Shown piece after piece: positions 1-64,000 of a stretch of DNA of 64,000 bases. A model generated the notes under the pieces. That model was given only the letters and a program-made list of their open reading frames with translations. It did no database searches and was not told the origin of the DNA. This DNA is from Celeribacter litoreus (GTDB taxonomy: Bacteria > Pseudomonadota > Alphaproteobacteria > Rhodobacterales > Rhodobacteraceae). The translations under genes and the position numbers were made by a program. The DNA is taken from positions 186,001-250,000 of the forward strand of contig NZ_JAIUFY010000013.1 of the NCBI RefSeq assembly GCF_020165855.1, in the 5' to 3' direction. How positions within the stretch are numbered: position 1 is the stretch's first letter; the number at the start of each line of letters is the position of its first letter.

Positions 1-33
1 GGTGATTTCTCGGAGGCGCGACAGAAAATCCAT
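1..33 (-). CDS. possible start of a gene running off the left edge
   Basis: On the minus strand an ATG at 33-31 opens a frame of 11 codons (MDFLSRLREIT) that is still open at the window edge. It is preceded at good distance by an AAGGA ribosome-binding site. It lies downstream of hemN in the same direction, beyond a strong hairpin. Too little is present to name a product, and it may not be a real gene. Confidence 0.35.
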   Translation of the reverse strand, partial: MDFLSRLREIT

Positions 34-95
34 GGGAGGTCCTTGTTCGATGGGCAATGAGGGTGTCGGGTAATTTTCCATGAATGGCAAGCCGC

Positions 96-130
96 AATAA
101 TAAGTCGCCCCGCGCGATAGGCGCGGGGCG
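96..130 (-). terminator. probable terminator of hemN
   Basis: A perfect 10-bp GC-rich stem (106-115 pairing with 121-130, loop GATAG) lies just past the hemN stop. Read on the minus strand it is followed by a U/A-rich stretch (ACTTATTATT), as expected of an intrinsic terminator, although the U-run is interrupted. Confidence 0.6.
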
Positions 131-173
131 TGTACCCGGGGGGGTAAACGGGTCCGTCCGGCGTGCGGGCGGG

Positions 174-1529
174 TTACACAGCAGAAGAGTGCTGTGCTTG
201 TGTCATGTCATAGGCGTCGAAGTGGCGTGCGATCATGCGTGTCAGCGGCTTTGCCTCTTCGCGGATCACGATGCGTTCCGACGAGATGTCGAGCATGTCG
301 GGGAACGCAGCCTGCGCTTCAGTCGCGAAGGCGTCGAAGGCCTCTTGCGAGAGATCAAAGCGTTCCGCCAGTTCGTCGGCTTCGACGCGGAAGTCGCACA
401 TCAGGGCTTCGATAATCCGGCCACGCAGATGGTCCTCTTCGGTGAACACGTGCCCTTTCGCAATCGGGAGCTTTCCGGCGCGGACTGCGGCCTGATATTT
501 GGACGTAGACGGCTCGTTCTGCGCAAAACCCTGCGGGTATTTCGCAATCGAGGAGGCACCGATGCCAACCATCGTCTGGCATTTGTCGTCGGTGTAGCCT
601 TGGAAGTTGCGGCGCAGCTTCCCGGTGCGCAAGGCGACCTCAAGCCCGTCCCCCTTTTTGGCGAAGTGGTCGATGCCGATCTCGACGTAGTCGTCCCAGA
701 CAAAGAGATCCCGCGCGACGTTGAACAGTTCGAGGCGCTCTTCCGGTGTCGGGAGTTCGTCCGTCGGGATCATGTTCTGACGACGCGCCATCCAAGGGAC
801 GTGCGCATAGCCGAACAGGGCCACACGGTCGGGAGACAGCGACAGGAGTTTCTGCACGCTCTCGGAAATCTTTTCGACGCTTTGACCCGGCAGCCCATAA
901 AGGATGTCGGCGTTCAAGGAGCGGATACCGCGCGCGCGCAGACCTTCGACAGCGGCGAGCGTTGTCTCGTAGGATTGGATGCGGCCAATGGTTTCCTGAA
1001 TTTTTGGGTCGAAGTCCTGAACGCCGATCGAAGCGCGGTTCATTCCGGCCTCAGCCAGCGCATCGAGACGCGCATCGTCGATTTCGTTCGGATCGATTTC
1101 GACGGAGAATTCGTAATTGCCGGAGAACGGCGCAACGTCTGCAATCGCGGCGGACAGATCGCGGATCATACCGGCTTCCAAAAGGGTCGGCGTCCCGCCA
1201 CCCCAGTGCAAATGCCCGATTTCAATTCCCTCGGGGAGTTGCGTTTTTACGAGCTTTAATTCCGCCTTCAGGGTTTCGACATATGCTGCAACAGGGTCCG
1301 CTGTTGTCGTGCCTTGAGTCCGGCACGCGCAAAACCAACACAGGCGTCGGCAGAACGGGACGTGCACATATAGAGAGATCGGCTGCGACACGTTGAGGTA
1401 ATTCAGCCAATTCTGCACAGCAGTCTCATCGACGGCATTATTGAAGTGCGGTGCCGTCGGGTAACTTGTGTATCTGGGGACACGAGCATCAAAAAGCCCG
1501 AGCTTGCGGAGTTGCGTGTGTTTGTTCAT
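174..1529 (-). CDS. hemN: oxygen-independent coproporphyrinogen III oxidase
   Basis: This radical-SAM enzyme decarboxylates coproporphyrinogen III to protoporphyrinogen IX without oxygen, supplying haem under microaerobic conditions. The 451-residue protein carries the HemN cluster motif CxxxCxxC at C60, C64 and C67, followed by a further Cys, then the SAM-binding GGGTPT segment and the usual C-terminal HemN domain. A longer frame starts at 1565, but that ATG is part of an FNR box, so I chose the internal start at 1529. It is divergent from fnrL and shares the 66-bp spacer. Control by FnrL is likely, since hemN and the cbb3 genes are known FnrL targets in Rhodobacter. Confidence 0.93.
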   Translation of the reverse strand: MNKHTQLRKLGLFDARVPRYTSYPTAPHFNNAVDETAVQNWLNYLNVSQPISLYVHVPFCRRLCWFCACRTQGTTTADPVAAYVETLKAELKLVKTQLPEGIEIGHLHWGGGTPTLLEAGMIRDLSAAIADVAPFSGNYEFSVEIDPNEIDDARLDALAEAGMNRASIGVQDFDPKIQETIGRIQSYETTLAAVEGLRARGIRSLNADILYGLPGQSVEKISESVQKLLSLSPDRVALFGYAHVPWMARRQNMIPTDELPTPEERLELFNVARDLFVWDDYVEIGIDHFAKKGDGLEVALRTGKLRRNFQGYTDDKCQTMVGIGASSIAKYPQGFAQNEPSTSKYQAAVRAGKLPIAKGHVFTEEDHLRGRIIEALMCDFRVEADELAERFDLSQEAFDAFATEAQAAFPDMLDISSERIVIREEAKPLTRMIARHFDAYDMTQAQHSSAV

Positions 1530-1564
1530 AGCGTTACGCTCTAGCGAACCAATGGTCTGGTGCA

Positions 1565-1578
1565 TTGACCCAGATCAA
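1565..1578. promoter_or_regulatory. FNR box between hemN and fnrL
   Basis: TTGACCCAGATCAA matches the FNR/FnrL consensus TTGAY-N4-RTCAA fully. It is centred 42 bp from the chosen hemN start and about 24 bp from the fnrL start. It could activate hemN, and it sits where it may repress fnrL itself. Confidence 0.85.
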
Positions 1579-1595
1579 GAAAAGCGAGCACGCGC

Positions 1596-2336
1596 ATGAA
1601 CGGTATTGTTTTCGATCATAAAGAATGTGGGTCCTGTCCGATTCGACATCGCGCAGTTTGTGCGCGCTGTGACGCAGATGAACTCGAAGAACTCGATTCT
1701 ATTAAATACTACCGTTCTTACGAAGCCGGTCAGCCGATCGTATGGTCGGGAGATCGCATGGATTTTGTCGCCTCGGTTGTAACCGGCGTGGCCTCTCTCA
1801 GCCAAGCGATGGAAGATGGACGGACGCAGATGGTCGGTCTGCTGTTGCCATCCGATTTTCTGGGTCGTCCGGGACGTGATGCGGCGCCTTACGATGTGGT
1901 TGCCGTGTCGAACCTGACGCTCTGCTGTTTCCGCAGAAAACCGTTCGAACAGATGATGATCCGCACGCCGCACATCGGTCAGCGACTTCTCGAGATGACA
2001 TTGGACGAGCTCGACGCTGCGCGGGAGTGGATGCTGATTCTCGGTCGCAAAACTGCACGGGAAAAGATTGCGTCGCTGATGGCGATTATCGCGCGTCGAG
2101 ATGCGTCGCTGGCGTTGTCCAGTGCAGAGGACGGGATGTCCTTCGAATTGCCGCTGACCCGTGAAGCGATGGCTGACTATCTTGGTCTCACCCTCGAAAC
2201 CGTGTCGCGTCAGATTTCCGCGCTCAAACGCGATGGAATCATTACCCTCGAGGGCAAACGCCACGTGATCATTCCCGACTTCGACCGTCTTCAGATCGAA
2301 ACCGGCGATGATATGGACGGCGGCTTGATGATCTGA
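1596..2336 (+). CDS. fnrL: anaerobic regulator FnrL (Crp/Fnr family)
   Basis: This oxygen-labile [4Fe-4S] transcription factor activates genes for microaerobic and anaerobic life. The 246-residue protein has an N-terminal cysteine cluster (C11, C14, C22, C25) with a further Cys pair at 110-111, a cyclic-nucleotide-type beta-roll, a dimerisation helix and a C-terminal winged helix. Its recognition segment ETVSRQISAL has the E..SR residues that read TTGAT half-sites. It is divergent from hemN, and four matching operators lie within 6 kb. The FNR box just upstream suggests autoregulation. Confidence 0.93.
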   Translation: MNGIVFDHKECGSCPIRHRAVCARCDADELEELDSIKYYRSYEAGQPIVWSGDRMDFVASVVTGVASLSQAMEDGRTQMVGLLLPSDFLGRPGRDAAPYDVVAVSNLTLCCFRRKPFEQMMIRTPHIGQRLLEMTLDELDAAREWMLILGRKTAREKIASLMAIIARRDASLALSSAEDGMSFELPLTREAMADYLGLTLETVSRQISALKRDGIITLEGKRHVIIPDFDRLQIETGDDMDGGLMI

Positions 2337-2381
2337 TTTTCGATCAGAAAGATTCGTTCTATCAAATGCTTGAAATGAAAA

Positions 2382-2419
2382 CCGCCCCGGAAACCTAGGT
2401 TTCGCGGGGCGATTCTTTT
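2382..2419. terminator. bidirectional terminator between fnrL and usp
   Basis: A long inverted repeat (CGCCCCG + GAAACC arms, centred near 2396) is followed by TTCTTTT on the plus strand and by TTTTCATTT on the minus strand. It can therefore end both fnrL and the convergent stress-protein gene. Confidence 0.75.
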
Positions 2420-2443
2420 CGTAAAGCTCGGATGTTTCCGGAC

Positions 2444-3283
2444 TTAGTGGGCCATCAGCACCGGAATCTCAGCGAGTTCGAGCATGTGGCGTGTTGCGCC
2501 GCCAAGGATCGATTCGCGGAAGCGCGAGTGACCGTAGGCACCCATCACGAGCAGGTCTGCATCTTTGTCGCGAATCTGGCGGCACAGCACGTCGGAGACA
2601 CGCGGCATGGTTTTCGCGAGGACAGATACCTCTGCACGAACGCCGTGACGAACGAGCATCTGGCAAAGCGAGCCACCTGGATCGGAGCGATCCGGGCCAT
2701 GTTGCGGCGGATCAATGATGGTGATGTCGACGAGATCAGCCTTTTGCATGATCGGGAGGCCGGAGCGCACGGCACCAAGAGCTTCTGCGCTCTCGTTCCA
2801 TGCCACGACGACTCGATCAATTTTCTCTGGGACGTCTGCGGTGTCTGGCACAACGAGCACAGGCACGTGACCGGAGAAGAGCGCGGCTTCAAGAATCTCT
2901 TCATGTTCGTGACCACGGCCCGGACCATACGGACGCGGGAGCACGACCACATCAGAGAAGCGCAGGAAATGTGCGAGCTGCGGGGTCAGGCCGGCCATTT
3001 GTGCCGTGATCGGGTTGGTGACCCAGGAAATTTCTTCCGCCTTGAGATAGTCAGAGACTTCTTCCTCGATTTTGCGGCTGTCCTGCTGGGCCTGTTGCAG
3101 GTTGTCCTGCAGGGCCATGGCATTGGTGCCGGCATAATAGAAGCCGGGTTGGGTGCGGTCGAGGCCGAGGCAGATCACATCGAGATGCCCCTCTTCGCGA
3201 CGGGCAAGAGAAACCGCCGCATCAAGCGCGTGACGGTCTGCCTCCATGTTGCACATGATGGTTGTGATGGTTTTGAAGGGCAT
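2444..3283 (-). CDS. universal stress protein, tandem UspA domains
   Basis: This is a cytoplasmic stress protein of the two-domain UspA kind (279 residues). The second half ends with the ATP-binding signature G-x2-G-x9-G-[ST] (GAYGHSRFRES then GGATR). The first half is a diverged Usp fold without a clear nucleotide motif. The start at 3283 (MPFKTI) was preferred to 3295 because the family begins this way. Its promoter region carries an FNR box at 3348-3361, and it sits between fnrL and ccoN. It is therefore probably a microaerobic-induced stress protein; its ligand is unknown. Confidence 0.85.
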   Translation of the reverse strand: MPFKTITTIMCNMEADRHALDAAVSLARREEGHLDVICLGLDRTQPGFYYAGTNAMALQDNLQQAQQDSRKIEEEVSDYLKAEEISWVTNPITAQMAGLTPQLAHFLRFSDVVVLPRPYGPGRGHEHEEILEAALFSGHVPVLVVPDTADVPEKIDRVVVAWNESAEALGAVRSGLPIMQKADLVDITIIDPPQHGPDRSDPGGSLCQMLVRHGVRAEVSVLAKTMPRVSDVLCRQIRDKDADLLVMGAYGHSRFRESILGGATRHMLELAEIPVLMAH

Positions 3284-3347
3284 TGTCGCCTCCATTGGGC
3301 AGTGTCAATTACGACTTAGACTGTGCGCCTCCACCAAAAGAAGCGCT

Positions 3348-3361
3348 TTGACCAAGATCAA
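3348..3361. promoter_or_regulatory. FNR box upstream of the usp gene
   Basis: TTGACCAAGATCAA is a full consensus match. Its centre is about 71 bp from the usp start, which fits a class II activator position with a leader of about 30 nt. Confidence 0.8.
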
Positions 3362-3527
3362 CAAAATCGACCAGCCGCGACATAACGCCCTCGGGTTCAT
3401 CAAAATTTAACTTTGTATAAGCGGTTTCAGGACGCAAAGTGTCCGAGCGAACAGGAAGTGGCGGGTTATCCGTGAAAATTTATGAAAATCGGAAATCTGC
3501 GCTCGAATTTTCGTTATCTGGCGCGTT

Positions 3528-3541
3528 TTGACTCAGATCAA
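3528..3541. promoter_or_regulatory. FNR box upstream of ccoNOQP
   Basis: TTGACTCAGATCAA is a full consensus match, centred 112 bp upstream of the ccoN ATG. The rest of the 363-bp divergent region (3284-3646) is AT-richer and holds no gene that I can support. Confidence 0.85.
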
Positions 3542-3646
3542 TGCTGGTCACAGAGATGTGAGACAAACGACAAAGTGTCGAAACCCGTGGGTCGAATGCG
3601 GGACGACTATGCCCTGACAGAGGGCGAATGAACGAAGGGACGCAAC

Positions 3647-5242
3647 ATGTGGAACTACATTAAGCTGGCAGTGCTCGGGATCGCCGTGGTCCTGTTCGGC
3701 CTTGCCGCAAACTACGGGCGCGATTTTGGATACCAAGTCCATGCGCTCATTTTCATGGCCGCTTCGGCCATCACATTTATCTATACCCTGCGCACCATGG
3801 GCGACGTCAAACCGGCTCCGACCGGCTATCTTGACGGTGTTGTCCGCGCGGGCGTAATCGCAACTGCCGGCTGGGGCGTTGTGGGCTTCCTCGCAGGGAC
3901 GTTCATTGCCTTTCAGCTGGCGTTCCCGCAGTTGAACTTCGAGTTCCTGCAAGGCTACGGCAACTTCGGTCGCCTGCGCCCGCTGCACACCTCTGCGGTG
4001 ATTTTCGCATTCGGCGGCAACGCCCTGATCGCTTCCTCCTTCTACGTCGTGCAGCGGACCTCTGCAGCGCGTCTTTGGGGCGGCAATCTCGGTTGGTTCG
4101 TCTTCTGGGGCTACAACCTCTTCATCGTGCTGGCCGCGACCGGTTACCTGCTGGGTGTGACCCAATCCAAAGAATACGCTGAGCCCGAGTGGTACATCGA
4201 CCTTTGGCTGACCATCGTTTGGGTTGCATACCTGATGGCCTTTATGGGGACGATCTTCACCCGTAAAGAAAAGCACATCTATGTGGCCAACTGGTTCTAC
4301 CTGTCGTTCATCATCACGATCGCGATGCTGCACATCGTGAACAACCTCGCAGTTCCGGTGTCCATCCTCGGGTCCCGTTCGGTTCAGGTGATGTCCGGCG
4401 TGCAGGATGCCATGACGCAGTGGTGGTACGGCCACAACGCTGTGGGCTTCTTCCTGACCGCAGGTTTCCTTGGCATGATGTACTACTTCGTGCCGAAACA
4501 GGCTGAGCGTCCGGTCTTCTCCTACAAGCTGTCGATCATCCACTTCTGGGCTCTGATCTTCCTGTACATCTGGGCTGGCCCGCACCACCTGCATTACACT
4601 GCGCTTCCTGACTGGGCATCGACCCTCGGCATGGTGTTCTCCGTGATCCTGTGGATGCCGTCCTGGGGTGGTATGATCAACGGTCTGATGACGCTGTCCG
4701 GTGCTTGGGACAAACTGCGCACTGACCCTGTCATTCGTATGATGGTGATCTCAATCGGCTTCTACGGCATGTCCACCTTTGAAGGTCCGATGATGTCCAT
4801 CCGCGCAGTGAACTCCCTGTCTCACTACACTGACTGGACAATTGGCCACGTGCACTCCGGTGCTCTCGGCTGGAACGGCATGATCACCTTCGGTGCTCTC
4901 TACTTCCTCGTGCCGCGTCTGTGGAACCGTGAGCGTCTCTACTCGCTCAGCCTCGTGTCCTGGCACTTCTGGCTCGCCACCATCGGCATCGTGCTCTACG
5001 CAGCGTCGATGTGGGTGACGGGTATCATGGAAGGCCTGATGTGGCGCGAAGTTGATAGCCAAGGCTTCCTCGTGAACGCTTTCGCTGACACCGTTTCCGC
5101 GAAATTCCCGATGTACGTGCTGCGTGCTTTCGGCGGGGTTCTGTTCCTCACCGGCTCCCTCATCATGTGCTATAACCTCATCATGACCGTGCGTCGCAGC
5201 CCCGTGAAAGCGGACGAAGCTGCTGCCGTGCCGGCAGAATAA
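3647..5242 (+). CDS. ccoN: cbb3-type cytochrome c oxidase subunit I
   Basis: This is the catalytic subunit of the high-affinity proton-pumping oxidase, carrying haem b and the haem b3-CuB centre in the inner membrane. The 531-residue protein is rich in membrane segments. It has the expected histidines: the early [25 protein letters not shown] with the Y-H pair, GPHHLHY for CuB, and [12 protein letters not shown] for the haems. Length and motifs match CcoN. It is the first gene of ccoNOQP, with ccoO 15 bp downstream, and an FNR box lies upstream. Two long minus-strand frames across it are codon shadows. Confidence 0.97.
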
Positions 5243-5257
5243 GGGAGGGTTTGAAGA

Positions 5258-5989
5258 ATGGGCCTTCTTGATAAGCATAAGATTCTTGAAACCAACGGCA
5301 CACTTCTCATGGTCGGCGCCCTTCTGGTCGTCACCGTGGGCGGGATCGTGGAAATCGCTCCTCTGTTCTATCTCGAGAACACCATCGAGGATGTAGAGGG
5401 CGTGCGCCCCTACTCCCCGCTGGAGTTGACGGGTCGGGAAATCTACATCCGCGAGGGCTGCTACGTCTGCCACTCGCAGATGATCCGCCCGATGCGTGAC
5501 GAGGTGGAGCGCTACGGTCACTACTCTCTGGCAGCGGAGTCGAAATACGACCACCCGTTCCAGTGGGGGTCCAAACGGACTGGTCCTGACCTTGCCCGTG
5601 TTGGCGGACGTTACTCCGACGCATGGCATGTGGACCACCTGACCAACCCGCAGTCCGTTGTGCCTGAATCCGTGATGCCGAAATACGGCTTCCTCGCGGA
5701 CCGTTACATCGAGCCTGAATACATTCAGGACCTGATGAAGACCCACCGCATCGTTGGGGTGCCTTACACCGACGAACAGATCGAAATGGCCCAGGAAGAT
5801 TTCATGGCCCAAGCCGATCCGTGGGGTGACTACGACGTCGATGCAGTCGTCGAACGTTACCCGGGTGCTGTGGTGTCGAATTTCGACGGTCAGGACGGAA
5901 TCACGGAGATGGATGCCCTCATCGCTTACATGCAGATGCTTGGCACCTTGGTCGATTTCTCGACCTTCACTCCGGATGCCTCCCGGTAA
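5258..5989 (+). CDS. ccoO: cbb3-type oxidase monohaem subunit II
   Basis: This membrane-anchored monohaem cytochrome c passes electrons from CcoP toward CcoN. The 243-residue protein has one N-terminal membrane anchor (about residues 15-35), the single haem motif CYVCH followed by SQMIRP, and a Met-containing segment (VMPKYGF) for the axial ligand. Its length is typical. It is separated from ccoN by 15 bp with its own AGGG ribosome-binding site. Confidence 0.96.
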
Positions 5990-6001
5990 GGAGCTGATGT
6001 G

Positions 6002-6187
6002 ATGGATATCGACTATCACATTCTCCGCGAATTTGCCGATAGCTGGGTGCTCTTGGCCATGTTCGTATTCTTCGTTGGCGTGGTGATCTGGGCGTTCCGC
6101 CCGGGTTCCCGCTCGGAGCATCGCGACACGGCAGACATCGTCTTCCGGCATGAAGATAAACCCGCCGAAAAGGAGGCGAGGACATGA
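6002..6187 (+). CDS. ccoQ: cbb3-type oxidase small subunit
   Basis: This small single-span membrane protein (61 residues) stabilises the cbb3 complex. It has one hydrophobic helix (about 16-34) followed by a charged cytoplasmic tail. An ATG at 6002 is preceded by AGGAG at good spacing; an in-frame GTG at 5999 is the alternative. The stop overlaps the ccoP start (ATGA). Confidence 0.9.
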   Translation: MDIDYHILREFADSWVLLAMFVFFVGVVIWAFRPGSRSEHRDTADIVFRHEDKPAEKEART

Positions 6188-7032
6188 GTAAGAAAGAAGT
6201 GGAAACGACAGGCCACTCGTGGGACGGGATTGAAGAGTATAACAATCCGCTCCCGAAGTGGTGGCTCTATACCTTCTACGTTTGTATCGTTTGGGGTGTT
6301 CTCTACACGATCGCGTTCCCGGCTTGGCCGCTCGTAAAAGGCGCGACCGAAGGTGTTCTGGGCTGGTCCACACGTGGACAGGTCGAAGAGAAAATTGCTT
6401 CGTTCGAGGAAATGAACGCTGCAGTGAACGCAGAGCTTGCTGCTGCCGACGTAACCGAGGTGATGCCAGAAACCGACGTTTACAACTACGGTGTAAACAT
6501 GGGCGCCGCTGTGTTCCGTGCGAACTGTTCGCAGTGCCACGGTTCCGGTGCGGCTGGCAACGTTGGCTACCCGAACCTGCTCGACAACGACTGGCTCTGG
6601 GGCGGCACCATCGACGAGATCGCCTACACCATCCAGCATGGTGTTCGGAACGAAACCGACGATGCGCGTTATTCTGAGATGCCGAAATTCGGTGCTGACG
6701 AACTCCTCGAAGCCGAACAGATTGATCAGGTCGTGGAATACGTCCTGCAAATCTCCGGTCAGGAATACGACGCGGCTCTCGCAACCGAAGGCGCCGTTGT
6801 TTTCGAAGAGAACTGTGCAGCCTGTCACGCCGAAGACGGAACCGGTGACATCTATCAGGGCGCTCCGAACCTGACCGATGTGATCTGGCTCTACGGTGGT
6901 GATCGCGAAACGCTCCACGAGACCGTTTACAACGCTCGCTTCGGCGTCATGCCGGCGTGGGGTCAGCGTCTGACCCAAGCTGAAGTAAACGCAGCCGCTC
7001 TCTACGTCCACTCTCTGGGTGGCGGCGAATAA
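6184..7032 (+). CDS. ccoP: cbb3-type oxidase dihaem subunit III
   Basis: This is the dihaem cytochrome c entry subunit of cbb3 oxidase. The 282-residue protein begins with a cytoplasmic stretch and a membrane anchor (about 25-50). It then has two class I haem c domains with CSQCH and CAACH motifs, and the methionine ligands are in EMPKFG and VMPAWG. It is the last gene of the operon, overlapping ccoQ by four bases and followed by hairpins. Confidence 0.96.
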   Translation: MSKKEVETTGHSWDGIEEYNNPLPKWWLYTFYVCIVWGVLYTIAFPAWPLVKGATEGVLGWSTRGQVEEKIASFEEMNAAVNAELAAADVTEVMPETDVYNYGVNMGAAVFRANCSQCHGSGAAGNVGYPNLLDNDWLWGGTIDEIAYTIQHGVRNETDDARYSEMPKFGADELLEAEQIDQVVEYVLQISGQEYDAALATEGAVVFEENCAACHAEDGTGDIYQGAPNLTDVIWLYGGDRETLHETVYNARFGVMPAWGQRLTQAEVNAAALYVHSLGGGE

Positions 7033-7124
7033 CATCCGAATCCGGGCTCACAAGGCCCGGGTTGCGGCACCGGCCCTTGATCCTGTTCGCGCGTTTCTTC
7101 GGGGTCGGTGCCAACAACTTTCAA

Positions 7125-7155
7125 ACACCGCGTCCAATCGGGCGCGGTGTTTTTT
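7125..7155 (+). terminator. terminator after ccoNOQP
   Basis: An 8-bp perfect stem (ACACCGCG with CGCGGTGT) is followed directly by a run of six T, which is a classic intrinsic terminator. A weaker hairpin without a T-run (CCGGGC / GCCCGG, 7042-7060) lies closer to ccoP. Confidence 0.85.
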
Positions 7156-7304
7156 GTGGGATGAAATCTCTCCCAATTGAGAGAATCGCACATCTCATCA
7201 GAGGTTTAGAAACGCACAAACGCTCCTCGAAACTGCCCCGAGGCAGGATGTCGCGTGGCTAAGGGGTTTTTTTAATGCATGTTTGTGCCCGGAGGCCAAA
7301 ATGC

Positions 7305-7318
7305 TTGATCCACATCAA
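7305..7318. promoter_or_regulatory. FNR box upstream of ccoGHIS
   Basis: TTGATCCACATCAA is a full FNR consensus match, centred about 71 bp upstream of the ccoG ATG. Between the ccoP terminator and this site (7156-7304) I see no gene. Confidence 0.85.
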
Positions 7319-7382
7319 GGCTCCGATCAGGCCTCCCGCCCATTAAGGTGCAAACGCGAACAGTGCGAAAAGGCAATGCTCC

Positions 7383-8828
7383 ATGAGCTCTACCGACAAC
7401 AATCCCGATACAAAACTCTATGCATCCCGGGAGCCGATCTTCCCGCGTCGGGTCAAAGGCAAATTCCGGAACCTGAAGTGGATCATCATGGCGATCACGC
7501 TGGGTATCTATTACCTTTCGCCGTGGATTCGCTGGGACCGTGGACCTGCATTGCCGGATCAGGCCATTCTCGTGGACCTCGCCAATCGCCGCTTCTTCTT
7601 CTTCTGGATCGAGATCTGGCCGCATGAATTCTACTTCATCGCGGGCTTGCTCATTATGGCGGGTCTCGGCCTCTTCCTGTTCACATCCGCTGCCGGACGC
7701 GTCTGGTGCGGCTATGCCTGTCCGCAAACCGTTTGGACGGACCTTTTCATTCTGGTTGAGCGCTGGATTGAGGGCGACCGCAACGCGCGCCTGCGCCTGC
7801 ATCGCCAGAAGAAAATGGACATGCGCAAATTCCGCCTGCGCGTGACGAAATACATTACGTGGATCCTGATCGGTCTGGCGACAGGTGGTGCTTGGGTTTT
7901 CTATTTTACTGATGCTCCGACGCTCCTTATCGACCTCGTGACCGGACATGCGCACCCGATTGCCTATCTCACGATGGGCATCCTGACCGCGACGACCGTT
8001 TTCTTTGGCGCTATCGCACGCGAACAGATTTGTATTTATGCCTGCCCGTGGCCGCGTATTCAGGCGGCGATGATGGACGAAGACACGCTCGTCGTCGGCT
8101 ACCGTCACTGGCGCGGCGAACCGCGCGGCAAGCACCGTAAGGGCGAAGGCGCGGACAAGCTCGGTGATTGTATTGACTGTATGGCCTGCGTGAACGTCTG
8201 CCCGATGGGCATCGACATCCGCGATGGTCAGCAGCTTGAGTGCATCACCTGTGCCCTTTGTATCGACGCATGTGACGAGATGATGGACAAGATCGGCAAG
8301 CCGCGCGGCCTGATCGATTACATGGCCCTCACCGATGAACCGCGCGAAATCGCAGGCGAAGAGCCGAAGCCGGTTTGGAAACACATCCTCCGCCCGCGCA
8401 CGATCCTTTACACGGTGCTGTGGTCTGCTGTGGGTATCGCTCTCGTCGTTGCACTCTTTGTTCGTTCGGACATCGACATGACCGTCGCGCCGGTTCGGAA
8501 CCCGACTTACGTGATGCAATCTGACGGGGCGATCCGGAACATTTACGACCTCCGTCTACGCAACAAACAGGGTGAAACACGTGAATTCCGTGTTAGCCTC
8601 ACAGGTGATAAAACGCTGATCGTGACGCTTCAGGACGCTGACAACGAGGCCGGTGATACGATTGCCGTAAACGCAGATGAAATGCGCATCGTGCGCGCCT
8701 ATGTTGAAGCTCCGGCTGGGTCCAAGGCGGCGACGTCTGACCGGACAGAGTTCACCTTCTGGGTGGAAGATGGCGTTGCGAATGAACGTGTCTCCGTTGA
8801 GACAGTGTTTAACGGAAGAGGACAGTAA
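7383..8828 (+). CDS. ccoG: cbb3 oxidase assembly iron-sulfur protein (RdxB/FixG)
   Basis: CcoG is a membrane polyferredoxin needed for copper handling during cbb3 assembly. The 481-residue protein has several membrane segments, the membrane-border cysteine motifs VWCGYACPQTVW and ACPWPR, and two [4Fe-4S] motifs (CIDCMACVNVCP, then CITCALCIDACD). A C-terminal immunoglobulin-like FixG domain follows. It is the first gene of ccoGHIS and is preceded by an FNR box. Confidence 0.95.
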   Translation: MSSTDNNPDTKLYASREPIFPRRVKGKFRNLKWIIMAITLGIYYLSPWIRWDRGPALPDQAILVDLANRRFFFFWIEIWPHEFYFIAGLLIMAGLGLFLFTSAAGRVWCGYACPQTVWTDLFILVERWIEGDRNARLRLHRQKKMDMRKFRLRVTKYITWILIGLATGGAWVFYFTDAPTLLIDLVTGHAHPIAYLTMGILTATTVFFGAIAREQICIYACPWPRIQAAMMDEDTLVVGYRHWRGEPRGKHRKGEGADKLGDCIDCMACVNVCPMGIDIRDGQQLECITCALCIDACDEMMDKIGKPRGLIDYMALTDEPREIAGEEPKPVWKHILRPRTILYTVLWSAVGIALVVALFVRSDIDMTVAPVRNPTYVMQSDGAIRNIYDLRLRNKQGETREFRVSLTGDKTLIVTLQDADNEAGDTIAVNADEMRIVRAYVEAPAGSKAATSDRTEFTFWVEDGVANERVSVETVFNGRGQ

Positions 8829-8831
8829 AAC

Positions 8832-9290
8832 ATGGCGCGCGAGATTACTGGCAAACACGTTCTGATCTGGACGGTGTCCGCCTTCGCAGTGATCATTGGG
8901 GTAAACGTCTTCATGGCTGTTCAGGCCGTGAAGACATTCCCGGGTCTGGAAACCGCCAACTCCTACGGGGTGTCGCAGACGTTCAACCGCGACAAAGAAG
9001 CCCAAGAGGCACTTGGTTGGGCCGTCGAGGCCATCGACGATCAGGAGAACCTCTACGTCTACATCCGTGATGAGGAAGGGAACCCAGTCGAAGTGGCGGA
9101 GATTTCTGGCACCCTCGGACGTGCGACCACTGTGGCGCAGGATCAGGATCCGGAATTCGTCTTCAACGGTGAGGCCTACGTCGCTCAAACTGGTGTTTTG
9201 GATGAAGGTAACTGGAACTTCCGTATGGTTGCTACGGCGCTCGATGGCACAGCCTTCAACCAACGCATCGTCATCCACGTCAAGCGATAG
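8832..9290 (+). CDS. ccoH: cbb3 oxidase assembly protein (FixH family)
   Basis: This 152-residue single-span membrane protein is needed for cbb3 assembly. Its N-terminal helix (about 12-32, with the VNVFMA segment) is followed by a periplasmic beta-rich FixH domain. It lies 3 bp after ccoG and 9 bp before ccoI, so it is co-transcribed. Confidence 0.92.
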   Translation: MAREITGKHVLIWTVSAFAVIIGVNVFMAVQAVKTFPGLETANSYGVSQTFNRDKEAQEALGWAVEAIDDQENLYVYIRDEEGNPVEVAEISGTLGRATTVAQDQDPEFVFNGEAYVAQTGVLDEGNWNFRMVATALDGTAFNQRIVIHVKR

Positions 9291-9299
9291 AGAGAGCTG

Positions 9300-11477
9300 A
9301 TGTCAGAGGTTCAAATCTCGGCATGTCCGGCCTGTGTTGCCGCCCCTGCCGCCGAAGAAGCCGCGCACGCGCGCGATGTTCAGGACACCCGCTTTGTCCT
9401 GTCTCTGCCGGCGATTTACTGTGCGGCATGTATTTCCGGCGTTGAGCGCGAATTGACGAAGCAGCCGGGCGTTCGTGCGGCACGCGTCAACCTGACGCTG
9501 AAACGTGCGCAGATCGAGGCTGAGGAAAGTGTCTCTGTCGACAACCTGATCTCTGCCCTGACGTCCGCTGGCTATGAAGCCTACGAACTCGACGCGAGCG
9601 CGATTTCCGCGACTGAGACCGACAAAAAAGGCCGCGCCATTCTCACGCGCATCGCCGTCTCCGGCTTTGCGATGATGAACGTCATGCTGTTGTCCGTGGC
9701 GGTCTGGTCGGGCGCGTCTGACGTGACGCGCGATCTGTTCCATTGGATTTCAGCGGCGATTGCGTTGCCTGCAATTGCCTATGCGGCACAGCCGTTTTTC
9801 GTCTCTGCATGGGGCGCGCTGCGGGCCAAGCGTCTGAATATGGACGTGCCCATATCTCTCGCGATCCTTTTGGCCGGCGGCATGTCTCTATTTGAAACGA
9901 TGGAGTCGGGTCATCACGCCTATTTCGATGCCGCGCTGTCGCTGACTTTCTTCCTGCTGTCCGGTCGCTATCTCGATTACCGGACCCGCTCCGTGGCGCG
10001 CTCGGCTGCTGAAGAACTCGCCGCGCTCGAGGTGCCGCGGGCGACCTTGGTGGACGGGACGGTCGTGTCGATCAAAGACATTGCAAAGGGCGACTTCGTT
10101 CGCGTTGTTCCGGGTGCGCGTGTTCCGGTCGATGGCATTGTTGTCGAAGGCGCCTCTGAACTGGACCGTTCTCTGCTGACCGGTGAAAGCCTGCCGGTCG
10201 AAGCGGGCGTGGATACCGTTGTGTCCGCTGGTGAAGTCAACCTGACTGGCCCATTGGTCGTGAAAGTGACGGCGGCAGGCGAGGACAGCTCTCTGCATCG
10301 CATGGCCGATCTCGTCGCGATGGCGGAGACGTCGCGCAACAAATACACCTCGCTCGCGGATCGTGCTGCGCAATTCTATGCGCCTGCGGTGCACCTCTTG
10401 GCGCTCGCGGCGTTCCTCGGTTGGGTTGTTGCGACAGGCGACATCCGCCTCGCGCTCAACATCGCCGTGGCTGTTCTGATCATCACCTGTCCCTGTGCGC
10501 TCGGCCTCGCTGTTCCGGCGGTGACGACGGCGGCGTCCGGTCGGCTTTTCCGCGCGGGTATGCTCATCAAATCCTCGACTGCGATTGAACGCCTCGCAGA
10601 GGTAGACACGGTTGTTTTTGACAAGACAGGCACCCTCACTGAGGGGCGACCGGAATTGTCCAATCTCTCAGACATTCCCAAGGACATGCAGTCGGTTGCG
10701 ATGGCTTTGGCGGCAGGGTCCGCGCATCCGCTATCGCTCGCGCTCTTTGATGCGGCGCGTGCGGCAGACGTGATGCCCGCAGCTGTGACCGACATCCGAG
10801 AGGTTCCCGGTCAGGGGGTCGAAGGACAGTTCGAGGGTCAGACGGTGCGGCTCGGTCGCGCAACTTGGCTCGGCGCAGATGCGCTCGGTCAGACCGCGAC
10901 CTATCTCAAGGTTGGTGACGCGGAGGCCGTGGCCTTTACTTTTATCGACCATCTCCGCGAGGGCGCAGACGAAGCCGTTGCCGCGCTCAAGAAACAGGGC
11001 AAGGACGTTGTTCTCCTCTCCGGTGACGGGCCAGCTGCAGTCGCGGAACTCGCGACGCGGATTGGCATTGATGCGTGGGATGCAGAGTGCCTGCCGGAAA
11101 CCAAAGCGCTGCGCGTGGCCGAGTTGACCCGTTCGGGCCGTAAAGTCCTCATGGTCGGCGATGGCCTCAATGACACGGCTGCTTTGGCCGCCGCGCATGT
11201 GTCGATCTCTCCGGCTTCGGCTTTGGAAGCCACGCGGGTCGTGTCCGATATGGTCCTGCTTGGCAAATCTCTCGCCCCCTTGGGCGAGGCCACACAGGTC
11301 TCGGTCTCTGCGACGAAGCGGATCAAAGAGAATTTCAACATTGCGGCACTCTATAACCTCGTCGCGATCCCGATCGCGCTTGCGGGGTATGCAACGCCGC
11401 TTGCAGCCGCTCTTGCAATGTCCGCCAGCTCCGTCACAGTCTCGCTCAATGCTTTGCGTCTGAGAGGAAAACCATGA
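9300..11477 (+). CDS. ccoI: copper-transporting P1B-type ATPase for cbb3 assembly
   Basis: CcoI (FixI) exports copper that is delivered to the CuB site of cbb3. The 725-residue protein has an N-terminal CPAC pair (9-12), a heavy-metal domain with C41-x2-C44, and eight expected membrane helices. Its key motifs are CPC at 397-399, the TGES actuator loop, the phosphorylation motif DKTGT at D441 and the hinge GDGLND. It lies in ccoGHIS and overlaps ccoS by four bases. Confidence 0.95.
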   Translation: MSEVQISACPACVAAPAAEEAAHARDVQDTRFVLSLPAIYCAACISGVERELTKQPGVRAARVNLTLKRAQIEAEESVSVDNLISALTSAGYEAYELDASAISATETDKKGRAILTRIAVSGFAMMNVMLLSVAVWSGASDVTRDLFHWISAAIALPAIAYAAQPFFVSAWGALRAKRLNMDVPISLAILLAGGMSLFETMESGHHAYFDAALSLTFFLLSGRYLDYRTRSVARSAAEELAALEVPRATLVDGTVVSIKDIAKGDFVRVVPGARVPVDGIVVEGASELDRSLLTGESLPVEAGVDTVVSAGEVNLTGPLVVKVTAAGEDSSLHRMADLVAMAETSRNKYTSLADRAAQFYAPAVHLLALAAFLGWVVATGDIRLALNIAVAVLIITCPCALGLAVPAVTTAASGRLFRAGMLIKSSTAIERLAEVDTVVFDKTGTLTEGRPELSNLSDIPKDMQSVAMALAAGSAHPLSLALFDAARAADVMPAAVTDIREVPGQGVEGQFEGQTVRLGRATWLGADALGQTATYLKVGDAEAVAFTFIDHLREGADEAVAALKKQGKDVVLLSGDGPAAVAELATRIGIDAWDAECLPETKALRVAELTRSGRKVLMVGDGLNDTAALAAAHVSISPASALEATRVVSDMVLLGKSLAPLGEATQVSVSATKRIKENFNIAALYNLVAIPIALAGYATPLAAALAMSASSVTVSLNALRLRGKP

Positions 11478-11632
11478 ACGTTCTCGTTTACCTCATCCCG
11501 ATTTCGATCTTTCTGGGTGGCTTGGGGCTGGCCGCGTTCTTCTGGACCATTCGCTCGCGACAGTATGACGACCCCGACGGGGACGCCAATCGCATCCTGA
11601 CGGGCGACTACGACGATCATCCGAAAGATTAA
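11474..11632 (+). CDS. ccoS: cbb3 oxidase maturation protein CcoS
   Basis: This 52-residue protein begins MNVLVYLIPISIFLGGLGLA, a single membrane helix, and continues with the FFWTIRSRQYDDP stretch typical of CcoS and an acidic tail. CcoS is needed for cofactor insertion into cbb3. It overlaps ccoI (ATGA). Its last bases overlap the stop of the convergent esterase gene. Confidence 0.93.
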   Translation: MNVLVYLIPISIFLGGLGLAAFFWTIRSRQYDDPDGDANRILTGDYDDHPKD

Positions 11633-12339
11633 TCTTCGGCTCGGGCTGCGAGGTCCGCGACGTAGGGCCCCAACTCAGCGACAATGAGCGCGACGCCTCT
11701 GCCGTTCGGATGGATGCCGTCCGGTTGCATGTAGGTCTGGAGCGTTGCGTCCATGTCGGCATTCTTTAGAAGCGGGCCGAGGAAGCTCTCGAAATAGAGG
11801 GCACCGAACTCGTCTGCCAAATCCGGATAGATCGCCTCGAAGTCGGCTTTGTAGTCCGTCCCATAGTTGCTCGGCGCGTTGATCCCGACCAGCAGGACGG
11901 GCACGTCTTTCTCCGAGGCCGCGACCATAATCCCGCGCAGGTTCTCGCGGGCGGTCTCCGGCGCAATACCCCGAAGCACATCATTTCCCCCGAGCGCGAC
12001 GATCATCGCATCAATATCCGGAGTGAGAGTCCAGTCGACACGTGATAATCCCCCCGCCGTCGTATCGCCGGATACGCCGGCGTTCACAATCGTGACATCG
12101 AGCGCCTTTTCGTTGAGCCAATCTTGCAATTGGGCTGTGAATCCCTCCTGCTGGATCAGGCCGTAGCCTTGGGTCAAACTGTCCCCAAGTGCAGCAATTC
12201 GAACGGGTTCCGCGACCGCCGCTCCGGCTGTGAGGGCAAAAGAAGCCGTCAAGATGAGCCGCGCCGTACGGTTGCCGAGACGTCGCGGCGATCCATATCT
12301 GAAAGAGGCATTTAGGACTTTTCTGATGAACACACCCAT
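11629..12339 (-). CDS. tesA: periplasmic GDSL lysophospholipase/arylesterase (TesA-like)
   Basis: This is an SGNH-fold esterase exported by an N-terminal signal (hydrophobic core about residues 28-45, ending GAAVA). The 236-residue protein shows block I GDSLTQGYG, block III GGNDVLRG and block V DGIHPNGRG, giving the Ser, Gly, Asn and Asp/His residues. It is divergent from a YbbA/YbbP-type ABC pair, the same association as E. coli tesA-ybbA-ybbP. Its ATG lies 14 bases inside the divergent ybbA-like gene. A GTG at 12333 with GAGAGG six bases upstream is a good alternative start. Confidence 0.87.
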   Translation of the reverse strand: MGVFIRKVLNASFRYGSPRRLGNRTARLILTASFALTAGAAVAEPVRIAALGDSLTQGYGLIQQEGFTAQLQDWLNEKALDVTIVNAGVSGDTTAGGLSRVDWTLTPDIDAMIVALGGNDVLRGIAPETARENLRGIMVAASEKDVPVLLVGINAPSNYGTDYKADFEAIYPDLADEFGALYFESFLGPLLKNADMDATLQTYMQPDGIHPNGRGVALIVAELGPYVADLAARAED

Positions 12340-13012
12340 CCTCTCGACGCGCGCAGCGAGCCTCACTCTCGATGGAAATGCGGGGGCCATCGAGATTTTG
12401 AAAGACATCACGCTCGACGTGATGGAGGGGGAAACCTTGGGGCTGATTGGTCCGTCTGGTTCGGGCAAGTCGTCTCTCCTGATGCTTTTGGGCGGATTGG
12501 AGCAAGCGACCTCCGGTGAAATTCACGCTGTTGGCCATGAGTTGACCGGCATGAATGAGGATCAGCTTGCACGCTTCCGCAGAGATCATATGGGTGTGGT
12601 GTTCCAATCCTTCCACCTCATTCCGACAATGACCGCTCTCGAAAATGTTGCAATCCCGCTCGAACTCGCGGGAGCGCCGGATGCGTTTGACCGCGCGCAG
12701 GCGGAACTTGAGGCCGTTGGCCTCGGCTCCCGCGCCTCGCACTACCCCTCCCAAATGTCCGGCGGAGAACAGCAACGTGTCGCGCTGGCGCGTGCCTCAG
12801 CGCCGCGCCCCAAAATCCTCTTGGCGGATGAGCCGACCGGAAACCTCGACGGCGTCAACGGCGAAGCGATCATGGATTTGCTGTTCGGATTGCGGGACCG
12901 GCACGGGGCGACCCTCGTGATGGTCACTCATGCGCCGTCGCTCGCCGCGCGGTGTGACAGAGTCATCCGCCTGCGCGACGGGCAACTCGATCAGGAAGCG
13001 GTTTCTGCATGA
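12326..13012 (+). CDS. ABC transporter ATP-binding protein, YbbA/LolD-like
   Basis: This 228-residue ATPase belongs to the MacB/LolD group. It has Walker A GPSGSGKS, the signature [14 protein letters not shown], Walker B ILLADEPT and a switch His in VTHAPS. It overlaps the downstream 840-residue permease by four bases, so the two form one transporter. The YbbA/YbbP pair of E. coli is the closest named match; its substrate is not settled, and release of lipophilic compounds is the usual suggestion. The start at 12326 (MNTPIL) was chosen because the longer frame runs antisense into the esterase signal sequence. Confidence 0.87.
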
Positions 13013-15531
13013 AGTTTTCCCTCGCTTGGTCCATAGCGCGCCGCGAACTCCGAGGCGGCGTCCGCGGCTTCCGCGTTCTGGTGTTGTGTCTCGTCCTCGG
13101 CGTGGCCGCGATTGCCGCGGTCACAAGCGTCCGTGAAGGGATTTCGAGTGGGTTGTCCCGTGAGGGCGCGGCCATGCTCGGCGGCGACGCAGAGCTTGAA
13201 TTCACCTACCGTTTTGCGACGCCAGAAGAGCGGGACTGGATGACGTCCAACTCCGACAATCTCTCGGAGATTGCGGACTTCCGGTCGATGCTGACACGCG
13301 GCGAAGAACGTGCGCTGTCACAGGTGAAAGCCGTTGATGACGCCTATCCTCTCGTTGGCAACGTGGTGCTCGACCCCGAAATGCCGCTTGCGACCGCATT
13401 TGCGGGGCAGGGCGGTCGTCCGGGCGCGGTTTTGGACCCGATGCTTTTCGAGCGGCTTGGGTTGGAAACCGGCGATGAGATCGAAATCGGTGGTGTACCG
13501 TTTGTGGCGATGGCGGCGCTTGTTCGTGAGCCGGACGGGATGTCGGCAGGCTTCTCTCTCGGGCCTCGAAGCATCGTTGCGCTGGATGCGATCCGGGATT
13601 CCGGCCTCATGGCGGCGGGGACGCTGTTTGAGAGCGCCTATCGCCTTGATCTGCCGGAGGGCACCAATCTCGATGCGCTTCGAGGCCGTGCGGAGAGCGA
13701 AGTCGCCAATGGCGCGTTCCGGTGGCGGGATTCCCGCAATGCCGCGCCGAGTGTTTCACGGTTTATCGACCGTCTGAGTGCCTTCCTCGTCCTTGTCGGT
13801 TTGGCGGGACTCGCAGTTGGTGGCGTCGGTGTTTCCGCAGCGGTACGGTCCTATCTCGACCGCAAAATCTCCGTCATTGCGACGCTCAAAACCTTGGGCG
13901 CGGAGCGCAGCACGGTGTTTCTCATCTACCTGATGCAAGTCGGCGTGATTGCGGTCGGAGCAATCATCGCGGGTCTTATCCTTGGTGCGGTCCTACCCCT
14001 CATCGCCATCCCGTTCGTCGCGAACCTTTTGCCCGTCCCAATCGCTGCGCAAGTGCACATCGGCGCTTTGTTTGAGGCAGGTCTCTATGGCGTACTCGCG
14101 ACGGCTATTTTCGTCCTTTGGCCGCTGTCGCGTGCCGAAAGCATCCGTCCCGCCGCGCTCTATCGTGACGCCCTGTTCGGTCTCAAGGGGTGGCCGCGTC
14201 TTCCCTACGTGGTGGCGTTGGCCGCGTTGCTCGGCCTGCTCGTGACGGTGGCGGTGCTCTTTGCCGACAACACGCGGTTGGTCATTGTGTCCTTCCTCGG
14301 GCTGACGGTGGCGTTCGAGGTTCTTGTGCTGTCTGGCCGAGGCTTGGCCCGTGTCTCACGCACGCTGACCCATCGTGGCCTGATCCGGAAGCACCTCCCT
14401 TTGCGTCTGGCCTTTGGGAGCATCTCTGGGCCTGGGGATGAGGCTGTGTCTGTTGTGCTTTCGCTGGGTCTCGGCCTAACGGTTCTATCGGCTGTCGGAC
14501 AGATCGATGCGAATATGCGCAGTGCGATCCAGAACGACCTGCCGGATCGCGCGCCGTCTTACTACGTGATCGACATCCAACCGGACCAGATCGAGGCGCT
14601 ACGCGAGCGGGTTGTCAACGATCCGGGGGTGTCTCGCTTCGAGGCCGCGCCGATGCTGCGTGGATTGATCACGCAGATCAACGGGCGCAATGCCGAAGAG
14701 GTTGTCGGTCCCCACTGGGTCTTGCGCGGCGATCGCGGGATCACATACGCAGAGACTCCGTCATCGAACACGACAATTACGGCGGGCGAGTGGTGGGATG
14801 CGGAAGACACGGATCTCCAGATCAGTTTCTCGTCATCCGAAGCAACCGAGATGGGCCTCTCTCTCGGCGATGAAATGACTGTGAATATCCTCGGGCGAGA
14901 TATCACCGGCACGATCACATCCTTCCGCGCAGTGGATTTCTCCGGCGCTGGGATGGGGTTCGTTCTCACGATGAACCCGATTGCACTCGCCGGTGCGCCG
15001 CACACATGGATCGCCACGATCTACGCGACGCCAGAGGCGGAGGCCCCGCTGATCCGCGATTTGGCGCAAGCTTACCCCAATATCACGACCATCCGCGTGC
15101 GGGACGCAATTGAACGCGTTGTGTCGATCATGGAGAGTATCGCAGCGGCAACGACGTTCGGCGCGGCGGTCACTCTGGCGACGGGCGCGGTTGTGTTGAT
15201 CGGTGCGGCGGCAGCGGGGGAGGATCGACGGCGGTATGAGGCGGCTATTCTGAAGACCTTGGGCGCGTCCCGTCGGAAAATCCTTTTGAGCTTTGCCCTG
15301 CGTTCCATGATCCTCGGACTTGGCGCAGGGGTTGTGGCGCTTGCCGCTGGCGCGGGCGCGGCTTGGGGTGTGCTGCACTTCGTGATGGAGACAGATTTCA
15401 CCCTCGCGACGGGGTCTGCCATCATGGTGATTTTGGGAGGCGTCGCCCTCACGAGCTTCACCTCCCTCATGTTCTCTTGGCGCGCGATGAAGGTTCGTCC
15501 TGCGCGCGTCTTGCGTATGAATGACGGATAA
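13009..15531 (+). CDS. ABC transporter permease, FtsX/YbbP family
   Basis: This 840-residue inner-membrane permease has an N-terminal helix (about 20-42), a periplasmic domain, three FtsX-type helices around residues 250-390 and further helices near 400-440. A second periplasmic domain follows, with a repeat of the FtsX helices at the C-terminus. The duplicated FtsX arrangement and length match YbbP. It is coupled to the upstream ATPase by an ATGA overlap, and converges on ackA with a 10-bp gap. Confidence 0.87.
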   Translation: MKFSLAWSIARRELRGGVRGFRVLVLCLVLGVAAIAAVTSVREGISSGLSREGAAMLGGDAELEFTYRFATPEERDWMTSNSDNLSEIADFRSMLTRGEERALSQVKAVDDAYPLVGNVVLDPEMPLATAFAGQGGRPGAVLDPMLFERLGLETGDEIEIGGVPFVAMAALVREPDGMSAGFSLGPRSIVALDAIRDSGLMAAGTLFESAYRLDLPEGTNLDALRGRAESEVANGAFRWRDSRNAAPSVSRFIDRLSAFLVLVGLAGLAVGGVGVSAAVRSYLDRKISVIATLKTLGAERSTVFLIYLMQVGVIAVGAIIAGLILGAVLPLIAIPFVANLLPVPIAAQVHIGALFEAGLYGVLATAIFVLWPLSRAESIRPAALYRDALFGLKGWPRLPYVVALAALLGLLVTVAVLFADNTRLVIVSFLGLTVAFEVLVLSGRGLARVSRTLTHRGLIRKHLPLRLAFGSISGPGDEAVSVVLSLGLGLTVLSAVGQIDANMRSAIQNDLPDRAPSYYVIDIQPDQIEALRERVVNDPGVSRFEAAPMLRGLITQINGRNAEEVVGPHWVLRGDRGITYAETPSSNTTITAGEWWDAEDTDLQISFSSSEATEMGLSLGDEMTVNILGRDITGTITSFRAVDFSGAGMGFVLTMNPIALAGAPHTWIATIYATPEAEAPLIRDLAQAYPNITTIRVRDAIERVVSIMESIAAATTFGAAVTLATGAVVLIGAAAAGEDRRRYEAAILKTLGASRRKILLSFALRSMILGLGAGVVALAAGAGAAWGVLHFVMETDFTLATGSAIMVILGGVALTSFTSLMFSWRAMKVRPARVLRMNDG

Positions 15532-15533
15532 CG

Positions 15534-15555
15534 GTCCCGGCTATTGCGCCGGGAC
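15534..15555. terminator. hairpin between convergent ybbP-like gene and ackA
   Basis: A perfect 8-bp stem (GTCCCGGC / GCCGGGAC) with a 6-nt loop spans the stop of ackA. There is no clear T-run on either side, so it is only a possible transcription stop. Confidence 0.4.
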
Positions 15556-16704
15556 GAGGAATTTCGAGACAGCGTTTGCGATCACCTGTTCTTCGTCGGT
15601 CGGGATGACCATTACAGGCGTCGCGCCGTTTGAGATGTCGCGTTTGTTCAGGCTATTCGCCGCCTGATCCAGTTCGACCCCGAGATAGCCGAGGCGTCCA
15701 CAAATACGCGCACGGATGTTCGCGGAATTTTCCCCGATTCCGCCGCAGAAAATGAGCGCATCAATGCCGGAGAGTGTTGCCGCCATTGCGCCGATCTCAC
15801 GACGGACGCGGTAGATGAAATAGTCCACCGCATCTTTCGCACCCTCTTCGTCCGACTGTTCGAGAACCTGCATGTCGTGGCTGATCCCCGAAAGGCCCAA
15901 GAGGCCTGATTCATGATAGAGCATATGGGTCAGTTCGGCGGGGGTCATGCCCTCTGTTTCAAGCAGATAGAGCAAAATGCCCGGATCAAGCTGACCGGAG
16001 CGTGTCGACATCGGAATCCCGTCCAAAGGCGAGAATCCCATCGTCGAGGAGATGGAGTAGCCGTTGTTGACGGCGCAGATCGATGCACCGCTGCCGAGGT
16101 GGCAGATGATCAGCCGCTTGTTGGAAAGTTCAGGGCGCTCATTGGCAATTTGGTGCGAGACGTAGTCATAGCTTAGACCGTGGAAGCCATACCGCTTGAT
16201 CCCCTGTTTGTAGTATTTACGAGGGATCGCGTAGATGTCGTTTTCCCACGGGTGATTGCGGTGGAAAGCCGTGTCGAAACACCCAATTTGCAACGCATAT
16301 GGGAACGCTGCTTTTGCGGCCTCCACACCGGCGAGGTTGTGGGGTTGGTGCAGTGGTGCGAGCGGATTGAAGGTCGCGAGGTCTTCGAGCACCTCCTCGG
16401 TCAACTCGGTCGGGGTCGCGCGCAATGGGCCGCCGTGTACGATGCGGTGTCCGACACCGGACACTTCTTGGCCTTTGAGCAGGGGCTGAAGCTCAGACAG
16501 AATGACGTTAAATGCCGCTTCCTGATCTGGAGCGTCGATCTCTTTCCTTCCCTCGGGGCCGCCGGATTTGAACTGAAACGACGGCTTTGATCCGATCCCC
16601 TGAACCTGCCCACGCGCGATGGGCATAGGCGGTTCAGAAGCCTCATAGAGCGCGAATTTGACGGAGGACGATCCTGCGTTCACCGTGAGAATGCAATTTC
16701 CCAT
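15541..16704 (-). CDS. ackA: acetate kinase
   Basis: This enzyme interconverts acetate + ATP and acetyl phosphate + ADP. The 387-residue protein has NAGSSSVKF at the N-terminus, GHRIVHGG, the FDTAFHR segment and the ATP-binding region around CHLGSGASICAV and FCGGIGEN. The start at 16704 (MGNCILTVNAG) is the family start; the longer frame would run into the upstream gene. The upstream gene's TAA overlaps this ATG (TAATG), so translation is probably coupled. Confidence 0.95.
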   Translation of the reverse strand: MGNCILTVNAGSSSVKFALYEASEPPMPIARGQVQGIGSKPSFQFKSGGPEGRKEIDAPDQEAAFNVILSELQPLLKGQEVSGVGHRIVHGGPLRATPTELTEEVLEDLATFNPLAPLHQPHNLAGVEAAKAAFPYALQIGCFDTAFHRNHPWENDIYAIPRKYYKQGIKRYGFHGLSYDYVSHQIANERPELSNKRLIICHLGSGASICAVNNGYSISSTMGFSPLDGIPMSTRSGQLDPGILLYLLETEGMTPAELTHMLYHESGLLGLSGISHDMQVLEQSDEEGAKDAVDYFIYRVRREIGAMAATLSGIDALIFCGGIGENSANIRARICGRLGYLGVELDQAANSLNKRDISNGATPVMVIPTDEEQVIANAVSKFLVPAQ

Positions 16705-18089
16705 TAGCTCACGATGCCCCCATGATGCGCATGAAGCGCCGCGACGGCGCAAGAGGCGAGGCGTGACTTTTCGCTGTCCGACCGCGAGTTGAGCACAATT
16801 GGGCAGCGCGCTCCGATAACGACACCAGCCGCCTCAGCATGAGCGATGAAGGACAGTTCCTTGGCAAGCATGTTGCCGCTCTCCAAGTTCGGGGCAATGA
16901 GAATTTCCGCGTGACCGGCGACGAGACCTTTGATGCCTTTGGTGCGGGCGGCCGAGATGCTCACCGCGTTGTCCATGGCGAGGGGGCCGTCGACGATACC
17001 GCCTGTGATCTGGCCACGGTCGGCCATTTTCGAGAGCGCCGCCGCATCTAGTGTCGAAGGGATTTTCGGGTTGACGGTTTCAACGGCTGATAGCACGCCC
17101 ACTTTTGGCGTTTCGAGGCCGAGGCTTTTTCCGAGATCAATCGCGTTCTGCACAATATCGACCTTCGTTTGCAGGTCCGGCGCGATGTTGATCGCAGCGT
17201 CAGAGACCAGCAGCAGGTGATCGAGGCCCGGAACGTCCATGACAAAGATATGGCTGATCCGGCGTCCGGTTTTGAGACCTCCAGAGGAGCTCAGGATCGG
17301 GCGCAGGAGGTCGTCGGTATGCAGGTGACCCTTCATGATCGCTGCCGCTCGCGCCTCATGAACCATGGTCACGGCGAGTTTGGCCGCTTCGGCGTGGTTT
17401 TCACAATCGACGATCTCAATGCCGTCTAGCGATAGACCATTTTCCTCTGCAATCTCGCGAATTTTGCTTTTCGACCCAAGCAAGATCGGGTCGATCAGGT
17501 TGTGTTCCGCAGCGAGAAGCGCTCCACGGAGGGACTGTTCTTCTTCCGGTGCAACAACGGCCATCCGTGTTGCCGGCAATTCCTCAGCCATTTGAAGCAG
17601 TCGGTCGAAGTGGCGGTGGCTTTCGACGGTGAGGCCGGGAACATCATTCACATCGAAAGAGGTCGCAGTTTGCGGTGCGATTACCTCAGCCTCACCCGAT
17701 ACGAGGAGCGTTCCGTCGCTGCGGGTTACGGACGTTTCGAACACGGCAATGTTGTCGCTATCCTTGCGGATCAGTTTTACCCGCGCGATCAGCTCGTCGC
17801 CTGCATGGGCGCGCCCGTGAAATTTCAAATTTTGCGAACGGTAGAGCGTACCGGGGCCAGGCAGCTTGTTCCCGAGAACAGCAGAGATGAGAGAGCCGAT
17901 CCAGAAAGACGGGGCAACGGGTTCGGTTCGTGACTTTTTATCTGCCTCATCGTGAGGGAGGTGCATTGGATTCAGGTTACCTGACGCATGGGCAAAGACG
18001 TAAAGGTCGTCAGCCACACAAAGGCGTTTGTGTTCGGCTTCCATCCCGACTTCGAGTTTGTCGAAAGGGATATTCTGGAAAATAGTCAC
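16704..18089 (-). CDS. MaoC-phosphate acetyl/butyryltransferase fusion
   Basis: This 461-residue protein has two parts. Residues 1-140 form a MaoC-type hotdog dehydratase domain (motif YVFAHASGNLNPMHL with the D/H-type active-site region). Residues from about 150 to the end form a phosphate acetyl/butyryltransferase domain (MKGHLHTDDLL, DAAINIAPDL, GIVDGPLAMDNAVS). The second domain should form acetyl phosphate from acetyl-CoA and pass it to AckA, encoded directly downstream. Databases usually call this fusion bifunctional enoyl-CoA hydratase/phosphate acetyltransferase; the role of the MaoC half is uncertain. It may use acyl groups other than acetyl. Confidence 0.88.
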   Translation of the reverse strand: MTIFQNIPFDKLEVGMEAEHKRLCVADDLYVFAHASGNLNPMHLPHDEADKKSRTEPVAPSFWIGSLISAVLGNKLPGPGTLYRSQNLKFHGRAHAGDELIARVKLIRKDSDNIAVFETSVTRSDGTLLVSGEAEVIAPQTATSFDVNDVPGLTVESHRHFDRLLQMAEELPATRMAVVAPEEEQSLRGALLAAEHNLIDPILLGSKSKIREIAEENGLSLDGIEIVDCENHAEAAKLAVTMVHEARAAAIMKGHLHTDDLLRPILSSSGGLKTGRRISHIFVMDVPGLDHLLLVSDAAINIAPDLQTKVDIVQNAIDLGKSLGLETPKVGVLSAVETVNPKIPSTLDAAALSKMADRGQITGGIVDGPLAMDNAVSISAARTKGIKGLVAGHAEILIAPNLESGNMLAKELSFIAHAEAAGVVIGARCPIVLNSRSDSEKSRLASCAVAALHAHHGGIVS

Positions 18090-18645
18090 ATTCGATCCTT
18101 AAAATGTTTGCGCTGTGTTGCGTCTTACTTGATGCACTTCCGGGCGGGTCTCCATGAGGCATATCAAGAATTTCCCTTGCTGGCATGAAACTTATGCAAC
18201 ACGCCCTTGCGGATGCGTCATGTCGTGATGTCCGTGTCCGACGATTTCGCCAGTGCAGAATCGTGATTGCCGCGTGCGGAGCGCAATGTGTCACAAATCC
18301 GTTTCTCTTCTGCGCAGCAATGTGACAGGCGCTCAGGAAGTTGCATAATTTTTGAGCGACTGTGCGTGAATTGAGCAATTGCGCCCTGTGCCTTTGTATA
18401 CACTCTTGTGTGCGCGAATGCGCGAGGCAAAAACTTTTCTCGCGATGTGGCGATGACCTCAGGGAAAGGTCACACATCTCAGGGACCCGCGGGGGGAGAG
18501 AAGGCTTGCTGGCATTCTTTTCCTCACGCGATGTAAATTAACGCTGCAAGTAAGGGGCTTTCACCGTTTATCCTTTAATATCAATAATATGGATAATTCC
18601 TTTTTTAGGGACGGCTAAAGGCCTCGCGGCTTCCAACAAGGGAAC
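18090..18645. promoter_or_regulatory. 556-bp divergent intergenic region (pta-like / urtA)
   Basis: This region separates the minus-strand MaoC-Pta gene from urtA and must carry both promoters. I see no open frame with coding character. Features are a perfect 8-bp palindrome TGTATACA at 18395-18402, an AT-rich stretch at 18563-18607 just before urtA, and no convincing sigma-54 element. Nitrogen control would be expected for urt genes, but I cannot identify an NtrC site with confidence. Confidence 0.5.
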
Positions 18646-19941
18646 ATGGAAGTGAAAACTCAATTTAAGGCGACTCTGGCATCTGCTCTTTTCGCAACGA
18701 CTGCGATGGCATCCTCCGCAATGGCGGCTGACTGCCCGATCAAAGTTGGTGTCCTGCACTCGCTCTCCGGCACGATGGCTATTTCCGAAACCACTCTGAA
18801 AGACACCATGCTGATGCTCGTAGAGCAACAGAACGCCAAAGGCGGCGTGCTTGGCTGTGAGCTTGAAGCTGTTGTCGTTGACCCGGCCTCCGACTGGCCG
18901 CTGTTCGCTGAAAAAGCACGTGAACTTCTGACCGTTCACGAAGTTGATGTCATGTTCGGCAACTGGACCTCCGTGTCCCGTAAATCCGTTCTTCCGGTCA
19001 TCGAAGAACTCAACGGCCTTCTGTTCTACCCGGTTCAGTACGAAGGCGAAGAGTCCTCCAAAAACGTATTCTACACCGGTGCGGCTCCGAACCAGCAGGC
19101 TATCCCGGCAACCGACTACTTCCTCGACGAACTTGGCGTTGAGAAGTTCGCTCTGCTCGGCACCGACTACGTGTACCCGCGCACCACGAACAACATCCTT
19201 GAGTCCTATCTGAAGGACAAAGGCATCGCCGAAGAAGATATCTTCGTGAACTACACGCCGTTCGGTCACTCCGACTGGTCCAAAATCGTTGCTGACGTTG
19301 TCGCTCTCGGCGCTGACGGTAAAAAAGTTGGCGTGATCTCCACCATCAACGGCGACGCAAACATCGGCTTCTACAAAGAACTCGCTGCTGCTGGCATCTC
19401 CGCTGACGATATCCCGGTTGTGGCCTTCTCCGTGGGTGAAGAAGAACTCTCTGGCCTCGACACCACCAACCTCGTTGGTCACCTCGCCGCATGGAACTAC
19501 TTCATGTCCGCTGACACCGAAGCCAACGCAGAGTTCATCTCCGCATGGCACGAGTTCATCGGCGACGAAGCACGCGTCACCAACGACCCGATGGAAGCTC
19601 ACTACATCGGCTTCAACATGTGGGTGAACGCTGTGACTGAAGCTGAAACCACCGATGTCGACGCTGTTCGCGCCGCTATGTGGGGCCAAGAGTTCCCGAA
19701 CCTGACCGGTGGCACCGCTGTCATGGGCGTCAACCACCACCTCGCCAAGCCGGTTCTCATCGGTGAGATCCTCGAAGACGGTCAGTTCGACATCATCTCC
19801 GAAACCGATCCGGTTCCGGGCGATGCATGGACCGACTTCCTGCCGGAATCTGCAGTGCTCGTCTCCGACTGGAAAGATCTCGAGTGCGGTATGTACAACA
19901 CCGAGACCGAGACCTGCGTTCAGATCGGTTCCAACTACTAA
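18646..19941 (+). CDS. urtA: urea ABC transporter substrate-binding protein
   Basis: This 431-residue periplasmic type I binding protein of the Leu/Ile/Val-binding superfamily has a signal peptide ending AMA (about residue 27). It continues CPIKVGVLHSLSGTMA and contains FSVGEEELSGLD and HLAAWNYF, which are characteristic of UrtA. It is followed by urtBCDE in the same direction, which fixes the assignment. The start at 18646 is preceded only by AAGGGA. Confidence 0.93.
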   Translation: MEVKTQFKATLASALFATTAMASSAMAADCPIKVGVLHSLSGTMAISETTLKDTMLMLVEQQNAKGGVLGCELEAVVVDPASDWPLFAEKARELLTVHEVDVMFGNWTSVSRKSVLPVIEELNGLLFYPVQYEGEESSKNVFYTGAAPNQQAIPATDYFLDELGVEKFALLGTDYVYPRTTNNILESYLKDKGIAEEDIFVNYTPFGHSDWSKIVADVVALGADGKKVGVISTINGDANIGFYKELAAAGISADDIPVVAFSVGEEELSGLDTTNLVGHLAAWNYFMSADTEANAEFISAWHEFIGDEARVTNDPMEAHYIGFNMWVNAVTEAETTDVDAVRAAMWGQEFPNLTGGTAVMGVNHHLAKPVLIGEILEDGQFDIISETDPVPGDAWTDFLPESAVLVSDWKDLECGMYNTETETCVQIGSNY

Positions 19942-19960
19942 TCTGATTTAAAAGACTTTT

Positions 19961-19986
19961 GAGGGGCGGCCATCGCGTCGCCCCTC
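19961..19986 (+). terminator. hairpin between urtA and urtB
   Basis: An 8-bp perfect stem (GAGGGGCG / CGCCCCTC) lies in the 73-bp gap, without a T-run. Such a hairpin after a binding-protein gene often protects or attenuates the message so that the binding protein is made in excess over the membrane parts. Confidence 0.5.
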
Positions 19987-20014
19987 GACTCCTCTCTGAT
20001 AAAGAAGAGCTTCC

Positions 20015-21970
20015 ATGATCCGCCGTATCTTCGTTGCCGGACTGCTTCTTCTGACGGTTGCGCTCTCTGCGCAGGCTCAGGACCGCACGATCCAGGATGT
20101 GCTACAAGAGCACTCCGACGCCATCATCAAATCTTCGCGCAAAACCATCGGCCCCGCGATTGACGCTGTTGCCAATTCAGCTCTCCCGGAGGCGCAAGAC
20201 GTTTTGCAAGCATGGCAGTCCAAGGACATGTGGGTGCGTGAGGAAGACGGGCTTTTCTTCAAGGCCGAGAAGCTCGACAGCAAAACCTATGCTCTCACCG
20301 ATTTTGTCACCGGCGAACCTGCGGGTGAGGTTGCGAAAGACGAGATTGACCAGATCAAACCGAACTCGGGCATCCGCGCAATGCTCGGCGCAGCCTTGGT
20401 TCAGTTCCAACTGAACGACCCGGACCCATCTCTGCGCCGCGACGCGCTGTTGGCGATCCAGCGAGACGGTGAGGAAAGCCACCTTGCGCCACTCCGCGCG
20501 TCGATTGCGAACGAGTCTGATCCCGAGATTAAAGAACTCAAAGAAGTCACAGAACGTCTTCTGACGATTTCCTTCGACGAAGATGAGGCCGCGCGCGTAG
20601 CCGCCATCGAAGGTTTCCGCGGGTCTCTGTCGCTCGACACCCGTGCCGCACTCAACCCGATCGTCACGACCGAGGTTGTTTACGCCGAAGAACTATCCGC
20701 GAATGCGAATGTGAAGCGTATTCTGCGCGCTGGCTCTCGCGACCTTTCCGTCGACGAAGCCTACGATCTGATGGTCGAGGCGGGTGCAGTGACGCCGCAG
20801 CCGAGTGTCTCCGAACGAAAAGCGGCGCTCGAGAGCAATATCGTGGACGGTTCCGTCGGGGGCGTTTCGGTCGAAGATCTGAATACCCAAGAAGCGCGCG
20901 ACCGTGCTTATGCCGCCTTGGCGGATGCGGGTCTCGTGCCGGCCTTCGATCCTGATTTCGACAAAGCATCTGTCGTGACCGGCGTTCAGTTTGCAGAAGT
21001 CTATTCTGAGCCCTCGGCGGCGGTGGCAAGCGCGGCCGAGGAAACGCTCAAATCCATTAGCCGAACAGTTGGGCTCAACCAATTCTTCGACTTGTCGCTC
21101 GACGGGCTCTCGCTTGCATCCATCTACTTCCTCGCAGCGATCGGCCTCGCCATTACTTTCGGGGTCATGGGCGTGATCAACATGGCCCATGGCGAGTTCA
21201 TTATGATGGGCGCCTACACCGGTTACGTGATCCAGCAGATCATTCCCGATTACACCGTCTCAATTATCGTTGCCATTCCGATGGCATTTGCGGTGACATT
21301 CGCTGCGGGTGTCGCGATGGAGCGTTTGATCATCCGTTGGCTCTATAACCGCCCACTTGAAACGCTGCTCGCGACCTTCGGTGTGTCAATTGCGTTGCAG
21401 CAGCTCGCGAAGAACATCTTCGGCACCCAAGCGCGTCCGCTCACCTCTCCGGGCTGGCTCGATGGGGCACTGCAGTTCAACGACGTGGTCGCAATCTCCT
21501 ACATCCGCATTGCCATTTTCGTGTTGGCGCTGATCTTCCTCGGCATCTTCCTCTTCATCATGAAGAAAACCCGCCTCGGCTTGGAGACCCGCGCTGTAAC
21601 GCAGAACCCGCGCATGGCGGCCTCCATGGGGATCAATCCCGACAAGGTGAACATGCTCACTTTCGGCCTCGGCTCCGGCATCGCTGGTATCGCCGGCGTT
21701 GCCATTGGCCTCTATGCGAAGGTGACCTCTGAGCTTGGCGCGGACTACATCGTCCAGAGCTTCATGACCGTCGTCGTTGGTGGCGTTGGCAACATTTGGG
21801 GCACCTTGCTCGGCGCGACGATGATCGGGTTCCTGCAAAAAGGGATCGAATGGTTCAACCCGTCGAACACGCTGGCGGCGCAGACCTACATGATCATCTT
21901 CATCATCATCTTCATCCAGTTCCGACCGAAGGGTATCATCGCCCTCAAAGGTCGCGCAGCGGGGGATTAA
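20015..21970 (+). CDS. urtB: urea ABC transporter permease UrtB
   Basis: This 651-residue inner-membrane permease is of the LivH type. A signal-like helix (residues 1-22) is followed by a long periplasmic, mostly helical domain to about residue 350, and then the permease proper with GLAITFGVMGVINMAHGEF and the EAA-like loop near MAASMGINPDKVN. Many proteobacterial UrtB proteins have an N-terminal extension, but this one, at some 340 residues, is long. It lies in urtABCDE, 4 bp before urtC. Confidence 0.92.
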   Translation: MIRRIFVAGLLLLTVALSAQAQDRTIQDVLQEHSDAIIKSSRKTIGPAIDAVANSALPEAQDVLQAWQSKDMWVREEDGLFFKAEKLDSKTYALTDFVTGEPAGEVAKDEIDQIKPNSGIRAMLGAALVQFQLNDPDPSLRRDALLAIQRDGEESHLAPLRASIANESDPEIKELKEVTERLLTISFDEDEAARVAAIEGFRGSLSLDTRAALNPIVTTEVVYAEELSANANVKRILRAGSRDLSVDEAYDLMVEAGAVTPQPSVSERKAALESNIVDGSVGGVSVEDLNTQEARDRAYAALADAGLVPAFDPDFDKASVVTGVQFAEVYSEPSAAVASAAEETLKSISRTVGLNQFFDLSLDGLSLASIYFLAAIGLAITFGVMGVINMAHGEFIMMGAYTGYVIQQIIPDYTVSIIVAIPMAFAVTFAAGVAMERLIIRWLYNRPLETLLATFGVSIALQQLAKNIFGTQARPLTSPGWLDGALQFNDVVAISYIRIAIFVLALIFLGIFLFIMKKTRLGLETRAVTQNPRMAASMGINPDKVNMLTFGLGSGIAGIAGVAIGLYAKVTSELGADYIVQSFMTVVVGGVGNIWGTLLGATMIGFLQKGIEWFNPSNTLAAQTYMIIFIIIFIQFRPKGIIALKGRAAGD

Positions 21971-21973
21971 GCT

Positions 21974-23200
21974 ATGGATTTCATTCGCAAGAACCCCTCT
22001 CTGCCGGTCTTCATCGCAGGTCTCGCGATCTTCACGCTGGTCGTCACTTTCATGTCCGAAGCCTATGGCGCAGGCGCGCTGTCGACCTCATTCGTGAAAA
22101 CACTGGGTAAGACGCTCTGCCTCGCGCTCGTTGCCATCGCGATGGATTTGGTCTGGGGTTACACTGGCATCCTCTCGCTCGGCCATTTCGCGTTCTTCGG
22201 TCTCGGGGGCTACATGATCGGCATGTGGCTGATGTATGCGCGGACCAAGCTTATTGTGGTAGAAAGCATGGCCAGCGCGGCGCTGCCTCCAACACCGTCG
22301 GAAATTTCGGACGCCATCGGGACGCAGATTTTCGGCGTCGTCGGGTCAAGTGAATTCCCGCTGGTCTGGATGTTCGCGCACAGCTTCTGGGCGCAGATCG
22401 CGCTCGTGGTGATTGTCCCGGGTATCCTCGCGCTCGTGTTCGGTTGGCTCGCCTTCCGGTCCCGTGTGACTGGTGTTTACCTGTCGATCCTGACGCAGGC
22501 GATGACCCTCGCGCTGTCTCTTTACCTCTTCCAAAACGACAGTGGTCTGCGTGGTAACAACGGTCTTTCCGGTTTGCAGAACCTGCCTGGCGCGGATGGC
22601 ATCTCTCAAGACTACATCTCGATTTGGTTCTTCTGGGCATCAGCCTTTGCGCTTCTCATCACCTATCTGATCGCGGCATTCGTTGTGTCCGGCAAGTTCG
22701 GATCGGTCATTCGCGGCATCCGTGATGACGAGGCGCGGGTCCGGTTCCTCGGGTATTCGGTAGAGGGGTTCAAACTCTTCGTGTTCGCAATGACGGCCGT
22801 GATGGCAGCCATCGGTGGCGCGCTTTATTATCCGCAGGCCGGTATCATCAACCCCGCCGAAATCGCTCCGATTGCATCCATCTACCTCGCTGTTTGGGTG
22901 GCCATCGGTGGCCGTGGCCGCATTTATGGCGCGGTTATCGGCGCGGCGTTTGTGTCGCTGGTGTCCACCTATTTCACGGGCGGTCAAGCGCCTGACATCC
23001 CGCTCGGGTTCTACACGATCAAGTGGGTCGACTGGTGGCTCGTCCTTCTCGGACTGTCGTTCGTCTTGGTGACCTTGTTCGCGCCGAAGGGAATCGGCGG
23101 GCTGTTCGACCTGATCACGCACCGTATGTCGCCTAAGCGTGGCGGTGCGCCCTTGGGCCCCGATGATGGCTCTCTTCGTGAACAGGAGGCTGAGAAATGA
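21974..23200 (+). CDS. urtC: urea ABC transporter permease UrtC
   Basis: This 408-residue LivM-type permease pairs with UrtB. It has multiple membrane helices, the motif DLVWGYTGILSLGHFAFFGLGGY and the cytoplasmic loop with RDDEARVRFLGY. It overlaps urtD by four bases, and its C-terminal tail is charged. Confidence 0.93.
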   Translation: MDFIRKNPSLPVFIAGLAIFTLVVTFMSEAYGAGALSTSFVKTLGKTLCLALVAIAMDLVWGYTGILSLGHFAFFGLGGYMIGMWLMYARTKLIVVESMASAALPPTPSEISDAIGTQIFGVVGSSEFPLVWMFAHSFWAQIALVVIVPGILALVFGWLAFRSRVTGVYLSILTQAMTLALSLYLFQNDSGLRGNNGLSGLQNLPGADGISQDYISIWFFWASAFALLITYLIAAFVVSGKFGSVIRGIRDDEARVRFLGYSVEGFKLFVFAMTAVMAAIGGALYYPQAGIINPAEIAPIASIYLAVWVAIGGRGRIYGAVIGAAFVSLVSTYFTGGQAPDIPLGFYTIKWVDWWLVLLGLSFVLVTLFAPKGIGGLFDLITHRMSPKRGGAPLGPDDGSLREQEAEK

Positions 23201-23949
23201 CCAGCAACGCATCCACACTTCTCGAAGTTTCCGGTATCTCGGTCACGTTCGACGGCTTCAAGGCAATCAACAACCTGTCCTTTGAAATCGGGCCAGCGGA
23301 GCTCCGCGCGATCATCGGTCCAAACGGCGCAGGCAAAACGACATTCATGGACATCGTGACGGGCAAGACCAAACCCGACGAGGGCAAAGTCCTCTGGGGC
23401 GATCTGTCCCGCAACCTGATCGGCATGAACGAGGCAAAGATTGCCCGTGCAGGCATCGGCAGGAAATTCCAGCGTCCGACGGTTTTTGAGGACCAAACGG
23501 TTTTCGAGAACCTGCTCATGGCGGTGAAGAACGACCGCAATCCGATAGCCGTACTCTTCTTCCGCCCGAAGGCGAAGGACTTTGCGAAAGTCGAAGAACT
23601 CGCAGCGGAAATCGGTCTTTCCGATCAGTTGGAACGAAAGTCTGGTGAGTTGTCCCATGGTCAAAAACAGTGGCTCGAAATCGGGATGCTGTTGGCTCAG
23701 GACCCCAAATTGCTGCTCGTGGACGAACCCGCCGCTGGGATGACCTTGGGCGAGCGTGAGCATACGACAGACATCCTCAAAGAAGCCGCTAAAACACGCG
23801 CGGTTGTCGTCGTTGAACACGATATGGAATTCGTCCGCAGACTTGAGTGCAAGGTCACTGTTCTTCACGAAGGGTCGGTTCTGGCCGAAGGCTCCCTCGA
23901 TCACGTGACGCAAAACCAAGACGTGATTGACGTCTATCTCGGGCGATAA
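23197..23949 (+). CDS. urtD: urea ABC transporter ATP-binding protein UrtD
   Basis: This 250-residue LivG-type ATPase has Walker A GPNGAGKT, the variant signature LSHGQKQWLEI and Walker B LLLVDEPAAGM, which are typical of UrtD. The switch His is in VVEHDMEF. It overlaps urtC (ATGA) and lies 12 bp before urtE. Confidence 0.94.
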   Translation: MTSNASTLLEVSGISVTFDGFKAINNLSFEIGPAELRAIIGPNGAGKTTFMDIVTGKTKPDEGKVLWGDLSRNLIGMNEAKIARAGIGRKFQRPTVFEDQTVFENLLMAVKNDRNPIAVLFFRPKAKDFAKVEELAAEIGLSDQLERKSGELSHGQKQWLEIGMLLAQDPKLLLVDEPAAGMTLGEREHTTDILKEAAKTRAVVVVEHDMEFVRRLECKVTVLHEGSVLAEGSLDHVTQNQDVIDVYLGR

Positions 23950-23961
23950 GGAAAAATAACC

Positions 23962-24660
23962 ATGCTCGATGTGAAAAACCTCTCTCTCCACTACGGCGGT
24001 TCGCAAATCCTCTATGACGTCGATATTTCGGCGCAGGCGGGCGCAGTCACCTGCGTCATGGGCACCAACGGTGTGGGGAAAACATCTCTGCTAAAGGCCA
24101 TCTCCGGCACTCATCCCCGGTCCGGCGGGTCTATGATGCTTGACGGCGAAGATGTCGGGAAACTCCCGGCGCATTCGCTCGCGCATAAAGGTGTCGCGGT
24201 CGTTCCGCAGGGACGCATGATTTTCCCGCTTCTGACCGTGAAAGAGAACCTCGAAACTGGCTTTACCTGTCTGCCGAAGTCCGAGCACAAAATCCCCGAC
24301 GAGATTTTCGATCTCTTCCCGATTTTGAAGGACTTCATGCATCGCCGAGGCGGTGACCTCTCCGGCGGGCAGCAACAGCAGTTGGCCATTGCGCGTGCGT
24401 TGATCATCAAGCCAAAACTCTTGCTCCTTGATGAGCCGACAGAGGGCATTCAGCCGAACATCATTCAGCAAATCGGCAAGGTGATTTCTCTCCTGCGCGA
24501 TCGCGGGGATATGGCGATTGTGCTCGTCGAGCAGTATTTTGAGTTCGCTTACGACCTCGCCGACACGCTCGTCTTCATGGAGCGCGGGCGCGTGACGTCG
24601 ACACATGACAAAGCGGATATTTCGAAGGAAGAGGCGGCAAAGGTATTCCGCATCGCGTGA
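23962..24660 (+). CDS. urtE: urea ABC transporter ATP-binding protein UrtE
   Basis: This 232-residue LivF-type ATPase has Walker A GTNGVGKT, signature LSGGQQQQLAIARAL, Walker B LLLLDEPTEGIQP and a switch region VLVEQY, with Q replacing His as is usual in LivF/UrtE. It is the last gene of the urt operon. No urease gene is seen in the window. Confidence 0.94.
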   Translation: MLDVKNLSLHYGGSQILYDVDISAQAGAVTCVMGTNGVGKTSLLKAISGTHPRSGGSMMLDGEDVGKLPAHSLAHKGVAVVPQGRMIFPLLTVKENLETGFTCLPKSEHKIPDEIFDLFPILKDFMHRRGGDLSGGQQQQLAIARALIIKPKLLLLDEPTEGIQPNIIQQIGKVISLLRDRGDMAIVLVEQYFEFAYDLADTLVFMERGRVTSTHDKADISKEEAAKVFRIA

Positions 24661-24804
24661 CCAGACTGCGGACTGCCCCTTCCTTCTGCGTCGCAGTTCA
24701 CCCGTTTCTGCGCGAAACAGGAATATAGACCTTTCGGCAATTTCTTAGTTTTGTGTCTCTCTGCTACAGTGGGAGAAATTGAAAAGAAAAACTGTAGGCC
24801 GATC

Positions 24805-25500
24805 ATGATGGATACACCCCGCATTCGCGTAGAAGGAGGCTTTCAAAGCGCGCTGATCGTGGACGATCACCCGCTGTTTTGCGACGCCCTATGCATGACG
24901 CTCACGGCGGGGATCGGGATCGGCAAAGTCGACACCGCAGGTTCCCTCGAAGAGGCAATGGCATTTCTCGACCGCTGGGCCGCGCCAGATGTCATCCTGC
25001 TCGACCTGAACCTGCCGGATGTGAACGGTCTCGACGGTCTCGTCAGGCTGACCAAAAAGTGCCCCGAGACGCCTGTGGTGATCGTGTCCTCGGTTGAAGA
25101 AGCCCGCGTTGTGCGCTCTGCGATCCGTGTCGGCGCGGCTGGTTTTGTCCCGAAACATTCGACTCGTGAAGTTTTCCGCTCCGCATTCGAACAGATTGCG
25201 GCCGGAGAGGTCTATTCCCCTGCCGGAGCACTTTCCGCAGGGGATCCGAATGAGAACCTGTCTCCGCGCGAGGATGCGTTGGTCCGTCTGTCCCACCTGA
25301 CACGGCAACAGGCGCGCATCCTGCAACTGATCTGCGCGGGCCAAATGAACAAACAAATCGCCTACGAACTCTCGATTGCAGAGACGACGGTGAAAGCGCA
25401 CGTGACGGCGATCATGCGGAAACTCGGCGTGCAGAGCCGGACCCAGGCGGTGTTGATTGCGCAGCAGGCCAATTTCAACAGCCTCTTGCCTGAGGAATAA
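24805..25500 (+). CDS. LuxR-family response regulator of the alcohol-oxidation island
   Basis: This 231-residue two-domain regulator has a receiver domain (VDDHP acidic pair, phospho-acceptor D67 in LLDLNLPD, Lys in VPKHS) and a LuxR helix-turn-helix (about 165-225, with QMNKQIAYELSIAETTVKAH). It resembles the AgmR/ErbR and FlhR/RfdR regulators that control quinoprotein alcohol or C1 oxidation. It lies just before a FIST protein and a hybrid kinase and opens an island of PQQ-linked genes. Start 24805 was chosen over 24751 because GTAGG precedes it; 24808 is equally possible. It is the best candidate to bind the repeated GGTCGTA motif. Confidence 0.85.
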   Translation: MMDTPRIRVEGGFQSALIVDDHPLFCDALCMTLTAGIGIGKVDTAGSLEEAMAFLDRWAAPDVILLDLNLPDVNGLDGLVRLTKKCPETPVVIVSSVEEARVVRSAIRVGAAGFVPKHSTREVFRSAFEQIAAGEVYSPAGALSAGDPNENLSPREDALVRLSHLTRQQARILQLICAGQMNKQIAYELSIAETTVKAHVTAIMRKLGVQSRTQAVLIAQQANFNSLLPEE

Positions 25501-25538
25501 ACTTCCTTCACCCTGATTGGCAGGGATGGAGGACCCAA

Positions 25539-26741
25539 ATGATGACGAACGCGATAGGCGGCATGTCTCACATGCTGCGTCAAAACCTTGTGTCGACGGC
25601 GGAAGTGGACGCATCCGATCCGGAGGCCGTGAAAAAGATCGTGACGGGCCTCGGACGCGGGCCGTTTTCCATCGTGCTCATGTTCTTCTCGCCCGAATGC
25701 GATCGCGAAACCTTGGCCCGTCAGCTCAAAGCTGAAATTCCCTATGCCCGTGTGATGGGCTGCTCGACCGCAGGAGAGTTGAGCTCCAAAGGCTATGATG
25801 AGGGAAAGATCATCGCCATCGGGTTTCCGGTTGAGAACTTCGGCGTGGAAACGCTCCTCGTCCCCGATCTCAAGAATTGCTCACCTCAGGACCTTATGGG
25901 GAGCCTTCTACGTGCGCGCCAAAACCTGCAGCGGCGCTATCCCCAGTTCGACAATGAGTTTGCCATGCTATTGGTCGATGGCCTGTCCGAGAGGGAGGAT
26001 GAGTTGACGGCTGCCTTGGCGTCCGGCCTTGGCCCTGTCCCGCTTTTTGGTGGGTCGGCAGGGGATGGTCGGAGGTTTCAGGAGACCTTTGTCCTCAACG
26101 GCCCGACGCTTATGGAAAACTCTGCAATTTTGACATTTTTCCGCACAAACTGTCAGATTAAGGTGTTTTCTTATGATCACCTCGTTGCGACGCAAAAGCG
26201 GATGGTGGTCACGGAAGCAGAACCGAACGCGCGCGTCGTCAAAGAAATCAATGCGGAACCCGCAGCGCAGGAATACGCGCGATTGGTCGGTGTCGATCCT
26301 GCGCTGTTAAGTGACCACGTCTTCGCCGCGAACCCTGTAGTTGTGCAGGTGGGAGGAAAACACCACGTGCGCGCGATCAAGTCGGTCGCCCCCAACGGAG
26401 ACATGTCTTTTTTTGCTGCGATTGATGAAGGGCTCGTTCTGACCTTGGCAGAGCCTCAGAACATGGTGGCCCATCTCGAAGAGTCCCTCGCGGGCCTCAG
26501 CAAGACGACAGAACCTGCAATTGTGCTGGCCTGCGATTGCATCTTCCGGCGCGTCGAGGCGGAGATGACACAAGTTAAATCGCAGATTTCCAATCTTCTT
26601 GCTGGGGCGAACGTGCGCGGGTTTTCGACCTATGGGGAGCAAATCGGCTCTATCCACGTGAACCAGACCTTCACCGGCGTTGCGATTTATCCACCGTGTG
26701 CAGAACGCGATACCATCGGGGTCGGGGAGAACCGCAAATGA
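25539..26741 (+). CDS. FIST-domain sensory protein (NosP-like)
   Basis: This 400-residue cytoplasmic protein has a FIST N domain (MFFSPECDRETLARQLK, MGCSTAGELSSKGY) and a FIST C domain (second half, ending with the GFSTYGEQIG segment). In Pseudomonas and others, FIST proteins of the NosP type bind haem and nitric oxide and control a co-encoded hybrid kinase. Here the gene overlaps exactly such a kinase by four bases. I infer a sensory input role; the ligand is unproven, since FIST domains were first proposed to bind small molecules generally. A GGAGGA ribosome-binding site supports the start. Confidence 0.82.
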   Translation: MMTNAIGGMSHMLRQNLVSTAEVDASDPEAVKKIVTGLGRGPFSIVLMFFSPECDRETLARQLKAEIPYARVMGCSTAGELSSKGYDEGKIIAIGFPVENFGVETLLVPDLKNCSPQDLMGSLLRARQNLQRRYPQFDNEFAMLLVDGLSEREDELTAALASGLGPVPLFGGSAGDGRRFQETFVLNGPTLMENSAILTFFRTNCQIKVFSYDHLVATQKRMVVTEAEPNARVVKEINAEPAAQEYARLVGVDPALLSDHVFAANPVVVQVGGKHHVRAIKSVAPNGDMSFFAAIDEGLVLTLAEPQNMVAHLEESLAGLSKTTEPAIVLACDCIFRRVEAEMTQVKSQISNLLAGANVRGFSTYGEQIGSIHVNQTFTGVAIYPPCAERDTIGVGENRK

Positions 26742-28951
26742 ATCGTCCGTCCGACAGTCTCCTCAACCCGAACGACAGCGATACGCGCACGCAGGAAAAA
26801 CTGCTGAAAATTGTCGACGTGATGATCAAGCAGATCGAATTGCGCTCGAACGAACATGGCGCGGCCTATGCACAGTTTCAACGCGCAGCGATGCTCGAAG
26901 AGCAGGTGCGCCAACGGACGGTCGATCTCGAATATGCGCTGGACCTTCTCAACGTCTCCAACGCGCGGTTGGCGGAGGCGAACAAGGCGCTCGAGACCGC
27001 GCAGCGCAACCTTGAGAATGCGATTGAGACGGTTCGAGACGGCTTTGCGCTCTTTGACCGCAATGATGTGCTCGTGATGTTCAACTCGCGTTTTGCAACC
27101 TTCCTGCCGGACGTGCGGGAGCGGTTGGAGGCGGGCATTACCTTCGAAAACTACGCCTCGATGGTGAGCCGCTCAGAGCATCTTGATCTCACTGAAAAGG
27201 ACAACGCCGACGCATGGGTGACACGGCGCCTCGGGCGGCATCGTGAGCGGCATGTGGTCTTCAATATCCATGTCGCCGGTGACCGTTGGATCCAGATTTC
27301 CGAACATCGAACGCCTGATGATGGTACTGTGGTTCTTCAAACCGAAGTGACCGATCTGGTCATGGCCGAACGCGAAACGCGCGGGAAGATGCTCGATGAG
27401 CAGGCCCAGATGATCCGTGCAACGCTCGAACACATCTCACACGGTGTCTGTATCTTTGACCGCGACTGTCGGCTCGTTGGCTTTAACCAGCGGCTCGGGT
27501 TTCTCCTCGGATTGCCGCTCTCCGCTCTGCATATGGGGAATGATTTTGCGACCTTGCAGGGGCGAATTCTCGGGGATATGGCGCTGAGTTCTGACATGCC
27601 GACAGAGCTGATGCGGGACTGGGCCTATGGTGTCACGCCGCGCACGCCGATCACCTTCGAACTCACGCGACCGGATAAACGCGTGATGATCGTATCGGCT
27701 GAGGATTTGCCAGACGGGGGCTTTGTGATGTCGGTGACAGACGTCACGTCCGAGCGCCGCGCGATGGAGCAACTGACACGCACGAATGAATCGCTCGAAG
27801 CGCGGGTGATGTCGCGGACGCTAGATCTCGAGGACGCTCTCGCACGCGCCGAACGGGCGAACGCGGCGCGCTCCCGCTTCGTTGCGGCAGCGAGCCACGA
27901 TCTCTTGCAGCCGCTCTCCGCCGCAAAGCTCTTTGTGGCTTCCGCAGAGGATAGCTCCATCGACAAGGGCACAAGGATCGTGCTCGGCAAGGCGCAAAAT
28001 GCGTTGGAGAGTGTGGAGAATATTCTCTCTGCTCTGCTCGATATTTCGAAGCTTGAGGCTGGGCGGTCCGCGCTAGATATCATGCCGGTTGCTCTTGGTC
28101 CTCTGCTGCTGCAATTGCGTGACGAATACTTGCCGGCCGCTCAGGCGAAGGGCATCGACTTGCGTGTTATTCCCACGAGTCAGGTGGTCGAAAGCGATCC
28201 GACCTATCTCCGTCGTATTGTGCAGAACCTCATGTCTAATGCGATCCGCTACACGAAATCCGGCCGTGTGCTCGTCGGTCCGCGCCGTGCGGGGGCTGGG
28301 CGGGTCCGGATTCAGGTGATGGATACAGGGCCGGGGATTCCCGAGAAGGAACAACAGGCGATCTTCAAAGAATTCCACCGGATCGAAGGCTCTGCGTCGG
28401 CGGCGGTGGGCATGGGTCTCGGGTTGGCGATTGTTGACCGCGCCTGCGCGCAGTTGGGCCATCCTATCCATCTCGATAGCACTGTCGGCAAGGGCACCGT
28501 TTTCGGAATTGATGTGCCGCTTGCCCGAGACAGAACCGTTGGTGAGGCGATTGGTGTCGACAACTCCGGTCACTCTGAAGACGGGTTAGGCGTCTTTGCG
28601 ATGGTCGTGGAGAATGACGATGAACTGCGTCGGGCGGTAACTCTCTTCCTGGAAAAGCTCGGTGTTGCGGTTCTTGATGTCGGGAGCGGTGAGGAGGCCT
28701 TGGACCTTTTAGAAGAGGTCGATGTGCTGCCGGATCTTATGCTGGTGGATTATCAGCTCGGGTCGGGCATGGACGGGATTGAGGTCATCACCCGGGTGCG
28801 CGCGCGGTTCGGACGCACGCCGACCCGTTTGGTGACAGCGAACCGGTCTCCAGAACTCATGAAGGCGGCGAAAGAAGCCAATGTGCAGGTGATGTTTAAG
28901 CCGATCGCACCCAAGGACATCGAGGCTTTGATCAGCCAGGTCCGCGCTTAG
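26738..28951 (+). CDS. hybrid sensor histidine kinase (PAS-PAS-HisKA-HATPase-REC)
   Basis: This 737-residue soluble kinase has an N-terminal coiled coil (about 20-95), two PAS-like domains (about 95-220 and 225-345), and a second coiled coil. HisKA follows with the phospho-acceptor H387 in SHDLLQP, then the ATPase domain (N box NLMSNAIRY, G1 DTGPGIPEKE, G2 GMGLGLAIV) and a C-terminal receiver with D671 in LVDYQLG and Lys in FKPIAP. No membrane segment is seen. The architecture matches NahK/ErcS'-type and FlhS/RfdS-type kinases linked to quinoprotein alcohol oxidation. It overlaps the FIST gene (ATGA), and the receiver may be a phosphate relay or sink. It converges on the next gene with a 4-base overlap. 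Confidence 0.88.
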   Translation: MNRPSDSLLNPNDSDTRTQEKLLKIVDVMIKQIELRSNEHGAAYAQFQRAAMLEEQVRQRTVDLEYALDLLNVSNARLAEANKALETAQRNLENAIETVRDGFALFDRNDVLVMFNSRFATFLPDVRERLEAGITFENYASMVSRSEHLDLTEKDNADAWVTRRLGRHRERHVVFNIHVAGDRWIQISEHRTPDDGTVVLQTEVTDLVMAERETRGKMLDEQAQMIRATLEHISHGVCIFDRDCRLVGFNQRLGFLLGLPLSALHMGNDFATLQGRILGDMALSSDMPTELMRDWAYGVTPRTPITFELTRPDKRVMIVSAEDLPDGGFVMSVTDVTSERRAMEQLTRTNESLEARVMSRTLDLEDALARAERANAARSRFVAAASHDLLQPLSAAKLFVASAEDSSIDKGTRIVLGKAQNALESVENILSALLDISKLEAGRSALDIMPVALGPLLLQLRDEYLPAAQAKGIDLRVIPTSQVVESDPTYLRRIVQNLMSNAIRYTKSGRVLVGPRRAGAGRVRIQVMDTGPGIPEKEQQAIFKEFHRIEGSASAAVGMGLGLAIVDRACAQLGHPIHLDSTVGKGTVFGIDVPLARDRTVGEAIGVDNSGHSEDGLGVFAMVVENDDELRRAVTLFLEKLGVAVLDVGSGEEALDLLEEVDVLPDLMLVDYQLGSGMDGIEVITRVRARFGRTPTRLVTANRSPELMKAAKEANVQVMFKPIAPKDIEALISQVRA

Positions 28952-29700
28952 GCGTGCCGCCACCGCTCCGCTGCGCGTTCCCATTTTTGAATGACGAGTA
29001 TCTCAATGGCGAGCATCAGTGCGACAAAGCTCAGCGCGTAGGCGAGCACGTGCGCGGTTTGGAAGTTCTGAAAATGCAGATGGATTTTGAAGCCGACACC
29101 CGTCGAGCGGCCAAGAAACTCCACGACCAAGACGATTTTCCAGATCATGGCGAGGCCATTGCGCGCGGCGATGGCGAAGTAGGGGGCGAGCTGTGGCAAC
29201 AGAATATGCCGGAGCCGTGTCATCGCGGGCATCCTGAATGACTGGGCCATCTCGTCGATGCTTTTGTCCGCCGCCCGCGCGCCATCGCGGAGCGTGACTG
29301 TGACTTGCGCGAGTTTGTTCAATGTAACGGCGGCAATCGCGGCGACCTCATTGAGGCCGATCCAGAGGTAGCAAAGCACTATGATGACCAATGCGGGTAG
29401 GTTTAAGAAGACCGTGACCCATGGGCCGAAGAACCGATCAAGGGCGGGCATCCTTCCCAGTGCGATGCCAAGCGCCGAGCCGAGAACCATTGCGAGCGTA
29501 AATGCGATGACGACCCGCTGAAGCGTCGCAGTGATCTGCGTGCCGAGTTCGCCGCTCATCGCGAGGTCGCGCGTGACCTGAAGCACCGCGATCGGTGAGG
29601 GCAGCACATCGGGATCGGCTTTGAGGGCGCTAAGGATGGCCCAGAGCGCGATCAGCCCGAACAAAGACAGGGCGAGGTTTATGCAGTGAAGACGTGTCAT
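28948..29700 (-). CDS. ABC transporter permease, SsuC/TauC (NitT/TauT) type
   Basis: This 250-residue inner-membrane permease has about six helices and the cytoplasmic EAA-like loop around MAQSFRMPAMTRLRHILLP. Family features such as the FLNLPALVIIVLCYLWIGLNE stretch place it with nitrate/taurine-type permeases. No matching ATPase or binding protein is adjacent. The only orphan NitT/TauT-like ATPase and binding protein in the window are at 39.8-41.4 kb on the same strand, so the three probably form one split transporter. The substrate is unknown. Confidence 0.83.
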   Translation of the reverse strand: MTRLHCINLALSLFGLIALWAILSALKADPDVLPSPIAVLQVTRDLAMSGELGTQITATLQRVVIAFTLAMVLGSALGIALGRMPALDRFFGPWVTVFLNLPALVIIVLCYLWIGLNEVAAIAAVTLNKLAQVTVTLRDGARAADKSIDEMAQSFRMPAMTRLRHILLPQLAPYFAIAARNGLAMIWKIVLVVEFLGRSTGVGFKIHLHFQNFQTAHVLAYALSFVALMLAIEILVIQKWERAAERWRHA

Positions 29701-29728
29701 GATCTGATCTCGATGCTACACCGCGTCG

Positions 29729-29758
29729 GGTCGCAAATCCGGCTGGACTTTGGTCGTA
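29729..29758 (+). promoter_or_regulatory. direct repeat of the GGTCG(T/C)A motif upstream of the NosR-like gene
   Basis: GGTCGCA at 29729 and GGTCGTA at 29752 are spaced 23 bp apart in direct orientation. The second lies in the core GACTTTGGTC (29746-29755) and ends about 36 bp before the ATG. The same element recurs upstream of other genes of the island. Confidence 0.6.
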
Positions 29759-29793
29759 TTCAGCGGGTCGTGCCGCTCCGTTAGCGTCGGAAC

Positions 29794-31878
29794 ATGGTTC
29801 AGAGGTTCGGTGTCTTTTGCCTCACGGTTTTCGTGTGGCTCGCTGCGACCGTCGCCTCTTGGGGCGAGGGGCTGGCACCGCTGAGCCGCGATGAGATTTC
29901 ACCCTATATCGTTCCGCCCTATGCACTGGGTGACCAACTCAACGATAAGGGGGTGTATGAGCTCCTGAATTCCGGCGAAGCGCCGATGGGCTATGTGTTC
30001 GAGACCGGACCACTCGCACCGCTGCCAGGGTTCTCCGGTGCCCCGTTGAATATGTTGGTATTGCTGTCCGAGACGGGACAGTTTCTAGACGTGAAACTCC
30101 TGTCGCAGCGGGAGCCTGTTTTTGTGTCTGGCCTCGGAGAGGAACCGCTGCTCGCGTTTCTCCAGCAATACAATGGCCACGCGATCACCGAGAGTCTCGT
30201 CGTTGGCGTGCCCTATGGGTCTGGGGGGAGCGGGTCCGATCTGGTGTATCTGGATGGGGTGAGTAAGGCGACGGCTTCTGTGCGGATCGCGCATGAGAGC
30301 ATTCTCGCGGCGACGCTCTCTGTGGCGCGGGAAAAGATGCAGGGCTTGGGATCGGGTTCGCCCGCGCGGCCCGACCTAGACTATGAGGAAACTCTGACAT
30401 GGAGCGATCTGGTTGAGCAGGGGATCGCGCAGAACTTACGCGTCACCAATGCCGAGGTCGATCAAGCCTTCGCTGGCACAAAGTGGGCGGACGATGATCC
30501 GGAGGCGGCGGCTGACCCTGATGGCCTCTATCTCGATCTCTGGCTCGTGGATTTGGGACCGCCGTCTATTGCGAAGGCTGTTCTGAGCGAAGAGAGCTAC
30601 GCTGATCTCGCCCGCTTTCTGGAGGTGTCTCCGGAGGCTGAACCGTTATTGGTTATCGACGACGGTCGGCATGGTCTCGTGTCCGAGGACTTCGTCCGGA
30701 ACACGGCGCCGGATCGCCTATCCGCAGAGCAGGGCGGACTGCCCGTCGCGCTTCGGGACGCGGACCTTTGGGTCGAACTGGCAGACGACCTGCCAGATGC
30801 GCAGGTAGCGATGGTGCTACGCGCTGACCGGCGGCTTGGCTTTGATCCCGTATCGGAGTGGGTGCTCAGGGTTCAGGCCGTGCGCGAACATGGCATGTTT
30901 CAGCCGGAACTCGGTGAGGCGCATTTTGAGCTAACCACCTCAGCACCGGCACGCTTTTTCATTCAGCCTGAGGTGATCAAGCCGATGCCTGCGTGGCTGG
31001 AAGCGATCTACAACCGCCAGGCAGACATCATTGTGCTTTCCGTGTTCCTGATCGGCCTACTCGTAGTGCTTTCGGTCTTCATGAGGAAACTTGCGGGGCA
31101 TCGTCACTTCTCCGCAATGCGTCTATCGATCCTCGCCTTTGTCATCGTCTTCGTCGGCTGGTGGGGGCAGGGGCAGTTGTCCATTGTCACCGTGCTCGCC
31201 ACGCTCAGGGCCGCCGCAGGAAACGGCTCCTTCGCCGTTCTGCTCTATGATCCATTCTCGCTTGTGCTCTGGGGCGTTGCGATCCTCGGATTTTTGCTCT
31301 GGGGGCGCGGGCTCTTTTGCGGGTGGCTGTGTCCGTTCGGAGCGATGCAGGAGTTTATGCACCATCTCGGTCGATTGCTCCGACTGCCGCAAATCAGGGT
31401 TTCTGCGCGGACTGACTTCTGGCTGATGAAGCTGAAATATGTCCTACTGCTCGGCCTAATTGGCGTCGCGTTCATCGCGCCGGACTATGCGGAGAAGGCT
31501 GCTGAAATCGAACCTTTCAAGACCGCGATCACAGTCTACTTCGTGCGCGAATGGTATTACGTCGCCTATGCGGTGTTCTGGCTCTTGCTTGGGACTGTCT
31601 TTTTCAAAGGCTTCTGCCGGTATGTCTGCCCGTTGGGTGCGGTCATGGCGATTGGTGGTGTCCTGCGCGGGCGGAAATGGATCGACCGCCGCGAAGCCTG
31701 CGGAAGTCCCTGCCAGCTTTGCCGCGTGAAATGCCGCTATGGAGCAATTCGCAAATCTGGCGCTATCCAATATGACGAGTGTTTCGCCTGCCTAGATTGC
31801 GTCCAGATTTACGACGACCCTCAGCAATGTGTGCCGCTCATCCTCGCTGCGAAAAAGAATAAGGGGGCTACCGTATGA
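29794..31878 (+). CDS. NosR/NirI-like membrane flavo-iron-sulfur protein
   Basis: This 694-residue protein has a signal peptide (1-24), a large periplasmic part and an FMN-binding segment D154-G-V-S-K-A-T160. The last fits the motif where ApbE links FMN to Thr. Membrane helices start at about residue 408, with the polyferredoxin-type membrane motifs CGWLCPFG and CRYVCPLG. A C-terminal cysteine-rich [4Fe-4S] region follows (CGSPCQLCRVKC and CFACLDC). This is the layout of NosR, which feeds electrons to nitrous oxide reductase. No nosZ is present; an ApbE gene overlaps it and PQQ-linked genes surround it. I infer a quinol-to-periplasm redox role in alcohol oxidation or its cofactor maturation. 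Confidence 0.82.
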   Translation: MVQRFGVFCLTVFVWLAATVASWGEGLAPLSRDEISPYIVPPYALGDQLNDKGVYELLNSGEAPMGYVFETGPLAPLPGFSGAPLNMLVLLSETGQFLDVKLLSQREPVFVSGLGEEPLLAFLQQYNGHAITESLVVGVPYGSGGSGSDLVYLDGVSKATASVRIAHESILAATLSVAREKMQGLGSGSPARPDLDYEETLTWSDLVEQGIAQNLRVTNAEVDQAFAGTKWADDDPEAAADPDGLYLDLWLVDLGPPSIAKAVLSEESYADLARFLEVSPEAEPLLVIDDGRHGLVSEDFVRNTAPDRLSAEQGGLPVALRDADLWVELADDLPDAQVAMVLRADRRLGFDPVSEWVLRVQAVREHGMFQPELGEAHFELTTSAPARFFIQPEVIKPMPAWLEAIYNRQADIIVLSVFLIGLLVVLSVFMRKLAGHRHFSAMRLSILAFVIVFVGWWGQGQLSIVTVLATLRAAAGNGSFAVLLYDPFSLVLWGVAILGFLLWGRGLFCGWLCPFGAMQEFMHHLGRLLRLPQIRVSARTDFWLMKLKYVLLLGLIGVAFIAPDYAEKAAEIEPFKTAITVYFVREWYYVAYAVFWLLLGTVFFKGFCRYVCPLGAVMAIGGVLRGRKWIDRREACGSPCQLCRVKCRYGAIRKSGAIQYDECFACLDCVQIYDDPQQCVPLILAAKKNKGATV

Positions 31879-32747
31879 GACTATCACGCCGTCGTTTTAT
31901 GACCCTGTCCGCTGCGGCTGTGATGCTTCCGCAAGGCGCGCAGGCCGCGCGGTGGCAGGGGCGGATGTTCGGGGCGGAGGTGTCGCTGGAATTGGTCGGC
32001 GCGCGGGAGGCTGTCTCAGCGGACCTGAAAGATGTGCAGGACCGGCTCGCTGAAATCGAGCAGCGTTTCTCTCTTTTTAATCCGGTGTCAGAACTTTCAC
32101 GCTTGAATAATGAAGGAGTGGTCGACGCAAGTTCTGACATGATCGATGTGTCGCGAATCGCGTCGGCTGTCTATCTTGCGACAGGGGGAGCCTTTGACCC
32201 GACGGTTCAGAGCATTTGGGAAGCGCTCGCGATGGGAGAGGAGCCTTCTGCTCGAGCCGTTGGGTTTGATCGGGTCTTTGTCGAGGCCACGCGCGTCCGA
32301 TTGGGTGAAGGTCAAAAGCTCACGCTCAATGGGATCGCTCAGGGATTTGCGACTGATTGCGTGCGGGCTCTCCTAGTGGAGCGCGGGTATCGAAATGCCC
32401 TGATCAACATAGGGGAATACGCTGCGCTGGGCGGGCCGTTTCGGGTGGGGCTATCCGATGCCTCGGTGGGGCGCCTCGGCGCAATCAACTTGGAAAACAA
32501 ATCCGTCGCGACGTCTTCACCCGATGCCATGAAGGTAGGGGAGCGGTCTCATATCTTGAGCCCCAATGGAGGGCGCCCCCTCTGGTCGACGGTTTCTGTC
32601 GAGGCGGAAAGCGCGGCGCTCGCGGATGCCTGCTCGACCGCATTCTGCCTCATGCCGCGATCCGAAATCGAACAGGCCAAGCATGCGCTCGGCCTGTCTC
32701 GGGTATTTCTCGTGGATCTGGAGGGTGATCTGTCGACGCTCTCCTGA
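31875..32747 (+). CDS. apbE: FAD:protein FMN transferase (ApbE/NosX family)
   Basis: This 290-residue exported protein begins with a Tat-like signal (SRRRFMTLSAAAVML). It has the ApbE features FDPTVQSIW, LNGIAQGFATD, NIGEY and the C-terminal DACSTAFCL. ApbE transfers FMN from FAD to a Thr in target proteins. The target is very likely the NosR-like protein encoded immediately upstream, which it overlaps by four bases (ATGA). The pair corresponds to NosR-NosX, but in an alcohol-oxidation setting. Confidence 0.87.
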   Translation: MRLSRRRFMTLSAAAVMLPQGAQAARWQGRMFGAEVSLELVGAREAVSADLKDVQDRLAEIEQRFSLFNPVSELSRLNNEGVVDASSDMIDVSRIASAVYLATGGAFDPTVQSIWEALAMGEEPSARAVGFDRVFVEATRVRLGEGQKLTLNGIAQGFATDCVRALLVERGYRNALINIGEYAALGGPFRVGLSDASVGRLGAINLENKSVATSSPDAMKVGERSHILSPNGGRPLWSTVSVEAESAALADACSTAFCLMPRSEIEQAKHALGLSRVFLVDLEGDLSTLS

Positions 32748-32748
32748 C

Positions 32749-33660
32749 TTAACGCTCCGGCATCAGATAGGTAAGGCCGTGCTCTTCAAAGATCGCCCGA
32801 ATGCGCCCGTCCGCGAGGGCTTTCTCGATTGCGTAATCCACCGCATAGCCCAAATCTCTGTGCTGGTGGTTCACCGCGATCCCGATGGTCCATTCCTTTC
32901 TGGCAAGGCCGGGTAGAGGGGGGCGGTGCACATCGAAGCCTTCGGTTAAACCGGCCTCGATCACAGCAAGCGGAGCCATACTCGCCATCGTTTCGCCCGC
33001 GACCATTGCGGCGACGGCAGCATCACTTGTGGCATAGCGCTGGATCGCCTCGGAGACGGACCCGCGACCGATGCTGGAGAGGTAGAAGTCGGAGATCGAG
33101 TCATTCTCGACGGCGACCGTATCGAACCGGAAGTAGGCTGGCGTCGGTTTGTCATCCGGCTCGGGATAATCCGTGAGGCTATATCCGATGGCGAGTGACT
33201 CTGCCGCGTATTGGCCAGTGAACATCACCTGTTCGATGCGGCAGGTGAGTTCCGAATCATACGGAACATGCAGCATGACGTCGGAAACCCGACCGCCGAC
33301 TGTGGCGCCCTTCCAAACGTAATTGCGCAGGTCGCTGTCGAGGTTTTCATCGGCCTGAACGAGGCGGAAGCGCGGCTCGACGCCGAGGTCCTCGGCAATG
33401 ATCTTTCCGATCTCCACATCCACGCCGATGACTTTGCCGCCCTCATTGTAGGACCATGGAGGGAAGTCCTCGTAGAGCGCAAACTCGATCCACCCTTCAT
33501 CGAGGATGCGGTCGAATTCTCGGCCCACGTCTTGGGAGAAGGTGTTCTGTGGTTTCTCTTGCGGGACATAGTCCTCGCAGCGCGCGAACGCCGGCCCCGC
33601 AAAAGCGAGACAGGCGATTAGGCCACTCAGAAGGCCCTTTTTCAGACCCTGCTGCAGCAT
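32749..33660 (-). CDS. MxaJ/XoxJ-like periplasmic binding protein of quinoprotein systems
   Basis: This 303-residue type II periplasmic binding protein has a signal peptide (about 1-26, ending AFA). The sequence after it (FALYEDFPPWSYNEGGKVIGVDVEIGK) is typical of the quinoprotein-dehydrogenase-associated binding proteins related to MxaJ. These are thought to help mature or activate PQQ dehydrogenases rather than import amino acids. It lies 3 bp downstream of the PedF-like cytochrome gene on the minus strand, so the two form one unit, and it converges on apbE. Confidence 0.85.
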   Translation of the reverse strand: MLQQGLKKGLLSGLIACLAFAGPAFARCEDYVPQEKPQNTFSQDVGREFDRILDEGWIEFALYEDFPPWSYNEGGKVIGVDVEIGKIIAEDLGVEPRFRLVQADENLDSDLRNYVWKGATVGGRVSDVMLHVPYDSELTCRIEQVMFTGQYAAESLAIGYSLTDYPEPDDKPTPAYFRFDTVAVENDSISDFYLSSIGRGSVSEAIQRYATSDAAVAAMVAGETMASMAPLAVIEAGLTEGFDVHRPPLPGLARKEWTIGIAVNHQHRDLGYAVDYAIEKALADGRIRAIFEEHGLTYLMPER

Positions 33661-33663
33661 TGT

Positions 33664-34341
33664 TTAGTTCGCAGCAGACAGGCCGACGGTGAGCAAATCC
33701 GCCGCGTGTTTCCACGTGCTTTTGTCTTCGGTGAGGGCGCGAGATGCTTCGAATGCCACGCTGTCTGCGATAGGAGCACCAGACCCGGTTTCGACGCTTG
33801 CTGCGATTTCTGCGAGTTCGGCTTTCACCGCGACCGGATCAGCGAGATCGCCTGCGAGAAGGTGGTCGCGGATTTCCGTCAGTCGGGTCATGTGGCTGTC
33901 GAGCGCACCGTCATCCGGACGGGTTTCGATGTAGGTGCGGATGGCCCAAGCAGCTTTCTGCCCGAGAAGTTCGCCGAATGCGGGCATCTTGGTGATGCCG
34001 TTCTGGGTCATGCCGAACTGGAAACGCTCCACATACCATTCATCGCCATACTCTTCGGCTTCGAGGTAACGCAGGTCAGGGGCAAGACCACCGGACACTG
34101 CACCGAGACCGTGACAGCGGGCACAGTTCTGGTTGTAACCGGAGGACCCGATCTCGATTGCTTTGAGCCAGGCTTCTTCGCCGACGGCCTCTGCGCGATA
34201 GGGATTTTCGATGAGCCACTCTTCGCCCACGTCAGGCAGGGCGTCGGTGTTCACAGGTTGCGGCGTCACGTCGCCGTGAGCGAATGCGCTTGTGGCGAGG
34301 GCAGTCGCGGCAGCAGCCGCAAGCAGCATGGTGCGTTTCAT
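33664..34341 (-). CDS. cytochrome c550, PedF-like
   Basis: This 225-residue periplasmic cytochrome has a signal peptide ending SAFA (about residue 21), followed by HGDVTPQPVNTDALPDVGEE, an N-terminal stretch characteristic of PedF. It has one haem motif CARCH with Met ligand candidate KMPAFG, and a long helical C-terminal tail. PedF-type cytochromes accept electrons from PQQ ethanol dehydrogenase. The start at 34341 (MKRTML) gives a normal signal peptide. It is divergent from the binding-protein gene at 34491, and two GACCTTGGTC motifs lie between them. Confidence 0.87.
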   Translation of the reverse strand: MKRTMLLAAAAATALATSAFAHGDVTPQPVNTDALPDVGEEWLIENPYRAEAVGEEAWLKAIEIGSSGYNQNCARCHGLGAVSGGLAPDLRYLEAEEYGDEWYVERFQFGMTQNGITKMPAFGELLGQKAAWAIRTYIETRPDDGALDSHMTRLTEIRDHLLAGDLADPVAVKAELAEIAASVETGSGAPIADSVAFEASRALTEDKSTWKHAADLLTVGLSAAN

Positions 34342-34398
34342 TTCTTCCTCCATAGCTTTCCTTAAGGCTTAACTCGGGTCTCCGATGTGGCGCCATTA

Positions 34399-34408
34399 GA
34401 CCTTGGTC
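34399..34408. promoter_or_regulatory. GACCTTGGTC site, copy 1 between divergent genes
   Basis: Inverted arms AGACC/GGTCT flank a TT centre. It lies between the PedF-like cytochrome (minus) and the Ped-type binding protein (plus). A second copy is 31 bp away, about three helical turns. Confidence 0.6.
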
Positions 34409-34429
34409 TGCCTCATGAGAACGGGGTGC

Positions 34430-34439
34430 GACCTTGGTC
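34430..34439. promoter_or_regulatory. GACCTTGGTC site, copy 2 between divergent genes
   Basis: This is an identical 10-base core to the copy at 34399, in the same orientation. It lies 52 bp before the ATG at 34491 and could serve either divergent promoter. Confidence 0.6.
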
Positions 34440-34490
34440 TAATTCTCGGTCAGACGTGTGAGCGCTAGCGTATTGAAAGGGAGGACTTTC

Positions 34491-35678
34491 ATGAGACGTT
34501 TGCTGCGCAGGACAATTTTTCTTGCTCTCTTCGCGTGCGTCGGCGTGGCCGGTGCAGTCGCGGAGGCGCGCGCGACTCTTGAGGTTAAAATTGGCTATCT
34601 CCGGATGGAGCGCCCGCCACGTCCGGTCCTGTCGAATCTGGACGAAATCCCGCCGCGCCGAGGTATCGAGGGCGCGGAGCTTGCGCTCTCTGACAACATG
34701 ACGACCGGCGCATTCCTAGGTCATGACTATGCGCTTGAGGTTGTTTCCGTGCCCGTCGGAGGTCCGCTTGACGAAGCCGCAGCGCAGTTGCTCGCCACGC
34801 ATGATCTCGTTGTTCTGGATATGCCTCTGGCCGACGTGCAGATGGTTGCGGATATGGCGGGTGATCAGAAAATCCTGTTCAACGCAGGCGCGCGCGATCA
34901 TGAGCTGCGCTCCGCCGGATGCCGCGCGAACCTGCTACACACGATTCCTGAAACCGGCATGGAAGCTGATGCGCTCATGCAGGTTTTGCTCGCGAAGAAA
35001 TGGACAAAACTCGCGCTGATCGAGGGGCCGACGGTCGAGGATCAAGCGCTGGCAGACAGTTACCGGAAGTCCGCGCGGAAATTCGGACTCAAGATCGTGT
35101 CGGAGAAACAGTGGACGTTCGATACCGATCTTCGGCGCGCCGCTTCGCGTGAGGTTCCGCTCTTTACACAAGGTTTTAAAGATCATGACGTCCTGCTCGT
35201 TGCAGACGCACACGACGATTTCGCCCGCTACATCGAACACAATACATGGAAACCGCGCCCCGTCGTCGGGTCGACGGGCCTCATGGCGCGGGCGTGGTTT
35301 CCGGTTGTCGAGCAATGGGGCGCAGCGCAGCTTCAGTCGCGTTTTAAGGATATGACAGGCCGAGACATGACGCCGGAGGATTACGCCGCTTGGGCCGCTG
35401 TCCGCGCGGTCGGTGAGGCCGTGACGCGGACGGGGAGCAATCAGGTCGATGTGCTGCGCGCGTATCTCCTGTCTGACGACTTCGCGTTGGCTGCGTTTCA
35501 GGGGCGGCCACTGAGTTTTCGCGCATGGAACGGACAGTTGCGCCAACCGCTGCCTGTCGTGAACGCGAGAGCACAAGTTGCGAGTGCGCCGCTCGACGGG
35601 TTCGAACACGCGCGCAACCCGCTTGATACATTGGGAACAGATCAGGTGGAAAGCGCCTGTCAGGCATTTGGAGAGTGA
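34491..35678 (+). CDS. ABC-type periplasmic binding protein of the PQQ alcohol dehydrogenase system
   Basis: This 395-residue protein has a signal peptide (about 1-29) and a type I periplasmic binding fold. Its sequence (KIGYLRMERPPRP, then RRGIEGAELALSDNMTTG) matches the family found only with PQQ alcohol dehydrogenases. It heads a five-gene same-strand run with a YVTN propeller, a small exported protein, an ATPase and a permease. Comparable Ped and Lut clusters have been linked to lanthanide uptake in Pseudomonas putida and methylotrophs. Start 34491 has GGGAGGA upstream; the longer frame from 34458 lacks a signal. Confidence 0.85.
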   Translation: MRRLLRRTIFLALFACVGVAGAVAEARATLEVKIGYLRMERPPRPVLSNLDEIPPRRGIEGAELALSDNMTTGAFLGHDYALEVVSVPVGGPLDEAAAQLLATHDLVVLDMPLADVQMVADMAGDQKILFNAGARDHELRSAGCRANLLHTIPETGMEADALMQVLLAKKWTKLALIEGPTVEDQALADSYRKSARKFGLKIVSEKQWTFDTDLRRAASREVPLFTQGFKDHDVLLVADAHDDFARYIEHNTWKPRPVVGSTGLMARAWFPVVEQWGAAQLQSRFKDMTGRDMTPEDYAAWAAVRAVGEAVTRTGSNQVDVLRAYLLSDDFALAAFQGRPLSFRAWNGQLRQPLPVVNARAQVASAPLDGFEHARNPLDTLGTDQVESACQAFGE

Positions 35679-35679
35679 C

Positions 35680-36639
35680 ATGAAACGGTTTCTACTGACC
35701 ACCGCATGCCTGTTGATGGCGTCGCCGACGCTCGCGGCGGAAATCTGGGTGAGTAATGAGAAGGACGACACGATCAGTGTGATCGACGTAGAGACGCTCG
35801 AGGTCACACGCACCATCCCGACGGGGGAGCGACCGCGCGGGATCACGTTCAACTCGGACTATTCACGGCTTTATATCTGCGCCTCGGACAGTGATGCGGT
35901 GCAGGTGATGGACCCCGTCACGGGCGAGATTTTGCACGACCTGCCGTCCGGTGAAGACCCCGAACAATTCGTGCTCGCGCCCGACAACCGTCATCTCTGG
36001 ATCGCGAACGAAGACGACGCTGTGACCACAGTTGTGGATGTTGAAACACGCAAGGTCGTCGCGCAGATCAACGTCGGGATTGAACCCGAAGGAATGGCAG
36101 TGTCGCCGGACGGAAAGACCGTCATCACGACTTCTGAGACCACCAACATGGCGCATTGGATCGACACGGAGTCGCATCAGATTTACGCCAACTCCCTCGT
36201 CGACGCGCGCCCGCGCCACGCGGAATTCGTGAATGAGGGAACTGAGCTTTGGGTGTCAGCAGAGATCGGTGGGACGATCTCAATCTTCGACACGGCCACG
36301 CAGCAGGAAAAAGCAAAGATCGGGTTCGAAATTCAGGGCGTGCATCCTGACCTGATCCAGCCCGTGGGTTTTGAATTCACGCCGGATCACAAGACCGCCT
36401 TCGTCGCGCTGGGTCCGTCCAACCATGTCGCTGTCATCGACGCGGAGACGCTCGAAGTTGAGGGCTACATCCTCGTCGGGCGCCGTGTTTGGCACCTCGC
36501 GTTTTCTCCGGACCATACGCGACTTTTCACGACGAACGGCGTGAGTGGGGACGTCACTGTGATTGATGTCGCCTCGCGAAAGCCGGTCAAAACGATCAAA
36601 GTCGGTCGCTTCCCTTGGGGCGCGGCGATGAAGCCTTGA
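35680..36639 (+). CDS. periplasmic YVTN beta-propeller protein of the PQQ system
   Basis: This 319-residue protein has a signal peptide ending LAA (about 1-18) and then some seven YVTN/NHL-type blades. Repeats such as VSNEKDDTISVIDVETLEV, VMDPVTGEI and VTVIDVASRKPVKTIKVG are visible. Propellers of this family occur with PQQ-dependent catabolism genes and the Lut-type lanthanide transport cluster. Its exact role is unknown. It starts 2 bp after the binding-protein stop and is surely co-transcribed. Confidence 0.86.
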   Translation: MKRFLLTTACLLMASPTLAAEIWVSNEKDDTISVIDVETLEVTRTIPTGERPRGITFNSDYSRLYICASDSDAVQVMDPVTGEILHDLPSGEDPEQFVLAPDNRHLWIANEDDAVTTVVDVETRKVVAQINVGIEPEGMAVSPDGKTVITTSETTNMAHWIDTESHQIYANSLVDARPRHAEFVNEGTELWVSAEIGGTISIFDTATQQEKAKIGFEIQGVHPDLIQPVGFEFTPDHKTAFVALGPSNHVAVIDAETLEVEGYILVGRRVWHLAFSPDHTRLFTTNGVSGDVTVIDVASRKPVKTIKVGRFPWGAAMKP

Positions 36640-36649
36640 GGAGAGCATC

Positions 36650-37093
36650 ATGCGATATCTGACACTGGCGGCGGCGCTGTTCGCAGCGACATCGGCGTTT
36701 GCGGATGATCACGATGAGGAGAAGATTTTCGGAATGGCGGGTATTCTGTCCGCGACCAATTCCGAGGATTTGCCTCTGATCCTTTTGTCAGCAGGACAGC
36801 CGTTGGCTGAGGCTCCGCTGAAACTCAAATCCGGCACCTATTATGAGATCGAGATTGAGGCCGACGGGTCGCAGGAGCTTGCGCTTGCGGGAGCTGATTT
36901 CTTTCGTGCGATCTGGATCGACGAGATTGTCATAGAAGGGATCGAAATCCGCCCCCTCGGCGTGGACAGTTTCGAATTCGATGAGGCCGGTACGATGGAA
37001 GTCAGCTTCGTTGCGATCAAGCCCGGCAGCTATGAGTTAAGAGTTCCGCAGTCCAAGGGCGATCTTCAACGTCTAAGCATCACCATCGAGTGA
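36650..37093 (+). CDS. small exported protein of the PQQ-linked ABC cluster
   Basis: This 147-residue protein has a signal peptide (about 1-18, ending SAFA), a short acidic stretch DDHDEE and then a beta-rich domain that may be cupredoxin-like (ending GSYELRVPQSKGDLQRLSITIE). I recognise no catalytic or clear metal-binding signature; Met, His and Cys ligands of a blue-copper site are not evident. It lies between the propeller and ATPase genes and overlaps the latter. Its fixed neighbourhood suggests a periplasmic accessory of the transporter. Confidence 0.72.
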   Translation: MRYLTLAAALFAATSAFADDHDEEKIFGMAGILSATNSEDLPLILLSAGQPLAEAPLKLKSGTYYEIEIEADGSQELALAGADFFRAIWIDEIVIEGIEIRPLGVDSFEFDEAGTMEVSFVAIKPGSYELRVPQSKGDLQRLSITIE

Positions 37094-37803
37094 TGGGGTT
37101 GAGCGTCGAACATATCTCCCACGACTGGGGCAAGAAGCGGGCGCTAGATGACGTCTCGTTTCATGTCGCGTACGGCGAGTTCTGTGCTCTGCTCGGGCCG
37201 AACGGTGCGGGGAAATCGACGCTCTTTGCCTTGCTCACCGGATTGGTTTCACCGCGTCAGGGGCGGATTGAAATTGCTGGATCGGATATCGCCACAGCGC
37301 CGCGTGCCGCCTTGTCGCGTATGGGCGTCGTGTTTCAGCAGCAGACGCTCGATCTCGATCTGACGGTTTGGCGGAACATGCTCTATTTCGCAGGACTGCA
37401 CGGTATCGTGGGTAAGGCCGCGCGCGTTGCGTCGCAAGAGGCGCTGGAGCGACTCGGAATGGTTGAGCGCGCGAAGGAGCGCGCGCGCGATCTCAACGGC
37501 GGGCATCGACGGCGGCTCGAAATTGCGCGGGCGCTGATGCATCAGCCGGAGGTGCTGTTGCTCGATGAGCCAACCGTTGGTCTCGATGCCGCCAGTCGGA
37601 AGTCCCTCACGGATCATGTCCATTCGCTGGCACAGGACACGAAATTGAGCGTCCTCTGGGCCACGCATTTGACGGATGAGGTCTATGCTGGGGATCGGCT
37701 CGTTGTTCTCCATCGTGGGGCGGTTCTCGAAAACGGCTACGCGCAGGAAACCAGCTCTGACCTGACGGACCGCTTTCTGTCTCTGACGGGAGAGGCCGCA
37801 TGA
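37093..37803 (+). CDS. ABC transporter ATP-binding protein of the PQQ alcohol dehydrogenase system
   Basis: This 236-residue ATPase is of the DrrA/CcmA type. It has Walker A GPNGAGKS, an unusual signature LNGGHRRRLEIARA (N and H in place of the common S and Q) and Walker B VLLLDEPTVGLD. The switch His is in ATHLTDE. It belongs to the ATPase family specific to PQQ alcohol dehydrogenase loci and pairs with the PedC-like permease, which it overlaps by four bases. A GTG at 37090 is an alternative start. Confidence 0.86.
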   Translation: MGLSVEHISHDWGKKRALDDVSFHVAYGEFCALLGPNGAGKSTLFALLTGLVSPRQGRIEIAGSDIATAPRAALSRMGVVFQQQTLDLDLTVWRNMLYFAGLHGIVGKAARVASQEALERLGMVERAKERARDLNGGHRRRLEIARALMHQPEVLLLDEPTVGLDAASRKSLTDHVHSLAQDTKLSVLWATHLTDEVYAGDRLVVLHRGAVLENGYAQETSSDLTDRFLSLTGEAA

Positions 37804-38591
37804 ACAACGCGCTCACAGCCTTGATTGCGATCTGTCAGCGCGAGTTGCTCCGCTTCTTCGGCCAGCGCGCACGGATGCTTGCTGCACTCGTCCGTCCGTT
37901 GATTTGGCTCCTCGTTTTTGCCGCCGGTTTCCGCGCGGCGCTCGGGTTGTCGATTACGCCGCCCTATGAGACCTACATCACCTATGAGAGCTACATCGTG
38001 CCGGGTCTCTGCGGAATGATCCTGTTGTTCAACGGGATGCAAAGCTCTCTGTCATTGGTCATGGATCGGGAGATGGGGACCATGCGCCTCTTGCTCACGG
38101 CACCGGTGCCGCGATGGTGGCTCTTGTCGTGCAAGCTCATCGCGGGGGCGGTGATTTCGGTGCTGCAGGCCTATGTCTTTCTCGCCGTCTGCGCAATGTA
38201 TGGGATCACCTTTGCGCCGGTGAGCTATATCCTCGCGCTGCCCGCATTGTTCCTCACTGCATTGATGCTCGGCGCGCTCGGCATTGCGCTGTCATCGACC
38301 GTCAAACAATTGGAGAACTTCGCAGGCGTCATGAACTTCGTGATCTTCCCGATGTTCTTCCTCTCATCCGCGCTCTACCCGCTCTGGAAAATGGCGGAAG
38401 CATCGGCACTTTTGCGCGACATATGTTTGGTCAATCCGTTCACGCATGGCGTCGAAATGATCCGGTTCGCGCTCTACCAAAAGGTTGATTGGATCAACTG
38501 GGCGGTGACGCTCGTCGCTCTCGCGGTGTTCCTCGGGCTAGCGCTCTGGGGATACAATCCGGCCAAGCGACTGATTTCCCGTAAAGTCTAG
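37800..38591 (+). CDS. ABC-2 type permease, PedC-like
   Basis: This 263-residue membrane protein has six helices and the ABC-2 motif region (SSLSLVMDREMGTMRLLLTAPVPRWWLL, then the NFVIFPMFFLSSALYPL segment). It belongs to the alcohol ABC transporter permease (PedC) group. It is the last gene of the binding protein-propeller-ATPase-permease run. ABC-2 permeases normally export, yet genetic work in P. putida ties PedA1A2BC to growth with rare earths, so the direction of transport is open. Confidence 0.86.
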   Translation: MNNALTALIAICQRELLRFFGQRARMLAALVRPLIWLLVFAAGFRAALGLSITPPYETYITYESYIVPGLCGMILLFNGMQSSLSLVMDREMGTMRLLLTAPVPRWWLLSCKLIAGAVISVLQAYVFLAVCAMYGITFAPVSYILALPALFLTALMLGALGIALSSTVKQLENFAGVMNFVIFPMFFLSSALYPLWKMAEASALLRDICLVNPFTHGVEMIRFALYQKVDWINWAVTLVALAVFLGLALWGYNPAKRLISRKV

Positions 38592-38617
38592 GTCGCATAT
38601 TCGACCCGACCTTGGTC
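38591..38617 (+). promoter_or_regulatory. direct repeat GGTCGCA with GACCTTGGTC upstream of the Sel1-like gene
   Basis: GGTCGCA occurs at 38591 and again at 38614, 23 bp apart in direct orientation. The second is in GACCTTGGTC (38608-38617). The spacing equals that upstream of the NosR-like gene. Confidence 0.6.
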
Positions 38618-38671
38618 GCATTCGGGAAGTGCTGTGTCTCTGGCATCCTTGGATCAAAGGGAGGCGCCATC

Positions 38672-39241
38672 ATGAGAGTGAGCGTATGTATCATCGGGGC
38701 GTGTCTCGCCCTGCCGCTTTGGGCTGAGGACAAGGCGATGGATCTCGGGCCGGACACAGAAGTGTCTGAAGACGGCATTCTCAACCCGCACGAGATGTCG
38801 ATGGCTCAGGTTATGGACAAGATCAGGCAGGGTGAGACCGGCATGGTGCTCTGTTCGCAGGGGTATCTCGTCACGAAATCCGGCCGTCACGAATTGGCGC
38901 GAGAATTGTTCTCGAATTGCTCGGACGCGGGGTGGACAGGGACCATGACGTGGATGAGCCAACTCGACGATAACGGTTTGGGCGGCCCTCAGGACCTCGA
39001 AGCCGCGGCCGAGTGGAACCGCAAAGCGGCGGAGGCAGGCGATCCGGTCGGCAAGTTCAATCACGGTCTGGACCTGATGCGCGGCTGGGGTGTGGCGCGT
39101 GATCCGGAGGCAGGTCGTGCTTTGGTCGATGAAGCCGCGCGGGATGGGTTGCCGGTGGCCAAGCGACTGCAAGCGGCGGAATATGATCTCGATGAGGTCA
39201 CGCCTGATGCCGATGAATGGCGGTATTTCCAACTATATTGA
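38672..39241 (+). CDS. exported Sel1-like repeat protein
   Basis: This 189-residue protein has a signal peptide (about 1-18) and helical Sel1/TPR-type repeats. One is AAAEWNRKAAEAGDPVGKFNHGLDLMRGWGV, which I give here only in part: residues about 105-135, with the typical A-x-W and G-x-G positions. Two cysteines are well separated and could form a disulfide. The start at 38672 follows AAAGGGAGG. Its own motif-bearing promoter and position inside the island suggest a periplasmic accessory or scaffold for alcohol oxidation; no specific function can be assigned. Confidence 0.75.
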   Translation: MRVSVCIIGACLALPLWAEDKAMDLGPDTEVSEDGILNPHEMSMAQVMDKIRQGETGMVLCSQGYLVTKSGRHELARELFSNCSDAGWTGTMTWMSQLDDNGLGGPQDLEAAAEWNRKAAEAGDPVGKFNHGLDLMRGWGVARDPEAGRALVDEAARDGLPVAKRLQAAEYDLDEVTPDADEWRYFQLY

Positions 39242-39267
39242 ACTCCTCCAGGGGGAGGGTTGAGGGA

Positions 39268-39295
39268 GACGCCTACGACTTTGGTCGTAGGCGTC
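39268..39295 (+). terminator. strong hairpin after the Sel1-like gene
   Basis: A perfect 12-bp stem (GACGCCTACGAC with GTCGTAGGCGTC) has a 4-nt loop and is followed by TTTCG. It can act as a terminator. Its tip contains the island's GACTTTGGTC motif, so the same DNA may instead, or also, be an operator. Confidence 0.55.
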
Positions 39296-39309
39296 TTTCG
39301 ACCAATGTC
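39277..39309. promoter_or_regulatory. two GAC-N-TTGGTC sites in opposite orientation upstream of the cytochrome c gene
   Basis: GACTTTGGTC lies at 39277-39286, and GACCAATGTC (reverse of GACATTGGTC) at 39300-39309. They start 23 bp apart. A degenerate FNR-like site, TTGCGCGAGATCAA, follows at 39321-39334. Confidence 0.55.
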
Positions 39310-39396
39310 GCCCCGTGCTGTTGCGCGAGATCAAGCCTTTGAACGGGCCAATCCGCGAAGGTGCTTTCGAACATGAAAGCGCCTTAGGAGGTTCTT

Positions 39397-39783
39397 ATGA
39401 AATCAGGATTTATGTTTGCAGCCGTTGTCCCGGCTTTCTTCGCAATCACTGCGCAAGCGGGCGAATATGACGCGCTCAAGATTTCTGCCGGTGAGGATTT
39501 TTTCGATAAGGAATGCCACCGCTGCCACTCCGTTGATGCGGATCGGGCGAGCTATGGTCCGCTTTTGAATGGCGTCGTCGGTCGGAAAGCCGGCTCTTTT
39601 GAGGGCTACCCCTACTCTGAGGTTCTGCAGAATGCAGGCTTCGTTTGGACGGAAGGTGCCATTCGCGCATGGATGGAAGATAACGACGGTCTCGTCCCAG
39701 GGACGAAGATGCGCCACGTTGGCGTCAGTGATCCGACCGTTCAGGACTTCATTGTGAGCTATCTGGCGTCGCTGACCGAGTGA
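39397..39783 (+). CDS. small periplasmic class I cytochrome c
   Basis: This 128-residue protein has a signal peptide ending AQA (about 1-21), one haem motif CHRCH near residue 40, and the Met ligand in GTKMRHVG near residue 107. The spacing is that of short c2/c550-type cytochromes. In the island it is a natural electron carrier between the PQQ dehydrogenase (or the PedF-like cytochrome) and the terminal oxidase. AGGAGG lies upstream of the start, and the gene has its own promoter region with island motifs. Confidence 0.87.
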   Translation: MKSGFMFAAVVPAFFAITAQAGEYDALKISAGEDFFDKECHRCHSVDADRASYGPLLNGVVGRKAGSFEGYPYSEVLQNAGFVWTEGAIRAWMEDNDGLVPGTKMRHVGVSDPTVQDFIVSYLASLTE

Positions 39784-39794
39784 CGGAAGAGCGG

Positions 39795-40433
39795 TCAGGT
39801 CAGGTGGGCCGGTTGGCCCGCCAGCCGCAAGTGGCGCGTTGCCAATCGGCGGGCCTCTGACTCCACGTGTGTCACCAGTAGGGTTGTGACCTGATGAGTG
39901 CTTCGAAGGCTCTCGAACAGGCTCATCATCTCGTCCGCGAGGGCGGGATCGAGTGAGACAAAGGGTTCGTCGAGCAAAAGCAACTCTGGATCGGCTGCGA
40001 AGGCGCGGGCGAGGGAAAGTCTGCGCTGTTGGCCGAGGGAGAGCTGCGTAGGGAAGTGATCGGCCTTGTCCTGCAATCCAACCGCAGCGAGCCAATTCAT
40101 CGCCGTGTCGCGGGAGCAGCCGGTGGTGAGCGTTATGTTCTGGAGGCTCGATCTCCACGGGAGCAGCGTTGGCTCTTGAAAAACCGTCGCAATCCGTTCG
40201 GGCCGCCGGACGTCTCCGGTATAGTCGGTGTGTAGTCCCGAAATCACGCGCAGCAGGGTCGACTTGCCGACACCCGACGGGCCGGTCAGTGCAACGGTTT
40301 CACTCGGGAGGATATCAAGCCGAATGGCTCCGAGGATTGGAGCCCCACCTGCGCGCACTTCTTCGAGCCGCAGGCTCAGGGGGAGGCGCATGCGCTCCCC
40401 CTCGCTGTGAGTGATGTCCAATGACATCTGCAT
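39795..40433 (-). CDS. ABC transporter ATP-binding protein, NitT/TauT type
   Basis: This 212-residue ATPase is compact. It has Walker A GPSGVGKS, a Q-loop VFQEPTLLPWRS typical of nitrate/taurine-type ATPases, the signature LSLGQQRRLSLARA and Walker B LLLLDEPFVSLD. The switch His is in VTHVESEA. The ATG at 40433 lies 4 nt past the stop of the upstream binding-protein gene, indicating coupling; Met codons at 40427 and 40391 are alternatives. The matching permease is not next to it but at 28.9-29.7 kb. Confidence 0.84.
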   Translation of the reverse strand: MQMSLDITHSEGERMRLPLSLRLEEVRAGGAPILGAIRLDILPSETVALTGPSGVGKSTLLRVISGLHTDYTGDVRRPERIATVFQEPTLLPWRSSLQNITLTTGCSRDTAMNWLAAVGLQDKADHFPTQLSLGQQRRLSLARAFAADPELLLLDEPFVSLDPALADEMMSLFESLRSTHQVTTLLVTHVESEARRLATRHLRLAGQPAHLT

Positions 40434-40437
40434 CGGC

Positions 40438-41415
40438 TCAGGACGACGGTTCGTAGAAGAGGCCATCCGGCAATGTGGTTGCCTTGCCAACGAGGTCCTC
40501 ACCGCCGAGATCGGCCATGAGAGACAGCATCTTTGCTGCGTCCTCTTTGGAGACGGAGCCTTCTGCAGGGATGCCCGCAATCCAGCCGGCTTTGAGAGCG
40601 TCGAATTGTGCGTCGTTTTTCACGTTCATCCGATCGCGCAAGCGATCCCAAGCGGCGTCATCTTTCGCGAGCAACTCTTTCGCTGCACGCGAGGCGCGGG
40701 AGAGGCCTTCGACTACTTCGGGGTGCTGTTCGAGAACTTCTCCGCGCACCACATAGCCGAGCAAGGGGGTGTCCGGGTTGAGGCCGAGAGAAACCGCAGC
40801 CTCGGAGGTCGATGTCAGGAGGCGCATACCGGAGGCTTCCATCTTCGCACCGAAATGCCAGAAGTTGATCGCACCATCCAACTCACCACCAAGAGCCGCT
40901 TTAAAAATCAGAGGTGGGGCGCCAAAGACCTGTTCCGTCTCACCTTTTAGGTCGAGCCCGCTCTGCTTCTCAGCATAGGCGCGTAGGATCAGCCAGCTTT
41001 TGTCGTTCGGACCACCTGCGATCCCGACTTTTCCGCCCGCGAGATCTGCAAGGCTCTGTGCATTGCTGTCTTTCGGGACATAGATGCCACCGACCGCTTT
41101 GGAATACGGGATAAAGACATAATCTTTGCCCTCTGCGCGCTGGGATGCGACCCACAGCCAGTCGGCAACAATCATGTCCACTTCGCCTGCCGCAAGGGCA
41201 ACGCGAGACGCGGGGCCACCAGCGACATCCATTGCCTCAAGGGTAAAGCCGTTCGCGGAGTCGAACCCGTTGTGTTGGATAGTGTCGACCTCCCACGCCA
41301 CGGTCCCGGACATGTAGAGAGCGGCTTTGAGGGTCGGTGTGTCTTCTGCTTTCGCGGAGCCGGCGATAACTGCGGCGGCCGTGAGGATAGATAGCCCTTT
41401 GATGAATTTGGTCAT
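40438..41415 (-). CDS. ABC transporter substrate-binding protein, NitT/TauT type
   Basis: This 325-residue periplasmic protein has a signal peptide ending AKA (about 1-22). The fold follows the SsuA/TauA pattern: GGPASRVALAAGEVDMIVADW, then a lobe with GIAGGPNDKSW. The ligand is not predictable. Its operon partner is the ATPase downstream. GGGAGGA precedes the chosen start at 41415; the longer frame lacks a signal. It is divergent from the alcohol dehydrogenase gene, and the 213-bp spacer holds several GGTCGTA motifs, suggesting co-regulation. Confidence 0.84.
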   Translation of the reverse strand: MTKFIKGLSILTAAAVIAGSAKAEDTPTLKAALYMSGTVAWEVDTIQHNGFDSANGFTLEAMDVAGGPASRVALAAGEVDMIVADWLWVASQRAEGKDYVFIPYSKAVGGIYVPKDSNAQSLADLAGGKVGIAGGPNDKSWLILRAYAEKQSGLDLKGETEQVFGAPPLIFKAALGGELDGAINFWHFGAKMEASGMRLLTSTSEAAVSLGLNPDTPLLGYVVRGEVLEQHPEVVEGLSRASRAAKELLAKDDAAWDRLRDRMNVKNDAQFDALKAGWIAGIPAEGSVSKEDAAKMLSLMADLGGEDLVGKATTLPDGLFYEPSS

Positions 41416-41466
41416 GGTGAGTCCTCCCTGAATTTCGAGAGTAGGAGGGAGAGGTCTCGGTGGAAA

Positions 41467-41479
41467 TACGACCAAAGCA
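41467..41479 (-). promoter_or_regulatory. GGTCGTA motif (minus strand) between the binding protein and PQQ dehydrogenase genes
   Basis: TACGACC at 41467-41473 continues as AAAGCA. On the minus strand this reads TGCTTTGGTCGTA, close to the copy upstream of the NosR-like gene. Confidence 0.55.
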
Positions 41480-41496
41480 CGGGCCGAAAAGGGGTG

Positions 41497-41517
41497 GGTC
41501 GTAGCGGATTTACGACC
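41497..41517. promoter_or_regulatory. inverted repeat GGTCGTA-N7-TACGACC upstream of the PQQ dehydrogenase
   Basis: Two perfect 7-base arms (41497-41503 and 41511-41517) form a 21-bp inverted repeat 112 bp upstream of the dehydrogenase ATG. This is the most symmetric copy of the island motif. Confidence 0.62.
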
Positions 41518-41628
41518 AATGGCCAATTTAAAGCTCACGCCCTCGTGACCCACGATACGACACAGTGCTGCCGATGGTGAAGACTCGCTTCAAGAGGTGC
41601 CAAGGGCAGATCAAAGGGAGGAAGACTC

Positions 41629-43395
41629 ATGAAAAAGTTCGTATCCGCCAGTTTGGCGGCTGTGCTCTGTGTTGGCACAGCGACCGCGTCCTTCGCGGCC
41701 GTGACTGAAGAAGATCTGTTGAATGACGCCAGCACCACGGGCGACGTTCTCACCAACGGGATGGGCCGCGATCTGCAGCGCTACTCCCCGATGGACACTC
41801 TGAATAAAGACAACGTGCAAAACCTCGTTCCTGCGTGGGCCTTCTCGTTCGGTGGTGAAAAGCAGCGCGGTCAGGAAACCCAGCCGCTCATCCATGATGG
41901 CATCATGTATGTGACGGGCTCCTATTCGCGCCTCTATGCCATCGACGTCGAGACCGGCAAGGAAATCTGGCAATACGACGCCCGCCTTCCCGAAGGCATC
42001 CTTCCCTGCTGTGACGTGATCAACCGCGGCGGCGCGATCTACGGCGACAACATCTATTTCGGCACGCTCGACGCACGCATCGTGGCGCTGGACCTCAAAA
42101 CCGGCGACGTGAAATGGAACAAGAAGATCGCCAACTACAAAGAAGGTTACTCCTACACGGCAGCTCCGCTGATTGTTGACGGCCTCGTCGTGACTGGTAA
42201 CTCCGGCGGTGAATTCGGTATCGTTGGCGAAGTTCAGGCCCGTGACGCTGAAACCGGTGATCTGGTTTGGACCCGTCCGGTGATCGAAGGTCACATGGGC
42301 ACGCTCAACGGCGAAGAGTCCACGATGACCGGCACGCTGAACGCAACCTGGCCGGGCGACATGTGGAAAACCGGCGGTGGCGCAACGTGGCTCGGCGGTT
42401 CTTATGACGCCGACACCGACACTTTGATCTTCGGCACCGGCAACCCTGCGCCGTGGAACTCGCACCTCCGTGACGCGGGCACCCCGAAAGAGGGCAACAC
42501 CGGCGACAACCTTTACGCAGCCTCCCGTCTCGGCATCGATCCGGCCACCGGCGAGATCAAATGGCACTTCCAGACCACACCGCGCGAAGGCTGGGACTTT
42601 GACGGTGTGAACGAAGTGGTGGCCTACACCGACCGTGATGGCAATAAGCGCTACGGCACGGCCGACCGCAACGGCTTCTTCTACGTCCTGAACCGTGAAG
42701 ATGGCGCATTTGTTTCTGCCGCCCCGTTCGTGTCAGATATCTCCTGGGCCGAAGGCATCGATGAAAACGGTCGCCCGATCTACAACGAAGAAAACCGTCC
42801 GGGGAACCCGCTCGAAGCTGAAAAAGGCGAGATGGTCTTCTCCGTGCCGTCCTTCCTCGGTGGTAAGAACTGGATGCCGATGGCGTTCTCCCAGCGCACC
42901 GGTAACTTCTATGTGCCGTCCAACGAATGGGGCATGGACATCTGGAACGAGCCGATCGCCTACAAAAAAGGTGCTGCGTACCTCGGCGCTGGCTTCACCA
43001 TCAAACCGATCTTCGAAGATCACATTGGTTCTCTGAAAGCGATCGATCCGGATACCGGCGAGATCAAGTGGAACTTCAAGAACGATGCGCCTCTCTGGGG
43101 TGGCGTGATGACCACCGCTGGCGGCCTCGTGTTCTTTGGCACACCTGAAGGTGAGTTCATTGCCCTCGACGACGAAACCGGTGAGAAACTGTGGTCCTTC
43201 CAGACCGGCTCCGGCATCGTTGGTCAGCCTGTGACCTGGGAACAAAACGGTGAGCAGTACGTCTCTGTCGTATCCGGCTGGGGTGGCGCTGTTCCGCTCT
43301 GGGGTGGCGAAGTGGCCAAGAAAGTGAACTACCTGAACCAAGGTGGCACTGTTTGGACCTTCAAACTGCCGAAGCAACTGGCCTCCGCCAACTAA
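41629..43395 (+). CDS. PQQ-dependent alcohol dehydrogenase, lanthanide-type (ExaF/PedH-like)
   Basis: This 588-residue periplasmic quinoprotein has a signal peptide (1-23) and an eight-bladed propeller. It aligns along its length with ethanol dehydrogenases of the ExaA group ([31 protein letters not shown]-like, [18 protein letters not shown]). The vicinal disulfide pair is C127-C128. The catalytic Asp is D323, and D325 two residues on (WDFDG) is the extra acidic ligand found in lanthanide-dependent enzymes; the calcium enzyme ExaA has Ser there. No haem motif is present. Ethanol and other short alcohols are the likely substrates, forming aldehydes, with electrons passed to cytochrome c. No pqq synthesis genes are in the window. 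GGGAGG precedes the start. Confidence 0.92.
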
Positions 43396-43421
43396 GTTTC
43401 GAAAAGCACTGAAAGATTTGA

Positions 43422-43449
43422 ACACCCCGCTCTTTTGCGGGGTGTTTTT
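43422..43449 (+). terminator. terminator after the PQQ dehydrogenase
   Basis: A perfect 9-bp stem (ACACCCCGC / GCGGGGTGT, loop TCTTTT) runs into a T-run, which is a textbook intrinsic terminator closing the alcohol-oxidation island. Confidence 0.9.
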
Positions 43450-43558
43450 GTATATCCTGCATTTTTTCACACTTTTCTGCGACGCAGCATTGCGCCTGCG
43501 CATTTACGCACTGCTGGGTTTCTTCAATTTTTCTGGCCGTCTGGTAAAAACTTTGTTG

Positions 43559-43574
43559 CCGAAACCGGTTTCGG
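43559..43574. promoter_or_regulatory. LacI-family operator upstream of the carbohydrate operon
   Basis: CCGAAACCGGTTTCGG is a perfect 16-bp palindrome with the central CG typical of LacI-family operators. It lies 30 bp before the LacI-type gene, consistent with autorepression of the whole operon. Confidence 0.82.
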
Positions 43575-43604
43575 TCCTAAGTGTTGGCGCCAGGAGGAGA
43601 ATCA

Positions 43605-44747
43605 TTGCGGTCAGATACGAAACTGGATCGACGCTCCCGCAACAACGCGCGGGTTACGATCACTGATCTTTCTCAGGCACTTTGTCTGACCAAGGGAACT
43701 GTGTCTCGCGCCCTCAATGGTTACCCTGACATTTCGGAAGCGACGCGCCTTCGTGTCGTGCGTGCCGCGCAGGCCATGGGGTATCGCCCTCTCACACACG
43801 CGCAGGCGATCAAAACGGGTCGGAGCCGGTCCATTGGGTTCGTCGTGGAACTGTCCCAAAAGGACGCGCATCGCCCCTTCCTCGCAGAATTTCTCGCAGG
43901 TCTCACGCAGGCCGCCTCATACGAGGGCTGGACCCTGACCGTCGCGACGTCCGAAACAGAAGCCGACACGCTCAAGATCATGCGCAGTTTGGTGCAACAG
44001 CAAAAGGCGGACGGGTTCATCCTTCCGCGTGTGCTCTGGCAAGACCCGCGTATCGCCCTGCTGTCGGCCGAAAAAATCCCGTTTATTTGTTACGGGCGTC
44101 CAAAAAATTACGAAAATCTATCCTATTTTGATATCGAGAGTGAGCTCTCGATGCGAGAAGCGGTTCAGCATTTTGTCGATCTCGGGCATCAACAGATCGC
44201 TTACATCGGGTCAGCCACGCATTATGCCTTCTCTCACCATCGCCGCGACGGATATCTGCGCGGAATGAATGAGGCAGGTTTGGTGCCCGATCCTTTTCTT
44301 ATCAAAGAAGGCGTCGTGAGCGCTGAGGACGCCGCCGAGGCGACCCGCGGTTTGCTTGCGCTCGATGAGCCGCCCACCGCCGTCCTTTGCGCGACCGATA
44401 CTCTCGCGCGAGGCGTTTATGAAGTTGCAAATCAGATTGGCCTCAAAATTGGCTCGGAGATTTCCGTCATCGGGTATGACGGCTCGCCCGAGGCCTCGGC
44501 CATGTGGCCGCATCTGTCGACCTTTTCTATCGATAATCGCAAGGCGGGCGTCGCCTTGGGAACCATGTTCATTGACCGAATTCGCGAGCCTGACGCGCCT
44601 GTGGTTCAAACCCTGCTCCAGTCACATCTGTGTCGGGCTGGGTCCACGGGTGCACCGGTTTTGTCGCCGGAGCAGCTCGCGCATCGTTTGGCCCCGTTTC
44701 AGGGTCAACTAATCCATTCTCATCAAAACTCAGGGAGAGAGAGATGA
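43605..44747 (+). CDS. LacI-family transcriptional regulator
   Basis: This 380-residue repressor has an N-terminal helix-turn-helix (TITDLSQALCLTKGTVSRALNG, with the hinge-side QAMGYRP) and a periplasmic-binding-like sensor domain. I place the start at the TTG at 43605, because AGGAGGA lies six bases upstream; the GTG at 43581 is the alternative and lacks such a site. It is followed with an ATGA overlap by a sugar-binding protein gene, so it is the first gene of the operon it probably controls. The inducer is likely the transported glycoside. Confidence 0.9.
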   Translation: MRSDTKLDRRSRNNARVTITDLSQALCLTKGTVSRALNGYPDISEATRLRVVRAAQAMGYRPLTHAQAIKTGRSRSIGFVVELSQKDAHRPFLAEFLAGLTQAASYEGWTLTVATSETEADTLKIMRSLVQQQKADGFILPRVLWQDPRIALLSAEKIPFICYGRPKNYENLSYFDIESELSMREAVQHFVDLGHQQIAYIGSATHYAFSHHRRDGYLRGMNEAGLVPDPFLIKEGVVSAEDAAEATRGLLALDEPPTAVLCATDTLARGVYEVANQIGLKIGSEISVIGYDGSPEASAMWPHLSTFSIDNRKAGVALGTMFIDRIREPDAPVVQTLLQSHLCRAGSTGAPVLSPEQLAHRLAPFQGQLIHSHQNSGRER

Positions 44748-46093
44748 CATTGAAAAAGCAATTTCTGATGGCCAGCGCCGCGACGGCGCTCGCGCTTACC
44801 AGTTTCGCAGCGAGTGCAGACACGTTGCGCTTCTGGACGACTGAGGAGCAGCCGGACCGTCTTGCCAAGCAAGAAGAAATGGCGAAGGCTTTTGAAGAAA
44901 AGACCGGCACCGAAGTCGAAGTTATTCCTGTTACCGAGTCTGAACTCGGCACGCGCGCAACCGCTGCGTTCGCTGCGGGCGATTTGCCGGATGTGATCTA
45001 TCACACGCTGCAATACGCTCTGCCGTGGGCCGAAGCCGGTATCCTCGATACCGATGCCGCGACCGACGTGATCGAAGAGCTTGGCGAAGATACCTTTGCG
45101 CCGGGCGCTCTGAACATGGCGGCGATGGACGACGGTTTTGCCTCCGTTCCTGTTGACGGTTGGACGCAGATGATCGTCTACCGCAAAGACCTCTTTGACG
45201 CCGCTGGCCTTGAGGCTCCGACCTCCTATGCCGCAGTGGAAGCCGCTCTCGAAGCTCTGCACAACCCGCCGGAAATGTATGGTTTCGTCGCTGCGACCAA
45301 AGTGGACGAAAACTTCATGTCTCAGGTGCTTGAGCACGTGTTCCTCGCCAACGGCGTAAGCCCGGTCGGTGAAGACGGTTTTATGCCGCTGGACGAAGCA
45401 AAAACCACCGAGGTCCTGAACTTCTACAAAGCCATCGCGGAAGCCTCCCCTCCGGGTGATCTGTATTGGGATCAGTCCCGAACGCTCTACTTCTCGGGCA
45501 ACGCGGCAATGATCATCTGGTCGCCGTTCATCCTCGACGAACTGGCCGGTCTGCGTGACAGCGCTCCGCCGACCATCAACGACGATCCGACCTCTGGCGA
45601 ACTTGCTTCTAAGACTGGTATCGTGACGACCTTCTCCGGTCCGTCCAATCCGGATGGCGCAGCTTGGGGTGACATCCGTTATTTCGGCATCACGACCGAT
45701 GCGGACACCGATGCAGCAGAGGAGTTCGTGATGTTCTCAATGGATGAGGGCTACACGCAGACGCTCTCCATCGCACCGGAAGGCAAATTCCCGGTTCGCC
45801 GCGGCAACGCGGAAGATCCGGCAGCCTTCTCCAAAGCATGGGCTGAGCTTCCGGTTGGTGTGGACCGCAAGGCTCCACTCGGCGATCTCTACGCGGCTGA
45901 CATGATTGACGAAATCGTTGGCGGTCTGGACGTGGCCCAGCGTTGGGGTGTCAAAGAAGGACAGCTCACTCTGGCCTCCAAGATGATCAACTCCCAAGCG
46001 ATCAACCGCGTCGTGCGTGAGTTCATCGACGGTGAAATCGACGCGGCAACCGCCGTCGCCGAGATGAACGAAGAGCTCGGCGCAATCGAGTAA
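44744..46093 (+). CDS. carbohydrate ABC transporter substrate-binding protein (family 1)
   Basis: This 449-residue periplasmic binding protein has a signal peptide ending AASA (about 1-24). The mature protein starts DTLRFWTTEEQPDRL, followed by family-1 features such as TRATAAFAAGDLPDV. It belongs with binding proteins of the MalE/glucoside class; the exact sugar cannot be read from sequence. It overlaps the LacI-type gene by four bases and is followed by a hairpin and two permeases. Confidence 0.88.
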   Translation: MTLKKQFLMASAATALALTSFAASADTLRFWTTEEQPDRLAKQEEMAKAFEEKTGTEVEVIPVTESELGTRATAAFAAGDLPDVIYHTLQYALPWAEAGILDTDAATDVIEELGEDTFAPGALNMAAMDDGFASVPVDGWTQMIVYRKDLFDAAGLEAPTSYAAVEAALEALHNPPEMYGFVAATKVDENFMSQVLEHVFLANGVSPVGEDGFMPLDEAKTTEVLNFYKAIAEASPPGDLYWDQSRTLYFSGNAAMIIWSPFILDELAGLRDSAPPTINDDPTSGELASKTGIVTTFSGPSNPDGAAWGDIRYFGITTDADTDAAEEFVMFSMDEGYTQTLSIAPEGKFPVRRGNAEDPAAFSKAWAELPVGVDRKAPLGDLYAADMIDEIVGGLDVAQRWGVKEGQLTLASKMINSQAINRVVREFIDGEIDAATAVAEMNEELGAIE

Positions 46094-46111
46094 TCGCGCG
46101 CTTGCAATTCT

Positions 46112-46143
46112 GGGGTGCGGCATCTGTCGCGCCCCTTTCTTTT
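46112..46143 (+). terminator. hairpin with T-tract after the sugar-binding protein gene
   Basis: An 8-bp stem (GGGGTGCG / CGCGCCCC, one G-T pair) is followed by TTTCTTTT. It probably reduces read-through into the permease genes so that the binding protein is in excess. Confidence 0.6.
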
Positions 46144-46168
46144 CCTAACATCGGACAGGGAGCTTTCC

Positions 46169-47416
46169 ATGTCGGACATCGGACCCCCGCGCGGGACAGG
46201 GCCACTGGCCCGTTCAGAAGCGCGGCTTGCCTGGGGGCTATTGACCCCAACTATTCTTGCCGTCTCGCTTGTGGTGCTACTGCCGCTGCTCGCAATTTTC
46301 TGGATTTCGGTCAAACCCGTTTCACTTTCTGACCTCCGCGCCCCTGAAGCTGTCGTGCGCGAGGACTTGCGTGGGCGCCCTGCGGAAGCGGGCGACGAGG
46401 CGACGCTCAGATACCGGCTTCGGAATTCCTCTCCGACCTCTCAAATTTCCGGCGTGACCCTTGAGGACACATGGCCCGATGGGCTCACGCTCGCAGGTGA
46501 TCTCGATCCGCGGTGCGAGATCGCGGAAGGGATGCTTTCCTGTAATCTCGGGGATTGGGAAGGCGGCTTCCGCGAGACGCTGAATATTCCAGTTATCACC
46601 GAGCAGGCGTGGTTCGATACTGAGGGCGATGTCGAGGCTGAGCCGGTCAAGGTGGACGGCAAAGCGTCCTTCGTGCTCACGAACGCCGAATTCACCTTTA
46701 AGAACTTTGTCTCCGTTTTTGATGGCGGCGAGTTCTGGGGCGTTCTTGGCGTGACGCTATTCTACACGGTCTTCGGCACGCTCGGGGCGATGATCATGGG
46801 GCTGTTTGCCTCCATGCTGCTCAACCACTCTTTCAAAGGGCAAGGCATCCTGCGGGGCCTTTACCTGTTCCCCTATGTGGCCCCCGTGATCGCGGTGGCC
46901 TTTGCGTGGATCCTGCTGTTTGACCCCTTCTCCGGCTCCGCCAATGCGCTGTTGATCCAGATGGGCGTGACCAATCAGGCGATCAACTTCTTTGGTGAGC
47001 GGCCTTTGGCCCTCATCATGGTGACGTTGTTCGAGATTTGGCGCTACTTCCCGCTGTCCTTCCTCTTCATCCTGGCGCGGATGCAGTCGATCCCGACGGA
47101 TATGTACGAGGCCGCCGACATGGATGGCGCCTCTCCGTTCCAGCAGTTCTGGTATCTGAGCCTGCCGCAGCTTCTCGGCATTCTGTCGGTCCTGTTCCTG
47201 CTGCGCTTCATTTGGACGTTCAACAAGTTCGACGACATCTTCCTGCTCACCGGCGGCAACGCGGGGACGCGGGTACTGACTGTGAACGTGTATGAACAGG
47301 CCTTCGCCGTGTCGAACATTGGCGCAGGTGCGGCGGTGGCGGTGGTGATCTTTGCCTGTTTGCTGCTGTTCTCCGTGTTCTTCTTCAAATTCATGTCGAA
47401 GGAGGAGGGACTATGA
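46169..47416 (+). CDS. carbohydrate ABC transporter permease with a DUF11-like periplasmic insertion
   Basis: This 415-residue MalF-type permease has its first helix at about 24-48. Residues 60-170 then form a soluble segment that should be periplasmic, with DUF11-like character: LRYRLRNSS, VTLEDTWPDGLTL, the two cysteines C116 and C125, and NLGDWEGG. The permease core follows, with the EAA loop near YEAADMDGASPFQQFWYLSLP. MalF also has a large loop in this place, but with a different fold. It overlaps the second permease by four bases; AGGGAG precedes the start. Confidence 0.87.
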   Translation: MSDIGPPRGTGPLARSEARLAWGLLTPTILAVSLVVLLPLLAIFWISVKPVSLSDLRAPEAVVREDLRGRPAEAGDEATLRYRLRNSSPTSQISGVTLEDTWPDGLTLAGDLDPRCEIAEGMLSCNLGDWEGGFRETLNIPVITEQAWFDTEGDVEAEPVKVDGKASFVLTNAEFTFKNFVSVFDGGEFWGVLGVTLFYTVFGTLGAMIMGLFASMLLNHSFKGQGILRGLYLFPYVAPVIAVAFAWILLFDPFSGSANALLIQMGVTNQAINFFGERPLALIMVTLFEIWRYFPLSFLFILARMQSIPTDMYEAADMDGASPFQQFWYLSLPQLLGILSVLFLLRFIWTFNKFDDIFLLTGGNAGTRVLTVNVYEQAFAVSNIGAGAAVAVVIFACLLLFSVFFFKFMSKEEGL

Positions 47417-48624
47417 AACATCTCCGTTTCGGTTACATCACCGGCCCGCTGTTGGGCCTGATCTGGACCTTCATCATTGCCGTGACCGTAAGTGTCGCGA
47501 TGAGTTTCGCGACTGGGCAGGCATTCAAACCCTCGCTGATCTGGTCAATTATCTTCGGCATCCCGACGGGCCTCGCGCTCGTGTGGGGAGGGACGATCTG
47601 GATCGCGTCTGCTGTGTTGGGTGTCGTCTACCTCATCTCGCTCCTCGCCGGCGTCGGGCCGGTCTTGTCTGGGGACGTCTCTCTCGTGTCCCAAGTCTTT
47701 GCCGCCGCCGTTCTCGGCCTCGGCATTGGCTGGCCGCTCAAGGTCTTCGTTGAGGAACTCACTCTCGGCGCGCTGACACGCCACGAATTTGAAGAAGCCG
47801 TCATCCGCACGCTCAAAGGGTTCGGCTACATCTTCTTTACGGCGATTGTGGTGATCCCTTTCTACGTGATGGTGATGACCAGCCTGAAGAACCAGTCGCA
47901 GCTCATGCAGAACCCGTTGGATTTCTCCATCGACCTGTCTCAGGGCTGGGGGCTGTTCCGGTCCTATGTCGAACTGGTGCGCGACTTCAACTTCGGTTCC
48001 TACATGTGGACCTCGTTCTACATCTCCGTGCTCACAGTTTTCATCACGCTCCTCTTCGCAATCCCCGGGGCCTACGCCGTTGCACGCTTGCGCTTCCGTG
48101 GGCAGGCGGCGTTCTCGCGCTCCATCCTGCTCATCTACATGGTGCCGATGATCGTGCTCGCGCTTCCGATCTACATCGCGTTCTCGATGATGGGACTGCG
48201 GAACTCGATCACGGGCATCGTGATGATCTATCCTGTGACGACCATCCCTGTCGCGCTCTACATGCTACAGGGCTATTTCCGCGGCCTGCCGAGCGAGGTT
48301 GAGGAAGCCGGCCTGATGGACGGTCTCTCCCGTTTGCAGGTGATCTGGAAAATCACATTGCCGCTCTCACTGCCGGCGTTGGCGTCGGTCTCGCTCTATG
48401 TCTTTATGATCGCATGGAACGAGTTCCTGCTCGCCTTCATGCTGCTTGATGACCCGTCGAAATTCACACTCACACGCGGGATTGCTTCGCTCAACTCGTC
48501 GGAGATTCCGCGACAACACCTTATGGCGGGCTCGGTCATCGCGACGGTTCCCATCATGGCGCTGTTCCTCGGTCTTGAGAAATTCATGACCAAAGGGCTC
48601 ACGGCGGGGAGTGTGAAGGGATGA
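47413..48624 (+). CDS. carbohydrate ABC transporter permease with extra N-terminal helices
   Basis: This 403-residue MalG-type permease is longer than the usual 270-300. Residues 1-135 add about four hydrophobic segments before the normal start of the family, which is near FGYIFFTAIVVIPFYVMVMTS. The EAA loop is VEEAGLMDGLSRLQVIWKITLP. It overlaps its neighbours on both sides by four bases, so the permeases and the hydrolase are coupled. The extra helices have no recognisable domain. Confidence 0.87.
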   Translation: MKHLRFGYITGPLLGLIWTFIIAVTVSVAMSFATGQAFKPSLIWSIIFGIPTGLALVWGGTIWIASAVLGVVYLISLLAGVGPVLSGDVSLVSQVFAAAVLGLGIGWPLKVFVEELTLGALTRHEFEEAVIRTLKGFGYIFFTAIVVIPFYVMVMTSLKNQSQLMQNPLDFSIDLSQGWGLFRSYVELVRDFNFGSYMWTSFYISVLTVFITLLFAIPGAYAVARLRFRGQAAFSRSILLIYMVPMIVLALPIYIAFSMMGLRNSITGIVMIYPVTTIPVALYMLQGYFRGLPSEVEEAGLMDGLSRLQVIWKITLPLSLPALASVSLYVFMIAWNEFLLAFMLLDDPSKFTLTRGIASLNSSEIPRQHLMAGSVIATVPIMALFLGLEKFMTKGLTAGSVKG

Positions 48625-49898
48625 CACAGTCTGCGATAAAACCGAATGATCAGGCTGCCCGCGGTGTCCTCATGGGGAATGATCGCGGCGGCTATACGAT
48701 CCCGACGGCGCGCCTCTATCCCTACCAGTGGAACTGGGACAGTATGTTCTCTGCGTGGGGCTATGCGACCTTCGACATCGGGCGCGCATGGCGGGAGGTC
48801 GATCTCCTCTTTGCGTCCCAATGGGACACTGGAATGGTGCCGCACATTATCTTTCACAAGGTGGACCCCGATTATTTCCCGGGGCCGAAAGTCTGGGGCG
48901 CGACGCATGAACCGCCGACCTCCGGCATCTCGCAGCCGCCAGTCGCCGCGACACTGATCCGCAAGATTTACGAGATGGATCCCGAGGTCGGGTTCGAGCG
49001 GGTGAAGGCGCTCTATCCAAAGCTCGTCGCTTGGCATGATTGGTGGATCAGGGAGCGGTGCAAGGACGGTCCGGTTGCGATTATCCACCCGTGGGAGTCC
49101 GGACGCGACAACTGTCCTGATTGGGACATCGGGATGGAAGGCGTCGCCATTGACGAAAAAGACCCCTACACCCGCCGCGATACCAGCCATGTGAAAGAGG
49201 CCGAGCGTCCGCTCAAATGGGACTACGACCGCTATCTCGCCATCCTCGCGTTCGGGCGCAAAGTGAATTGGGAAGATCGAGAGATGGTCGAGAACGGACC
49301 GTTCCTCATGGCCGATCCCGGCATCACTTTCGTTCTGTTGCGGGCCTTTGCGGACCTCCTCGAATTGGCTCGCCTCCTTGATGAGGACACGACGACCGTT
49401 GAGGCGCAGCAGGCGCAGTTGCGGGACGGCTTGGATAAGCTCTGGAACGAGGAAAGGGGTTGGTTCGACGCCTACGATGTTCGGACGGGGCAATACGCCA
49501 ATGTCTTGGGGTCGGGTGCGTTCCTCGCCTATCTCGCGGGTGTGTCGCGTCCCGCTCTGGACGCTCATTTTGCGCGGGTTTGGGACAAGGTTGCGTTTGG
49601 CATCCCCTCCGCCGATCCGGAGAGTGAGCGGTTCGAGCCGCGGCGCTACTGGCGCGGGCCGACATGGCCAGTGGTCAACTCGCTGATCGCCATGGGTCTC
49701 AAGGACATGGGGCGCACGCAAGCAGAAGCCAGATTGAGAAACGAAACCGCCGAGCTCATCGAGAAGGGTGGGTTCTGGGAATATTATGATCCGATGGATG
49801 GGACGCCGTGTGGCGGAGCATCCTTTGGCTGGACGGCCGCCGTCTGGCTGACGTGGTGCGGAATTGGACGCGCCACGCAACCGGCAGGGAAGGAGTAA
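48621..49898 (+). CDS. GH63-like alpha-glycoside hydrolase (glycosylglycerate/trehalase-like)
   Basis: This 425-residue cytoplasmic (alpha/alpha)6-barrel hydrolase has no signal peptide. It has YQWNWDSMFSAWGY near residue 35, HPWESGRDNCPDWD near residue 158 and RYWRGPTWPVVNSLI near residue 340, features shared by GH63 mannosyl-/glucosylglycerate hydrolases and related trehalase-like enzymes. The length is close to that of those hydrolases. Encoded within a sugar ABC operon, it probably cleaves the imported glycoside. A compatible solute such as glucosyl- or mannosylglycerate is a reasonable but unproven substrate. Confidence 0.78.
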   Translation: MTQSAIKPNDQAARGVLMGNDRGGYTIPTARLYPYQWNWDSMFSAWGYATFDIGRAWREVDLLFASQWDTGMVPHIIFHKVDPDYFPGPKVWGATHEPPTSGISQPPVAATLIRKIYEMDPEVGFERVKALYPKLVAWHDWWIRERCKDGPVAIIHPWESGRDNCPDWDIGMEGVAIDEKDPYTRRDTSHVKEAERPLKWDYDRYLAILAFGRKVNWEDREMVENGPFLMADPGITFVLLRAFADLLELARLLDEDTTTVEAQQAQLRDGLDKLWNEERGWFDAYDVRTGQYANVLGSGAFLAYLAGVSRPALDAHFARVWDKVAFGIPSADPESERFEPRRYWRGPTWPVVNSLIAMGLKDMGRTQAEARLRNETAELIEKGGFWEYYDPMDGTPCGGASFGWTAAVWLTWCGIGRATQPAGKE

Positions 49899-49903
49899 TT
49901 CAT

Positions 49904-50914
49904 ATGTCGAGTATCGAGCTACAAGCCGTCGAGAAATGGTTCGGCAGTGTGCAAGTGATCAAAGGTGTGGATCTGAAGATTGAAGAGGGTGAGTTCATCA
50001 TCTTCGTTGGTCCGTCCGGTTGCGGGAAGTCCACGTTGCTACGGATGATCGCGGGCCTCGAAGAGACCTCTCGCGGAAAGATTTTTGTGGGCGAACGCGA
50101 CGCAACCGCGGAGCCACCCTCGAAGCGTGGTCTCGCGATGGTGTTTCAGAGCTACGCGCTCTACCCCCACATGTCCGTGCGCGACAATGTCGGCTTTGCG
50201 TTGAAGGCTGCCGGTGAGCCGAAAGAAGAGATCTCCAAAAAGGTCGATGAGGCCGCGCGCGTTCTCAAGCTTACCGACTACATGGACCGCCGTCCGAAGG
50301 ACCTCTCCGGTGGTCAGCGTCAGCGTGTCGCGATCGGACGCTCGATCGTGCGCGACCCCACTGCGTTTCTCTTCGATGAGCCGCTGTCCAACCTCGACGC
50401 TGCGCTGCGGGTCGAAATGCGTTACGAACTGGCAAAGCTCCACCGGTCTCTGAAATCGACCATGATCTACGTGACGCACGATCAGGTTGAGGCGATGACC
50501 CTCGCGGACCGCATCGTGGTTCTCGAAGCCGGTAAGATCGCGCAGTTCGGCACGCCGAAGGAACTGTATGAGCGTCCCGGCAACCTGTTCGTGGCGCAGT
50601 TCATCGGGTCGCCGAAGATGAACGTGATCCCGGCGATGTCTGTGGGGCTCGGAGAAAAAGGCAAAGATCTCGGGATCAGGCCGGAACACATCTCCATCGT
50701 GCCTGCCGGTGAGGGCGATCTCGATGGCACTGTTGATGTGGTCGAATATCTAGGTGCCGATACCTACGTGATTGTGGATGCGGAGAATGGCGCGGGTCAG
50801 ATGACCGTCCGCGACCTCGGCGATGCGCCGCACGAGCCGGGGCAAAAAGTGGGCCTCAAGTTCGGTGAGGGCCGGACGCATCTCTTCGATGAAGAGGGGT
50901 TGGCGATCCGATAA
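49904..50914 (+). CDS. carbohydrate ABC transporter ATP-binding protein (MalK/UgpC-like)
   Basis: This 336-residue ATPase has Walker A GPSGCGKS, signature LSGGQRQRVAIGRSIVRDP, Walker B FLFDEPLSNLD and the switch His in VTHDQVEA. A C-terminal TOBE regulatory domain (from about residue 235, with GIRPEHI) follows. It closes the operon after the hydrolase, with AAGGAG before the start, and is followed by a terminator. Confidence 0.92.
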   Translation: MSSIELQAVEKWFGSVQVIKGVDLKIEEGEFIIFVGPSGCGKSTLLRMIAGLEETSRGKIFVGERDATAEPPSKRGLAMVFQSYALYPHMSVRDNVGFALKAAGEPKEEISKKVDEAARVLKLTDYMDRRPKDLSGGQRQRVAIGRSIVRDPTAFLFDEPLSNLDAALRVEMRYELAKLHRSLKSTMIYVTHDQVEAMTLADRIVVLEAGKIAQFGTPKELYERPGNLFVAQFIGSPKMNVIPAMSVGLGEKGKDLGIRPEHISIVPAGEGDLDGTVDVVEYLGADTYVIVDAENGAGQMTVRDLGDAPHEPGQKVGLKFGEGRTHLFDEEGLAIR

Positions 50915-50939
50915 CGCGCCCCTTAACGGTGATTTATGA

Positions 50940-50970
50940 GCCGTCCCCGTTTGATGACGGGGGCGGCTTT
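50940..50970 (+). terminator. terminator of the carbohydrate operon
   Basis: An 11-bp stem (GCCGTCCCCGT / ACGGGGGCGGC, one G-T pair) is followed by TTTCTAATTT. The remaining 200 bases to the next gene show no coding frame or clear motif. Confidence 0.75.
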
Positions 50971-51173
50971 CTAATTTGAAAGTGCCGAATTTTCGCATTT
51001 AAAGTGTTCTACAATGATGAAACGTGCTCATAGATTGATCAATTAGCCAGAACAGTCTGCCCAGATTTCGATTTAATCGTCCCCGTTTTCCTTCCGCAAC
51101 GTAACCTGTCTCTACCTCATGATCAGCCTGCGGATCGAGGTGGGAGGAGGAGCAGGCGAATGAAGGAAAATTG

Positions 51174-52097
51174 ATGATACCTATTTTGGATTTCCGGCTT
51201 CAGGCCTCCGGAAAGGACCCGGGAGGCTTTGCGGATGCATTGGGGGAAGCGTGCCGTCGCGACGGCGTCTTTCTTTTAAAAGAACATGGAATTCCGCGCG
51301 GTTTGCTGCGCGAAGTTCTCGAAGTCAGCGATGAGTTTTTCTCGCAACCCGAAGATCAGAAGTCGCGGGTCTCCATGCAAAGTGGATGGGCGAACAGAGG
51401 GCGGGCCGCTGAGGGTGTTGAAGTTGTCGGGGGTGCGGACGGGTGCCCTCCACAGAAAGAGAGCTTCAGCATGGGGATGGACCTTCCCTCACAAAAGGCG
51501 GATTTTGATCTCGGCGATGCATTCAATCCGCCGAACATCTGGCCCGAATGTGATCGTTTTCGCGATGTGATGAGGGACTTTTATAAAGAAGTTCTTGGGT
51601 TGGGGCGTGGGCTCATGCACGCAGTCGAGCGCGATCTCGAACTGCCCTATGGGTTCTTTCAGCCGCATTTTTCAGAACCGATGGCGACGCTGCGGCTCTC
51701 GCACTATCCCGCAAGAGGATCCCAGACGGAACCTGCAGTTGCGGGTGGGGCGACATACGATTACGGGGCGCTGACGCTTGTACTAACGGATCAGGCGGAG
51801 GGCATTCAATTCCAGTCGAGAGACGGAACTTGGCGAGAGTTGCCCCACGATCCGGGTGATCTGATCGTCATGGTCGGGGACGTTCTGATGCATTGGACGA
51901 ATGATCAGTATCGCTCTGTGCCTCACCGCATGTCGCACCAGTCAAAGATCAGGCATCTCGCAGCGTTCTATCTCTACCCGAACTCGGAGAGCATGATCGC
52001 GCCTTTGCCGACGACCGGAGCACCGCGCCACGCACCTATGCGTGCAGGCGAGTTTCTCCGGACCCGGCTCGGAGAAACCTATCGGACCACGGCGTAA
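51174..52097 (+). CDS. isopenicillin N synthase-like 2OG-Fe(II) oxygenase homologue, iron ligand changed
   Basis: This 307-residue protein has the full IPNS/gibberellin-oxidase-like layout: an N-terminal DIOX_N region (FLLKEHGIPRGLL), LRLSHYPA, then DYGALTLVLTD, GDVLMHWTND and SVPHRM. The usual HxD iron motif is here T194-Y-D196, so the first His ligand is missing while the distal His (H251) and an Arg (SKIRHLAA) remain. It may be catalytically altered or inactive. The substrate is unknown. An ATG at 51174 follows AAGGAAA; a TTG three bases earlier is possible. It lies upstream of a TusA-like gene on the same strand. Confidence 0.8.
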   Translation: MIPILDFRLQASGKDPGGFADALGEACRRDGVFLLKEHGIPRGLLREVLEVSDEFFSQPEDQKSRVSMQSGWANRGRAAEGVEVVGGADGCPPQKESFSMGMDLPSQKADFDLGDAFNPPNIWPECDRFRDVMRDFYKEVLGLGRGLMHAVERDLELPYGFFQPHFSEPMATLRLSHYPARGSQTEPAVAGGATYDYGALTLVLTDQAEGIQFQSRDGTWRELPHDPGDLIVMVGDVLMHWTNDQYRSVPHRMSHQSKIRHLAAFYLYPNSESMIAPLPTTGAPRHAPMRAGEFLRTRLGETYRTTA

Positions 52098-52141
52098 GAG
52101 ACAGTCTGGACAGAACGCGCGGAGCGGCCTAATCGGGTCGT

Positions 52142-52384
52142 ATGACGCATTCTGAACAAAAGTGGGACGTGGAGTTCGACGGCATCGGCCTGATCTGCCC
52201 GATGCCGGTTCTCAAGGCGCGGAAACTTCTGCTCGGTATGCCGCAGGGGGCTGTCCTGCGGTTGCTTGCGTCTGACCCGGCTGCAGTGATCGATGTGCCC
52301 CACTTCTGTCACGAGGCCGGACACGATCTGATCGACATGCAGGACGAGGGCGGCCATCAAGTCTATTATATCCGGCGAGGTTAG
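52142..52384 (+). CDS. TusA-like sulfur carrier protein
   Basis: This 80-residue protein has the SirA/TusA core: LICPMPVLKARKLL with the single active cysteine near residue 21, and a C-terminal beta strand (VYYIRRG). TusA proteins relay persulfide sulfur for tRNA thiolation, Moco synthesis or sulfur metabolism. Its stop overlaps that of the convergent mobA, so a link with molybdenum cofactor is conceivable but only suggested by position. Confidence 0.87.
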   Translation: MTHSEQKWDVEFDGIGLICPMPVLKARKLLLGMPQGAVLRLLASDPAAVIDVPHFCHEAGHDLIDMQDEGGHQVYYIRRG

Positions 52385-52992
52385 GCCTCGACGAGAAGGC
52401 TCTCTGCCTTGGCGAGATCTTCCGCTGTGTTGATGTTGAAGAAGGCTGTGTCTGCCCCCGGACCATCGAAAAGGACTGGCACGGCGCCTTTGCTCTCCGC
52501 GAACTGCTGCATTCGACGCTGGTGACGGGCGAGCGCGGCGCGCAGGTCATCACGCACCGTGACCGGCCAGAGACCGAATGTCGGATGCCATCTTTGTTCA
52601 CCTTCCTCCTCGGTCACAGCGATCCCGAAACCCTCCGGCTGCGACACAGTGGCGAGGCGCGTTACCAAATTCTCGGGCAGAAACGGCGTATCTGTCGCAA
52701 CGGTGACGATGGCCTTGAAACCTTTTGCTGCGGCCCAGTCGAGCCCAGCGAGCACCCCCGCGAGAGGCCCTTGGGACTCCGAAGCCCCGTCGGGCAGGAT
52801 CGGATACCCGAATTCGGAGTACCGCTTAGGATCGCCATTCGCGCTAATGGCCAAGGTGGCGCATTGCGGGGCAAGCCGGTCAATGACGCGCTCCATCAAC
52901 CGTAGGCCGGCCAATTCGACCATTCCTTTGTCGACGCCGCCAAGTCGGGTGCCGTCCCCTCCGGCGAGGATCAATCCGGGATAGAGTGTCAT
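52381..52992 (-). CDS. mobA: molybdenum cofactor guanylyltransferase
   Basis: MobA joins GMP to Mo-molybdopterin to give the bis-MGD cofactor used by nitrate reductases. The 203-residue protein has the nucleotidyltransferase motif LAGGDGTRLGGVDKG near the N-terminus, VATDTPFLP with the metal-binding Asp, and the C-terminal FFNINTAEDL segment. NasA, encoded 9 kb away in this window, needs this cofactor. Confidence 0.93.
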   Translation of the reverse strand: MTLYPGLILAGGDGTRLGGVDKGMVELAGLRLMERVIDRLAPQCATLAISANGDPKRYSEFGYPILPDGASESQGPLAGVLAGLDWAAAKGFKAIVTVATDTPFLPENLVTRLATVSQPEGFGIAVTEEEGEQRWHPTFGLWPVTVRDDLRAALARHQRRMQQFAESKGAVPVLFDGPGADTAFFNINTAEDLAKAESLLVEA

Positions 52993-53074
52993 GTCACTGC
53001 CTCCTTCGGCTAAGGGCTTCCCCCCACGCGGGCCATTCTGTATGTCCGGTGGTTAGCAAATCAAGGGGCAAGAT

Positions 53075-53584
53075 ATGCTCGGATACGTGATGAGAGATGG
53101 GCGCGGTGAAATCGATGCGCTTTTGCGCACATTCGCGACGGGGTTCGAGGCGGACGGACGGCATGTTGTCGGGACGGTTCAGCACAACATCGAAATCGCT
53201 GACAGAGCCAAATGCGCGATGCGGCTCGAAGTGCTGCCAACAGGCCAACTTATCGACATCTCCCAGGATTTGGGGGACGGCGCCATTGGGTGTCGGTTGG
53301 ATCCCGATGGGTTCGCGGCGGCGGTTCAGGCCGTGCAGAACGGATTGGAGCGTGGTGCCGATCTCTTTCTGGTCAACAAATTCGGGAAACAAGAGGCCGA
53401 GGGTGGCGGGTTCCGCAACCTCATCGGGGTAGCGTTAAGCCAGAATATTCCTGTGATCTGCGGGCTCAACAAAAAGAACCTTCCTGCTTTCGAGCAGTTC
53501 GCCGAGGGCATGGCAGAAGAGGTCACAGCCACTCTCGAGGCGCTCACATCGTGGTTTGAAGACCAGGCATGCGACGCACAATAA
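53075..53584 (+). CDS. DUF2478 family protein
   Basis: This 169-residue protein begins MLGYVMRDGRGEIDALLRTFA and contains LFLVNKFGKQEAEGGGFRNLI and VICGLNKKNLPAFEQF. It matches the DUF2478 family, which I recall as often encoded near molybdenum-related genes; the function is unknown. The NKFGKxEAEG stretch resembles a nucleotide-type loop but is not a classic P-loop. It is divergent from mobA (82 bp apart), which fits a molybdenum connection. No signal peptide or membrane helix is seen. Confidence 0.78.
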   Translation: MLGYVMRDGRGEIDALLRTFATGFEADGRHVVGTVQHNIEIADRAKCAMRLEVLPTGQLIDISQDLGDGAIGCRLDPDGFAAAVQAVQNGLERGADLFLVNKFGKQEAEGGGFRNLIGVALSQNIPVICGLNKKNLPAFEQFAEGMAEEVTATLEALTSWFEDQACDAQ

Positions 53585-53684
53585 ATCACCAAATTCACTG
53601 CAAAATGCACCCCTCGGACATTCGTGCAATAGATTGCGCACAGGAATCGTTTACATTTTGTGCAAGCCAGAGCGACTTGGACCT

Positions 53685-54269
53685 ATGACTACACCTCTCT
53701 CGATCATTATCGTCGAAACAGACCGCACACGTGCACAGTTGATTGTCGACAGCCTGAAGGACGCAGGGGCGTTCGATATTTCCGTGATTTCTGATCCGAC
53801 TGGGCTCGCCCGACAAATCCAGGCGCGCAATCCGGATGTGGTCCTTATCGATATCGAAAATCCGTCGCGTGATACGATGGAAGAGCTCGCGCTCGCTTCT
53901 GGACCGCTTGATCGCCCCGTTGCGATGTTTGTGGACCGCTCTGATGAGGGGCTTTCTTCGGCTGCGATCGAGGCAGGTGTTTCTGCCTATATTGTCGATG
54001 GTCTTCAGTCCCAGCGCGTGAAGCCGATTATCGATGCGGCAATTGCACGTTTCCGCATGTTCCAACGGATGCGCACGGAACTTGCCGAGACGAAAAAGGC
54101 ACTCGAAGAGCGCAAAGTAATCGACCGCGCCAAGGGCATGATGATGCGCGCGCGCGGGATCAGTGAAGACGAAGCTTATGCGCTGTTGCGCAAGACGGCG
54201 ATGGATCAGGGCAAGCGCGTCGCTGATGTCGCCCAGGCCCTCGTCACGGCTGCGGGGTTGCTGTCATGA
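53685..54269 (+). CDS. nasT: ANTAR-domain antiterminator NasT
   Basis: This 194-residue protein has a pseudo-receiver domain (IIIVETDRTRAQLIVDSL, with an Asp at VVLIDIENPS), a linking coiled coil and a C-terminal ANTAR RNA-binding domain (VIDRAKGMMMRARGISEDEAYALLRKTAM). NasT binds the leader of nitrate-assimilation transcripts and prevents termination unless held by NasS. It overlaps nasS by four bases, and its likely RNA target lies at 55.5-55.7 kb. Start 53685 was chosen by the family N-terminus. Confidence 0.93.
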   Translation: MTTPLSIIIVETDRTRAQLIVDSLKDAGAFDISVISDPTGLARQIQARNPDVVLIDIENPSRDTMEELALASGPLDRPVAMFVDRSDEGLSSAAIEAGVSAYIVDGLQSQRVKPIIDAAIARFRMFQRMRTELAETKKALEERKVIDRAKGMMMRARGISEDEAYALLRKTAMDQGKRVADVAQALVTAAGLLS

Positions 54270-55441
54270 GCCTCGCGTCAGTTTCTATCGGATACATTCC
54301 GCTCGTAGACGCGGCACCTTTGATCGTGGCGCAAGAAATGGGATTTGCTTCGGAAGAGGGGCTGTCGCTCGATCTTCGTCGCGCGCCGTCCTGGTCCTCC
54401 GTGCGCGACATGCTCGCCTTCGGACAGGTTGACGCGGCCCACATGCTGTCTCCCGTGCCCGTTGCGACGGCTCTCGGGCTGGGCGGGGCCGGCGCAAAGT
54501 TTTCCGCGATCTCTGTTCTGTCAATGAACGGCAACGTGATCGGTGTGTCGTCGGAACTCGCCGCGCGACTGCGTGGTGTTGGGCACGATTTTGGGTTCTC
54601 TGATGCTTTCAAAGCAGGACGGGCGCTGATCGAAGCAAAAACAGAGCGTCTGCGCATCGGTGTGCCCTTTCCGTTCTCGATGCACGCGGAGTTGCTCTAT
54701 TACTGGCTGTCCGCTCTCGGGCTTCCAGCTCCGCAGTCGGTTGATATCCGCACCGTTCCGCCGCCATTGATGGCTGCGGCGATTGAGGCGGGCGAGATTG
54801 ATGCCTTCTGTGTGGGTGAACCTTGGGGCTCACAGGCTGTCGACAACGGCGTCGGCGAGCTTTTGCTGCCCTGTAGCGCAATCTGGTCAGCGGCTCCTGA
54901 AAAAGTGCTCGCCGTGCGATCTGACTGGGTCGAACATGAGAGCTCTTTAACCGGGCGGCTCATCCGTTCCTTGTGGCGAGCAGGGCGTTGGCTCGGTAAT
55001 CCCGATAGTCGCACGCTTGCCTCGGAGCTGCTGAGCCGCCCCGAATATCTGAACCTGCCGTCTGAGATCCTCGACCATGCCTTGACGGGAAACCTTGTCA
55101 TTTCGCCGGCTGGCGCGCAGCGACACGTCGAGGGCTTCGTCGAATTTTTCCACGGTGCCGCGACGTTCCCGTGGCGGTCGCAGGCCGAGTGGATTGGCGC
55201 GCAACTCGCCGCACGCACAGGCCTCGATCGGGATGCTGCGCGCAAAGCCTCACGGGCGGTCTTTCGGTCCGATTTGTATCGACAGGCTCTGGCCTCGACG
55301 TCTGCGGATTTGCCGGGGGCTTCATCGAAGCTGGAAGGTGCTCTTGAGGTGCCAACTCCCGTGTCGTCTCCCTCGGGTCGCTTGATTCTGGGTCGAAATC
55401 AGTTTTTCGATGGTCGAATTTTTGAGCCGCTCAAGGATTGA
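54266..55441 (+). CDS. nasS: cytoplasmic nitrate/nitrite sensor NasS
   Basis: This 391-residue protein is homologous to the nitrate-binding protein NrtA. It starts directly with SVSIGYIPLVDAAPLIVAQEMG and has no signal peptide, the mark of NasS. It has the GEIDAFCVGEPWGSQAV segment of the nitrate-binding fold. NasS sequesters NasT in the absence of nitrate or nitrite. It is encoded in one unit with nasT, upstream of the leader and transporter genes. Confidence 0.91.
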   Translation: MSLASVSIGYIPLVDAAPLIVAQEMGFASEEGLSLDLRRAPSWSSVRDMLAFGQVDAAHMLSPVPVATALGLGGAGAKFSAISVLSMNGNVIGVSSELAARLRGVGHDFGFSDAFKAGRALIEAKTERLRIGVPFPFSMHAELLYYWLSALGLPAPQSVDIRTVPPPLMAAAIEAGEIDAFCVGEPWGSQAVDNGVGELLLPCSAIWSAAPEKVLAVRSDWVEHESSLTGRLIRSLWRAGRWLGNPDSRTLASELLSRPEYLNLPSEILDHALTGNLVISPAGAQRHVEGFVEFFHGAATFPWRSQAEWIGAQLAARTGLDRDAARKASRAVFRSDLYRQALASTSADLPGASSKLEGALEVPTPVSSPSGRLILGRNQFFDGRIFEPLKD

Positions 55442-55545
55442 TGCTTAAAATATATGCGCGGTGTAGGTTTTGAGCGGAGAGTGTATGCCGCAGCGCGACA
55501 ACGGCTTTGCAATCGCAGCGTGATTCTCGGCATAAAGATTACAGC

Positions 55546-55667
55546 GGAAGGCGACGGAGCCTTCTGGCGCGAAATACGTCTCAATGAATGAGACATTCGA
55601 GCAAAGCCGCTCGATAGGTTGCCTCTCCTCCTCCCAGGCAGTCTATCGGCGGCTTTTTTTGTTTTTT
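55546..55667 (+). promoter_or_regulatory. leader RNA with two small hairpins and an intrinsic terminator upstream of nrtA
   Basis: In order, there is a 6-bp hairpin GAAGGC-GACGGA-GCCTTC (55547-55564), a second 5-6-bp hairpin GTCTC-AATGAAT-GAGAC (55578-55594), and a long stem at 55604-55653 followed by two T-runs (55654-55667). Two short hairpins before a terminator is the architecture of ANTAR (NasT) targets. The second loop has A at 1 and G at 4; the first has G at 4 only. The long stem would stop transcription before nrtA unless NasT intervenes. Confidence 0.75.
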
Positions 55668-55695
55668 CTCCGACAGGGAACACAGGGACATAAAG

Positions 55696-57063
55696 ATGAA
55701 AAAACTTCTTCTCGGCCTCGCAGCCACAACCGCACTCGCTTCGGGTGCATGGGCAGAAATGCTCGATCTGGAAAAAGATGAACTGACTTTCGGCTTCATC
55801 AAGCTGACCGACATGGCCCCGCTGGCCGTGGCTTATGAACAAGGTTTCTTCGATGACGAAGGTCTCTTCGTCACCCTCGAAGCACAGGCAAACTGGAAAG
55901 TGCTCCTAGACGGCGTGATCGACGGCACCCTCGACGGCGCGCATATGCTCGCAGGTCAGCCGCTCGCAGCAACCATCGGTTTCGGTACCGAGGCTCACAT
56001 CATCACCCCGTTCTCCATGGACCTCAACGGCAACGGCATCACCGTTTCCAACGAAGTTTGGGAAGAAATGAAGCCGAACATCCCGACGGATGCAGACGGC
56101 AAAGTCCAGCACCCGATTTCCGCTGAAGCTCTGGCTCCGGTCGTCGAGAAATACAAATCCGAAGGCAAGCCCTTCAACATGGGCATGGTTTTCCCTGTGT
56201 CCACGCACAACTACGAACTGCGTTACTGGCTCGCAGCTGGCGGCCTGCACCCGGGTTACTACTCCCCGGAGAACATCTCCGGTCAGATCGGCGCAGACGT
56301 TTTCCTCTCCGTGACTCCTCCGCCGCAGATGCCGGCAACTCTCGAAGCAGGCACCATCTACGGTTACTGTGTGGGTGAGCCGTGGAACCAGCAGGCTGTG
56401 TTCAAAGGCATCGGCGTTCCGGTCATCACCGACTACGAACTCTGGAAAAACAACCCGGAGAAAGTGTTCGGCATCACCGCAGAATTCGCTGAAGAATACC
56501 CGAACACCACCAAAGCTGTCGTGAAGGCTCTGATCCGCGCTGCAATGTGGCTCGACGAGAACGACAACGCCAACCGTCCGGAAGCTGTGGAAATCCTCTC
56601 CCGTCCTGACTACGTGGGCGCTGACTATGACGTGATCGCGAACTCTATGACCGGCACGTTCGAGTACGAAAAAGGCGACAAGCGTGAGGTTCCTGACTTC
56701 AACGTGTTCTTCCGTTACAATGCGACCTACCCGTTCTACTCCGACGCTGTGTGGTACCTGACCCAGATGCGCCGTTGGGGCCAGATCGCAGAGGCGAAGC
56801 CGGATAGCTGGTACGACGAAGTCGCTAAATCCGTCTACAAACCGGAAATCTACCTCGAAGCGGCTCGCCTTCTCGTCGACGAAGGTCTCGCAAACGAAGA
56901 AGACTTCCCATGGGATAGCGACGGCTACAAGGCCCCGACCCCTTCTGAAGACATCATCGACGGCATCGCCTACGACGGTAAAGCACCGAACGCTTACCTC
57001 GACAGCCTGCCGATCGGCCTGAAAGGCGAGCAAGTCGTCGAAGGCACCGAAGTCAAAGGTTAA
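55696..57063 (+). CDS. nrtA: nitrate ABC transporter substrate-binding protein
   Basis: This 455-residue periplasmic protein has a signal peptide (about 1-20, ending GAWA). It has the NrtA/CmpA sequence: [37 protein letters not shown], and [13 protein letters not shown] near the nitrate site. It is followed by nrtB and a double ATPase, which together form the nitrate uptake system. The leader upstream suggests nitrate-dependent antitermination. Confidence 0.92.
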
Positions 57064-57078
57064 ACTACCCCCCCCCGT

Positions 57079-57108
57079 ACGGGCGCGCCTCCCCCCAGGT
57101 GCGCCCGT
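57079..57108 (+). terminator. hairpin between nrtA and nrtB
   Basis: A 12-bp stem (57079-57090 with 57097-57108, one G-T pair) with a C6 loop has no T-run after it. It is likely an mRNA-stabilising or attenuating element that favours the binding protein. A run of nine C lies just upstream (57068-57076). Confidence 0.5.
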
Positions 57109-57143
57109 GACACTCCAAAAGATTTTCCCGCGAGGACGCCGCA

Positions 57144-58226
57144 ATGACTGCTATCGATCCCCATCAGCTGGCTGACGAGACCAAAGCGGCACGTCGCGCA
57201 CAGCTTTTCACCCGCATCAACAAAGCCGACGCGTGGTTCCAAGTTCTTGGCCTGAGCTGGATGACCCCCGTGCTCAAGGCCGCCGCCGGTGACAACCCAA
57301 AGGCCCAAGCCAAAGAAATCTGGAAACTTCTCGGTGTTCCGGTTCTCGCCATCATCGGCTTCCTGCTCCTGTGGGGCACGCTTGCTCCGAAAGTTCAAAC
57401 CTCCCTCGGCGCGATCCCCGGCCCTGCGGCTGTGTGGGAAGAAGCGGTGAATCTCCATGAGGATGCGATTGCCAAGGCTGAGAAGAAAGCGGCTTTCGAA
57501 GAGCGTGTTGAGGCGCGCAATGAACGCTTCATTGCGAATGGCCAGCCGGAAAAAGTGAAGGACATTCCTTACACGGGTTCGCCGTCTTACTACGAGCAAA
57601 TCTGGACCTCGATCAAAACCGTATTCTTCGGCTTCCTGATCGGTTCGGCTATTGCGATCCCGCTTGGCATCCTCGCTGGTCTGTCGCCCTATGCGAACGC
57701 CGCGATTAACCCGCTCGTCCAGATCTTCAAGCCGGTATCCCCGCTCGCGTGGCTTCCGATTGTGACGATGGTCGTCTCTGCGCTCTACACGACGAATGAT
57801 GGCCTCTTTGCCAAATCCTTCCTCGTGTCCGCGATCACCGTGACGCTCTGTTCGCTCTGGCCGACGCTCATCAACACGTCTCTCGGTGTCGCATCCATCG
57901 ACAAAGATCTCGTGTCTGTGTCCAAAGTTTTGAAAATGGGCACGTATCAGAAAATCACCAAACTGGTTCTGCCGTCCGCTCTGCCGCTGATCTTCACCGG
58001 TCTGCGTCTCTCCCTCGGTGTGGGCTGGATGGTTCTGATTGCGGCTGAAATGCTCGCCCAGAACCCGGGTCTCGGCAAATTCGTCTGGGATGAATTCCAG
58101 AATGGCTCCTCCCAGTCCCTCGCCAAAATCATCGTGGCAGTGCTCACCATCGGTATCATCGGCTTCCTGCTAGACCGTGTGATGTACGCCCTGCAGTCCC
58201 TCTTCACCTTCTCCAACAACCGGTGA
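57144..58226 (+). CDS. nrtB: nitrate ABC transporter permease
   Basis: This 360-residue permease is of the NitT/TauT class. It has a long cytoplasmic N-terminus, a first helix at about 72-92, a charged stretch (KAEKKAAFEERVEARNERF, about 112-130) and the family core with SPLAWLPIVTMVVSALY and the EAA-like loop near LKMGTYQKITKLVLPSALP. Its end overlaps the GTG alternative start of the next gene. Confidence 0.92.
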   Translation: MTAIDPHQLADETKAARRAQLFTRINKADAWFQVLGLSWMTPVLKAAAGDNPKAQAKEIWKLLGVPVLAIIGFLLLWGTLAPKVQTSLGAIPGPAAVWEEAVNLHEDAIAKAEKKAAFEERVEARNERFIANGQPEKVKDIPYTGSPSYYEQIWTSIKTVFFGFLIGSAIAIPLGILAGLSPYANAAINPLVQIFKPVSPLAWLPIVTMVVSALYTTNDGLFAKSFLVSAITVTLCSLWPTLINTSLGVASIDKDLVSVSKVLKMGTYQKITKLVLPSALPLIFTGLRLSLGVGWMVLIAAEMLAQNPGLGKFVWDEFQNGSSQSLAKIIVAVLTIGIIGFLLDRVMYALQSLFTFSNNR

Positions 58227-58231
58227 TCGAC

Positions 58232-59914
58232 ATGAGCTTTCTGGATTTCCAAAACGTCTCGAAGTCCTTCGGTGAGGGCACCCATCGGACCGATGTTCTC
58301 AAAAACATCAACCTTTCTGTCGAGGAGGGCGAGTTCCTCGTCCTTCTCGGGTTCTCCGGAACCGGCAAGACGACACTGATCAACCTGATGGCTGGGTTGG
58401 AAAAGCCCACCAGCGGTGAAGTGAAGTTCAAAGGCAAGCCGGTGACGGGCCCTGGTCCGGAGCGTGGTGTGATTTTCCAGAACTACTCGCTCATGCCGTG
58501 GCTAACGGTAGATGCGAACGTGATGATCGCAGTGGACACCATCTTCCCGAACATGCCGAAGGCAGAGAAGCAGGAGAAAGTTGACCACTACGTCAAAATG
58601 GTTGGCCTCTCCCACGCGAAGACACGCCGTCCGGCGGAACTCTCCGGTGGTATGCGCCAGCGTGTGAATGTGGCGCGTGCGCTGGCAATGAATCCTGAGG
58701 TTCTGCTGCTGGACGAGCCGCTCTCCGCACTCGACGCACTGACCCGTGCAAACCTTGCGGATGAGATCGAACACATCTGGGAGGCGGACAAGAAAACCTG
58801 TGTCCTCATCACCAACGATGTGGACGAGGCAATCCTGCTCGCTGACCGCATCATCGCACTCAATCCGGACGGAACCCTCGGTGAGGAGTTCAAAGTCGCT
58901 ATCCCGCGTCCGCGTGATCGTGGCGCGATGAACAACGACGAAACCTTCCATCGTCTGCGTGCGGAAGTCACCAACTACCTCATGGACGTTGGGATCGAAG
59001 CGAAGGCTGAGGGAACCAAACTGCTCCCGAATGTCACCGCGATCCACCAAGTCCCGAAAGCTGTTGCAAAGGCGCAAGAAGGTCTGATCGAGAACCGCTT
59101 CCTGACGTTCGAAGGTTTGCACAAGATTTACCCGACGCCGAAAGGTCCGCTCACCGTTGTTGAGGACTTCAACCTCAAGCTCAACCGTGGCGAATTTATC
59201 TCCCTGATCGGGCACTCCGGCTGCGGCAAGTCCACGGTTCTGACCATGGCGGCCGGTCTGAACGATATTTCCAAAGGTGTTATCAAGCTCGACGGTTTCG
59301 AGGTGCGCGGTGCCGATCCGGAACGCGCGGTGGTGTTTCAGTCGCCCAACCTCTTCCCGTGGCTTACAGCGAAGGAGAACGTCTCCATTGGTGTCGACAG
59401 AGTTTACCCCGGGGCGTCCCAAGCCGAACGGCAGGATGTCGTTGAATATTATCTTGAAAGGGTCGGCCTCGCTGATTCTATGGACAAACCCGCGTCCTCC
59501 ATGTCCAACGGCATGAAGCAACGTGTGGGCATCGCCCGCGCCTTTGCTCTGTCTCCCAAACTGTTGCTGCTCGACGAGCCCTTCGGGATGCTCGACAGTT
59601 TGACGCGCTGGGAATTGCAGGAAGTGCTCATGGAGGTCTGGGAACGGACCAAAGTGACCGCGATCTGTGTGACCCACGACGTGGACGAAGCCATCCTCCT
59701 CGCCGACCGCGTTGTCATGATGACGAACGGCCCTCAGGCCACCATCGGCAAAATCACCGAAGTAGATCTCCCGCGACCACGCTCACGCAAGGCGCTTTTG
59801 GAGCACCCCGATTACTACAAGTACAGGCAAGAAGTCCTCGATTTCCTCGAGGAGTATGAACATGGCGCAAAACCAAAAGCAAAAGCTGCGCCGAAACCCG
59901 TAGCTGCGGAGTAA
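58232..59914 (+). CDS. nrtC: nitrate ABC transporter double ATP-binding protein (NrtC/NrtD fusion)
   Basis: This 560-residue protein contains two complete ABC ATPase domains in one chain. Domain 1 has Walker A GFSGTGKTT, signature LSGGMRQRV, Walker B LLLDEPLSALD and a switch position Asn in LITNDVDEA. Domain 2 has GHSGCGKST, the altered signature MSNGMKQRV, LLLDEPFGMLD and a normal His in VTHDVDEA. The NrtC-type C-terminal binding domain is absent. The ATG at 58232 is preceded by GGTGA; a GTG at 58223 overlapping nrtB is possible. Confidence 0.9.
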   Translation: MSFLDFQNVSKSFGEGTHRTDVLKNINLSVEEGEFLVLLGFSGTGKTTLINLMAGLEKPTSGEVKFKGKPVTGPGPERGVIFQNYSLMPWLTVDANVMIAVDTIFPNMPKAEKQEKVDHYVKMVGLSHAKTRRPAELSGGMRQRVNVARALAMNPEVLLLDEPLSALDALTRANLADEIEHIWEADKKTCVLITNDVDEAILLADRIIALNPDGTLGEEFKVAIPRPRDRGAMNNDETFHRLRAEVTNYLMDVGIEAKAEGTKLLPNVTAIHQVPKAVAKAQEGLIENRFLTFEGLHKIYPTPKGPLTVVEDFNLKLNRGEFISLIGHSGCGKSTVLTMAAGLNDISKGVIKLDGFEVRGADPERAVVFQSPNLFPWLTAKENVSIGVDRVYPGASQAERQDVVEYYLERVGLADSMDKPASSMSNGMKQRVGIARAFALSPKLLLLDEPFGMLDSLTRWELQEVLMEVWERTKVTAICVTHDVDEAILLADRVVMMTNGPQATIGKITEVDLPRPRSRKALLEHPDYYKYRQEVLDFLEEYEHGAKPKAKAAPKPVAAE

Positions 59915-59919
59915 TTAAT

Positions 59920-60339
59920 ATGGACGACAAGACGATCTCTCTGGTTCAGGACAGCTTTGCCAAGGTAAAGCCGATCGCTGAGACCGCTGCCGAAATCTTT
60001 TATGCAGACCTTTTCACCTCCGCTCCGGAAGTGCGCCCGCTGTTCAAAGGTGACATGTCCGAGCAGGGCATGAAGCTCATGGGGACGCTCGCCGTGGTTG
60101 TGAATGGTCTTCGTGACCTCGACGCCATTGTGCCGGTTGCCCAACAACTCGCCATCAAGCACGTCGATTACGGCGTAAAGGCCGAGGACTACGACAAAGT
60201 CGGTGCATCCCTCCTGCGCACGCTCGATCAGGGTCTCGGGCAGGACTTTACGCCGGAAGTACGTGAAGCCTGGGTCACTGCTTATGGCACCCTGTCCTCC
60301 GTGATGGTGGCCGCAGCTTACGGCGAAGGTAACGCTTAA
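59920..60339 (+). CDS. single-domain bacterial haemoglobin in the nitrate assimilation operon
   Basis: This 139-residue globin resembles the haem domain of flavohaemoglobin. The proximal His is H81 (KHVDYGV), with Tyr28 (IFYADLF, B10) and a Gln near 49 (likely E7), a pocket suited to nitric oxide or oxygen chemistry. The C-terminal FAD/NAD domain of flavohaemoglobin is missing. It lies 5 bp after the ATPase gene and overlaps the reductase gene by one base. I infer protection from nitric oxide made during nitrate/nitrite reduction, perhaps reduced by the adjacent flavoprotein. Confidence 0.86.
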   Translation: MDDKTISLVQDSFAKVKPIAETAAEIFYADLFTSAPEVRPLFKGDMSEQGMKLMGTLAVVVNGLRDLDAIVPVAQQLAIKHVDYGVKAEDYDKVGASLLRTLDQGLGQDFTPEVREAWVTAYGTLSSVMVAAAYGEGNA

Positions 60340-61604
60340 TGGCCGAACGGCTCGTCATAATCGGGGCTGGTATGGCTGCGGGACGTTTGCTCGATCATTT
60401 GATCGAGGAGGCTCCCAATGCCTTTGATATCACCCTGTTCAATGCCGAGCCGCGCGGAACCTATAACCGACTTATGCTCTCTCCGGTTCTGGCCGGAGAA
60501 ATGGGCTACCCCGAGATCGTGACCCATGATGATGCATGGTACGAACGGAACGGGGTGACCTGTCGTTTTGGGGAACGGGTCGAAGGGATTGATCGTGACC
60601 GCAAAGTCGTGTTCGGCCAAAATGGCGAAGTGGCTTACGACAAGCTCGTGATCGCCACCGGATCGTCGCCCTTCATCATTCCGCTCCCCGGACATGACCT
60701 GCCGGGGGTGATTGCCTATCGCGATCTCGAAGACACCGAAGAGATGATGCGCCTTGGCGAAAAGCATGATGCGCGCGCTGTCGTCATCGGGGGCGGTCTT
60801 CTCGGCCTCGAAGCTGCTGCAGGTATGGCCGCGCGAGGGACGAAGGTTACAGTTGTCCATATTGCTGGGCACCTGATGGAGCGGCAACTCGACAACGTTG
60901 CAGCTGGTCTTTTGCAAGAAACCTTGGAAGCGCGCGGGATCGAGATCATTTGCAGCGCGAACTCCAAAGAAATTCTCGCAGGCGAAGACGGCCGAGCACG
61001 CGCACTTCTGCTCGATGATGGCCGTGAACTGCCCTGTGACCTTCTGGTGATGGCCGTGGGCATTCGCCCGTCGGCCAAACTCGCCCAACAGTCTGGTCTT
61101 TCGACGGGGCGCGGTGTGATCGTGAATGATCAATTGCTGACCTCTGACCCGTCCATTTTCGCGCTCGGTGAATGCGTCGAGCACGATGGCGCCCTCTTCG
61201 GATTGGTCGCGCCGCTTTTTGATCAGGCGAAAGTTCTTGCAAAGAGCCTTCTCGGGCAGCCGGCACAGTACGTGAACAAAGAGGTGTCCACGAAACTCAA
61301 GGTGACCGGCTGTGACCTGTTCTCGGCTGGTGACTTCCTCGACGGGGAAGGGCGTGAGTGCATCACCTACTCCGATCCGTTCTCTGCCGTATACAAGCGG
61401 CTCGTGATCGAGAACGACCGTCTGATCGGAGCTGTCATGTATGGCGACACCAACGATGGCGGCTGGTTCTTCAATCTGATCCGCGATGGCGTGGATGTCT
61501 CTGACATGCGCGAAATGCTGATTTTCGGCCCAGCCTACCAAGATCTCGCGCCCGCCAACGTCGTATCGACCCCCACTCCCGTATTGGCTGAGGTATCTGC
61601 ATGA
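60339..61604 (+). CDS. NirB-like FAD/NAD(P)H-dependent reductase (NasB-type)
   Basis: This 421-residue flavoprotein has an N-terminal FAD motif (IIGAGMAAG), a second NAD(P)H motif (VIGGGLLGLEAA), GYPEI/LAGEMG segments and PSIFALGECVEH. All match the N-terminal third of NirB nitrite reductase. The [2Fe-2S] and sirohaem domains of NirB are absent. Placed one base after a globin gene and overlapping nasA by four bases, it is probably the electron donor to assimilatory nitrate reductase, as NasB/NasC-type reductases are, and might also reduce the globin. Confidence 0.85.
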   Translation: MAERLVIIGAGMAAGRLLDHLIEEAPNAFDITLFNAEPRGTYNRLMLSPVLAGEMGYPEIVTHDDAWYERNGVTCRFGERVEGIDRDRKVVFGQNGEVAYDKLVIATGSSPFIIPLPGHDLPGVIAYRDLEDTEEMMRLGEKHDARAVVIGGGLLGLEAAAGMAARGTKVTVVHIAGHLMERQLDNVAAGLLQETLEARGIEIICSANSKEILAGEDGRARALLLDDGRELPCDLLVMAVGIRPSAKLAQQSGLSTGRGVIVNDQLLTSDPSIFALGECVEHDGALFGLVAPLFDQAKVLAKSLLGQPAQYVNKEVSTKLKVTGCDLFSAGDFLDGEGRECITYSDPFSAVYKRLVIENDRLIGAVMYGDTNDGGWFFNLIRDGVDVSDMREMLIFGPAYQDLAPANVVSTPTPVLAEVSA

Positions 61605-64000
61605 AGCTTGAGCAGATGAGCGACACGTCCAAGTGTTCTGTCCGTTCGACGTGCCCGTATTGTGGCGTTGGGTGCGGTGTGCTGCTGAAGCCGAATGCTG
61701 AAGGCGGGATTGATGTACGTGGCGATTCCGATCACCCCGCGAATGAAGGGCGTCTGTGTTCCAAAGGCTCTGCGCTTGGCGAAACCGTCGGACACGAAAC
61801 ACGCCTGCTGAAGCCCCGCGTCCATGGCAAAGACACGGATTGGGACAGCGCGCTCGATCTCGTCGCCAAAACCTTCTCGGACACGATTGCCGAACATGGT
61901 CCGGACTCGGTTGCCTTCTACGTCTCCGGTCAGCTTTTGACCGAAGATTACTACGTCGCGAACAAGCTCATCAAAGGCTTCATGGGCACCGCGAACATCG
62001 ACACCAACTCGCGTCTTTGCATGGCATCGACGGTCGCGGGTCACAAACGCGCCTTTGGCACGGATACTGTTCCCGGCACGTATGAGGATCTGGACTCCGC
62101 CGATGTCATCGTTCTCACAGGTTCGAACCTCGCATGGTGTCACCCGGTTCTCTACCAACGCATCCTCGCAACGCGGAAGAAGCGACCGGACCAGAAGCTT
62201 GTTGTGATCGACCCGCGTCGGACCGCTTCGTGCGATCTCGCCGACCTTCATCTGCCGCTCAAATCAGGATCAGACGTCGCGCTGTTCAACGGGCTGCTTG
62301 CAGAGATCGCAAAACGCGGTCTTGTCGATGAGGCCTTCGTCCAGAATGTGAATGGACTCGAGGACGCTGTCGCGTGCGCAGAGAGCGCCGATCTCTCTGT
62401 GACAGGGCTCACGGACGAGCAACTCACGGCATTCTACGATCTCTGGTGCTCGTCCGAGAAGGTCGTCACGATCTTCTCCCAAGGTGTGAACCAGTCGTCT
62501 TCCGGAACGGACAAAGTGAACTCGATCACCAATTGCCACCTTGCAACTGGCCGGATCGGGCGCGTCGGAATGGGGCCGTTTTCTGTCACCGGTCAGCCGA
62601 ATGCTATGGGAGGCCGTGAGGTTGGTGGCCTCGCCAATATGCTGGCCTGTCACCTTGATTTGGAAAATGGTGACCATCGCAACGCTGTTAAGAGTTTCTG
62701 GTGCTCTGGCGATCTGCCGGAGGCGCCGGGTCTCAAGGCCGTGGACATGTTCAAAGCCATCGGCGAGGGCAAGATCAAGGCGCTCTGGGTGCTCCACACC
62801 AATCCGGCCGTGTCCATGCCGGACGCGGACAAGGTCAAGGCCGCAATCGCCGGATGCGACTTCGTCGTTGTCTCCGACATCACCGAAGCGACCGACACCG
62901 CGCGCCTCGCGCACGTCCTTTTGCCCGCGACCGCGTGGGGCGAAAAGAGCGGGACTGTCACGAACTCCGACCGGATCATCTCGCGTCAGCGCGCGGTTGT
63001 GACCGCGCCGGGCGACTGTATGCCGGATTGGAAGCAACTCGCCGAAGTTGGCCGCCGCATGGGCTTCAAAGATGCCTTCGACTACGAAGGCCCAGCAGAG
63101 ATTTTCCGCGAATACGCCGCGCTCTCCGGCATTTCGGGCGGGTTTGGCAAGGACTTCGATATCTCCGGCCTCAAGAACGTCACCGATAGCGAATACGACG
63201 CGATGGCGCCTGCCCGCTGGCCAATCTCTGACGGCAAGCAGGGCGGGCGTTTCTTCGCGGATGGCAAATTCTTCACGCCGGATGGCAAGGGCCGCATGCT
63301 CCCCGTTTCGTGGAAGCCGCCTGCAGCCAAAACCGAACCGCGCTATCCGTTCCGCCTCAACACCGGTCGTATCCGCGATCAGTGGCATACCATGACGCGA
63401 ACCGCGCTCTCGCCGCGATTGTCCGCTCACCTCGGAGAACCCTTCGTCGAAATCCATCCCGATGACGCGGCGGAAAAAGGCATTGGCCCGACTTCGCTCG
63501 TGGAGATCAAAACACCAACAGGCAGCGGGATTTTCCGTGCGATGATTACGGATCGGATTTCAAAAGGCGATGTCTTTGCACCGATGCATTGGACGGGAGA
63601 AAACTCCTCTGCGGCGCGCGTTGATGCGCTCGTGCCACCTGTCACGGATCCGATTTCCGGCCAGCCCGAAAGCAAGGCGTCCGTCGCGCAAATCGCGCCT
63701 TTCGAGGCGGCGTGGTATGGCTTCGCGGTCTCCCAGACGCCGATCAAGGCGACATCGGAATACTGGACCGTTGCCAAGACCTATGCGGGCTACCGCGCAG
63801 AACTCGCTGGCCTGAATGCGCCGAAGGATTGGGTCTATCAGGCGCGCGAGATTTTCGACCTCAAAGACGCCGATGTGCAGACGATGTTCGACCCTGCGAA
63901 AGGCACCGCCCGGATCGCATTCGTGGTGGATGGGGCACTAAAAGCGGCCCTTTTCGTGTCGCGCAAGCCCGTTGCGGTCATGCGGGACTACCTCTCTAAC
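61601..64000 (+). CDS. nasA: assimilatory nitrate reductase catalytic subunit, partial at the window edge
   Basis: This molybdopterin (bis-MGD) enzyme reduces nitrate to nitrite in the cytoplasm. The frame opens at 61601 and stays open for 800 codons to the edge. The [4Fe-4S] motif is C18-x2-C21-x3-C25 with C53. Mo-pterin features follow: NIDTNSRLCMASTVAG, LTGSNLAWCHPVL, TGRIGRVGMGPFSVTGQPNAMGGREVGG and, near the end, LNTGRIRDQWHTMTRT. No signal peptide is present. It overlaps the reductase gene by four bases. Family members are some 870-900 residues, so little is missing. Confidence 0.94.
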   Translation, partial: MKLEQMSDTSKCSVRSTCPYCGVGCGVLLKPNAEGGIDVRGDSDHPANEGRLCSKGSALGETVGHETRLLKPRVHGKDTDWDSALDLVAKTFSDTIAEHGPDSVAFYVSGQLLTEDYYVANKLIKGFMGTANIDTNSRLCMASTVAGHKRAFGTDTVPGTYEDLDSADVIVLTGSNLAWCHPVLYQRILATRKKRPDQKLVVIDPRRTASCDLADLHLPLKSGSDVALFNGLLAEIAKRGLVDEAFVQNVNGLEDAVACAESADLSVTGLTDEQLTAFYDLWCSSEKVVTIFSQGVNQSSSGTDKVNSITNCHLATGRIGRVGMGPFSVTGQPNAMGGREVGGLANMLACHLDLENGDHRNAVKSFWCSGDLPEAPGLKAVDMFKAIGEGKIKALWVLHTNPAVSMPDADKVKAAIAGCDFVVVSDITEATDTARLAHVLLPATAWGEKSGTVTNSDRIISRQRAVVTAPGDCMPDWKQLAEVGRRMGFKDAFDYEGPAEIFREYAALSGISGGFGKDFDISGLKNVTDSEYDAMAPARWPISDGKQGGRFFADGKFFTPDGKGRMLPVSWKPPAAKTEPRYPFRLNTGRIRDQWHTMTRTALSPRLSAHLGEPFVEIHPDDAAEKGIGPTSLVEIKTPTGSGIFRAMITDRISKGDVFAPMHWTGENSSAARVDALVPPVTDPISGQPESKASVAQIAPFEAAWYGFAVSQTPIKATSEYWTVAKTYAGYRAELAGLNAPKDWVYQAREIFDLKDADVQTMFDPAKGTARIAFVVDGALKAALFVSRKPVAVMRDYLSN

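Follow-up and report, generated by a model that had tools for sequence, protein, structure and literature searches.

The closest known element to the one described here is the ACTU motif of CrbR/ErdR, present at the acs and actP promoters of Pseudomonas, Vibrio, and others. Like the regulator of the PQQ alcohol oxidation island studied here, CrbR and ErdR are LuxR-type response regulators with a related HTH and an inverted-repeat motif of the same kind, however their targets are acetate-use genes and their kinase is of the SLC5/STAC type, both differing from the island. All 20 ACTU sites scored (of 23 printed, mostly predictions of the source paper, with three having q below 0.05) fit the matrix of the window, the 64-kb stretch of Celeribacter litoreus DNA analysed as a whole, at register 0 and with scores of 7.8–17.7 bits, a fit equalled by no more than 1 in 2000 shuffles.

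A three-gene arrangement is also seen in the two-component systems controlling formaldehyde/C1 oxidation in related bacteria, AfdR/AfdT/AfdS and RfdR/RfdT/RfdS (Rhodobacter sphaeroides) and FlhR/orf2/FlhS (Paracoccus denitrificans), in which, as in the window (regulator, NosP, NahK), the regulator and kinase genes flank a third one (PMC4776306). We infer that these middle genes encode FIST/NosP proteins. The reported target of these systems, adhI/flhA, has no site upstream in this genome (1.3 bits), with a site found in 2/20 other regulator-bearing genomes and 0/5 regulator-less genomes; control of this class III alcohol dehydrogenase through the same site was rejected as a general rule, judged by the presence of sites.

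By gene neighbourhood the island also resembles the Pseudomonas ped/exa region, where the LuxR-type regulator AgmR/PedR1/ErbR, an activator there, is encoded beside nosP and a NahK-type kinase gene (nahK/pedS1), within a cluster that holds a PQQ alcohol dehydrogenase gene together with pedABC. A search of the open-licence literature yielded no AgmR operator, and searches of open-licence papers, mostly aimed at named regulators, yielded no PQQ alcohol-oxidation operator of the form described below. The island operator is most likely a further case of a known type of inverted-repeat control site, one not previously seen in that literature.

The proposed operator element and its copies in the window

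The repeated element is a 16-bp inverted repeat, approximately TRCGACY-WW-RGTCGYA, formed by two 7-bp arms around a 2-bp centre (7-2-7). Sites precede the permease, NosR-like, PedF, PQQ-ABC operon, orf189, cytochrome c550, SsuA-like, and ADH genes, as listed below with the neighbouring features.

24805..25500, + strand: LuxR/NarL-type response regulator, proposed binder (REC and GerE HTH, Pfam)
25539..26741, + strand: FIST/NosP-type protein
26696..28951, + strand: NahK/ErcS-type hybrid histidine kinase, putative partner kinase
29713..29718, - strand: -10-like TAGCAT for the permease, its start 25 bp past the site
29729..29735, + strand: upstream half-site GGTCGCA, next half-site 23 bp on
29743..29758, + strand: site CTGGACTTTGGTCGTA, common to the permease (-) and NosR-like (+) promoters
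29782..29787, + strand: -10-like TAGCGT for the NosR-like gene, its start 24 bp past the site
34396..34411, - strand: site for the divergent PedF-SBP
34427..34442, + strand: site TGCGACCTTGGTCTAA of the PQQ-ABC operon, top-scoring place in the window
34466..34471, + strand: -10-like TAGCGT of the PQQ-ABC operon
38591..38597, + strand: half-site GGTCGCA, 23 bp 5' of the next half-site
38605..38620, + strand: site CCCGACCTTGGTCGCA of orf189
39274..39289, + strand: site TACGACTTTGGTCGTA of the cytochrome c550 promoter region, sole exact TRCGACYWWRGTCGYA match in the genome
39297..39312, - strand: further site of the c550 promoter region, offset by 23 bp from the 39274 site
39321..39334, + strand: degenerate FNR-type box TTGCGCGAGATCAA
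41438..41443: -10-like TACTCT of the SsuA-like gene
41467..41482, - strand: site for the SsuA-like gene
41497..41503, + strand: half-site GGTCGTA, 23 bp to the right arm of the 41511 site
41511..41526, + strand: site TACGACCAATGGCCAA of the PQQ alcohol dehydrogenase gene

The FIST/NosP-type gene was not found in the orthologous loci L033 and L036. Many sites are accompanied by another site or half-site at a distance of 23 bp, or about two helical turns, with footprint alignments showing that the half-sites are kept only in part across orthologues.

The first-pass annotation had described the motif as a GGTCGYA half-site restricted to the island. The copies it placed at 29729, 29752, 38591, 38614, 41467 (minus strand), 41497, and 41511 (minus strand) are present, as are the GAC-N-TTGGTC cores at 29746, 34399, 34430, 38608, 39277, and 39300 (minus strand), the 23-bp start spacing of 29729/29752 and 38591/38614, and the 7-7-7 arrangement at 41497-41517. 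The half-site reading of 39277/39300 needs correction, with the minus-strand copy at 39300 reading GGTCGAA and the GGTCGTA of the 39277 core starting at 39283. Restriction to the island does not hold for the 7-mer, which occurs 28 times in the window against 17.2 expected (0/100 shuffles reach 28), 20 of these copies lying outside the places that had been listed, and GGTCGYA alone was rejected as a regulon marker on these counts. The unit is the 16-bp 7-2-7 repeat. The 10-mer GACNTTGGTC is present in six copies in the window, every one within the island (expected 0.49; 0/100 shuffles reach six), and the seven top matrix places in the 64 kb, 34427, 39274, 38605, 29743, 39297, 41511, and 34396, each lie in an island intergenic region, with the eighth place scoring 11.4 bits. 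The matrix used for this ranking was built from 32 distinct orthologue sites, window sites excluded, however these had first been selected by a window-site matrix and the ranking is thus not fully independent.

The motif had further been placed upstream of nearly every transcription unit, which stands for the eight genes or operons named above but not for the regulator itself. No site was found in the nine regulator upstream regions of island genomes (best 9.2 bits), leaving autoregulation in these genomes unsupported.

Conservation and promoter geometry

Conservation in orthologous promoters, proposed in the first-pass annotation as a check, is borne out, with a site at 45/45 island junctions examined (10 genomes; five of the junctions belong to the training window) and at 1/58 control junctions, which are shorter than the island junctions and include one, of 2 bases, too short for a site. 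Footprint alignments show the sites kept whilst the flanking sequence drifts. Three loci (L130-L132) were dropped as duplicates of L036, L037, and L033. The site also lies upstream of PQQ_ABC_bind in 26/30 further PQQ-ABC loci (L040-L069, which may include copies of the named loci). The four siteless loci have, or were assigned, a diverged regulator (43-45%), in two of them one of 43-44% lying nearby and in the other two one assigned from elsewhere in the genome.

Among the 150 of 1252 candidates scored in a profile search of the genome, those listed at E<=10 were island places only. A relaxed palindrome showed no genome-wide enrichment, with 25 places against 35 for a reversed control pattern; three of the 25 lie in the island and 22 outside it. 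Among the 14 non-island places viewed, the longest covering reading frame was at least 150 aa in 11 and shorter in three. A PqqC search was uninformative, the control genomes being silent. In the Celeribacter litoreus genome the island probably makes up most of the regulon.

At 28/43 island promoters, where about three would be expected, the distance from the site to the start of the best -10-like hexamer is 23-26 bp. This count covers seven of the 10 island genomes, near-identical Celeribacter copies being avoided, leaves out the c550 promoter, and includes one I3 site (L033) moved 23 bp by hand to the gene-proximal position. As the spacing was noticed first and counted afterwards, the other promoters form a more independent test, with the best -10-like hexamer at this distance in 18/26 other PQQ-ABC promoters and 9/10 coxG promoters elsewhere. 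Judged by this spacing, the site centre would lie near -44, as with class II activators, to be compared with the ACTU element spanning -52 to -36 at acs. In the c550 promoter region the sites lie instead upstream of the box at 39321..39334, which suggests that this promoter is under joint oxygen/redox control; the box is a degenerate form of the FNR consensus, and an exact TTGA-N6-TCAA occurs there in 7/9 loci examined.

The candidate regulator and competing explanations

The protein encoded at 24805-25500 matches both PF00072 (Response_reg) and PF00196 (GerE), which makes it a NarL/FixJ (LuxR) response regulator. Its best NCBIfam model is ErdR (NF041830), with its 181.7 bits falling under the curated cut-off of 390; the L097 and L113 regulators score 425 and 434 with this model. 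A NarL dimer binds a 7-2-7 inverted repeat, and the geometry of the island sites fits this arrangement.

Judging from sequence comparison, the repeated element is probably the operator of the LuxR/NarL-type regulator of the island, with class II activation from about -44. The regulator, phosphorylated by the NahK-type kinase in response to what may be an alcohol- or aldehyde-related cue, would bind as a dimer to the 16-bp repeat centred near -44, in the usual -35 position, and turn on transcription in the manner of a class II activator. The neighbouring LuxR regulator, already put forward as the binder in the first-pass annotation, is most likely the best candidate for both binding and activation, a proposal supported by its presence in 9/9 orthologous islands, by the site at 26/30 further loci, by a DNA-binding domain with 52-56/56 identical residues among the six island regulators tabulated, and by kinship with ACTU.

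Alternatively, the sites could be bound by another regulator with this fold whose gene lies elsewhere in the genome, with the neighbouring regulator controlling something else. We regard this as unlikely, even though the ACTU motif indicates a half-site common to related regulators, and seven of the 26 site-bearing loci (L045, L046, L047, L049, L050, L057, and L065) have the regulator on another contig or at a distance, with none found for L061. The 24805-25500 regulator is the only homologue at E<=1e-40 among those listed in the genome (9 of 31 candidates scored), its linkage to the island is seen in every one of the nine named orthologues (the L034 copy is truncated by the locus end), and regions with the regulator but without PQQ genes carry sites too. 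The diverged L124 and L125 regulators keep 35 and 38 of the 56 HTH residues, with ErdR at 36 and 37; since L124 and L125 match the island HTH as well as ErdR does yet have no site of at least 12 bits before PQQ-ABC, HTH similarity alone fails to separate site-bearing from siteless cases. The association between regulator subfamily and site is moreover confounded with phylogeny.

A repressive role, with the regulator bound to an operator overlapping the -35 region, also appears unlikely. RfdRS is thought to repress adhI, and in one study deletion of erdR raised most of the ErdR targets tested, however the predicted position of the site would coincide with that of the ACTU element at acs, which CrbR activates, and AgmR, AfdRS, and FlhRS are all described as activators. 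Very little credence can be given to the repeats being transcription terminator parts or conserved by chance, as 39274-39289 does lie within a very stable hairpin here (-29.5 kcal/mol, z -7.4) but the L031 and L034 hairpins are far weaker (-9.8 and -16.0) with the 16 bp kept, for which reason this palindrome was rejected as a terminator only, and the other sites lie upstream of genes with a preferred spacing to the -10-like hexamer.

coxG loci and wider use of the site

In ten chosen regions from other genomes of the family, relatives of the regulator are encoded close to coxG, which is preceded by a similar site. In one genome (G104) sites accompany the PQQ island (L175), whilst its only regulator among those listed adjoins coxG (L173), where there is a site too; one regulator may run both systems in trans. 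Tentatively, the regulator, usually accompanied by a FIST protein and a kinase, could together with the 7-2-7 box constitute a portable module for two oxidation systems in this family. These would possibly be the PQQ alcohol island on the one hand and, on the other, the coxG operon belonging to a form II CODH-like molybdenum enzyme (AYRGAGR loop), for which the true substrate is not agreed upon.

For PQQ-dependent alcohol oxidation in Rhodobacteraceae, a precise operator, promoter geometry, and regulon can now be proposed, and the island is tied to the ACTU site class known from the acetate regulator. The coxG loci provide a handle on the control, and perhaps the substrate, of the form II CODH-like enzyme, which, if the module is real, may belong to an alcohol/aldehyde response rather than to CO oxidation.

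The inverted repeat and its distribution

The alcohol-oxidation island of the window is bounded by two genes:

28948-29700, minus strand, ABC permease, at one end of the island
41629-43395, PQQ alcohol dehydrogenase, at the other end

The permease is followed by genes for a NosR-like protein, an ApbE-family protein, an SBP and a PedF-type cytochrome, PQQ-ABC, orf189, cytochrome c550, an ABC ATPase, an SsuA-like protein and then the dehydrogenase, with a response regulator (24805-25500, plus strand), a FIST/NosP protein and a NahK-type kinase encoded upstream of the island. PQQ synthesis may be absent from this genome, in which no PqqE scored above the curated cut-off and PqqC gave no match, the PqqC search controls being silent too.

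All motif copies listed in the first-pass annotation are present in the window, however their proposed restriction to the island fails for the 7-mer GGTCGYA, which is common across the window (28 copies, 17.2 expected) and thus not by itself island-restricted, and holds for the longer GACNTTGGTC, with all six copies lying inside the island (0.49 expected; six reached in 0 of 100 shuffles). The full element spans 16 bp, two inverted 7-bp arms around a 2-bp centre, and TRCGACYWWRGTCGYA has a single exact match in the genome, at 39274-39289. Ranking the window with a matrix of 32 orthologue sites, which include none from the window yet were themselves selected by a window-derived matrix, gives seven island places at the top, with the eighth place scoring 11.4 bits. 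In 40 trials with first-order random sequence of the same size, places of at least 12 bits averaged 1.65 and never exceeded 5, and the highest score of any place was 20.2; isolated matches therefore mean little, and the evidence lies in the clustering of sites in five short regions. In a genome-wide scan, as the first-pass annotation had proposed, profile R1, built from island sites, gave seven matches at E<=10 among the 150 candidates scored out of 1252, and these mark four places, each of them inside the island. A search with a relaxed palindrome showed no genome-wide enrichment. Pairing of sites or half-sites at 23 bp is frequent, as seen at 39274/39297, in the half-sites 29729/29752 and 38591/38614, and at 14161/14184 of the orthologous island L031.

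Conservation and promoter geometry

Nine orthologous loci, retrieved with one protein and then mapped, represent Celeribacter (5 of 9), Pseudoprimorskyibacter, Maritimibacter, Aquimixticola and Pseudooceanicola. Across ten genomes and five kinds of junction, counting junctions with their flanking genes present, a matrix from eight window sequences found a site in 45 of 45 island junctions examined (40 beyond the training window; 10.7–20.1 bits; 0–5 of 200 mononucleotide shuffles as good), compared with 1 of 58 control junctions at 10 bits or more (regulator-NosP of L035, 13.5 bits), the controls being shorter and one, of 2 bases, too small for any site. Upstream of the regulator, the best score in nine regions was 9.2 bits. 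In alignments of six or seven genomes apiece, the sites stand out as conserved blocks amid diverged flanks, less clearly so at the divergent PedF/PQQ-ABC junction.

Site-anchored alignment reveals a -10-like hexamer (TAGCGT, TACAGT, TATCCT and others) at a preferred spacing, with the best hexamer of 52 offsets beginning 23–26 bp past the site in 28 of 43 island promoters (7 of 10 genomes, c550 omitted), where ~3 would be expected under equal offsets. The same spacing is found in 18 of 26 PQQ-ABC promoters of other genomes and in 9 of 10 promoters of coxG. The -10 match is poor for orf189, and also at several promoters of PedF and ADH. Placing the hexamer at -12 to -7 would put the site centre near -44. 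At the NosR-like gene, TAGCGT ends six bases ahead of the ATG (29782-29796), which suggests a leaderless message. The listed PQQ_ABC_bind start, GTG 34458, lies upstream of the inferred -10, and the in-frame ATG 34491, behind GGGAGG, is probably the true start.

Unlike other island promoters, that of cytochrome c550 carries two boxes 23 bp apart and then TTGA-N6-TCAA, which we take to be an FNR-type box pattern, exact in 7 of 9 loci having this junction (L031-L036, L038; 5 of 7 Celeribacter) and degenerate in the window (39321-39334) and L039. In this genome the putative operator is part of a hairpin at 39258-39302, with a stem of 14 bp and a stability of -29.5 kcal/mol (z -7.4), that could also be the orf189 terminator; the hairpin is far weaker in L031 and L034.

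The regulator and its relatives

The first-pass annotation had named the LuxR-type regulator as the binding protein, and its occurrence in 9 of 9 orthologous islands, together with a single listed genome homologue at E<=1e-40 (9 of 31 candidates scored), supports this assignment, binding itself being what we infer. In L037 the regulator follows the dehydrogenase, and in L033 and L036 NosP and the kinase were not found. PQQ_ABC_bind matches occur in 110 of 295 genomes, and 26 of the 30 best-scoring loci carry a PQQ-ABC site (at least 11.2 bits, at most 5 of 200 shuffles as good), within-gene scores in these 30 reaching 8.0 bits at most. The siteless L042 and L063 have nearby regulators of 44% and 43%, the only regulator in the genome of L052 (44%) is on a separate contig, and those of L064 (45% and 62%) are both elsewhere. 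For 7 of the 26 site-bearing loci the regulator is far away or on a separate contig, and for L061, from a genome 73% complete, none was found. Shared ancestry may account for part of this association. Near the nosP 3' end, shortly before the kinase gene, the site-like TTCGCCATAGGTCGAA or a close sequence occurs in L121, L123, L165, L166, L179, L180 and L183, with a weaker window counterpart at 26624 (9.5 bits); this may reflect codon conservation or an internal site.

Elsewhere in the family (L165-L174 and L184), relatives of the regulator and an operator-like site lie beside coxG, of a form II CODH-like operon. A first set of ten regions, with regulators of 62–66% identity and no adjoining PQQ-ABC gene, has coxG close by in every case, preceded by a site of 11.2–16.9 bits (0–4 of 200 shuffles), and AYRGAGR, the form II signature, in nine. 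NosP and the kinase were not found in L167, and the L171 operon specifies a molybdenum hydroxylase, its large subunit scoring under the cut-offs of both the glyceraldehyde dehydrogenase and the CO dehydrogenase models. A second set, L175-L184, comprises regulators apart from a PQQ-ABC gene and one PQQ island; with sites, the regulator adjoins coxG in L184 and an ADH in L176-L178, and it adjoins neither in L179-L183. The PQQ island, L175 of genome G104, has five intergenic sites of at least 12 bits and no regulator, the only listed G104 regulator lying by coxG in L173. A site at the class III alcohol dehydrogenase promoter is present in 2 of the 20 other genomes that have the regulator and in 0 of 5 that lack it; this genome has none there.

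Comparison with described systems

The ACTU motif, at -52 to -36 of acs, is described as needed for CrbR activation (PMC5715377), and the 20 scored of 23 ACTU sites printed there, mostly that paper's own predictions and three with q below 0.05, match the window matrix in register. Deletion of erdR is described as raising most tested targets (PMC9927353). The related RpuS/R system requires an imperfect direct repeat (PMC9100948), and the inverted repeat is therefore not used by every relative. AfdRS, RfdRS and FlhRS (PMC4776306, PMC8879981) and AgmR and its neighbours (PMC12997753) have also been described; a search of open-licence papers, directed mostly at named regulators, found no operator for PQQ islands of this bacterial family.

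Six tabulated island regulators share 52–56 of 56 HTH positions (receiver 79–88 of 114 where complete), with 35 and 38 of 56 in the diverged L124 and L125 regulators, whose loci lack a site of 12 bits upstream of PQQ-ABC, and 36 and 37 in two ErdR proteins. That the diverged regulators match as many positions as ErdR speaks against a simple reading and lowers our confidence in the proposed regulator site slightly, to a level that is still high. Judged from the sequence pattern, its conservation, the promoter geometry and the association with the regulator, the element is most likely a class II activator site, at which the neighbouring response regulator would bind and activate the island promoters in response to a putative signal.
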